Source: Hyphomonadaceae bacterium (lineage in GTDB: Bacteria > Pseudomonadota > Alphaproteobacteria > Caulobacterales > Hyphomonadaceae). Taken from it: 35,814 bases of DNA. The notes beneath the pieces are model-generated. The model was not told the origin of the DNA. It did no database searches and saw only the letters and a program-made list of their open reading frames with translations. Positions 1-35,814 of this stretch are shown here, one piece after another. The stretch lies in assembly GCA_947474455.1 (NCBI GenBank), contig CANJIL010000030.1, positions 1 through 35,814 of the forward strand, written 5' to 3'. A program made the position numbers and the translations under genes. The first letter of the stretch is position 1. Each line of letters begins with the position of its first letter.

Positions 1-2
1 AC

Positions 3-40
3 TGACCTGCTCGGTTTCTTCGGACCAGCGCTAGTTTGAG
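3..40 (+). repeat. Left terminal inverted repeat of the IS3 element
   Basis: The 38-base end matches the inverted right end (1265-1303) at the outer TGACCTGC, the inner TTCGGACCAG and the TTGAG at its inner edge, with a one-base length difference in between. Confidence 0.85.
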
Positions 41-981
41 TAGGCGGCCAGTTCTGCCTTCTGTGTTTGCCCGTGTCCGAGCGGTTGAGCGACGGAGCGG
101 AGCGCGGAGGCCCCACGTACCGCAGCGGTCCGCTCCGTCGCGGTCACGGGCGCTGCGTTGGATATGATACTGGCGACAAACTCGTTCGGTGTCATGTAGC
201 CGAGCGAGGAATGAGGACGTACTTCGTTGAAGTGGCGCCGCCAGGTCTCGATCAGCACCTTTGCTTCAGCGTGCGACCTGAACCATTCGAGCGACAGGCA
301 CTCGTCGCGGAATTTGCCATTGAAGCTTTCTGTTGTACCGTTCTGCCAAGGCTTGCCGGGATCGATCAGCGCAGTCTCAATGCCCTGATCGACGATCCAC
401 TTCAGCAGTGCGCGAGAGACGAACTCGGGGCCATTGTCTGATCTCAGAAAACGCGGCGCGCCACGCTCAGAGACCAGCCGCGACAGAACCTCGATCACAC
501 GCGGCGAACGAATGCGGCCATCGACCTCGATCGCGAGTCCCTCCTTCGTCCACTCGTCGCTCACCGTCAGGCACTTCAACTTCTGTCCGTTGGCGCACCA
601 GTCGAAGACGAAGTCATAGCTCCAGACCTGGTTCGGGCCATTGGGAGCGTTGGGGCGTGGGCGTCCGCTGGCAATGCGCTTCCGGCCGCGCTTCTTCGGC
701 AATTGCAGCCGCGAAGCCTGCCAGAGACGATGCGCCCTTCCGAAACTCATCTCATGCCCGTCGCGACGCAGGAAGATCGCGACCCGCCGATAGCCATAAC
801 GCGGATACTGCAGCGACAGCTCGACCATCCGCTTCAGCGCCGGCGCGTCCTTCACCGCCAGGCGCGAACAATAGCCAAGCGCTGATCGCGCAACATCGAG
901 AAGCGTGCAGGCGCGGCGTTGCGATACGCCTCGAGTCGTCGCGAACGCCACCGCGTCCCGACGGGCCTGCACGCTTACCAT
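31..981 (-). CDS. IS3-family transposase OrfB (DDE integrase core)
   Basis: This is the catalytic part of the transposase (316 aa). The N-terminal 100 residues hold the HTH_21-type region (about 35-95), followed by the retroviral integrase core. The expected triad is present and correctly spaced: D123 (in WSYDFVFD), D182 (in RSDNGPEF) and E218 (in GTTESFNG), with 35 residues between the last two, the DD35E arrangement. The C-terminus has the usual RPHSSLGYMTP motif. It overlaps orfA by seven bases in the -1 frame, and its ATG sits at the end of an A7 run (981-987), so an OrfAB fusion by -1 frameshifting is likely. It appears intact and potentially active. Confidence 0.93.
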   Translation of the reverse strand: MVSVQARRDAVAFATTRGVSQRRACTLLDVARSALGYCSRLAVKDAPALKRMVELSLQYPRYGYRRVAIFLRRDGHEMSFGRAHRLWQASRLQLPKKRGRKRIASGRPRPNAPNGPNQVWSYDFVFDWCANGQKLKCLTVSDEWTKEGLAIEVDGRIRSPRVIEVLSRLVSERGAPRFLRSDNGPEFVSRALLKWIVDQGIETALIDPGKPWQNGTTESFNGKFRDECLSLEWFRSHAEAKVLIETWRRHFNEVRPHSSLGYMTPNEFVASIISNAAPVTATERTAAVRGASALRSVAQPLGHGQTQKAELAAYSN

Positions 982-1238
982 TTTTTTGCAGCGATCTCCT
1001 TCATCACCTCAATCTCGAGATCCCGCTCGGCGACAAGCTTCTTCAGCCGCCCGTTCTCGATCTCAAGCTGCTTCAGACGGCGGACCTCGTCGGTCCCCAG
1101 CGCGCCGAACTTCTTGCGCCAGTTATAAATCGTCTGCTCGCTGACCTTGTGCCGCTTCGCGACAATCCCCGGCGCCTCGCGATCCGCTTCCCGCAGGATC
1201 GCCACCATCTGCTCATCCGTAAACCGCGCCTTGCGCAT
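975..1238 (-). CDS. IS3-family transposase OrfA (helix-turn-helix)
   Basis: This 87-aa protein is a full-length HTH_Tnp_1-type OrfA. It starts with the family signature MRKARFTDEQMVAILREA, contains a helix-turn-helix at about 20-45 (VAKRHKVSEQTIYNWRKKFG) and ends in a leucine-zipper-like helix (about 55-85) used for multimerisation. It binds the IS ends and, after frameshifting at the A7 run 981-987, forms the N-terminus of the OrfAB transposase. Its stop codon lies three bases beyond the OrfB start codon. Confidence 0.92.
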   Translation of the reverse strand: MRKARFTDEQMVAILREADREAPGIVAKRHKVSEQTIYNWRKKFGALGTDEVRRLKQLEIENGRLKKLVAERDLEIEVMKEIAAKKW

Positions 1239-1264
1239 GGAGCCCTCTTCCCAGAAGGCCGTCC

Positions 1265-1303
1265 CTCAAGCAACTTCTGGTCCGAAAATTCTGGGGCAGG
1301 TCA
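1265..1303 (-). repeat. Right terminal inverted repeat of the IS3 element
   Basis: Read on the minus strand this begins TGACCTGCCCC and carries the same inner TTCGGACCAG block as the left end. It is the end upstream of orfA and should carry the transposase promoter. It stops two bases from the hairpin at 1306-1344. Confidence 0.85.
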
Positions 1304-1305
1304 AT

Positions 1306-1344
1306 TGCGCCTATCACATTCAGTCACTCGATGTGACAGGCGCA
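1306..1344 (-). terminator. Strong hairpin at the end of the polysaccharide operon
   Basis: Arms of 14 bases (1306-1319 and 1331-1344) pair across an 11-base loop. The single mismatch is A:C on the plus strand and becomes a G:U wobble in minus-strand RNA, which is the orientation expected for the operon ending at 1413. It lies 69 bases past that stop codon. The U-tract expected on the far side is absent because the IS end begins two bases away. Calling it a terminator is inference; the hairpin itself is seen directly. Confidence 0.55.
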
Positions 1345-1412
1345 CTAGAAGTCCTAGGTTAGTCAGCAGCTTCTGCCTGCACAAGCGCAACACGCTCGCC
1401 TGACGCGTACCG

Positions 1413-3254
1413 CTAAATTTCTCGATAGTGAGATGCGGGCGCGTAATTAACCTGATGCGCCCGTCCAATCTCAACGGCAGGATCGAAGGCCGGCGAGAAG
1501 TGCGGGTCCGAATTTGTCAGGTGACGCCAGCGCTGCAGAAAACGCGCCGCCTCTGCGGATTGCCGCTTGTGAGTGGCGACGCTTGCTTCATCAGATCCGC
1601 GAGACTGACTCTCGTGGTGGATAAGGCTCGCGTCACCGCGATAGATGTTCCGCAGTCCCCTTACGTGAAGGCGTAAACAAAAATCGATGTCGTTATACGC
1701 TACGGGGAATGCCGCCTCGTCAAATCCGCCGACCACATCGAACTCCGAGCGCCTGACCGCCAGACAGGCGCCGGTGACCGCCATCCTGGCGCCCGGCGAT
1801 GTTATGTAGAGATTGTCGGCTGCCGCCTCGGCACTGAGCCCTCTCCACAAATGCGCACATGTGCCGCCAAGTCCAAGAACAAGCCCTGCATGCTGCACTG
1901 AGCGGTCAGGATAAACCAGGCGCGCACCGACCGCGCCGATATCTGACGACATCGCCGATTCGACAATGCGGTGGAGCCACCCGGACTCGATCGGCTCAAC
2001 GTCATCGTTGAGTAGGAGGACGATTTCCCCCCTGGCCGACTTCACGCCGGCGTTGACCAGCCGCGAGAAATTGAATGACCCCTTGTCCTCGACGACTCTC
2101 AGATCGAGCGACTTTCTGGCCTCGACCAAGATGTCGGGAAAACGCGGGTCGGTCACACCATTGTCCACGACGACAACCTCAAGATCCGGATAGCCGGTCT
2201 TGGAGTTTAGCCCGTTCAAACATTTTTGAAGCAGATCGACGTGGAACTTCGTCGGTATGATAGCAGAGACACGTGGCGTTCGAGAAAGTTCCGGCACGGC
2301 CCGAGATTGCGGCCTGCCTCGCGACACTCTCGAACGACTAACCAAGGGCAATGGAATTCTTCCGATTGCTGCGGGGCCGAAGCGCTCGAAAACGTCCGCA
2401 ATGCTGCCGGCTTCAACGCCTTCTCTCAAAAATAGCGGCGCACCGTCAAAGGCGCCGCTTTCAGCAAGAACGGCGTCCCATTCTGGGTGCGGAACTATGC
2501 GGTTGGCTTCTACAACATCCGAATAAACAGCCTTAAGAGCGGGATCACGGGAGAACGCAGCGCGCACGATTGCAGGGGCGTCACGATGTACGCTTTCATT
2601 TGGCGAGGAATTGAGAAGAGCATCGTCGGAGGCCTGCCATCGTGAAACGAAAACCTCTGAAGGCGTGCTCGAATCGGACGTAGGGTTGCCAGATTTCACC
2701 GGATGTTGTGGCGGCAAGCCCAGCCCCAAAGCCTGTCCCGCCATCAAGCGTCGCGCTGCACGCAACAAAAGCTTCAGTGGATGCTTGCGGCGAAGCAAAC
2801 GCGCCGCCGCGATGAACATGAGCTTCGCAGTCTCGTAGGACTTAAGCCGTTGAAAACGCAATCTCGAAAACGAATAGGCGCCTGGCCACGGAGAGACGAT
2901 CAACGATATCTCATAGCCAGTCGGGTCTCCTAGATAGACTCGCATCGAGTCTCCACGAGCGGGAATGACAACGAGCGGATCCTGCAGCGAGGAAAGGCGC
3001 AGCTCCACAGAATCGGGGCCACCTTCACAAATGAGACGCCACCAGCCTCGCCTCAACTGCAATTTCCCAAAGTAAGGCGTAGCCCAGGGCGTCTCGACGC
3101 TAAACTCGCCATGCTGGTGCGATGCGATCCCCTTGCCGCCTGCAAAAGGCAGCGACAAAAGGTCGATCGTTGAAACGTGCGCGCTGTCGGTTGCTGGCAT
3201 CGTCAGCTGTCGCCCCTCAACGCCTTCACCGGCTCTATTTTGCAGCTTGGACAT
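1413..3254 (-). CDS. Glycosyltransferase family 2, RfbF-like, two-part (613 aa)
   Basis: The C-terminal half (about 328-570) is a complete GT-A domain: PRVSAIIPTK opening, VVVVDNG, the metal-binding NDDVE (about 414-418), and the GGFDEAAF...NDIDFCLRLHVRG segment followed by HHESQSRG, all typical of O-antigen/RfbF-type enzymes. The first 180 residues are of an unknown type. Residues about 243-300 (YSDVVEANRIVPHPEWDAVL) look like the remains of the first GT-A domain that tandem RfbF proteins carry. It probably adds a sugar to the lipid-linked chain at the inner membrane. Last gene of the operon, 89 bases after wzm. The start is uncertain: the second Met at 3200 is also possible and neither has a strong ribosome site. 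Confidence 0.85.
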   Translation of the reverse strand: MSKLQNRAGEGVEGRQLTMPATDSAHVSTIDLLSLPFAGGKGIASHQHGEFSVETPWATPYFGKLQLRRGWWRLICEGGPDSVELRLSSLQDPLVVIPARGDSMRVYLGDPTGYEISLIVSPWPGAYSFSRLRFQRLKSYETAKLMFIAAARLLRRKHPLKLLLRAARRLMAGQALGLGLPPQHPVKSGNPTSDSSTPSEVFVSRWQASDDALLNSSPNESVHRDAPAIVRAAFSRDPALKAVYSDVVEANRIVPHPEWDAVLAESGAFDGAPLFLREGVEAGSIADVFERFGPAAIGRIPLPLVSRSRVSRGRPQSRAVPELSRTPRVSAIIPTKFHVDLLQKCLNGLNSKTGYPDLEVVVVDNGVTDPRFPDILVEARKSLDLRVVEDKGSFNFSRLVNAGVKSARGEIVLLLNDDVEPIESGWLHRIVESAMSSDIGAVGARLVYPDRSVQHAGLVLGLGGTCAHLWRGLSAEAAADNLYITSPGARMAVTGACLAVRRSEFDVVGGFDEAAFPVAYNDIDFCLRLHVRGLRNIYRGDASLIHHESQSRGSDEASVATHKRQSAEAARFLQRWRHLTNSDPHFSPAFDPAVEIGRAHQVNYAPASHYREI

Positions 3255-3343
3255 CTATCCGTCAGCCGCAGAGTTTGACCTCGTTGGCTTCGCTTCATTC
3301 TTATGAATGGCGAGCACGAGCAGCAATGCTTCCCAAAGACGCC

Positions 3344-4171
3344 TTACAAAGCAAATATCAACTTGCGGCCCGCTCGTACCGCCATCGCTATGGAGACCAC
3401 CCACAAGCCAGCGAGCCAGAATGACAGTGTGAGCACTTCGGTCTTATCCCAAAGCTGCCCATTCACGACTGGATCGCGGAACATATTGATCAGGGGGATC
3501 AATGGGTTCACAAAACTCAGGAAGTTGAGCTCCGGTCGATCCAGCACCTCACGTCCCAGCATGACCGGTGAAACAAAGAACAGCGCCTGGATGAGTATCT
3601 GGGAAATGTATTTGATGTCGCGGAACTGCGTTCCGGCAATCGACATGATTGTCGCGACCGGGATGCCGAAAAATACGAGTATGACCGGGAACAGCGGGAT
3701 AAGTAATAGATGCTCGCCCCAGGAAGGTAGCGATTGAAGCGAGAGCATCAGAATGGCCAGGCCCACCGCCCCCAGGAGGAAGATCACCATGGACGTAAGC
3801 GGCGTGCGCATCTGAAAGATAAAGAACGGAACACGCGTCTGCTTAAGGTACCCTTCGGCATTGATAAGCGCATCCTGAGACACGCTTACGACGCTGGCAA
3901 AATACTCCCAAACGATCATCCCGCTGAATACGTAAATCGCAAAACTCCAATAGCTTTGTGCTTGAAACAGCGAGCCCCACACAAGTGCGATCGTCAGCGA
4001 GAAAGCCAGCGGCTGGATAACAGCCCAAAGCACGCCGAGGTAGCTGCGCCGGAAGCGAGCGCGGAGGTCAGAACCGACGAGATTCCACGCCAGATGCCGA
4101 TAAGCGAGAAGATCGCTGATATACCGCACCGCAAACGGCACCTGTCGTTCTCGAATATTCACGTATGCCAT
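3344..4171 (-). CDS. wzm: Polysaccharide ABC exporter permease (Wzm/KpsM type)
   Basis: A 275-aa ABC-2-type integral membrane protein with about six hydrophobic segments. The N-terminal stretch LVGSDLRARFRRSYLGVLWAVIQP is the cytoplasmic amphipathic helix characteristic of O-antigen/capsule/teichoic-acid exporters (Wzm, KpsM, TagG). The middle and C-terminal part (QFRDIKYISQILIQALFFVSPVML, then NPLIPLINMFRDPV) are also family hallmarks. It moves the finished undecaprenyl-linked or lipid-linked glycan across the inner membrane, powered by the ATPase encoded 34 bases upstream (4206-5063). The length is normal for the family. Confidence 0.93.
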   Translation of the reverse strand: MAYVNIRERQVPFAVRYISDLLAYRHLAWNLVGSDLRARFRRSYLGVLWAVIQPLAFSLTIALVWGSLFQAQSYWSFAIYVFSGMIVWEYFASVVSVSQDALINAEGYLKQTRVPFFIFQMRTPLTSMVIFLLGAVGLAILMLSLQSLPSWGEHLLLIPLFPVILVFFGIPVATIMSIAGTQFRDIKYISQILIQALFFVSPVMLGREVLDRPELNFLSFVNPLIPLINMFRDPVVNGQLWDKTEVLTLSFWLAGLWVVSIAMAVRAGRKLIFAL

Positions 4172-4205
4172 TATTACCTCACGACGCCCCTATCAGAGCA
4201 CGCCT

Positions 4206-5063
4206 TCAGGGCAGCGGCGTTTCGGCTGCCATGTAACGATAGTATTCAGGAAGAACGAGGCTGGGAGGACCGTCCCGTACGATCATGCCGCGATCAAGCC
4301 AGATTACTCGCTGGCATACCCGCTCCACGAGACTCGTTTCGTGAGTCGCGAGCACGAAAATGCCCGCATTGTCGACAATGTTGAGCATACGCTCGAGCGC
4401 TCGCCTCGAGAACGACGCGTCCCCTGCGCCGAATACTTCGTCGACCAGCAAGATGTCCGGGGAAAAGTGCGTCGACACCGCGAAACCGAGACGAACATAC
4501 ATGCCCGACGAATAAGTGCGCATGGGCAGATCGATGAATTCGCCAAGATCAGCAAACTCGATGATCTCCCTCTCGGCGACGCGAAGCTGTTTGCGCGAGT
4601 AGCCCATCGTCATGCCGCGATAGTAGATATTTTCACGGCCGGTCGATTCAGATTCAAAGCCGAGACCGATGTCGAGCAACGTGCCGATCCGCCCCACTAC
4701 TTTCATCTCACCGGATGCGAGCGGATAGATGCCCGCGAGCGCCCGCAACAATGTAGATTTGCCTGACCCGTTGTGGCCGATCAGAGCGACCCGCTCGCCT
4801 GCAGCGATGCGTATGTTCAAGCCACGAATTGCCTCGACAAAACCAGCCTTCGGGGTTTTGTCACGGTGACCGAACAACGAGAGCACAGCGCTCTTCAAGC
4901 TACCTCGTGTGTACGCGCCAATGGGATATGTCAGACGGGCATTCGTGACTTCAATTCCCAGCTTAGTCAGGTCTCGCGATAGCGCAGTACTCGTCGAATC
5001 GGCTTGGGCGTCGTCGTTCTCGACGATCCTCAAGCCGCTCTTAATTTCGCTGCCGCGCGCCAT
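4206..5063 (-). CDS. wzt: Polysaccharide ABC exporter ATPase (Wzt type, no C-terminal sugar-binding domain)
   Basis: ATPase partner of Wzm, 285 aa. Walker A is GHNGSGKSTLL, the signature is YSSGMYVRLGF (the form used by Wzt/KpsT/TagH in place of LSGGQ) and Walker B is ILLVDEVFGAGD. The protein stops about 20 residues after the ATPase fold (ending YRYMAAETPLP), so it lacks the C-terminal carbohydrate-binding domain that E. coli O9a-type Wzt uses to recognise a capped chain end. The start at 5063 (MARGSEIKSG) is preferred over the longer frame from 5240 because a GGAG lies six bases upstream and the extra 59 residues look non-coding. It carries a 40-50-residue extension before the ATPase domain. 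Confidence 0.92.
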   Translation of the reverse strand: MARGSEIKSGLRIVENDDAQADSTSTALSRDLTKLGIEVTNARLTYPIGAYTRGSLKSAVLSLFGHRDKTPKAGFVEAIRGLNIRIAAGERVALIGHNGSGKSTLLRALAGIYPLASGEMKVVGRIGTLLDIGLGFESESTGRENIYYRGMTMGYSRKQLRVAEREIIEFADLGEFIDLPMRTYSSGMYVRLGFAVSTHFSPDILLVDEVFGAGDASFSRRALERMLNIVDNAGIFVLATHETSLVERVCQRVIWLDRGMIVRDGPPSLVLPEYYRYMAAETPLP

Positions 5064-5371
5064 ACCCGACTCCAAAATCAACTCGCCTTCACGTCTCTCA
5101 TGACCAGTACAGCCGCCGCGAGCGGCCGAAGAACCCAACTGAAGCAAATTGCGATCTGGTTCCCTCTCAGACCTTTTTATAGGTGGTCTGGAATCTGGGA
5201 GCCATTCATTTTTCAGGCGCGTGCAGTGGCCCGCGGTCATCCCCAGTCGTTCGTATCAAGGATATCTAGCTTACCAATACTAACCGAACATCCATGCTTC
5301 GCAGCCAATGGCCTACCTTTACCTAATCTCGCGGGCGAAGCCGCGGCTCGCCGCCGCCCGAGGATCGAAGC
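5064..5371. other. 308-base intergenic region inside the operon
   Basis: No gene found between the kinase stop (5372) and the wzt start. It includes an AT-richer stretch around 5255-5320 that could hold a minus-strand promoter for wzt-wzm and the last glycosyltransferase, but no convincing -35/-10 pair was seen. A short hairpin (CAGACC/GGTCTG, about 5177-5200) is present with no obvious role. Confidence 0.4.
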
Positions 5372-6367
5372 TCAAGACCGGATGATGGTGCTTCCCGAGT
5401 CGTCTATTTGAATCGGTATAAGCTCCCGGACCCCAAGCGCCTTTTGCACGAACTCCCGCCTGTCAGGTGGGACCAGCACCAGGAAGAAGCCCCCACCGCC
5501 GGCCCCGCACAGTTTTCCGCCGAGCGCACCACCCGCACGCGCACTTTCATAAATCTGGTCGATCTCGGGACCGGAGATTGCGCTGGATAGGCTGCGCTTA
5601 GTCATCCAGCCTTCGTGAAGAAGACGGCCAAGTTCGTCGATGACCTTTCCAACGTCGTTGCCTTCCAGCAGCGCATGGCAGCTCTGGGTGAGCTGGTAGA
5701 GATGGTCCAGCTCCTTCACAATCGTCTTTTCCTTCGTCTTCTTCATCTGCTCCTTGAGGATCTCAGATGCGAAGCGCTGGACGCCGGTGTGGACGAGATA
5801 CATCGATGCGTTGAGTGCATCGCGCACCTCGTTATGCATGCGCACCGGGTGGATCGCGAAGTCGCTACCGTGGAATTCGTAGCGGTTGAGGCCGCCGTAG
5901 GATGCATGCATCTGGTCCTGAACGCCGACATTCTCGTGCAGCACTCCGCGCTCGAGGTGGATAGCGAGCGAAACGAGGTCGTGGCGGGTGTAGTTCGTAC
6001 CCTTCAAAGCGCCGAGCAACTTGATGAGTCCAACGGCGAAGGACGACGACGAGCCAAGACCCGAGCGCGACGGCAGCGAAGTGAGAACTGAGAAGTTCCA
6101 ACCTTTCTCGATCTTGAAATGGTCGAGCGCCGCGCGAAACATCGGGTGCTCGATCTCGCTAACTTCCTGAACCTCTTCCGTGGTGCGGTATGCGAGACGC
6201 CAAGCGTATCCCATGAAGCGCTCAAGACGGATGGCGCTCGTGTAGACGTACTTGTCGATCGCCGTGCCGATGACTGCGCCCTTGTACTGCTGAAAATAGT
6301 CTGGGTAGTCAGTGCCGCCGCCGAAGAAACTCACGCGAAGTGGTGTTCTGCTCGTCAAAAGCGTCAT
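5372..6367 (-). CDS. hddA: GHMP-family sugar kinase, HddA-like (heptose 7-phosphate 1-kinase)
   Basis: A full-length GHMP kinase of 331 aa. The opening RTPLRVSFFGGGTDYPDY is the signature of the D-glycero-alpha-D-manno-heptose-7-phosphate kinase group. The ATP-binding motif 2 is LPSRSGLGSSSSFAVGL and motif 3 is CGAGGGGFFLVLV near the C-terminus. In GDP-heptose synthesis HddA phosphorylates C1 of heptose 7-phosphate to the 1,7-bisphosphate, which GmhB then dephosphorylates at C7. The cognate GmhB- and HddC-type domains are fused in the protein at 13382-15751, which supports the heptose assignment. Other GHMP sugar kinases such as fucokinase are related, so the substrate is inferred from family and context. 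Confidence 0.85.
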   Translation of the reverse strand: MTLLTSRTPLRVSFFGGGTDYPDYFQQYKGAVIGTAIDKYVYTSAIRLERFMGYAWRLAYRTTEEVQEVSEIEHPMFRAALDHFKIEKGWNFSVLTSLPSRSGLGSSSSFAVGLIKLLGALKGTNYTRHDLVSLAIHLERGVLHENVGVQDQMHASYGGLNRYEFHGSDFAIHPVRMHNEVRDALNASMYLVHTGVQRFASEILKEQMKKTKEKTIVKELDHLYQLTQSCHALLEGNDVGKVIDELGRLLHEGWMTKRSLSSAISGPEIDQIYESARAGGALGGKLCGAGGGGFFLVLVPPDRREFVQKALGVRELIPIQIDDSGSTIIRS

Positions 6368-6433
6368 GTTGTCGGCCTTGGTGTCAGAGTGCCATCAGCG
6401 TGGAGTAAAGCGCCTGCATCCAAGCGCAACGGC

Positions 6434-7438
6434 TCAAGCGGTCGCGTTCGGCGAGGGCCGTGTGAAGTAATGCCGCACAAGGCTTTTCACTTCGGGGCGC
6501 CGAGTCGAATGCATGAGGAACCTGTTGGCGAGACGCAGGTTGTGGCCGATGCTGAAGTTGAGGCTTGCTTTAGCGACTTTGGTGATTGAACCGCGCTCGT
6601 AGAGAAACATCTGCAGTGTCCGCTCCAACGACTCCTGCGTGTTGCGCTTCTCCACTCCAGGCAGATCTCCGATCAGGGAAATGGCGCGCCAATATTCTGC
6701 ACAGGTCAGTTCGAGCTTGGTTGAAGCCCGCGATGTCGCTTCGTGCGTCCGAAAATAATTGTCGGTTCGGCGGTCGAAAAGGACATCACCCTGCGCTGCC
6801 AGACGGCCGACAAAACACCAATCCGCCGCGAGCCTGAACTGCCGATAGGATTTGTCGAACGCTTTGCGAAACGCATCCATCCGCATGAGCGCGGAACTCA
6901 TGTTCGGCAGAGCATTGCCGAATATCTGGGCGCGATTGTTGTAGTCGGCGCCAGCGATCTTCTGCGATTGCATCCAGTCGATAGAAGGAAAGTGCTGGCG
7001 AAGATAGTTGAGCGAGTGGCCACAAAGCTCATCTGACGACGTCGTGTACCAAGAATGGACGTAATACAGCACGCCACTCGGGTTCTCCTCAAATGCTCTC
7101 ATGCCTGCTTCAACGAAACCGAGTTCGCAGGCGTCATCGCTCTCGGCGACCCAAACGAATTCGCAATCTGCTCGCTCTGCAACGTCCTGCCACGCAGAAA
7201 AGGGGCTGCCCGAATTCTTCGGCCGCCGATAAATCGTGACATTCGCGCGATCTTCGTAACGTCGAAGGACTTCCTCGGTATTGTCGGGCGAGGCATCGTC
7301 AACGACGAGCACATGCATATCGCCCTTCCATGTCTGTGAGAGGATCGATTCCATGCGAGCCGCGAGGTACTTGGCGTGCCGATAGCTCGGGACCAGTACA
7401 AGCAACTTGGTAGGCGGAATCCTAAACCCCGTAGACAT
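6434..7438 (-). CDS. Glycosyltransferase family 2 (334 aa)
   Basis: A GT-A fold occupies about residues 10-230: LLVLVPSYRHAKYLAARMESI at the start, VLVVDDASPDNTEEVLRRY for nucleotide binding, and WVAESDDACE as the DxD-like metal site. The C-terminal 100 residues are helical and basic and may contact the membrane or the acceptor. It overlaps the preceding GT4 gene by 17 bases, so the two are probably translationally coupled and act in sequence on the same glycan. Donor and linkage cannot be read from the sequence. Confidence 0.87.
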   Translation of the reverse strand: MSTGFRIPPTKLLVLVPSYRHAKYLAARMESILSQTWKGDMHVLVVDDASPDNTEEVLRRYEDRANVTIYRRPKNSGSPFSAWQDVAERADCEFVWVAESDDACELGFVEAGMRAFEENPSGVLYYVHSWYTTSSDELCGHSLNYLRQHFPSIDWMQSQKIAGADYNNRAQIFGNALPNMSSALMRMDAFRKAFDKSYRQFRLAADWCFVGRLAAQGDVLFDRRTDNYFRTHEATSRASTKLELTCAEYWRAISLIGDLPGVEKRNTQESLERTLQMFLYERGSITKVAKASLNFSIGHNLRLANRFLMHSTRRPEVKSLVRHYFTRPSPNATA

Positions 7439-8789
7439 CTCGAACTCGCCCTATGAGATTCGACCACGAATAGTTCGCTAAGGCCGTCTCACGCGCCCTT
7501 CCCGCAATCCTGTCGGCATATCCCCCGTCGCAAAGGACACGGATGCACTCGACCGCAAACTCACCTGCACTGTCTGCGCGGATGATGTCATCGCCAACAG
7601 AATAGCAAAGCCCTGTAATGCCAAGTGAGGTGCTAACTGAAGGAACCCCGCATATCGCGTACTGGTTGATTTTACCCCGGAAGCCACTGCCGTGCAACGC
7701 AAGGACAAGCCCGGCGCGCGCCTGGCTTAGGATTGGCCCCAGCTGCGGCACTTCTCCTACAACGTTGACTCCCGGGCGATTTTCCGCGCGCAGCCATCCC
7801 AACTCCCCGCGCCCGACCACTACGATCTTGTAATCAGGCACCGCAGCCAGAACCTGCGGGTGAACCTCGTTGAGGTACCAGCGAAGGCCGTCAATATTCG
7901 TTTCGCTTCCAAAATATGCGGCGAAGACGAGGCGCTTTGGTCGGGAAGACGGCGGTCCCGGGCGATAGCCCGGCTCCAGTTGGTCGGGGAACTCGCGCGA
8001 CGATAATCCAGTCGAGATGTAATCGACCTGCTTCTTGCCGGCGATCCTGCGCAAGAAATTTGCGTCGGCCTCCGACACACAGATCGTCTCGTCAGCGGTC
8101 GCAATTATCTTCAACTCATCGCGCGCTGTTTGAATGGTGTCAAAGACACTCGAAAGCTTGAGAGCAGAGCGCTGCGAAAAGCCCGTCTGCATTTTGTCGA
8201 ACGCCGCTCGCGACAGGCATTCCATCGGAGTGAACAGCCGCCGCTTGGTGATAGGCTTGAACTGGTTCAGCAATCGGCCGGCGTCGTGGAATTGAGCGTC
8301 CAGCAGATCGTATCCAGCGTCGGCCCCGGCACGCAGCAGAAAATCACCGTAGCTGAAGCGTGGAACCGTGGTCCAGAAAACCTGGTCGAAAACATCCTTC
8401 AACACGTCTGTGTTGCCGTCTACATGAGGCTCGCTCGGAGCGTAGAGGTGCATTACCAGGTCAGGGTTCATACGCCGCAGCTCGGTGTACATGTCCAGGA
8501 TACGCAGGCCGCCTGCATGGCCCATGGACGGCGCGTAGCGCGACACGAGGAGTAGGCGTTTTGTCGATCCCCGCTCAGGCCGCGCATGGACTGCGCTTTC
8601 ATGACGCGCGTTCAAGAACACCACGAGTTCCCGCAGAGCCTTACCATTTGGGTTGATGCAGAATTCGTCGCCACTGGTGTAGTTCTGAAAGTTCGGCTGC
8701 AGCCATCGCGCCATCGCTCCCCGATCGATGAACAGCGCCTGATCGGAGGCATCCACAACCCAATCGACGAATGCGGCGCATTCATCCAT
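7422..8789 (-). CDS. Glycosyltransferase group 1 (GT4-like) with N-terminal extension (455 aa)
   Basis: Residues about 80-450 form a GT-B fold: LLLVSRYAPSMGHAGGLRILDM opens the acceptor half, and FAAYFGSETNIDGLRWYLNEVHP, KIVVVGRGELG and the C-terminal GFRGKINQYAICGVPSVST match the donor half of GT4 enzymes. The first 75 residues form a separate small region of unknown role. The start at 8789 has AGGGGG six bases upstream. It is a retaining-type sugar transferase by family; donor unknown. It is separated from the upstream reductase gene by 146 bases containing a small hairpin. Confidence 0.85.
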   Translation of the reverse strand: MDECAAFVDWVVDASDQALFIDRGAMARWLQPNFQNYTSGDEFCINPNGKALRELVVFLNARHESAVHARPERGSTKRLLLVSRYAPSMGHAGGLRILDMYTELRRMNPDLVMHLYAPSEPHVDGNTDVLKDVFDQVFWTTVPRFSYGDFLLRAGADAGYDLLDAQFHDAGRLLNQFKPITKRRLFTPMECLSRAAFDKMQTGFSQRSALKLSSVFDTIQTARDELKIIATADETICVSEADANFLRRIAGKKQVDYISTGLSSREFPDQLEPGYRPGPPSSRPKRLVFAAYFGSETNIDGLRWYLNEVHPQVLAAVPDYKIVVVGRGELGWLRAENRPGVNVVGEVPQLGPILSQARAGLVLALHGSGFRGKINQYAICGVPSVSTSLGITGLCYSVGDDIIRADSAGEFAVECIRVLCDGGYADRIAGRARETALANYSWSNLIGRVRDVYGV

Positions 8790-8903
8790 CCTGCAACCCC
8801 CTGAAGCATGTGGTTTTACCCATCTTAGGGCCGCCTACGCAGAGGCGCACCCGCGAGGTTTCTTTTCCCCTACGCGGAGGCCAAGTTTCGCGCAAGCATT
8901 GCA

Positions 8904-8922
8904 CGGCGGAAAATTGCCGCCG
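8904..8922 (-). other. Intercistronic hairpin after the reductase gene
   Basis: A perfect 6-bp stem (CGGCGG/CCGCCG) with a 7-base loop sits 13 bases past the reductase stop. No U-tract follows on the minus strand, so it is more likely an mRNA-stability or attenuation element than an intrinsic terminator. The rest of 8790-8935 shows nothing clear. Confidence 0.3.
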
Positions 8923-8935
8923 GGTCACAAACGGA

Positions 8936-9874
8936 CTATTTCCGCGCCGTTTGCACGTTATTCGCGTACCAGTAGTATGTCTGCTCAAGACCTGATCTTA
9001 GATTTACTTGGGGTCGGAACCCAAGCGCCATCAACCGATCGAGTCTGTAGGCTCGGAACTCTTGACCGTTAGGCTTCGACGTATCCCATTCAACCTCGTC
9101 AACCAGATCGGTGACTTCGGCTAGAGTCATCACAATGTCACGGATCGGCCGGATGTCACCCGAGCCAACATTGATCGCACCCTGGCCTCTTTCCATGACC
9201 GTCAACAGCGCCAAAGCCATGTCGCTGGAATAGGTGAAGTCCCGGATCGCCGAACCGTTGCCCCAGACAGAAACTTTGGTTCCCGCCTGCTTTGCTGCAT
9301 GGAACTTGGCGATCAGCGCAGGCGTGACATGGCCGTGCTCAATGTCGAACTTGTCGTTGGGACCATAGAGATTGCCCGAAATCGCAAAGACAAAGGCAAG
9401 CCCGTACTGCTCTTGGTACGCCTCAAGCTGCGCGAACATGGCGCGCTTGGAATGCGCGTAGGAGTCCTCCGACGGATGGGGCTTACCCGACCAGATATCT
9501 TCCTCCTCGAGCAGCCGGTGCGGCGGCGGATAAGGATAGACCGCTCCCGACCCCATCGCGACGATCTTGCGCACGCGGGCGAGACGGCAAGCCTCAACCA
9601 CGTTGGTGTTGATCATCACATTCTCGAAGTACGATGAGCCCTTGTTCTCGATATTGCCCATGATGCCGTAAACACGCGCGGCGAGATGGTAGACGTAAGC
9701 TGGCTTCACATGGCTGAAGTAGGCTTTGGCGGCGACAGGGTCGCGCAAATCCACATCCGCCGAACGCGGCGCAAGGACATTGCTAAAACCGCGCTCCGCA
9801 AGCAGAGCGAGCAGAGCCGTCCCGACGAGTCCGCCCGCACCCGTGACGACGATTGGCGCCGATATGTCGAGCAT
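8936..9874 (-). CDS. GDP-4-keto-6-deoxy-sugar reductase (GDP-fucose synthase-like SDR, epimerisation Cys absent)
   Basis: An extended SDR of 312 aa. It has the NADP-binding GAGGLVGTA (12-20), catalytic S109, Y139 and K143 (SYAHSK), and NLYGPNDKF followed by GHVTPALIAKFH as in E. coli Fcl. Aligned to Fcl, catalytic Ser107 is kept and His179 is kept (H182 here), but the epimerising Cys109 is replaced by alanine (A111). The enzyme is therefore expected to reduce C4 without the full C3/C5 epimerisation that makes L-fucose. Next to the dehydratase (9904-10914) and heptose-activating genes, a GDP-6-deoxy-heptose product (DmhB-like) is the best guess; GDP-D-rhamnose is the alternative. GGAAGGGG precedes the start. 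Confidence 0.82.
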   Translation of the reverse strand: MLDISAPIVVTGAGGLVGTALLALLAERGFSNVLAPRSADVDLRDPVAAKAYFSHVKPAYVYHLAARVYGIMGNIENKGSSYFENVMINTNVVEACRLARVRKIVAMGSGAVYPYPPPHRLLEEEDIWSGKPHPSEDSYAHSKRAMFAQLEAYQEQYGLAFVFAISGNLYGPNDKFDIEHGHVTPALIAKFHAAKQAGTKVSVWGNGSAIRDFTYSSDMALALLTVMERGQGAINVGSGDIRPIRDIVMTLAEVTDLVDEVEWDTSKPNGQEFRAYRLDRLMALGFRPQVNLRSGLEQTYYWYANNVQTARK

Positions 9875-9903
9875 GTAGGGCGCCCCTTCCCTGTTTCCGC
9901 AGT

Positions 9904-10914
9904 TTACCGAACGAGCCCAAAGCCTTCGCTCGCGACACGCTGGCGCCAGTAGTTGAGCAAATCGGTCATCGTTTGCTCAAACGTGATCTCGGGCTTCCAG
10001 CCCGTATGTCTCTCAAACTTCGAGGTGTCGGGCACCTGAAGATCGGCATCGATCGGCCGGAGACGGTCAGGGTCGATCACAACGTCGATCGCTTTCACCG
10101 TCGACATCGACTTCAGCGTTTCGAGCATGGCGCGCACCGTGCAGGTGTAGGTGCCGCCGATGTTGTAGTACTCGCCGCCCACCGGATTGTGGGTGACCAG
10201 CATGTAGTATGCGCGCACGGCATCACGCACGTCCGCAAAAGTCCGCAAGCTGTCGAGGTTGCCCACCTTCAGCACCGGCGGAATCATGTTCGCTTCGATC
10301 AGGGCGATCTGTTTCGCAAACGAGGACTCCGCAAACACGTCGCCGCGCCGCGGGCCGGTATGCGTGAACATGCGCGTGCTCATCACCGTCATGTTGTACG
10401 CCTCGGCATAAAAGCGACCGATCAGGTCGGTTCCCACTTTCGAGATGGCGTACGGGGAGGCAGGATGGAACGTGCAGTCCTCGTTGATCGGCAGCTTTTC
10501 CTTCGGGACTCGACCAAACACTTCCGACGATGCGCAAACGTGAACCACGGCGTCCCGCTTGTGCTGCTTCAACGCTTCCAGCAGCCGATTGGTGCCTTGG
10601 ATATTGGTTTCAAGCGTATCGAGCGGGCTATCGAAGCTGGTGCGAGGAAAGCTCTGCGCCGCCAGATGAAAAACAAAGTCTGGCTTCACGGTGTTCACGA
10701 CATGGAAGATCGACAGCGTATCTCGTAGATCGCCATAGATGAGCTGCAGCCGGTCCTTCGTGTTGATGCGGTGAACGTGCTGGGAGATATTTTCCATCGG
10801 GCTGCGCCAGCGCGCCATGCCCCAGATATCCCAGTCTGTATTTTCAAGGAGGTAGTCTACCAGGTGCGAACCCACCATGCCGGTGATGCCTGTGATCAAA
10901 GCTGTTTTCGGCAT
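9904..10914 (-). CDS. gmd: GDP-mannose/GDP-manno-heptose 4,6-dehydratase family SDR (Gmd/DmhA type)
   Basis: A 336-aa extended SDR. It has the nucleotide-binding TGITGMVGSHL (8-18), the catalytic ASSEVFG (S130, E131) and YAISK (Y155, K159), the arrangement of the GDP-mannose 4,6-dehydratase group where a Ser/Thr-Glu pair drives 4,6-elimination. The reaction makes a GDP-4-keto-6-deoxy sugar that the next gene would reduce. The start at 10914 (MPKTALITG) is chosen because GGAAGAG lies just upstream and the fold begins there; the frame is open to 10980. GDP-heptose rather than GDP-mannose as substrate is inferred from hddA and the HddC-GmhB fusion nearby. Confidence 0.85.
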   Translation of the reverse strand: MPKTALITGITGMVGSHLVDYLLENTDWDIWGMARWRSPMENISQHVHRINTKDRLQLIYGDLRDTLSIFHVVNTVKPDFVFHLAAQSFPRTSFDSPLDTLETNIQGTNRLLEALKQHKRDAVVHVCASSEVFGRVPKEKLPINEDCTFHPASPYAISKVGTDLIGRFYAEAYNMTVMSTRMFTHTGPRRGDVFAESSFAKQIALIEANMIPPVLKVGNLDSLRTFADVRDAVRAYYMLVTHNPVGGEYYNIGGTYTCTVRAMLETLKSMSTVKAIDVVIDPDRLRPIDADLQVPDTSKFERHTGWKPEITFEQTMTDLLNYWRQRVASEGFGLVR

Positions 10915-11029
10915 GAGCTCTTCCCGGCTATGTCTTCCCGTAATAACGTGCAGGAATTCGATCGATACGACATGCCCCACGTTCCCGCGGGCGTGTCGAT
11001 AGCCGGTCAGTTACCGGGTGGCAAGCGCG

Positions 11030-13135
11030 CTATTTCTGCCCACGGCCCAGAATGCGGCCGACGCCGCGAAGGGGGGCTGTGACCTTCCACGATGTAGACC
11101 TGCGTAGCGCCTCGATCTCCTCGTGGAGCTTTGCCATATCGCTTTCAGTCAAGTTGGCCCCGCGTTGAGCCGGGCCATCGATCAATATGGCCCCCATCTG
11201 CTGAATAAGTCCCTCTTTTTCAGCTCTCGCCTCGCGCAACCGGTCGTAAGCTGCGTCTCGCTCGGCTGTCCGATCAGCGACCGCAGTCTTCAAGGATTGC
11301 TCGCCTTCCTTATAGCTTCGAATCAGCTGCTCGAATTCTTGCTGGACGGCTTCCAGCTCGACGCCATCACGATGCTGGTGTTCGACGATTACGGCCAACC
11401 GAGCAGCTTCGCGCTCAGCGACGATCAGCCGGTCTGTGAGCGACACACGCTCTGCCGTCTGTTTTTCAGACAGCGCCAGATGCTCGGTCATGTTCCGCTC
11501 GGCGGCGCGTAACGCCGCGCTCACCTGATCCGTGGCGCGGATACTCATGGCGCTGAGCCGTCGCAGATATTCGTCGCTCGCTTTTGTCTGCTGTTCGATC
11601 GCGTTGCGAAGCTGGCCTTCGAGTAGCGCTATACGCTCGTTGCACGCGCTCACGTCCGAAACGTGATCCTGCTCTAAACGGAGGTGACGACCAGCCAGCC
11701 CCGCATAGTCACCCTCCAGTCGCCCATAACGTTCGGCCAACTCAGCGTGATCCTGCTCTAAACGGAGGTGACGACCAGCCAGCCCCACACAGTCACCCTC
11801 CAGTCGCCCATAACGTTCGGCCAACTCAGCGTGATCCTGCTCTAAACGGAGGTGACGACCAGCCAGCCCCACACAGTCACCCTCCAGTCGCCCATAACGT
11901 TCGGCCAACTCAGCGTGGGCCGCATCAAGGGCGGCGTCGCCCGGCATCTTGCTTTCCAAACGGTCTCTCAAATCGACCAACTCGGCAGTGACCTGTTTCA
12001 GCACTATCTCTGCTTGCTCTGCACGCTCGACCTCCGCCCGGAGCCGAACCGCCAGCCCTTCCGCGTTTTCCCGGTGGAGCGCGATTTCTTCGGCCACTCG
12101 CCGCTGCCGGGCGTAAATCTCGGGGAGCACCTGATCGCCAACGGCCGCAGCGTAGTCGCCAAACTCTTCCCGAACCGCATTCAGCGCCGTGACGCCGCTG
12201 CGCGTATCTGCAGTTTTGAGCCCTGCCCAGGCGCGGCGCAGCCAGCTCGCATGCGGCCCTGATATCGTCTCTTCTTTCTTCCAGTGATGACGCAGTCCCC
12301 GGTCGAGGAAGGCATCGACCTCGTCAGCTGCCTCATCGATGGACTTCGGCCATTCAAGCTGCAAGTCGCTTCCGATTACGTCCAGTGAATGACGCCAGTC
12401 GCCCAAGAGGGAATCGAACCCGTGAATCGACCTCGGCAACGAACGGGTTGCCGCTTCCGCGTCCAGCATATGTCGCAACCAGAGGAGAGCCGCGTGGGGC
12501 TGGCCAATTCCGTCACGGGCCGCAAGTGACGCGGCCACTTCGTTCGGATTGCGCATGCAGAGAATATAACGGGGGTCGTAGCCGGCTTCGCGCAACGTCG
12601 CATCGTAGAAGGGGATCATGCGCGATATCCGGGGATCCTTGAGCATCAATAGGTTCTGCCCGGGATATTCTGCTTTTACAGTCGCCTTGATCTCACGCGC
12701 GAAGCTCGCTTTGAGCGCTGGCGACACGCTGTCCAAATCGAGCTGTCGCCAGTCATCCCAACCACTTCCCAACGCCGCCAGGTAACGGTCATTCAGTTCA
12801 ATGATCTTGGCAGGCTCCCAGTGACCCCGCTCATTGGCGTCACCCGCTCCGACTATGTTGAGCGGCAGCCCCGCCCCTAGCCGCGTCAAGCAATACCCCA
12901 GGGCTGAGGTGCCCGACCGATGCATTCCGACCACAATCAATACGACCGGTCGCGATGTCTCGGGACGCCAACGATTTTCCAGAACAGATGAGTTGGGTGT
13001 GTAGAGCGCCGCGCCCTTTAACTGCGCCTTCGGTCTAGGTCTCTGAGAAGTGCGGCTGGACGGCGCCTTCACGGTGCTGCCAGCAGCGCGCACGGAATGG
13101 CGACCAGAACTCTTTCTTCCTTTCTTGGCAGCCAT
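11030..13135 (-). CDS. Sulfotransferase-like P-loop protein with long repetitive coiled coil (701 aa)
   Basis: First gene of the minus-strand operon. The first 45 residues are basic and low-complexity. Residues about 65-290 are a sulfotransferase-family fold: the PAPS 5'-phosphate loop reads VVGMHRSGTSALG (about 69-81), followed by NERGHWEP and LMLKDPRISRMIPFY, family landmarks. From about 345 to 690 the sequence is a heptad-rich coiled coil including three nearly identical 28-residue units (about 407-491). The coil may be a scaffold or a molecular ruler, as in chain-length-control proteins; this is inference. The sulfotransferase domain might sulfate the glycan or could be an inactive P-loop fold. 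GAGG lies six bases upstream of the start. Confidence 0.75.
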   Translation of the reverse strand: MAAKKGRKSSGRHSVRAAGSTVKAPSSRTSQRPRPKAQLKGAALYTPNSSVLENRWRPETSRPVVLIVVGMHRSGTSALGYCLTRLGAGLPLNIVGAGDANERGHWEPAKIIELNDRYLAALGSGWDDWRQLDLDSVSPALKASFAREIKATVKAEYPGQNLLMLKDPRISRMIPFYDATLREAGYDPRYILCMRNPNEVAASLAARDGIGQPHAALLWLRHMLDAEAATRSLPRSIHGFDSLLGDWRHSLDVIGSDLQLEWPKSIDEAADEVDAFLDRGLRHHWKKEETISGPHASWLRRAWAGLKTADTRSGVTALNAVREEFGDYAAAVGDQVLPEIYARQRRVAEEIALHRENAEGLAVRLRAEVERAEQAEIVLKQVTAELVDLRDRLESKMPGDAALDAAHAELAERYGRLEGDCVGLAGRHLRLEQDHAELAERYGRLEGDCVGLAGRHLRLEQDHAELAERYGRLEGDYAGLAGRHLRLEQDHVSDVSACNERIALLEGQLRNAIEQQTKASDEYLRRLSAMSIRATDQVSAALRAAERNMTEHLALSEKQTAERVSLTDRLIVAEREAARLAVIVEHQHRDGVELEAVQQEFEQLIRSYKEGEQSLKTAVADRTAERDAAYDRLREARAEKEGLIQQMGAILIDGPAQRGANLTESDMAKLHEEIEALRRSTSWKVTAPLRGVGRILGRGQK
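11663..11914 (-). repeat. Three tandem 84-bp units within the coiled-coil gene
   Basis: Units at 11663-11746, 11747-11830 and 11831-11914. The last two are identical by eye and the first differs at two bases (CGCATA against CACACA). The unit is 28 codons, so gain or loss keeps frame. Each encodes AELAERYGRLEGD...HLRLEQDH. Confidence 0.95.
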
Positions 13136-13381
13136 ACTCGCCTCTACTCCTGATCCCTAAGAAACGCGCCGAGCAGGCGCCAATGCGCGCGCCGCCCGAT
13201 TTACCTACAATCTTCCCGCCATCATGAATTCAAATACGTGTCTAATCTATTCCCGAACGGAGTGAAAAACGGCTCCTGGGCGACGATTAGCGCTGATTGA
13301 TCGCAGCCTCCTGTGCAGCTATCGCAACCCGGATGGCACCGCGCCACACACAAGGTGCAACAGAACCCGAAGGACTACGGA
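13136..13381. promoter_or_regulatory. Divergent intergenic region between the two polysaccharide operons
   Basis: This 246-base region lies between the start of the long minus operon (13135) and the start of the fusion gene (13382), so promoters for both must be here or overlap it. No -35/-10 pair stands out. The frame upstream of 13382 is open back to 13313 but looks non-coding, and AAGGA sits eight bases before the 13382 ATG. Confidence 0.5.
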
Positions 13382-15751
13382 ATGCGTCAGGCAGTGGTGT
13401 TGGTTGGCGGGCGCGGCACCCGGCTGGGAGAAGCCGCTAGAAACGTTCCAAAACCGTTGCTCCCCATCGCTGGCCAGAAGCGCTTTCTCGACTTCCTGCT
13501 GGAAAACATTGCGCGCCACGGCATCAATGAAATTTTGCTGCTGGCCGGTCACCTTGGCGAAATTGTCGAGGCAACCTACCAGGGCGCAACCTTCGGCGGA
13601 GCGACCGTCCACGTCATCCGCGAACCTTCTCCCGCGGGCACCGCCGGCGCGCTGATCTATGCGCGCGATCGGTTAGACGACGTCTTCCTCATGTCGAACG
13701 GGGACTCCATCCTGGACATGAACTACCTCGCACTCGCCGGGGAGCTGAAACCTGGGACCGATGGCGCTCTGGCATTGCGTCTCGTTGACAATGTAAGCCG
13801 TTTTGCGCACGTCGATCTTCGCGGCCATCGGATTGTCGCCTTCCGCGAGAAAGATGTGTCGGCGGTCGGTCCGGGACTCATCTCCGGCGGCGTTTATGCC
13901 CTGCGCAAAAGCCTGCTGGATCGGATCAAGGTGAACCCTTGCTCCATTGAAATAGATATCTTCCCGCACCTCGCCTCCGAAGGTCGCCTGGCAGGGCTTC
14001 CGGTCGAAGGCTACTTTCTTGATATCGGTCTGCCAGAAACGCTGAGCGAAGGCCGTCGCGACATTGCCGATGCCATGCGCCGTCGCGCCATCTTCCTGGA
14101 CCGCGACGGAACGCTCAACCTGGATGCGGGTTACACTTACAAGGTCGAAGACCTCAAGCTCCTGCCCGGTGCGATTGAGGCGGTTCGCGCCATCAACGAC
14201 GCTGGCGCGCTCGCCCTCGTCGTCACCAACCAGTCAGGCATAGCGCGAGGGAAATATACCGAAGATCATTTGTCGCGCTTCCACGACGCGCTGCAGACCG
14301 AACTATCGAAGAGCGGCGCGCATATCGATGGTTATTACCACTACCCCTTTCATCCTGATGGAACAGTCGAAGGGCTTGTGCATGCGGACCGCCCGGACCG
14401 CAAACCGAATGGAGGCATGCTGCGCCGGGCCATGCTCGAATGGGACGTAGAGCCATCAGGATCAGCTATACTGGGCGACACGGACGCCGACCTTTCTGCA
14501 GGTCGAGCGATAGGCATAGCTGGATTGAAGGTTGCGCCTGGACATCTCATCGATGCAACTCGCAGTGCGCTTTCTCAACTGCCCAGCTTCACGAAGATCG
14601 CTTCAGCTGCGAGCCTCCTTGCTGAACGAGCCGCCAAAGCAAAAGCATGGCTGTTTGATTACGCCCTGCCGCTCTGGTGGGACACCGGCTTCGATTCTGC
14701 GTCGGCTACATTCAACGAACGCATCGACTTGACCGGTAAGCCGGTGCTCCTGCCGCGCAGAATACGCGTCCAGGCGCGGCAGACATTCGTGTACTCGCTC
14801 GCTGGCGGATTGGGCTGGAGCGGACCATGGCGCACCGCAGCAGAGGCTGGCGCAAAAGTCTTGCTCGAAAAGGGCATTCGAGAAGATGGGGGTACGCGCT
14901 TCGCGCTGACACCCTCAGGCGAAGGCATCGCTGATAACAGCAGGGACCTCTACGACACCGCATTCGTAGTGTTTGCACTGGCGAGAGCGGCGATAGCGTT
15001 GCAACAGCCGGACTTCGCCGCAAAGGCAAAGCAGCTGGTTGATTGGACGATCACCAACTGGCTTCATCCTGCAGGCGGCTTCCTTGAAGGCGACCTTGTG
15101 ACCGCGCCGCCGCGCCGCCAGAACCCGCATATGCATATGGTCGAGGCGCTATTGCAGCTGTTCGAAGCTACGGGCGACACTTCCCTGCTGAAGACAGCTG
15201 GCGAGCTCATCAAACTGCTTGAGACGAAATGGATCTCACCGCGCTGGGGAGCTCTGCTCGAATTTTTCGACGACGACTGGACGCCTCGCCAGGGTGATGA
15301 AGGCCGCGTCGCGGAACCCGGCCACCAGTTCGAATGGAGTTGGTTGCTTGAACGGTACGCAAGATTGTCCGAAACGCGTGTCTCGCCAAGCGCCACCCGC
15401 ATCTATCTTCATGGCGAGGTCTATGGCGTCGATCCAAAAACAGGCGTGATAGCGGATGAAACATGGGCGGAAGGCGGCGTGCGAACGCCAACCTCACGCC
15501 TCTGGCCACACACCGAGCGGATTAAGGCCAACATTGTTCGCTTCGAAAACACGCGTAGCATCAGCGCGGCTCACAACTGCGTGCAGGCCTACGACATGCT
15601 GATGACCTATTGCGACGTGCCTGTTCGGGGGCTCTGGCGGGACCGGCGCCAGCCGGACGGTGGCTTCATCAATGAAGCCGCTCCCGCAAGCTCATTCTAC
15701 CACATAGCTCTCGCGCTCTCTGAACTGATCCGTGTAGGTGACAAACTTTAG
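13382..15751 (+). CDS. Three-domain fusion: heptose-1-P guanylyltransferase (HddC-like) + HAD phosphatase (GmhB-like) + AGE isomerase/epimerase
   Basis: A 789-aa fusion. Domain 1 (1-230) is a sugar-1-phosphate nucleotidyltransferase: VLVGGRGTRLGE, VPKPLLPIAG, SNGDSIL. Domain 2 (about 233-395) is a HAD-IIIA phosphatase of the heptose-bisphosphate type: FLDRDGTLN (nucleophile D240, acid/base D242), VVTNQSGIARG, and GDTDADLSAG; the three zinc-binding cysteines of canonical GmhB are absent. Domain 3 (about 422-785) is a complete AGE-type alpha/alpha barrel: RRIRVQARQTFVY, SRDLYDTAFVVFAL, NPHMHMVEALLQLFEATGD, GHQFEWSWLLERYARL, LWPHTERIKAN. Domains 1 and 2 give two steps of GDP-heptose synthesis (phosphatase, guanylyltransferase); HddA at 5372 gives the kinase. 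The AGE domain could be a sugar(-phosphate) isomerase supplying the pathway, or a mannose-6-phosphate isomerase. Confidence 0.88.
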   Translation: MRQAVVLVGGRGTRLGEAARNVPKPLLPIAGQKRFLDFLLENIARHGINEILLLAGHLGEIVEATYQGATFGGATVHVIREPSPAGTAGALIYARDRLDDVFLMSNGDSILDMNYLALAGELKPGTDGALALRLVDNVSRFAHVDLRGHRIVAFREKDVSAVGPGLISGGVYALRKSLLDRIKVNPCSIEIDIFPHLASEGRLAGLPVEGYFLDIGLPETLSEGRRDIADAMRRRAIFLDRDGTLNLDAGYTYKVEDLKLLPGAIEAVRAINDAGALALVVTNQSGIARGKYTEDHLSRFHDALQTELSKSGAHIDGYYHYPFHPDGTVEGLVHADRPDRKPNGGMLRRAMLEWDVEPSGSAILGDTDADLSAGRAIGIAGLKVAPGHLIDATRSALSQLPSFTKIASAASLLAERAAKAKAWLFDYALPLWWDTGFDSASATFNERIDLTGKPVLLPRRIRVQARQTFVYSLAGGLGWSGPWRTAAEAGAKVLLEKGIREDGGTRFALTPSGEGIADNSRDLYDTAFVVFALARAAIALQQPDFAAKAKQLVDWTITNWLHPAGGFLEGDLVTAPPRRQNPHMHMVEALLQLFEATGDTSLLKTAGELIKLLETKWISPRWGALLEFFDDDWTPRQGDEGRVAEPGHQFEWSWLLERYARLSETRVSPSATRIYLHGEVYGVDPKTGVIADETWAEGGVRTPTSRLWPHTERIKANIVRFENTRSISAAHNCVQAYDMLMTYCDVPVRGLWRDRRQPDGGFINEAAPASSFYHIALALSELIRVGDKL

Positions 15752-16248
15752 ATGGTCGGCCGGGACGGCTTCATCACCTCAAGCGCGGCGCGCGAATAGG
15801 CGAGCAATCCATCCGGCAGCGGATCTTCTGCCGCCCACAGCCCGCCGAGATAAAGCCAGACACGTACAGCGCCGGCGGGCGGAATCACCTCTACGCGAGA
15901 ATGCCGTTGCTGCTCAGTCAGCGCCGGCTCAATCGCGCCCCACGACAACACCTTGCCCCCAATATCCATGAACATGGGGCCGACAACATAGACGGCGGGT
16001 TTGCCGTTCTTCGGCGCTTTGATCAGCCGTACGGAATAGTCGATTACGAAAATTTCACCGGGCTGGACGGCCAGCGATTCCGCTGAGATCACCCCACGCA
16101 TGGGGCCAATCGTATACGCACCTCCAGCTAGGCCTGTCGGGGGTGACCCGCCACCGGGACTGAGCCAGCTCGCCTTGGACGAAAAATCGCCGACAATGCT
16201 ATCAGCGGACGGCGACATGTTGGCTGTAGGCGGCTGAGAGTCAGACAT
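15748..16248 (-). CDS. Small soluble protein carrying the locus-specific repeat domain (copy A)
   Basis: This 166-aa protein is almost entirely one domain (about 18-160) that also occurs in the lipoprotein at 20273-20857 and at the C-terminus of the membrane protein at 21009-23189. Shared blocks are PGEIFVIDYSVRLIKAP, NGKPAVYVVGPMFMD, LSWGAIEPALTE, GAVRVWLYLGGLWAAE and PDGLLAYSRAALEV. The pattern of short alternating strands suggests a beta-sandwich, perhaps carbohydrate-binding; I do not recognise a named family. No signal peptide is visible, so it is probably cytoplasmic. The start is uncertain: 16275 is also possible, and the frame is open to 16482. The gene converges on the fusion gene with a 4-base overlap. 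Confidence 0.75.
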   Translation of the reverse strand: MSDSQPPTANMSPSADSIVGDFSSKASWLSPGGGSPPTGLAGGAYTIGPMRGVISAESLAVQPGEIFVIDYSVRLIKAPKNGKPAVYVVGPMFMDIGGKVLSWGAIEPALTEQQRHSRVEVIPPAGAVRVWLYLGGLWAAEDPLPDGLLAYSRAALEVMKPSRPTI

Positions 16249-16442
16249 GTTTTCAGATCCGGCTACCGGTTTCATCGAAAAGCTTCGAACCGACCTCCTC
16301 GCACAACCCAAGCACCGGCATCGAGCGCATTTTTCTATTCTTGGGCGTAAGCAACAATCTGCCCCAGAACCAGATGAAATATGCGGGCGGCATTCCTGGT
16401 CGATCCTCGACCAGTTCCGGTGCGCAGCCTGGCCAGCTTTGC

Positions 16443-16471
16443 TTGACACCTTTCCGGTGTGCGGATAACCC
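16443..16471 (+). promoter_or_regulatory. Candidate sigma-70 promoter for the acyl-AMP ligase operon
   Basis: A perfect TTGACA at 16443-16448 is followed after 17 bases by TAACCC (16466-16471), a weak -10. It lies about 34 bases before the 16505 start. The -35 is convincing, the -10 is not. Confidence 0.4.
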
Positions 16472-16504
16472 AATCTTCTCACGGAAAACTGGCGCTAACC
16501 TGCA

Positions 16505-18142
16505 ATGACGATACTTGATCGGCTTGAAAGCATAGTTGCTAAAGCGCCGGATCAGGTCTTCTGCTACTTCGTGAAGAACGGCGTCGAGACACCGATCACC
16601 TGGAAGCAGCTGTGGGACCGCGCGCAGGTTTACGCGCTGCTGTACGAACATCAAAAAGTTCGCCGCAACAGCGTGATCGTCATCATGCTGCATCATTCAG
16701 ATCACCTCTATTACAGCTTCGTCGGCGCCATGATGTACGGTGCCGTACCGTCATTCATGCCCTACCCCACGCCGAAGCAGGATCTCGGCCTGTTCTGGGA
16801 ACAGCACCACATACTCTTCACGCGGATTGAAGTCGGCGGCCTGCTGACCTATCGCGAGATCGCGGGAAATATCGGCGACATCGGTTCTGCCGCCATGATG
16901 CTGCTCGAGGACATCAATCTCGCTGCTCCCGTTGTCTACGAGCGCGCGCCCGCGCAAGCAGCTGATATCGCCCTCCTCCAGCACAGCTCCGGCACCACGG
17001 GCGTCAAGAAGGGCGTGATGCTGAGCCACGGGGCCATTCTAGCGCAGGCCGATGCATACGCCCCGACGATCGCGCTTGACCGTTCAGCGACCATCGCATC
17101 CTGGCTACCGCTCTATCACGACATGGGACTGATCGCCTGCTTCATCCTACCGATCGTGATTGGCGTTCCGATCGTACACCTCGACCCATTCGAGTGGGTT
17201 GGCGCGCCGCTTGCGCTGCTCGACAAGACGCAGGAGCATCGCGCCACGCACATCTGGTTGCCAAACTTCGCATTCAACCATTTGGCGATGAACCGCCGTG
17301 GCGAGAAAAAGTGGGACCTGTCCTCACTGCGCGTCGTCAGCAACTGTTCCGAACCCTGCAAGATCGAGAGCATGGACAAGTTCAGCCGCACATTTGCCGA
17401 TTGCAGCCTTCGCCCAGACGCCGCTCAGGTCTGCTACGCCATGGCGGAAACCGTCTTCGCGGCGAGTCAGACGAGCGTTGGTCGGCCGCTGAAATCCTAC
17501 ACGCTCAGCCGCTCGCGTCTTGCAGAGCAGATTGTAGCACCGCCAGAGAGCGACGCTGACCGCCAATCGGTTGCATCATGTGGCGAGACCATACCTAGCA
17601 TGCGCGTCAAAGTGGTCGACAATGAGGGAAGCACGCTGAGTGATGGCCTAGTTGGTGAGATCTGCCTCACCGGTCCTAGCCTTTACAGTGGCTACTATCA
17701 CCTGCCCGAGATCACGGCGCAGAAATTCCGCGACGGTTGGCATCATACCGGCGACATGGGATTCGTCCACGACGGCGAAATCTACGTCACGGGCCGCAAG
17801 GACGACCTCCTGATCGTACGCGGCCGCAACTACTACGCCCACGACATCGAAGCCTCAATGAGCGCAACGGACGGCGTTCATCCAGGTCGGGTCGTTTCCT
17901 TCGCAATGCATAACGAGATGATCGGCACGGCCGAAGTGATATGCTTGGCCGAACTACGGCCCGGCGCAGAAGAACCGATCGTACGCCGCGAACTCAGAGC
18001 CAACGTCGAACGGGACGTCGGAGTGGTTGTCGGAAAGATCGTATTCGTGCCATCAGGTTCCTTGATAAAGACCACAAGCGGCAAGATCAGCCGCAAGGAC
18101 AACGCGGCGCGCTATGCTGCCAATCTCGGAGTACGCCACTGA
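16505..18142 (+). CDS. Fatty acyl-AMP ligase-like adenylating enzyme (FAAL/AMP-binding family)
   Basis: A 545-aa ANL-superfamily enzyme. The P-loop is HSSGTTGVKKGVMLSH (about 160-175), then LPLYHDMGLIACFILP, the YAMAE motif, HTGDMGFV, RKDDLLIVRGRNYYAHDIE and the C-terminal catalytic lysine in KTTSGKISR (about K527). LPLYHDMGL and RGRNYYAHDIE are typical of FAALs, which activate a fatty acid as acyl-AMP and load it on an acyl carrier protein rather than CoA. The next gene starts on the stop codon (TGATG, one-base overlap) and begins with an ACP domain, the expected partner. Chain length and true FAAL against CoA-ligase character cannot be settled by eye. No clear ribosome site. Confidence 0.87.
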   Translation: MTILDRLESIVAKAPDQVFCYFVKNGVETPITWKQLWDRAQVYALLYEHQKVRRNSVIVIMLHHSDHLYYSFVGAMMYGAVPSFMPYPTPKQDLGLFWEQHHILFTRIEVGGLLTYREIAGNIGDIGSAAMMLLEDINLAAPVVYERAPAQAADIALLQHSSGTTGVKKGVMLSHGAILAQADAYAPTIALDRSATIASWLPLYHDMGLIACFILPIVIGVPIVHLDPFEWVGAPLALLDKTQEHRATHIWLPNFAFNHLAMNRRGEKKWDLSSLRVVSNCSEPCKIESMDKFSRTFADCSLRPDAAQVCYAMAETVFAASQTSVGRPLKSYTLSRSRLAEQIVAPPESDADRQSVASCGETIPSMRVKVVDNEGSTLSDGLVGEICLTGPSLYSGYYHLPEITAQKFRDGWHHTGDMGFVHDGEIYVTGRKDDLLIVRGRNYYAHDIEASMSATDGVHPGRVVSFAMHNEMIGTAEVICLAELRPGAEEPIVRRELRANVERDVGVVVGKIVFVPSGSLIKTTSGKISRKDNAARYAANLGVRH

Positions 18143-19257
18143 TGGCCGGTGCAGACGACAACTTTGCGCGCGTTGCCAACGTGGTCGGCCGCATCTTCGG
18201 CGTGCCGCCAAGCGAAATCACGCCATCGACCGCTGCGGCTGATATCGACGGTTGGGATTCCGTTTCGCACGCTATGTTGACTCTTGAGCTGGAAGACGAG
18301 TTCAAGATTCGGCTGGATTTCGAACAGACAGCCAGCTTCAAAGATGTCGGCGCCCTCGCTGAGCATATTCGCGGCAAGGCCGAGGAGCAGGAAAACGTTC
18401 AAGCACGCGCGGCAAAGCGCGATGGCAAACCGTTGATGATATTGTTTGGCAACTGCCAGGCCGAGGTGCTCGCCGGGCACTTCAAGACTTATCCGCCGCT
18501 CGGCAAGAATTTCGATATCCGCTACATCCCGAATTACTTCAAGGAGGGCGTGACTAACGACACGATGCCCTCACCCGAGGAGTTGGCATCCTGCGCCTTT
18601 CTCCTCGAACAGCGCACGCCACATGTTCGCTTTCCGGAACCTGAGCGCGTTAGCAACGCAAAGGTCGTGACCTATGCCTCGCTCGACTTCAACATCCTTT
18701 GGCCGCTGCACGCCCAAGAGCCGCGCAACGCGCCGCGCCCGGATCTCCCTCACGGACCCAATGGCTACGGCGACCGCATCATAAACAAGATCGTCAAGGA
18801 AGGCCTTTCAGGTGACGCGGGCTGGAAAGCCTATGTCGAGCAGTCCGAAGCAGCGCTCTCCAATCTGCCGCGCCTGCTCGAAATTGAACAACAGCGCTGG
18901 GCTCTCATGGAGCGCGACATTTCAGTCGGGATGTCGGATTTTGTCTTCGGCGCCTTCCGCAAGAAGCGGATCTACAGCACATACAACCATCCCATTATCG
19001 GCATTATTTCCGAGATGGCCTCGCGCATTCTTATCTCCGCGGGCCTCGACGGCGGCGCAACGCCGGGAGATGTTCGCGCCCTGATGAGCGCGCTGTTCCG
19101 CAGCCCGTTTGGCGAGGAGTTGCAGGCCCCCGTCCACCCTCGCATCGCGCGCGAGCTTGAACTTGCCTGGTGGACACCGGACCTTACTTACAACTGGCAT
19201 GGCCACCGTTTCACGTATGAGCAGTTCATTCGCCGCCAGATCGACTGGACCGTATGA
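18142..19257 (+). CDS. Acyl carrier protein fused to WcbI-type polysaccharide acyltransferase
   Basis: This 371-aa protein has two parts. Residues 1-80 are an acyl carrier protein with the phosphopantetheine site at Ser40 (DGWDSVSHAML) and a hydrophobic EDEFKIRLDFE helix. Residues about 97-370 match the WcbI family by the ILFGNCQAEVLAGHF opening (GNCQ at 103-106), the later YASLDFNILWP and the C-terminal WHGHRFTYEQFIRRQ. WcbI is encoded in the B. pseudomallei capsule cluster, where it is thought to acetylate the polymer with acetyl-CoA. Here the ACP is built in and the acyl-AMP ligase is translationally coupled, so an ACP-bound acyl group is the likely donor. The start at 18142 is favoured over the open frame upstream, which overlaps the ligase. 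Confidence 0.87.
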   Translation: MAGADDNFARVANVVGRIFGVPPSEITPSTAAADIDGWDSVSHAMLTLELEDEFKIRLDFEQTASFKDVGALAEHIRGKAEEQENVQARAAKRDGKPLMILFGNCQAEVLAGHFKTYPPLGKNFDIRYIPNYFKEGVTNDTMPSPEELASCAFLLEQRTPHVRFPEPERVSNAKVVTYASLDFNILWPLHAQEPRNAPRPDLPHGPNGYGDRIINKIVKEGLSGDAGWKAYVEQSEAALSNLPRLLEIEQQRWALMERDISVGMSDFVFGAFRKKRIYSTYNHPIIGIISEMASRILISAGLDGGATPGDVRALMSALFRSPFGEELQAPVHPRIARELELAWWTPDLTYNWHGHRFTYEQFIRRQIDWTV

Positions 19258-19342
19258 TTACCCATCTGAGCGCTGTCGGCGCCTGAAGCCCGGTGAAGGG
19301 CATCCATTTTTGTATTGTCGAAGCCGATGTTAGGTAAGCCGC

Positions 19343-20164
19343 ATGACAAGCACGCCTTCACCATGGCTGGGCAATATGAACTCTCTCGCGGAGTGCCTGG
19401 CGGCTGGGTTGGTTCCGCCCCAGAGGTCCCCCACCCCGACTCAGGACGTGTTTCTCGCGGGCTATTGCAGTGTTTGTCAGCGACAGACGCGTTTCCGCCT
19501 TGGCCGCGATCACTACCATGAACGGTGGGGCTATTTCTTCCGCGAAGCGCTGAGCTGCGATCACTGCACCCTCAACGCCCGCATGCGCGCAGCGCTTCAA
19601 TATATGCTCGGTCTCTGCCTCAAGCCGGCCGCTCATATCTATCTGACTGAGCAGGTAACACCGATGTACCGCTACCTCAGGCAGCGTTTTCCCAATGTCG
19701 TTGGCAGTGAGTATCTGCCGGGCGAACCGCTCGGCTCGGTGAAGGATGGCGTGCGCTGCGAAGACCTGCAGAACCTGACGTTTGCCGACGGATCATTCGA
19801 CGCTGTCATAAGCCTCGATGTGCTCGAACACATCCCGGACTATAAGGCCGGCTTGCGTCAGATGGCGCGCGTGCTGAAACCGGGCGGCACTTTGGTGATG
19901 ACTTGCCCGTTCCTCATGCAGACGCAGAAGACATTCAATCAAGCACGCCTCAACAGCAACGGTGAGATCGAGCACCTCATCCCCAAACCCGAATATCACG
20001 GAAACCCGCTTGGCCCCCCATCGCTGAGCTTCAACACATTCGGCTGGGACCTCCTCGAGGATATGCGCCTCGCCGGGTTCAAGACAGCGCAGCTAATACC
20101 ATATCAAAACGTCGACCTGGGCTATGTAGGCGGACCCTTCCCGCTTCTGGTAGGCACAGTGTGA
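19343..20164 (+). CDS. SAM-dependent methyltransferase with N-terminal zinc-ribbon-like Cys pairs
   Basis: A 273-aa class I methyltransferase. The central and C-terminal landmarks are clear: FADGSFDAVISLDVLEHIPDY (motifs II/III) and RVLKPGGTLVMTCPF. Motif I is unusual: the place of the Gly-rich loop is held by AHIYLTEQVTPMYRYLRQRFP. Two cysteine pairs (C42/C45 and C72/C75) precede it and could bind zinc. It probably methylates a sugar or the chain end of the glycan, but the acceptor is not shown by the sequence. AGGTAA precedes the start; Met12 (19376) is an alternative. Confidence 0.82.
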   Translation: MTSTPSPWLGNMNSLAECLAAGLVPPQRSPTPTQDVFLAGYCSVCQRQTRFRLGRDHYHERWGYFFREALSCDHCTLNARMRAALQYMLGLCLKPAAHIYLTEQVTPMYRYLRQRFPNVVGSEYLPGEPLGSVKDGVRCEDLQNLTFADGSFDAVISLDVLEHIPDYKAGLRQMARVLKPGGTLVMTCPFLMQTQKTFNQARLNSNGEIEHLIPKPEYHGNPLGPPSLSFNTFGWDLLEDMRLAGFKTAQLIPYQNVDLGYVGGPFPLLVGTV

Positions 20165-20206
20165 CGTCATCGCTGCTTAATGCTCAACTACATATGAATT
20201 CGCTGC

Positions 20207-20235
20207 TTGTTGCTCGTTTTGGTTTGAACTAGAAG
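20207..20235 (+). promoter_or_regulatory. Possible promoter for the lipoprotein gene
   Basis: TTGTTG (20207-20212), a 17-base spacer and TAGAAG (20230-20235) lie 37 bases before the 20273 start. Nearby is a short direct repeat (CGCTGCTTnnTGCTC at about 20171 and 20201). Both boxes are imperfect. Confidence 0.28.
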
Positions 20236-20272
20236 CCTGTGCAATCGCTCGACCTCTGTGGATTTTTCGATC

Positions 20273-20857
20273 ATGGCGTATCGAATCGGAACTGCTGTTG
20301 TCTTAGTGGTTTCTTTTGCTGCTTTGCTGACCGCGGGTTGCGAACAAGCGAAAGCCCCTGAAGATGTAGCCGCGATTGCTGAAACGCCCGCGGCCCCCGC
20401 AGCTCCAGTCCCGCCTGCGGAGATTGCTGGCGACTTCACATCGCTGGACACATGGCAATCGTACGGCGGCGGACCCGCGGAAGCAGGTCTTGTTGAAGGT
20501 GCCTATGCCTTTGCTCCGAATGTAGGCGCGATGTCGCGTACGTCGCTAACTGCGAAGCCCGGCGACAAGTTCACTGTCGACTACACCGTCAAGCTGGTCA
20601 CTGCGCCAGGCAACGGCAAGGCGGCGCAATATGTCGTAGGCCCGATGTTTCTCGACGCGCAGGGCGTGGTGCTCGCCTGGGGCAGCGTCGAGACCGCACT
20701 GACCGAGCCGACACGCACCGCTCATGTTGAAGCCGAGGCTCCCGCGGGCGCCTTCCGTGCGCACCTCTACATCGCAGGCATGTGGGCAGCTGAAGCGCCC
20801 GCGCCGGACGGCAAGGTGGCCTACACCGCCGCCAAACTGAACACGGTGACAAAATAA
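20273..20857 (+). CDS. Lipoprotein carrying the locus-specific repeat domain (copy B)
   Basis: A 194-aa protein with a clear lipoprotein signal: a short basic start (MAYRIG), a hydrophobic segment and the lipobox LTAGC, so Cys at about residue 24 is lipidated. A Pro/Ala-rich linker (about 35-55) leads to the same domain found at 15748-16248 and in the neighbouring membrane protein: PGDKFTVDYTVKLVTAP, NGKAAQYVVGPMFLD, LAWGSVETALTE, FRAHLYIAGMWAAEAP, PDGKVAY. The protein sits in the periplasm or on the outer membrane, where this domain could bind the exported glycan; that is inference. The frame is open to Met at 20258, but 20273 gives a better signal peptide. Family not recognised. Confidence 0.8.
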   Translation: MAYRIGTAVVLVVSFAALLTAGCEQAKAPEDVAAIAETPAAPAAPVPPAEIAGDFTSLDTWQSYGGGPAEAGLVEGAYAFAPNVGAMSRTSLTAKPGDKFTVDYTVKLVTAPGNGKAAQYVVGPMFLDAQGVVLAWGSVETALTEPTRTAHVEAEAPAGAFRAHLYIAGMWAAEAPAPDGKVAYTAAKLNTVTK

Positions 20858-21008
20858 CTGATCCGGCCTGTCGCTCGCTGCGCTTATGCGGCTTTGCCGT
20901 GTAGGGCGGGCGTTGCACTTGTGATCGCGTGACATGTACCATGCAGCCGGTCGCCGCGCTCTGGCAGACTCCACGGGTGGGACGGGACGTGTCACGAGGC
21001 CAGCTCAA

Positions 21009-23189
21009 ATGATTGGGAAGCTTTCGCAGGTTTCCGAAACTTCGCTGGCCTTGCTGGCGGGAGCGGCCTTCGTTGTTCTTGCCTGTATCGGTGTGATCAA
21101 CTCCTACAGTCCGGTTCCGTTCTGGGACATGTGGGATGGCGTGGTCTTCTTTGAGAACCGCGTGAGCGATGGCGAACTTGGCGCATTCGTGGCGCAACAC
21201 GTCAATCATCGCACCGTCGTTTCAAACGCCCTGTTTCACCTCGACCAGACCGTGTTTGGCGGCGATCACCGTATGCTGTTCGTCTCAAGCCTCGTATTCT
21301 TGGGCGGTATTGTCGGCTTGATCGCGTGGCTGTGCCGGCTGGTCATGCCCGGGCGCGAGAATGCGAAGCTTGTTCTCATCGTCGCCGGCCTCAGCTGTGT
21401 GTTGTCCTTCTCGTGGATCCAGAAGGAAAATCTCGCCTGGGCTTTTCAGAACCAGATGTACGCGGTGCAGTTCTTCCCACTGCTCGCGACGATCGCGCTG
21501 GTCAAAGCGGGTCAAGCGCAGGACGCCGCAAGAAATCTCTGGTTTGCGCTTGCAGTAGTTGCCGCGTTCATTTCGCCATACACGATGATGAGCGGCTTGT
21601 TCATCCTGCCGCTGCTTGTCGGCACCGCGCTTTTTTTCCGCCTGGGATGGATCCGCACCAGCATTCTTGGCGTGGTCTCGGCCGTAGCGGCCAGCCTGTT
21701 CTTCATCGGCTACAAAAATCCGGATATCCAGAAGGACTACGCTGGGTCCTTCTTCAACCACATCCCTGAGTTCATCCAGTTCGCGTTTAAGCTGATCGGT
21801 GGGCCCGCGTCGTACTTCCCATGGGTCGGCAGCCCTGACCTGGCGCTGGCGGCGGGCGCACTGATGGTGATCACCGCGCTTGCCATGATCGTATGGCTTT
21901 GCTGGCGCGCCGAGACGCGCTGGGTGGGCGTCGTATTTCTTGTTTTGCTGGGTTACGAAGCGATGACGGCGGCCGGCATAGCAGTCGGCCGTTCAGGGCT
22001 TGGCATGGATCAGTCCCTGCAGAGCCGCTACATGACCACTTCGCTGGTAACCTGGTCGATCTACTTCGCCCTTGTCATCTATTTCTTCCGCGGCTTCTTT
22101 TTGCGTCCCTTGGCGACTCTCATTCCACTGGCGTCGCTGCTCCTGCTGACGCCCGCGCAGACATCTGCACTGGATGTTTCGGTCGAGCCTCGCATGGAAA
22201 GACTTGGGGCAGCGCTAGCGCTTGAACTCGGCGTAAAGGACCAGGCGCAGATCGGACAGATCTGGCCATTCTTCGACTCGATCGGCGTCCTGACGGAAGG
22301 GGCAAAGATGAAGAACATCTCGATCTTCGGGGCCGATATGCTGAAGGATGCAGCGCAGAAGCTGGGCGCTTCCGTGACCTTGCCTGGGCCCACTGAATGC
22401 GAAGGGCGCGTCTATACGACGGATGCAGTCAAGGACGATGTGCGTTTCCAGCGCCTCGCCGGCATCGTCACCTCCAAGTCAGGAATGAAACTGCCCGACG
22501 CAATGACCATCGCCGACGCCAAAGGCAAAGCCGTCGGCTACGCACTCACCTCGCGCTCGGTCACCGGTGTCGGTCTGTCGCAGGCCGGCGCCGTCCAGTT
22601 CATTGGATACGTCCAGAACGATCGCGAACCGGGTGCGCTTCACTTCATTGAGCGTGCTGGCGCATGCAGTTTTGCAAGCGATGCAGGCGCGGCCGCACAA
22701 GGGATAGCATCGGGCATCGAAGCCAACTTTGATGTCCCGGCCACTTGGGAAGGTGCGGGCGGCGGCGCTTATCCAACAGGCCTCCAGCAGGCCAGTTACA
22801 ACCTCAAGGCAATGGCAGGCGCACGTTCGCGCGAATGGCTGGCCGTCCGCCCTGGCGACAAGCTCGCGGTCGACTATTCGGTTCGTCTGGTCAGTGCGCC
22901 AACCAATGGCAAACCGCCCCGCTACGTGGTCGGCGCGATGTTCCTCGACGAAAAGAGCAATGTCCTCGCCTGGGGGAGCGTCGAGCCTCCGCTCGCGGAA
23001 GCGTCGCGCTCGGCTCATATTGAGGCGACCGCACCAGAAGGCGCTGTGCGGGTGCATCTGTATCTCGGCGGCATGTGGAGTCCGGAAGCACCGCCGCCCG
23101 ATGGAGAGCTTGCCTATTTCCGTGCTGCTCTTTCGGTCGTGTCCCGAGTGCCGGCGCCCGAGACGCCCCCCGCGTCAGCGCCGCAATAG
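21009..23189 (+). CDS. Polytopic GT-C-like membrane protein with C-terminal locus-specific domain (copy C)
   Basis: A 726-aa protein. Residues about 10-390 contain roughly ten hydrophobic segments. The first large loop (PVPFWDMWDGVVFFENRVSDGE...QHVNHRTVVSNALFHLD) has the acidic FWDxWD and an H-x-R motif as in bacterial membrane proteins of the GT-C type, which use lipid-phosphate sugars on the periplasmic face. Residues about 390-560 are a soluble region of unknown type. Residues about 570-720 are the domain shared with 15748-16248 and 20273-20857 (PGDKLAVDYSVRLVSAP, RYVVGAMFLD, LAWGSVEPPLAE, VRVHLYLGGMWSPEAP). GAGG lies upstream of the 21009 ATG; the frame is open to 20934. Function as a glycosyltransferase is inferred. 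Confidence 0.75.
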   Translation: MIGKLSQVSETSLALLAGAAFVVLACIGVINSYSPVPFWDMWDGVVFFENRVSDGELGAFVAQHVNHRTVVSNALFHLDQTVFGGDHRMLFVSSLVFLGGIVGLIAWLCRLVMPGRENAKLVLIVAGLSCVLSFSWIQKENLAWAFQNQMYAVQFFPLLATIALVKAGQAQDAARNLWFALAVVAAFISPYTMMSGLFILPLLVGTALFFRLGWIRTSILGVVSAVAASLFFIGYKNPDIQKDYAGSFFNHIPEFIQFAFKLIGGPASYFPWVGSPDLALAAGALMVITALAMIVWLCWRAETRWVGVVFLVLLGYEAMTAAGIAVGRSGLGMDQSLQSRYMTTSLVTWSIYFALVIYFFRGFFLRPLATLIPLASLLLLTPAQTSALDVSVEPRMERLGAALALELGVKDQAQIGQIWPFFDSIGVLTEGAKMKNISIFGADMLKDAAQKLGASVTLPGPTECEGRVYTTDAVKDDVRFQRLAGIVTSKSGMKLPDAMTIADAKGKAVGYALTSRSVTGVGLSQAGAVQFIGYVQNDREPGALHFIERAGACSFASDAGAAAQGIASGIEANFDVPATWEGAGGGAYPTGLQQASYNLKAMAGARSREWLAVRPGDKLAVDYSVRLVSAPTNGKPPRYVVGAMFLDEKSNVLAWGSVEPPLAEASRSAHIEATAPEGAVRVHLYLGGMWSPEAPPPDGELAYFRAALSVVSRVPAPETPPASAPQ

Positions 23190-23194
23190 CACGG

Positions 23195-24664
23195 CTAGAC
23201 TAGCAGCGCCGCAGCCACCAGCCCTGCGAGTGCGAAACCCAGTCCGAAGCTGACACGGTCCCGCACGGCAAACGATACAGGATCATCGTCAAGCTGACCG
23301 CGATGCGCCAACAGCCAGATTCGTGCAGTCCAGATCGCGATGATAACCGGCATGCCGCCAAGGAAGACAGGCGACTTGTAGATGCTTATCGAATAAGCCT
23401 CATCGACTAGGTAGAGGACCAGAATGAGAATAGCCGCGCTGGCAGATCCAATGCCCAACCCGAGCGTCAGCGGCGCATCTTCAGGATAGTAGCCCCTGCC
23501 CCGGATCGCGACCTTCGGCGTCGCGTCCGGCGCAATGAGTTCGACATGGCGCTTGGCCAGCGATAGCGAGAAGAAAAAGAACATCGAGAAGGTGAGCAGC
23601 CACAACGAGTACTCGGCGCCGATTGCAACGGTGCCCATCACCAGCCGCAGCGTATACAGCGAAGCGAGAATGAAGACGTCGAGCAGAGGCGTGATCTTGA
23701 ATTTCAGCGAATAGCTGAGCGTAAGGACGAGATACCCCGACAGGGCTAGCGCCAGTATTGGCGCAAGAAAATAAGCTGCAATCAGCCCCCCCGCCACAAG
23801 AAGCGGGGCGACGATCAATCCTCCCCATAGCGGCACGGCGCCCGTGGCCAGCGGCCGGTTGCGCTTTGTCCTGTGACGCCGGTCAGCGCCAAGGTCAGAC
23901 ATGTCATTGATAAGATAGGTGCCGGACGCTGTGACTCCGAGAATGAGGAAGCAAAGCAGAGCGTTGATGACCGCCGCCGGATCGGAATAGCTGTGACTGA
24001 GGATGAGCGGCACGAAGATCAGAAAGTTCTTCGTCCACTGGTGCATACGCAGCGCTTTCAGCCACACGCGCACGCCCGCGGCTGGGCGCGAGAAGTCCGC
24101 TTCCAGCCAGTCACCTCGCTCAGCAAGCTTTCGCCGCAAGCCGGGATTGGTGCCGGCATAGATGCCTCCGGTCGCTCCCGACCATACCTTCATGTCTGGG
24201 CGGCTGTCGCCGGCATAGACGAAACTGTCACCGAACTGTTCGCGAATGGTGGCGAGCTTTCGGCGTCCCTTCAGGTTGACGCCGCCTCCGCTGCCGATTG
24301 CGCGGTCAAAGATCCCGAAGTGACCCGCCACGCGGTCGACAACGCCTTGATCGGCTGCAGACACGAGGTGGATCGGCCGGCCGCTGTCGCGCTCCGTACG
24401 CAAATAATCGATCAGCTTCTCGTTCGCAGGAATGGCCTCGTAGTCGACGTCGATGTTCTGGAATACCCACGTCTTGAAACGCGGACGCGAAAGCATGGCT
24501 GTCGCAAGACGCATCGTCATGGAAAACGGCTTCTGAAAGAACCCCGCCGTGATGCCCTCTACCAGGGTATCAGTGCGCAGGATGGTTTGATCCATATCGA
24601 CGATCAGCGGCGGCTTTTCGCCCGCACGGCCAAAATCCTTACCGTCGGGATTATCTACCTTCAT
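23195..24664 (-). CDS. HAD phosphatase fused to UbiA-family prenyltransferase (polyprenyl-P phosphoribosyltransferase-like)
   Basis: A 489-aa fusion. Residues 18-190 are a HAD phosphatase: nucleophile D23 in VDMDQTILRTDTL, LVSAADQG, AGDSRPDMKVW. Residues about 200-489 are a UbiA-type transferase with about eight membrane spans; the Mg/pyrophosphate motif is NDMSDLGADRRHRTKRNRP (N253, D254, D257, D261). In mycobacteria the UbiA enzyme Rv3806c makes polyprenyl-phosphoryl-5-phosphoribose and a separate enzyme removes the 5-phosphate; the HAD part here would suit that dephosphorylation. Its ATG overlaps the stop of the GtrA gene by four bases. Last gene of the minus operon; it converges on the GT-C gene with five bases between. 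The substrate is inferred. Confidence 0.85.
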   Translation of the reverse strand: MKVDNPDGKDFGRAGEKPPLIVDMDQTILRTDTLVEGITAGFFQKPFSMTMRLATAMLSRPRFKTWVFQNIDVDYEAIPANEKLIDYLRTERDSGRPIHLVSAADQGVVDRVAGHFGIFDRAIGSGGGVNLKGRRKLATIREQFGDSFVYAGDSRPDMKVWSGATGGIYAGTNPGLRRKLAERGDWLEADFSRPAAGVRVWLKALRMHQWTKNFLIFVPLILSHSYSDPAAVINALLCFLILGVTASGTYLINDMSDLGADRRHRTKRNRPLATGAVPLWGGLIVAPLLVAGGLIAAYFLAPILALALSGYLVLTLSYSLKFKITPLLDVFILASLYTLRLVMGTVAIGAEYSLWLLTFSMFFFFSLSLAKRHVELIAPDATPKVAIRGRGYYPEDAPLTLGLGIGSASAAILILVLYLVDEAYSISIYKSPVFLGGMPVIIAIWTARIWLLAHRGQLDDDPVSFAVRDRVSFGLGFALAGLVAAALLV

Positions 24665-25131
24665 TTCCGCGCCTTGGTTTCGGGAGCCTTGACCGCATCC
24701 GCCTTGTCGCCCTTCCGGTCGAATGTGAAATATAGATGCCCAAAATAACTAGTCGCGACGGGCGATGCGACACCGATGGCATGCGCCACCTCTTCAGGGT
24801 GCCAGTTCCAATTGATGGCAGGCAGGCCCCAGCGTTGCATAACCACGGTCACTGCCCACACCTGCACCAAAGAAATCAAATTTATGAGTACAAAGCGCAA
24901 AGCTTCTTCATGAACCGCGCGCCCGCTCTTATCGAAGACAAAAGCCTTTGTGAGCGCATAGGCCATCGTCATGCCGATCAGATAAGCGACGATGATAGCG
25001 ACTGTGAGCGGCAACCCGGCCGCTGAAAGGCCGATCCTCGCCCCCCAGTTAACGAGAGCCGCGGAGGCGCCGACCAGCACAAAAGCTGAAAACTGGCGGC
25101 CTGAGGCCTTGCGCTTGGCGGTACCGGTCAT
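24661..25131 (-). CDS. GtrA-family membrane protein
   Basis: A 156-aa protein with four hydrophobic segments and the GtrA pattern: RQFSAFVLVGASAALVNWGARI at the first helix, AYLIGMTMAYALTKAFVFDKS in the middle, and VATSYFGHLYFTF at the fourth. GtrA proteins are thought to flip polyprenyl-phosphate sugars across the membrane. Overlaps of four bases join it to the FAD oxidoreductase (25128) and the HAD-UbiA gene (24664). The start at 25131 is set by the ATGA overlap; the frame runs open to 25323 but upstream is the shadow of the oxidoreductase gene. Confidence 0.85.
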   Translation of the reverse strand: MTGTAKRKASGRQFSAFVLVGASAALVNWGARIGLSAAGLPLTVAIIVAYLIGMTMAYALTKAFVFDKSGRAVHEEALRFVLINLISLVQVWAVTVVMQRWGLPAINWNWHPEEVAHAIGVASPVATSYFGHLYFTFDRKGDKADAVKAPETKARK

Positions 25132-26420
25132 GGCGGCCCCAGGTCTTCGACCATTAGCTGGGCAAACCGGATGCTCTCCGAAACGCCGCGGTCCTCGGGA
25201 TAATAGAACGCCGTATCGGCAATCTGCAGCCCCGCGATCGGCGTCTGAACCGGCGGGAGGATTTTCATGAATTCCGGCTCGTAGACCGGCTGGGCATGGC
25301 GCAGCCGGCTGACCTTTACACAAAGCCTGTCATCTTCATTGAGCTCCGGGTTGATCGCCTTCAGGCAGGCCCAGCTCTCCTCGATGAACAGGTCGTCCGG
25401 CGCACCGAACTTCGGATGAGTTTGCGGCATGTAGTAGGGCACGTACACAATCGTGTCCTTCATCGGTCGCAGATTGGAAATCTCGATGATCCCCGGGATC
25501 TGGAAGCGTGCGTCACTGATGTTGACCCAGAAGTTCTTTGACACCTGCCGCTTCAGCTTCCAGATCAGACAGACCACGGCCACGTTGCGAATGCGGGCAT
25601 AACGCTCCTTTAGCTCGCCGTACTCGTCCGGGAGAATGCCGGGCACGTATGGCGTCGGAATGGTGGAGATCACCTTCTCCGCCTCAATACGCAAACCTCC
25701 CGCCGTGCGTACAGCAGCGACCGCGCCATCCTTCACCTCGATCTTCTCGGCAGACGTCTTGTAGTGTATCCGCCCGCCCCTCGCTATGATCGCCTGAGCC
25801 AGCGCGTTCATCAGCGTCTCGGAACCGCCCTCGATATAGCCGAGGCGTTCCTCGAACAGCGATTTGCGCGAATTGCCGATGCGCTTGATTCGTTGCCACA
25901 CCCAAGCTGCTGAAACATGCTTGGCAAGCTCATAGAACTTGAAATGCATCAGCGGCTTCCACAGCCGCTCGTAAGTTCGCTGCCCCAGCCAGGCGACATA
26001 CCATTGCTCGGCGTTGATCTTGTCGAGCTCACGCCAGTCTTTCTTTTTGGTCGACATGAACGCCTGCAGTCCGTAGCGCAGCTTCCCGATAGGACCGAGC
26101 TTCGAGAATGTGAGCAGCGAAATGGGATCGCCCCAGGGATAGAGCCTGCCATCGAAGTAAAAGCCCATCTTCGTCGCGACCCATTTCATGGCATCGGGCA
26201 TGCCGAGCTCTTGGAGGAGAGCGACCGTGTGCGTGTCGCTGAGCGCGCAAAAATGGTAGAAGCGTTCGATCGACAATCCATCGAAATCGAAATGCGCCGC
26301 CATGCCGCCCGGCCTGTCGCCAGCTTCAAGCACGTCGACCTCGTAGCCGCGCTTCACCGCCGCATAGGCAGCTGCCAGCCCCATGGGCCCGGCGCCAAGA
26401 ACGAGCAGCTTCTTCGGCAT
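25128..26420 (-). CDS. FAD-dependent oxidoreductase (amine oxidase/phytoene desaturase superfamily)
   Basis: A 430-aa flavoprotein. The N-terminus is a dinucleotide-binding fold, LVLGAGPMGLAAAYAAVKRGYEVDVLEAGDRPGG, with the acidic residue for FAD ribose at the end of the second strand. Further landmarks are GYIEGGSETLMNALAQAI, an internal substrate region and the C-terminal GLQIADTAFYYPEDRGVSESI where the second FAD contact sits. In this operon (SDR, FAD enzyme, GtrA, HAD-UbiA) it could oxidise a polyprenyl-phosphate sugar in an oxidation/reduction epimerisation, as DprE1 does, though DprE1 belongs to a different FAD family. The substrate is not shown by the sequence. AGGGAG lies just upstream, next to a 9-bp hairpin. 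Confidence 0.8.
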   Translation of the reverse strand: MPKKLLVLGAGPMGLAAAYAAVKRGYEVDVLEAGDRPGGMAAHFDFDGLSIERFYHFCALSDTHTVALLQELGMPDAMKWVATKMGFYFDGRLYPWGDPISLLTFSKLGPIGKLRYGLQAFMSTKKKDWRELDKINAEQWYVAWLGQRTYERLWKPLMHFKFYELAKHVSAAWVWQRIKRIGNSRKSLFEERLGYIEGGSETLMNALAQAIIARGGRIHYKTSAEKIEVKDGAVAAVRTAGGLRIEAEKVISTIPTPYVPGILPDEYGELKERYARIRNVAVVCLIWKLKRQVSKNFWVNISDARFQIPGIIEISNLRPMKDTIVYVPYYMPQTHPKFGAPDDLFIEESWACLKAINPELNEDDRLCVKVSRLRHAQPVYEPEFMKILPPVQTPIAGLQIADTAFYYPEDRGVSESIRFAQLMVEDLGPP

Positions 26421-26429
26421 GCGCTCCCT

Positions 26430-26450
26430 AGCTGGCCTAAAAGGCCAGCT
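26430..26450 (-). promoter_or_regulatory. Perfect 9-bp hairpin between the SDR and FAD oxidoreductase genes
   Basis: AGCTGGCCT and AGGCCAGCT pair around a three-base loop. The hairpin contains the SDR stop codon (26437-26439) and ends a few bases from the AGGGAG ribosome site of the next gene. There is no U-tract, so it may limit translation of the second gene or mark an mRNA processing point. Confidence 0.45.
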
Positions 26451-27363
26451 CCACCTTGGAATAGGACGGATGATTGAAGGTCAGGTCCAGCGCTTGCCGC
26501 AAAGGGGTCGGCTCAACGCCAAAGATTCCTGGCCAGTCGATCACTTCGAACACGTCAGGCGTCACAAGCGCCTTGAGTTGCTTCGTCGTGAAGGGCGGGT
26601 TGCTATTGACGAGCGAGTACGTCTTCAGCAGCGTCCAGAATGCAGCGTAAGGAATTTTCACGATTGTCGTTCGCGCCTTGGTCACGTCCCTGATCAGGCG
26701 GATCAGGTCTATGTAGTCGACCTTGGAGAGACCTGAGATATTGTATGCGCCCTCGATACGAGACGTCATCGCACTCTGGATGATGGCGCTGAAATCGCCG
26801 GCATAGAGCGGCTGACGCAGAAACCTGCCGTCGCCGGGAATCGGGAACACCGGGGTGCGGTCCATGAAGCGACGCAACCAACCCAGATGTTTGCGGTCGA
26901 ACCAGCCGAACATCAGCGTCGGGCGAAGCACCACCCGGGGGATGTTGCTGGTGGCGACCACCTTCTCCTGTGCCTTCTTCGTTTCAGTGTAGAGATCGAC
27001 CGCCGCCGAATTCACCACTGACGACGAGATGTGGACCATGTAGCGCGCTGCGCCGGCATGGGCCGCCTCAAGCACGCGCTCGGTGCCAATGATATTGTTG
27101 CGCGTGAATTCTGAAGCATCCAGTCCGCCAATCTGGGCGTGCAGCATCAGGATAGTATCGCAGTCCTTCACCTGCGTGCTCCACGCGCCAGGGGCCGATA
27201 CATCCGCTTCAACCACATCTATCTCTGGATGCAGCTCCCTGAGAATCTGCGTATTCCTCGGATGCTTGTCGATCGCAAGGATCGAGCACCCCGGAATTGT
27301 TTTGAGCTTGGGGATCAGGTTCTGCCCAACCAGCCCTGCTCCACCCGTCACCAGAACGCGCAT
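26437..27363 (-). CDS. NAD-dependent epimerase/dehydratase family SDR
   Basis: A 308-aa extended SDR. It opens with [20 protein letters not shown] (NAD-binding GxxGxxG), has a Ser-rich catalytic strand (VHISSSVVNSAAVDLYTETK, with Y and K of the active site in YTETK) and a C-terminal region with PLYAGDFSAIIQSAM and GAYNISGL as in sugar-nucleotide epimerases. First gene of an operon with a FAD oxidoreductase, GtrA and HAD-UbiA. In that setting it may reduce the keto sugar made by the flavoprotein, the role DprE2 has in mycobacteria. The ATG at 27363 is preferred over the GTG two codons earlier. Confidence 0.82.
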   Translation of the reverse strand: MRVLVTGGAGLVGQNLIPKLKTIPGCSILAIDKHPRNTQILRELHPEIDVVEADVSAPGAWSTQVKDCDTILMLHAQIGGLDASEFTRNNIIGTERVLEAAHAGAARYMVHISSSVVNSAAVDLYTETKKAQEKVVATSNIPRVVLRPTLMFGWFDRKHLGWLRRFMDRTPVFPIPGDGRFLRQPLYAGDFSAIIQSAMTSRIEGAYNISGLSKVDYIDLIRLIRDVTKARTTIVKIPYAAFWTLLKTYSLVNSNPPFTTKQLKALVTPDVFEVIDWPGIFGVEPTPLRQALDLTFNHPSYSKVELAF

Positions 27364-27379
27364 GCACACCCACCCCGAA

Positions 27380-27403
27380 CCAGCCCCCGTCCCGCCGGGC
27401 TGG
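27380..27403 (-). other. Hairpin in the leader of the SDR operon
   Basis: CCAGCCC and GGGCTGG pair around a 10-base loop, ending 17 bases before the 27363 start codon. It could affect translation initiation. The rest of the 204-base divergent region (27364-27567) must hold promoters for both directions, but none is clear. Confidence 0.3.
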
Positions 27404-27567
27404 GTGGTTTAACCATCAGACGCGAGAAACAGGTTTCCTTGGCCAAGGTCAAGGCTGCCGGCAGAGGCGATGGCCGCAACAGGTTAATTGGCCTGTCCGG
27501 CGGCGTCGTTGGTGTGATCCTAATTGCATTGTGGCAGGACATTCAGCGGAATGCCGCAGGACCCATT

Positions 27568-28071
27568 ATGCGCGAACTCACCCCGCCGACCTCGGACTAC
27601 CCTCGGACCTTTCTGACGAGCCGCATGCACCTCGTGCGCTTTGCCGGCTTTGCAGCCATCGCAATCGTGCTCAACCTCTGCTGCCAGAATGCGGTGCTTC
27701 TGATATTTGGCGGTTATTGGTTCGGCATCTATTTGGCGCTCGCTTTCGGCAACGCGGCGGGCCTGTTCTTCAAGTATGTAGCCGACAAGTACTGGGTGTT
27801 TGGCGACTTGGATGCCACCCTCGGCGGCAATTCGAAGAAGTTCGCGCTGTATGCCTACTTCGGCGTGTTCACGACCGTAATCTTCTGGGTCACGGAACTC
27901 CTGTTCCATTATTTTTTCGAGACCGTGTTCATGACCAATGTGGGAGCCGTGCTCGGCCTCTGCATCGGCTACGTGGCCAAGTACAATCTCGACAAGCACA
28001 TCACTTTCAAACAGCAACAGATCGCCTTGGACATCGCCTGCTCAGCGCCCGAGGCCAGTATCGGGCGTTGA
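27568..28071 (+). CDS. Second GtrA-family membrane protein
   Basis: A 167-aa protein with four hydrophobic segments in the GtrA arrangement: LVRFAGFAAIAIVLNLCCQNAVLL, GNAAGLFFKYVADKYWVF after the second helix, FGVFTTVIFWVTELLFHYFF, and VLGLCIGYVAKYNLDKHITF at the fourth. The xxKYxxDKxxxF blocks after helices 2 and 4 are characteristic of GtrA proteins. It diverges from the SDR-FAD-GtrA-UbiA operon and is not closely similar to the GtrA protein encoded there, so it may serve another lipid-linked sugar. GCAGGA lies seven bases upstream of the ATG; the longer open frame from 27139 is the shadow of the SDR gene. Confidence 0.83.
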   Translation: MRELTPPTSDYPRTFLTSRMHLVRFAGFAAIAIVLNLCCQNAVLLIFGGYWFGIYLALAFGNAAGLFFKYVADKYWVFGDLDATLGGNSKKFALYAYFGVFTTVIFWVTELLFHYFFETVFMTNVGAVLGLCIGYVAKYNLDKHITFKQQQIALDIACSAPEASIGR

Positions 28072-28221
28072 GCAGTCGATCCGGCTCCGGCGTGGCGATC
28101 ATTCCGCAAACGAACCGTCCGGACATCTGCCAGACACAACCCGGCATCCGCTGTGGAATTGAGAGCGCTTTGCCAATCCGCGGTGCGGCCCTACTCTTCG
28201 CGCCCTGGCGTGGAGGGATGA

Positions 28222-29504
28222 ATGACGGGCGTGATCCGGGCGAGCCTTGTCGCAACGCTTGCCTGCGCAGCCGCAGTGTGTGGCGGCGGTGGATCAAGCC
28301 GCCCCCCCGCCTCCACCTCCGCCGGCGACACCCAACGCAGCGCCGACCTTTAACTCTCCTGCGGCCGTGAGTGTCCCCGAGAATGCAAGTGGAGTGGTCT
28401 ATCGTCCTGCCGCCGCCGATCCGGAGGGCCAACCGATCACTTACGGCGCGACTCTTCTCGACCCAGACACAGATCTCGACTCAAGGTGAGAAAGGCCTGC
28501 TCGCAATCGCTTGCTCCCCCAACTTCATTGTCGATCGCACGCCCTATCTTCACATGAATCCGTCCACCGCCAACACGACAGACATCCTCCAATACCGGAC
28601 GCTGACGACTGACTTGCAACGTGCCGATACGTCGACAGCAAACACCATCCTCGTCGTGCAGCAGCCGGCTGGCGCCGGCTTCCTCAACCACAAGCGCGGC
28701 ATGCTCGCATTCGGTGCGCTCGGCCGCTTGCTGATCGGACTTGGCGATGGTGGCAGCGGCGGTGACCCGCTCAACAACCCACGGAGTCGCAATGTTCTGC
28801 TCGGCAAGCTTCTGCGTGTTGAGGTTGGAAGCGACGCATTCCCCGCTGATCCCGACCGTGACTATGCTATCCTGGTGGATAATCCCTTCGTGGGCGGCGG
28901 CGGCTCTCCAGAGATCTGGGCTCTTGGCCTCCGCAATGCTTTGGTTGGCAGCGTCGATACGGTCGCCGGCGATGTGCTCATCGGCGATGTCGGCCAGGCC
29001 GCGATCGAGGAGATCAATCGCATCCCCGCGAGTTCCACGGGTCCTCTCAACTACGGCTGGAATCGGCGCGAGGGATCGCAGCCCTATCTCGGCGGCGCCG
29101 ACGATCCGTCATTCCTTCTGCTGGTCACGGAATATCCCCACGGGCCGGGCCCGTTCTCTGGAAACTCGGTAACCGGCGGCATCCTCTATCGCGGACCAAT
29201 CGAGGTTCTGCAGGGCCTCTACATCTTCGGGGATTTCCGCCCGGCACCTAATGTCTGGTCGGTCCCCGCAGCCAGCCTCACGCCCGACGCCATCCTGCCG
29301 ACCAACTCGCTTACCAACCGGAATACGGCCTTCACGCCCGACGTCGGCCAATTCACCTGCCTCGTCAATTTCGGCACGAACACTGACGGCAGCCTCTACC
29401 TCGTCGAATTCTGCACCGGCCAGATCTTTGCCGTGGAGCCTAACCCCCTAAGCCCTCTCAGGCCTCGACCAGCGATGACAGATAATCGCCATAGGGGTTC
29501 CTGA
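28222..29504 (+). pseudogene. Decayed PQQ-type sugar dehydrogenase (GSDH/sorbosone dehydrogenase family) lipoprotein
   Basis: The coding sequence is spread over three frames. It starts at 28222, with GGAGG six bases upstream, as a lipoprotein signal (MTGVIRASLVATLACAAAVCGGGGSS). A frame change at the C-run near 28300-28310 leads into a poly-Pro linker and a cadherin-like segment (PTFNSPAAVSVPENASGVVY). A second change near 28470-28490 also skips the end of that domain and the first propeller blade, joining directly to GEKGLLAIAC. From there to about 29450 the propeller is recognisable (GMLAFGALGRLLIGLGDGGSGGDP, SPEIWALGLRN, VGQAAIEEIN, YGWNRREGSQP, TGGILYRGP). The 3' end overlaps rmlA on the opposite strand by 47 bases. 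Probably non-functional. Confidence 0.82.
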
Positions 29505-30321
29505 AACCGGCCCCCAGCGCCAGCAACTGCTCCGTGGTGATAAAGCCACGCCGCCACGCGACTTCTTCGGGACAGGCAATCTTGTAGGTCTGCCGCGCCT
29601 CCAGGGTTTGCACATACTGCGACGCCTGCAGAAGGCTGTCGAACGTACCCGCATCAAGCCACGCCGTCCCTCGCGCCAGCTGCGCTACATGAAGGTCACC
29701 GCGATCAAGATAAGCTTGGTTCACCGTTGTTATTTCAACCTCGCCGCGGGGCGAAGGCTTCACGTTGCGCGCAATATCGACCACGTCCCGGTCATAGAAA
29801 TAAAGCCCGGTTACCGCCCAGCGACTCTTTGGGTGTGCGGGCTTTTCTTCGATCGACAGCGCCCTGCCCTTTGCGTCGATCTCAACCACGCCGAAACGTT
29901 CCGGGTCCTGCACCTGGTATGCGAACACCATCGCGCCCTTGTTCAGCTTCCCGGCATCCTGCAGCTGCTGAGACATGCCGGCACCATGAAAGATATTGTC
30001 GCCCAGCGCCAGCGCACACGGCGCGCCCGACACAAATTTCTCACCGATCAGGAAAGCCTCAGCCAGACCGCGAGGCTCGTCCTGCACTGCATATTCGAAC
30101 CGCATGCCCCACTTCGCGCCGTCGCCGAGAAGATCGCGATAAAGCGGCAGGGCCTTCGGCGTCGAGATCACCAGAATCTCTCGGATGTCAGCAAGCATCA
30201 GCGTCGAGATCGGATAATAGATCATCGGCTTGTCGTAGACAGGCAGAAGCTGCTTCGAGATCGCTTGCGTGATCGGATAAAGACGCGTGCCGTGCCCTCC
30301 GGCGAGAATAATGCCTCTCAT
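29458..30321 (-). CDS. rmlA: Glucose-1-phosphate thymidylyltransferase
   Basis: RmlA/RfbA, 287 aa, full length. It joins dTTP and glucose 1-phosphate to give dTDP-glucose, the first step of dTDP-L-rhamnose synthesis. The nucleotide loop [11 protein letters not shown], the [21 protein letters not shown] block, ALGDNIFHG and the [17 protein letters not shown] region are all intact. It is the last gene of the rmlC-rmlB-rmlA series, 67 bases after rmlB. Its 3' end converges on the sugar dehydrogenase pseudogene. Confidence 0.97.
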
Positions 30322-30388
30322 CTCGTTTGTCCCGTCATTGTGATCTTCTCGTTTGAGCGCGGAAGCGCGACGTTGAGCGGCTTGCGTC

Positions 30389-31444
30389 TCAAGCCTTCAC
30401 CACCGGCGCCAGACCCAGGCGTTCGCCCCCATAAACACTCTTGCGCAACGGCTCCCACCACGAAGGATTCTGAAGATACCACGACACCGTCTTGCGTAGA
30501 CCCGACTCGAAATTCTCCTCGGCTCGCCATCCGAGTTCGCTTTCGAGCTTTGATGCGTCGATCGCATAGCGATGATCATGCCCGGGGCGGTCCGTGACAA
30601 ATTTCACCAGCTTGCGCCGGTCTGCTGGGCCGGCCAGCTCGTCCACCAGATCACACACACGATAGACCACATCGAGGTTGGTCCGCTCATTGCGGCCGCC
30701 GACATTGTATTTCTCTCCCACGCGCCCTCGTTGGAGGATCAGATGCAAGGCCTTGGCGTGATCCTCGACGTAGAGCCAGTCACGAACATTCGAGCCATCG
30801 CCGTACACCGGCAGCGGCTTTCCTTCGAGCGCGTTCAGAATAATCAGCGGGATCAGCTTTTCCGGGAAATGATACGGTCCGTAATTGTTCGAACAGTTAG
30901 AAATCACGACCGGCAGGCCATAAGTCCGCTGCCAGGCAATCGCAAGATGATCGGACGCTGCTTTCGAAGCAGAATACGGAGACGACGGGTCATAGGCGGT
31001 CGTTTCCGTGAACAACCCGTCAGGACCAAGAGAGCCATAGACTTCGTCTGTCGATACATGAAGAAAGCGGAAGGCTTCCTTGCGTTGCGCTGGCAGCGCA
31101 GACCAATATCCTCGCGCCGCCTCCAGCATCGCATGCGTGCCCACGACATTCGTGCGCACGAACTCAGCCGAGCCCGAAATCGAGCGGTCCACATGGCTTT
31201 CCGCAGCCAAATGCATCACGGCGTCCGGCAGCACCTCGCGAAAGACATTCTCGACCGCACCAAAGTTGCAGATGTCCTCCTTCACCAGCCGATAATTCGG
31301 CTTGGATGCGACAGGAGAAAGTGAATCGAGATTGGCGGCATAGGTCAGCTTGTCGACTACGGTCACATTCGCATCGCGACCAACCAGCAGCCGCACAACC
31401 GCCGACCCGATGAAGCCTGCCCCACCTGTTACCAGGACTTTCAT
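30389..31444 (-). CDS. rmlB: dTDP-glucose 4,6-dehydratase
   Basis: RmlB/RfbB, 351 aa, an NAD-dependent extended SDR that makes dTDP-4-keto-6-deoxy-glucose. It has [16 protein letters not shown] at the N-terminus, [12 protein letters not shown], the catalytic STDEVYGSL (Thr, Asp, Glu) and [10 protein letters not shown] (Tyr, Lys), plus [18 protein letters not shown], all hallmarks of RmlB. It lies 24 bases after rmlC in the same direction. Confidence 0.97.
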
Positions 31445-31468
31445 ACCATCGCCTCACGCATCAATCGC

Positions 31469-32017
31469 TCACGACTCATATCTGAAGGACGAATCCAAAT
31501 CGGCTAGTTTCGGCATTCGCCGGTCTTTGTCCGACATAACCGCCTCGGCGGGGCTCACCGGCCAGGCAATTCCAAGATCGGCGTCGTCGAACCTGATGCC
31601 GCTATCGCATTCCGGCGAGTAGTAGTCGGATACCTTGTACTGCAGCTCGGTGTTTGGCTCGAGCGTGCAGAAGCCGTGAGCGAACCCGACAGGGACGTAG
31701 AGTTGTTTTCCATTGTCGGCGGAAAGCTCGACCGCGACGTGCTTTCCGTACCAAGGCGAGCCAACGCGGATATCAACCGCCACATCGAGCAACCGTCCGC
31801 GCGTGCATCGAACCAGCTTCGCCTGAGCATGAGGAGGCTTCTGAAAATGGAGGCCCCGGATCACGCCGACCTCGGCAGACAATGAATGATTGTCCTGGAC
31901 GAAATCATCGCGAATTCCGCCCTGCTTGTAAGTTTCGGTCTTGTACGACTCGACGAACCACCCCCGCTCATCGCCATGGCGGCGGGGCGACACAAGCACC
32001 ACGTTCGGGATCTGCAT
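31469..32017 (-). CDS. rmlC: dTDP-4-dehydrorhamnose 3,5-epimerase
   Basis: RmlC/RfbC, 182 aa, a cupin that epimerises C3 and C5 of dTDP-4-keto-6-deoxy-glucose. Landmarks are GDERGWFVESY, FVQDNHSLSAEVGVIRGLHFQ (catalytic His), KLVRCTRGRLLDVAVDIR, PVGFAHGFCTLEPNTELQYKVSDYY (catalytic Tyr) and IRFDDADLGIAWP. The start at 32017 (MQIPNVVLV) fits the usual family N-terminus better than a GTG nine codons earlier. Confidence 0.95.
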   Translation of the reverse strand: MQIPNVVLVSPRRHGDERGWFVESYKTETYKQGGIRDDFVQDNHSLSAEVGVIRGLHFQKPPHAQAKLVRCTRGRLLDVAVDIRVGSPWYGKHVAVELSADNGKQLYVPVGFAHGFCTLEPNTELQYKVSDYYSPECDSGIRFDDADLGIAWPVSPAEAVMSDKDRRMPKLADLDSSFRYES

Positions 32018-32122
32018 AGTCTCAAACAAGATCCAAACCCTCACTGACCAACGGCAGGACTGAAACGCTGTGGCCCCAGCAGAGCGCCCAAGTCAACGTC
32101 CCTAGCGAAATCGCATTTGGCC

Positions 32123-32617
32123 CTACGGCTGGCCCTTGAACTCCTGCGACCGCATAAACGCCCTCACAAGCACCGGCCGGCCGTTGCTGCTATTAAGAAA
32201 CTCAAGATTGCTCGACTCCCCGCCCGCATCAGGCTCGCGCGCCAGCGCCACACGATAGAGCGCCTTCACGTAGATCTCGTCGCTCGACTGCAGGTCGGCT
32301 GCTCCGTCTATCCGATCGGCCTCCAGCATCGCAAAAGCGTCACTCAGCTCGTTCGCCGGCCCTTCGCCGAGAAATCCCGCCGTCTTCAGCTGACCCCCGA
32401 TATCTGCCGGACACGCCGCTCCTGTCATGTTCACGCAGAAGCGCTGCACAAGGTCAGCGTTCCGCCCCAGCCCGACAATTTCGGTCGCGTTCTTCGAATA
32501 CTCTTTCAGCGCCGCGCCGGTGGCGGGTTTCGTATCAGCCAGCGGCAGCGCCGGATCGCCGCCGCATCCACTCAGCACCACCGCGGCAATCCTAGCCGCC
32601 ATCCGTCCACGTTTCAT
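32123..32617 (-). CDS. Small lipoprotein with DUF4214-like C-terminus
   Basis: A 164-aa protein starting MKRGRMAARIAAVVLSGCGGD, with a short signal and the lipobox VLSGC, so probably lipid-anchored in the periplasm. The C-terminal 45 residues (IYVKALYRVALAREPDAGGESSNLEFL...RAFMRSQEF) match the DUF4214 pattern found in many surface and extracellular proteins. GGAG lies seven bases upstream of 32617. It is followed after 105 bases by rmlC in the same direction, and rmlD diverges upstream. Role unknown. Confidence 0.75.
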   Translation of the reverse strand: MKRGRMAARIAAVVLSGCGGDPALPLADTKPATGAALKEYSKNATEIVGLGRNADLVQRFCVNMTGAACPADIGGQLKTAGFLGEGPANELSDAFAMLEADRIDGAADLQSSDEIYVKALYRVALAREPDAGGESSNLEFLNSSNGRPVLVRAFMRSQEFKGQP

Positions 32618-32788
32618 TCGCGCACTCCGAGCCAGCAACATTCGCCACAGCTATGCGCTCAATAACTTCGGTGTATTGCTGCCACAAGACGACACACCGC
32701 CAATTGTTACAGCCCCAAAACATAGTGCAGTCTATCGACGTTGCGACTGTATTCGGCGTAAGATTCGCTACCTGTGAGGAGCGGACAC

Positions 32789-33685
32789 ATGAAAGCGCTG
32801 GTCGTCGGCGGGTTAAGCGGACAGATCGCCCGCGTACTCGCAGCTCTCGACGGCCCCGAATTCGGGATCGACGTGCGCGGACGGCCTCAGCTTGATCTGG
32901 CCTCACCCGCCACCCTGTCCGCCGCTATCAGCGATGCAAAGCCAGACGTGGTGATCTGCAGCGGCGCCTATACCTCCGTTGACCAGGCCGAGAAGGAGCC
33001 CGAGCTCGCACGCGCCATCAACGCCGATGGTCCGGCAGCCCTCGCGAAAGCGTGCGCCGCCGCCGGCATCCCCATCGTGCATCTGTCGACCGACTATGTT
33101 TTCGACGGTGCCAAGACGTCGCCCTATATCGAGACCGACCCGACAGCGCCGCAGGGCGTTTATGGCGCAACCAAACTCGCCGGCGAAACAGCCGTCGCTG
33201 AATCCGGCGCGCGCCATGTCATCCTGCGCGTGTCGTGGGTGCATGCGCCTAAAGGACAGAACTTCGTCCGCACTATGTTGCGTCTCGCCGGGTCGCGTGA
33301 GCGCATCGGCGTTGTGGCCGACCAGATCGGCCGCCCGACATACGCCCCTCACCTCGCCATTGCCCTTCGGGATATCGTTGCAACCCTCGTGCTCGATGCT
33401 TCCGCACCAACAGGCGTCTTCCACCTCAGCGGTTCGGGCGAGCCCTGTTCCTGGCGCCAGTTCGCCGAGACTATTTTCTCGGCGTCGCAAGTCCGTGGCG
33501 GTCCCGTCGCGATCGCAGACCCAATCCCGACCTCCGCCTATCCGACACCGGCAAAACGCCCGGCGAACTCCATGCTCGATTGCAAGCGCATTGCCGACGC
33601 CTACGGCCTCATCATGCCGCACTGGAAACAGGGCGTGGAAGAATGCGTTGAGGCGATCAGCGCCGACGGTTGGCAGGTCGGTTAA
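32789..33685 (+). CDS. rmlD: dTDP-4-dehydrorhamnose reductase
   Basis: RmlD/RfbD, 298 aa, the final step to dTDP-L-rhamnose. It has the N-terminal GGLSGQIARVL, LDLASPATL, VVICSGAYTSVDQAEKEP, LSTDYVFDGAKTSPYIETD and YGATKLAGE (catalytic Tyr/Lys), followed by RVSWVHAPKGQNFVRTMLRLA. The ATG at 32789 has GAGGAG seven bases upstream. Unusually it is transcribed away from the other three rml genes, across a 171-base divergent region that contains no clear promoter pair. Confidence 0.95.
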   Translation: MKALVVGGLSGQIARVLAALDGPEFGIDVRGRPQLDLASPATLSAAISDAKPDVVICSGAYTSVDQAEKEPELARAINADGPAALAKACAAAGIPIVHLSTDYVFDGAKTSPYIETDPTAPQGVYGATKLAGETAVAESGARHVILRVSWVHAPKGQNFVRTMLRLAGSRERIGVVADQIGRPTYAPHLAIALRDIVATLVLDASAPTGVFHLSGSGEPCSWRQFAETIFSASQVRGGPVAIADPIPTSAYPTPAKRPANSMLDCKRIADAYGLIMPHWKQGVEECVEAISADGWQVG

Positions 33686-33758
33686 ACTCTCCGGCTCCGA
33701 TCAGGCGATGTCGCCAATTCCATCGCCGTGGACCAGAAATAGGCATCGAAAGCAGATT

Positions 33759-33786
33759 CGGAATTGTCGCGCTGCGACACGGAATT
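33759..33786. repeat. Hairpin flanked by direct repeats, possible operator or attachment site
   Basis: CGGAATT occurs at 33759-33765 and again at 33780-33786, bracketing a hairpin (TGTCGC/GCGACA with a 3-base loop, 33765-33779). An inverted copy, CAATTCC, lies about 45 bases upstream. It is in the 160-base gap between rmlD and the phage-like genes. Confidence 0.35.
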
Positions 33787-33845
33787 CGACTGGACTGCTT
33801 CGCGACGTGGAGCGGTGGTGATCGTCCCTGAAGAGGAGACGATCA

Positions 33846-34097
33846 ATGACCAGACGACATCCCAGGCCTTCATCGCGTAGCAGGCGACCTACGCAAGAGG
33901 GCCAGTTTCTCGATGTGCTAAGCTTTGCCGAAATGGTTCGTCGCAGGCGGCGGCGCGGCCCTGGCGGAGCGGGGCCTGCTCCTACGCCGCGTCCATCGCA
34001 CCCCGGCCCGCGGCTACGGATGGATTTGCCAACGCCGAGCGCCACCGGCTTCGCCTCTGTTTCCTTGTCGTCCGCCCGCGAGTTGGAGGACGCGTGA
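33846..34097 (+). CDS. Small basic hypothetical protein
   Basis: An 83-aa Arg/Pro-rich ORF. Support comes from a GAGGAG about seven bases upstream of the ATG and a one-base overlap of its stop with the ATG of the nuclease gene (TGATG), which suggests a coupled gene. The only non-low-complexity stretch is GQFLDVLSFAEMVRRRRRR. No family recognised; the composition is biased enough that it could be a chance frame. Confidence 0.42.
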   Translation: MTRRHPRPSSRSRRPTQEGQFLDVLSFAEMVRRRRRRGPGGAGPAPTPRPSHPGPRLRMDLPTPSATGFASVSLSSARELEDA

Positions 34098-35077
34098 TGG
34101 AATCGCAACACCGCCAAGAGACACGCACGCGCAAGCGCGCGCTAAAGCTTGAGAATACCCCAGCTGGGTCCGCGCACCCCGCGCCCCTTACCCCGCCGCT
34201 GCCAACAACGTCCGGCTGGCATGAGCTGACCGAGGAGCAATATCACTCCGATCCCTGCCCTTGCCCTTCACTGTCATCGCATGTGGCCATGACCATCATC
34301 GGCAAATCGCTGATGCATGCCTGGCGTTCGCATCCCAAGTCGCCTGTCTTCGAGCCTTCCATTCTGGGATCATCCGCCGATCGCGGCAGCGCCGCACATG
34401 CTCTCCTGTTCGGTGGCAATGCGATCGAAGCTATCGCGGCAGATGATTTCCGCACGGCGGCCGCAAGGGATGCGCGGGATCGAGCGCGCACAATGGGCCG
34501 CATCCCGATTCTGTCGAAGGAAATGGAGGGCTTGTCGGCGATGATGGGGCCGGCCCGCCAGCGCTTCCATGATCTCCATGGCGGCGCATTCCTTTGCGAG
34601 CAAAGCGCTGTATGGCGCGACGCTCATTTAGAAGGCTGGCGGCGAGCGAGGATCGATACGGTGTCCACGACGCGCGATCTGATTGTGGACTACAAGACCA
34701 CGGAAGCCGCGGTTGATGCTCTCTCCTGCGAACGCCGTATCGCCGACATGGGTCTGCAAATCCAGGCCGCCGCTTATGTCGGGGCTGTTGAGGCGCTTCA
34801 TCCTGAGCTGATGGGACGCGTGCGGTTCGTTTTCCAATGGCAGGAGCAGAAGGCGCCTTACGCGCTCTCCCCGCCCATCGAGATGTCCGAGGCGTTCCTG
34901 AGCCTTGGACGCGCACATTGGAAAGCGGCCGGTTTTCTCTGGGACCAGGCGCTCAAGCACGACGCCTTCCCCGGCTACTCGCCTCACCCTTACCTGGCCT
35001 GTCCACCGCCCTGGGAGCTCAGCCGTTGGGAGGAGCGCCTGCTCACCGACGCCAACCTGGCGGAGCTGGTGTCATGA
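34097..35077 (+). CDS. PD-(D/E)xK nuclease, RecE/exonuclease VIII-like (phage or ICE type)
   Basis: A 326-aa protein. The conserved core of the PDDEXK_1/DUF3799-type exonucleases is visible: STILGSSADRG-like SADRGSAAHALLFGG (His of motif I), ARIDTVSTTRDLIVDYKTTEAA (Asp and D-x-K catalytic residues), then LQIQAAAYVGAVEAL (Q-x-x-x-Y). These enzymes resect double-stranded ends for phage-type recombination. The first 50 residues are Pro-rich. It overlaps the next gene by four bases (ATGA), and a P-loop ATPase next to it fits a recombination module. Confidence 0.8.
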   Translation: MESQHRQETRTRKRALKLENTPAGSAHPAPLTPPLPTTSGWHELTEEQYHSDPCPCPSLSSHVAMTIIGKSLMHAWRSHPKSPVFEPSILGSSADRGSAAHALLFGGNAIEAIAADDFRTAAARDARDRARTMGRIPILSKEMEGLSAMMGPARQRFHDLHGGAFLCEQSAVWRDAHLEGWRRARIDTVSTTRDLIVDYKTTEAAVDALSCERRIADMGLQIQAAAYVGAVEALHPELMGRVRFVFQWQEQKAPYALSPPIEMSEAFLSLGRAHWKAAGFLWDQALKHDAFPGYSPHPYLACPPPWELSRWEERLLTDANLAELVS

Positions 35078-35688
35078 TGCTCACGGTTGCAGGACACCAC
35101 CACCCCACAACAACACTTGAGGAGACCAGTCTCAGCCTCCGTCAGCCCGAGCCCGAACGCCCTCTCGGTCGCCGCTTCGTGATCCAGCCCGGGGTGCGTC
35201 GGCCCTTCCCTTTGCTGCTGGGCCTTGCTGGCCCCTCAGGGTCGGGCAAGACGTACTCGGCTCTGCGGCTTGCGACCGGCATCGCAAAGGTAGCCGGCGG
35301 CGACATTGTCGTCATCGATACCGAGAATCGGCGTGCTCAGCACTACGCGGATCTGTTCGCCTTCCAGCATATCGACTTCGCACCACCTTACGGACCGATG
35401 GACTATCTTGCCGCCATCCAGACCGCGGAGCGGATCCAGCCTGCAGTCATCGTCATCGATTCGCTCTCGCACGAGCACGATGGAGAGGGCGGCACGCTCG
35501 ACTGCGTAACGGCAGAGCTTGAACGTCTGGCAGGAGCGGACACAGGCCTGCAGCAAAAACTGGCGGCCGCGGCCTGGCGAAAGCCGAAAGCGGCCCGCCG
35601 TGCTTTTCTCTCCGGCCTCCTGCGCCTAAGCCCTCATGTCATCGTATGTATCCGGGCGAACGAGCGTGTCCGTCATCAGATAATTTGA
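35074..35688 (+). CDS. P-loop ATPase (phage AAA_24/Sak4-like), C-terminally truncated
   Basis: 204 aa in the open frame. Walker A is GLAGPSGSGKTYSALRLATG and Walker B is PAVIVIDSLSHEHDG; IVVIDTENRRAQHY is the strand-2 motif common in phage single-strand annealing-associated ATPases. The reading frame ends shortly after HVIVCIRANERV, where family members normally continue for another 60-90 residues, so the gene appears cut by the sequence that starts near 35670-35695. Probably a fragment. Confidence 0.72.
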   Translation: MMLTVAGHHHPTTTLEETSLSLRQPEPERPLGRRFVIQPGVRRPFPLLLGLAGPSGSGKTYSALRLATGIAKVAGGDIVVIDTENRRAQHYADLFAFQHIDFAPPYGPMDYLAAIQTAERIQPAVIVIDSLSHEHDGEGGTLDCVTAELERLAGADTGLQQKLAAAAWRKPKAARRAFLSGLLRLSPHVIVCIRANERVRHQII

Positions 35689-35814
35689 GACCTGTTGCTG
35701 CCTGATGTTCAGGAGGTTCGGCTCATCTGGTTTGAGTTAAGCAGCGGCTCTGGCGTGGTGCAAGCGCCGTAGTTTCATGGTCTTCCTTTTCGTCTTCTCA
35801 CGTTCAAGCAGGAT
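35689..35814 (-). mobile_element. Possible end of another mobile element (partial)
   Basis: The truncated ATPase runs into sequence of a different character. On the minus strand a frame open at the window edge ends at 35737 (EREKTKRKTMKLRRLHHARAAA-type C-terminus, short and very basic). I cannot name the family; it may be a transposase C-terminus with a left end near 35690. Called from the abrupt truncation only. Confidence 0.35.

Follow-up and report, generated by a model that had tools for sequence, protein, structure and literature searches.

Why should a single protein domain of no recognised family occur three times within one bacterial polysaccharide locus, each time on a different kind of protein? 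The window, that is, the whole stretch of DNA analysed here, is a complete contig of 35,814 b from the 3.29-Mb draft genome of a Hyphomonadaceae bacterium. A sequence-only reading had proposed three homologous copies of one domain in it, on a soluble protein, a lipoprotein and a membrane protein, and had suggested a glycan-binding beta-sandwich that recognises the same polymer at each stage. We refer to the copies as c1, c2 and c3.

Three copies of one domain

The copies and their carriers are as follows:

15748-16248, minus strand: c1, free-standing protein of 166 aa, predicted cytosolic; domain at 15766-16206
20273-20857, plus strand: c2, lipoprotein with a signal peptide, a lipobox-like LTAG-C and an Ala/Pro-rich linker; domain at 20411-20854
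21009-23189, plus strand: GT-C-like multispanning membrane protein of 726 aa, with c3 at its C-terminus; domain at 22707-23150, about residues 567-714

Searching the window in six frames by tblastn with the c2 domain returned two strong matches. One is c3, at 22743-23141 on the plus strand (E 2e-45, 55% along 133 residues); the other is c1, at 16185-15772 on the minus strand (E 2e-41, 51% along 138 residues). The match ranked after these, on the plus strand at 16154-16375 and partly opposite c1, had an E of 0.004 and a stop inside. Aligning the three copies (alignment A1) gave 149 columns, 56 of them invariant, identity to c2 being 50 and 51% for the two other copies, and 52% between c1 and c3. 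A search of the host genome at E ≤ 10 added a single match, at E 0.2, to the three copies. In a tree of domain members, the three copies formed one clade (support 98/90), the other branches being long and their order unsure. The proposed homology is thus borne out, and the shared motifs quoted in support of it are present in the copies.

The individual placements can be refined. The sequence-only reading had called the 15748-16248 copy soluble without giving a strand; the gene is on the minus strand, and the same interval is not open on the plus strand. Its 166-aa frame starts at the ATG at 16248, inside a 244-aa open frame, a choice that presupposes the end given by that reading, and four bases at its 3' end are shared with the end of the 13313-15751 gene. 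Neither a hydrophobic segment nor a signal peptide was seen in 19-residue windows starting in the first 70 residues (best mean hydrophobicity 0.97, as compared to 2.22 for c2), so ‘soluble’ fits c1. The signal peptide and lipobox-like sequence of the lipoprotein are present as described. The residue after the lipobox cysteine indicates the target membrane of a lipoprotein (the +2 rule) and, since it reads as Glu in c2, this protein is probably destined for the outer membrane. The C-terminal location of c3 was confirmed as well; it follows the membrane part of its carrier, which shows nine hydrophobic peaks in a simple plot.

A rare family with a predicted jelly-roll fold

Profile and sequence searches agree with the earlier failure to name a family. 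Pfam returned no family for the c1 and c2 proteins at E ≤ 10 and, for eight domain members, a single weak match (Fn3_arc, E 0.19), leaving CBM profiles such as PF02018 unmatched; nor did the domain match Wzt_C (PF14524). No named family matched in NCBIfam or PHROGs (best E 0.099), and the best E among PDB sequences was 0.31, with EmbC absent from these matches. PF02018 (CBM_4_9) had no match in 61 genomes of the host's family. The plasmid search returned no match of the domain, and none of 65 pattern stretches in viral contigs was confirmed. A phage match was rejected: 47 records fell at E ≤ 10, the best at a non-significant E of 0.7, and the annotated phage records among the matches shown were baseplate wedge proteins.

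Outside the window, we found six loci in five genomes. Strong members come from the same genus (G007, with two copies, G008 and G013), the same family (G033) and the same order (G088). Counting the host, the search returned 5 of 61 relatives, 6 of 105 family genomes, and at least 6 of 398, 5 of 385 and 2 of 398 genomes in the order, class and phylum draws, respectively; the draws overlap, and the last three counts are lower bounds because at most ten first-look candidates were scored per genome. The host was the sole strong carrier in the class and phylum draws, where the other matches (E 0.002-0.01) were rejected after reading their frames. Weak matches appeared in G256 (order draw) and G006 (family draw). 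Further rejected candidates comprised an enzyme-like frame whose match is interrupted by a stop (L018), weak matches in L023 and L024 (presumably deaminase-like) and two frames without the look of the domain (L025, L026). A repetitive phage-tail-like protein in G006 (L028, contig C191; E 9.5e-4) was left out of the family count, although its CBM-like stretch may share the domain's fold. A pattern scan of GTDB contigs confirmed one of 56 stretches, on a contig of a metagenome-assembled genome. The family is rare.

Homologues lying mostly outside polysaccharide loci had been named as an outcome that would speak against glycan binding. All six outside loci sit among sugar-polymer genes: glycosyltransferase genes are present or, in G008, putative genes that we take to be for dTDP-rhamnose. 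The nearest GT2 match is 1.0 to 15.1 kb away across the six loci and within 10 kb in five; as expected coverage, the 20 kb around GT2 matches make up 11.8-16.5% of the six genomes. Given this proximity to GT2 genes, the objection does not apply.

The domain occurs in several architectures. Free forms without a hydrophobic segment comprise c1, two proteins in G007 and one in G088; the lipoprotein form is c2; and c3 and the G033 copy sit at the C-terminus of multispanning proteins. The G033 carrier is a GtrII protein (PF14264, 1.2e-18), and we found no support for a common enzyme family for it and the window protein, as BLAST was significant over the C-terminal domain alone. The G013 copy comes after a single membrane segment and the Lys/Arg-rich sequence behind it. 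Such flanks stay cytosolic under the positive-inside rule, which would therefore place this domain in the cytosol. In G008 (L034 18568-19233 and 19006-19202), a similar membrane segment precedes the domain but in a different frame, which may mark a draft error or a broken gene and makes the anchoring of this copy uncertain.

Structure prediction for c2, the one copy modelled (from four sequences; five models, mean pLDDT 64.7 to 88.3), gave a jelly-roll beta-sandwich over the whole domain, as in carbohydrate-binding modules. Fold comparison was by VIA-align alone; among the 50 structural matches listed, 16 were sugar-binding modules, the largest group, next to meprin, insecticidal and phage proteins (seven each) and two cyclases. 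None of the 50 titles names Wzt, a likeness to which may nonetheless be present. Relative to solved structures of CBM16, CBM4 and CBM22, the domain is 9-15% identical in sequence, and it has no Pfam match to CBM_4_9. As phage fibres, meprin, insecticidal proteins and cyclases share the jelly-roll, the fold alone is no proof of sugar binding. The beta-sandwich of the original proposal is therefore upheld as a prediction, while glycan binding itself is what we infer; a match to a non-glycan family, the other outcome named against it, did not occur, the fold being of CBM type with no family name. Together, predicted fold and genomic context support the description of the domain as a CBM-like module.

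The c3 carrier and a probable pentofuranose cassette

Four genes follow the c3 carrier:

23195-24664, minus strand: HAD-UbiA fusion, polyprenyl-phosphate phosphoribosyltransferase-like (PF01040, 8.6e-18; NCBIfam PRK08238, 542.7 bits against a cut-off of 351; HAD 8.9e-5, below the Pfam cut-off)
24661-25323, minus strand: GtrA-type flippase candidate (PF04138, 3e-17); the listed frame overlaps the next gene
25128-26420, minus strand: FAD/NAD(P) oxidoreductase (Amino_oxidase), 49-54% identical to its counterparts in two alphaproteobacterial cassettes
26437-27369, minus strand: NAD-dependent epimerase, 52-56% identical to its counterparts in the same two cassettes

With the c3-carrying enzyme as query, tblastn hit two of 72,556 plasmid records, both alphaproteobacterial. 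In CP049031, the order is UbiA, FAD oxidoreductase, SDR, epimerase, FAD/NAD(P) oxidoreductase, GtrA and then the GT-C homologue, and the Rhizobium locus has the identical order. The UbiA-HAD, GtrA, oxidoreductase and epimerase neighbours of the window GT-C gene are 34-56% identical to their cassette counterparts. Homologues of the remaining pair (FAD oxidoreductase and SDR) lie together on another host contig, C60, and are DprE1/DprE2-like by the pathway set out in PMC11127046.

A 578-aa homologue aligns with residues 8-553 of the window protein and ends before the domain, and the Rhizobium rhododendri plasmid homologue (L045 7914-10055) carries a different C-terminal extension. Since two homologues from the same cassette lack it, c3 looks like a module added onto the GT-C-like enzyme, whose C-terminal end may have been swapped between lineages. 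Residues D40, H64, H67, R340 and Y341 are invariant in all three homologues, the window protein included, and resemble the D, H and RY set tested in the GT136 enzyme ORF12 (PMC11127046). The window protein matched no Pfam GT family, and GtrII (PF14264) was not among its two matches at E ≤ 10. When the window GT-C and its two homologues were combined into a profile, no GT-C protein of solved structure was retrieved; the one match was a lipase (E 0.72).

According to Kelly et al. 2024 (PMC11127046), three-component systems add pentofuranoses in the periplasm, and DprE1/E2 homologues occur in those where arabinofuranose is found. Because the host genome holds a DprE1/DprE2-like pair, D-arabinofuranose is a fair guess, by analogy, for the added sugar. 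A counterpart of that system's UbiA-type synthase with a HAD part is also present in the window; the flippase of that system is of MATE type, whereas the subset of window genes scanned contained no MATE flippase and the cassette has the GtrA candidate instead. ORF12 of Citrobacter youngae likewise bears a beta-rich C-terminal module on a GT-C enzyme, in a system that also features polyprenyl-phospho-pentofuranose and in which a UbiA-type synthase is accompanied by a HAD phosphatase part (PMC11127046); what sets the window apart, besides GtrA, is the domain's presence on a cytosolic protein and a lipoprotein. The C-terminal domain of the mycobacterial arabinosyltransferase EmbC (PMC3044687), by contrast, has two subdomains and a calcium site, unlike the window domain. 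GT-C enzymes with a C-terminal CBM are thus already known (EmbC, PMC3044687; GT136, PMC11127046), and the discoverers of the GT136 module call its physiological role unclear (PMC11127046).

In G008 (L049 7440-9415), a HAD-UbiA gene adjoins a GtrA-like frame, judged by its letters; no homologue of the window GT-C was found in the G008 stretches fetched.

Exporter, coiled-coil protein and what the copies may do

Three further genes bear on c1:

3344-4171, minus strand: polysaccharide ABC transporter membrane subunit, presumably Wzm-like; homologues stand beside Wzt-like genes in G008, G033, G088 and Rhizobium
4206-5240, minus strand: ABC ATPase of 344 aa, which we take to be Wzt-like; ABC core at residues 139-269, the protein ending soon after it
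11030-13135, minus strand: coiled-coil-like protein, candidate chain terminator or ruler; weak sulfotransferase-like N-terminus (E 0.0098, below cut-off)

The window ATPase had no profile match to Wzt_C, and the sole such match in the host genome lies on another contig, C44. Three other genomes also encode short Wzt-like proteins not far from the domain: G033 (274 aa, ~4 kb), G008 (287 aa, ~19 kb) and G088 (258 aa, ~11 kb). The first lacks Wzt_C by profile, as in the window, while length was the sole criterion for the other two. Distant ABC proteins, but no close Wzm/Wzt, turned up in the stretches fetched from G007 and G013, the G007 contigs being short and that of G013 beginning at the domain gene.

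The 11030-13135 protein repeats LRLEQDH every 28 residues (offsets 428, 456, 484) and is possibly a length-variable ruler. By a crude composition rule, without statistics and with the line drawn after the values were known, coiled-coil runs of at least 160 residues occur in six of seven domain loci (window 178, G033 211, G007 312 and 459, G013 845, G088 494; G008 132) and in none of eight other stretches (L031, L035, L044, L045, L047, L048, L049 and L050; largest 124), which are not independent controls as four flank domain loci and L047 spans just 3.3 kb. In G007, the frames adjoining both copies (L032 9079-12210, L033 1-3824) encode coiled-coil-like proteins that are very long and have a hydrophobic N-terminus, and in G088 a single protein of 1885 aa joins a sulfotransferase-like N-terminus (weak, below cut-off) to coiled-coil-like and glycosyltransferase parts.

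The explanation that we favour, and consider fairly likely, is a small CBM-type jelly-roll that recognises the polysaccharide of the locus, duplicated within the host lineage into three copies with separate destinations. While the GT-C-like enzyme adds a pentofuranose from a polyprenyl-phosphate-linked donor, its c3 domain would keep hold of the exported polymer in the periplasm; the lipoprotein c2 would retain or steer the polymer at a membrane, which is probably the outer membrane; and c1, free in the cytosol, would bind the chain before it is exported, either during growth or once it is complete. That the copies bind a ligand, that they share it and that they play these separate roles is what we infer, and several points count against it: matches to meprin, insecticidal, phage and cyclase proteins mean that a shared fold says nothing firm on function, no sequence family ties the domain to CBMs, the copies may resemble one another because they duplicated recently and not because they bind a common ligand, and the GT136 enzyme did not need its CBM to be active, either in vivo or in vitro, under the conditions tested (PMC11127046).

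A special form of this explanation, which we regard as tentative and on balance unlikely, casts c1 as the exporter's missing carbohydrate-binding domain: a separate protein reading the terminator-capped chain end, it would pass only finished chains to a Wzt ATPase without a domain of its own. The window ATPase, which has no Wzt_C match and ends soon after its core, the short Wzt-like proteins in three other domain loci, the coiled-coil runs and the composite G088 protein all fit. So do two published accounts, in which a carbohydrate-binding domain of Wzt is functional in trans in vivo (PMC9445017) and chain terminators bear a coiled-coil ruler and pair with exporters whose ATPase has a CBM (PMC11231755). 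Against this, some exporters, such as those of K. pneumoniae O1/O2, need no CBM and have none (PMC11231755), G007 and G013 yielded just distant ABC proteins, the G033 copy sits on a membrane protein, and the coiled-coil rule is post hoc with controls that partly flank domain loci. Wzt_C is likewise a cytosolic jelly-roll that reads the chain before export (PMC9445017), yet it is fused to the exporter ATPase, unlike the window domain. Wzt_C typically forms a strand-swapped dimer. No stand-alone exporter-associated CBM is described in the titles and abstracts of the open-licence literature searched. We therefore consider a detached cytosolic reader a reasonable, if tentative, reading of c1; this detached cytosolic form is the new element relative to known CBMs. 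That such a ‘cap reader’ couples the coiled-coil terminator to a CBM-less exporter while its sister copies track the polymer to the lipoprotein is doubtful; if true, one duplicated module would follow one polymer across the whole envelope, via a pentofuranosyltransferase.

Two readings dispense with sugar binding. A protein-protein adaptor joining synthesis, modification and export proteins in one complex is an improbable alternative: non-sugar proteins (meprin, phage baseplate) also have jelly-rolls among the structural matches, and a module present in several compartments could serve for docking in all of them, but sugar-binding modules are the largest group there, a single protein partner is hard to imagine for copies on both sides of the membrane, and the periplasmic fusion occupies the CBM position of other GT-C enzymes. 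An enzyme, for instance a polymer-modifying one, is very hard to credit. Two cyclases do appear among the 50 matches, but the columns invariant in nine members are G51, G77, W90 (Trp in all nine), P111 and G123, among which a conserved acid-base set is missing.

Under the favoured CBM-like reading, the domain's three locations suggest repeated recognition of one polymer in the course of its synthesis. GT-C enzymes and Wzt exporters are each known to carry CBMs, as separate cases; here a single family is found on two GT-C-type proteins whose membrane parts cannot be aligned, on a lipoprotein, and on free or membrane-anchored proteins that look cytosolic. It forms a natural set for asking what the module does at each step and whether an exporter can use a detached reader and, being without a Pfam entry, could guide the annotation of polysaccharide loci.

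Other window genes merit mention. Between c1 and c2, 16505-19257 encodes an AMP-binding ligase and, after it, a fusion of an acyl-carrier domain with WcbI (PF18588, 5.3e-19), together perhaps a module that transfers acyl groups to the polysaccharide. The 812-aa protein at 13313-15751 combines nucleotidyltransferase, HAD phosphatase and GlcNAc 2-epimerase-like domains and, with a GHMP kinase at 5372-6367, suggests what is presumably a heptose-type sugar. A transposase-like frame, presumably IS3-type, lies at the contig start (31-981). Towards the other end, two frames at 34094-35688, 0.4 kb beyond what we take to be dTDP-rhamnose genes, are 76% and 70% identical to G008 frames (L035 8734-10673) about 6 kb from the rhamnose genes of that genome, which suggests that the window and G008 share the neighbourhood of a variable sugar island.
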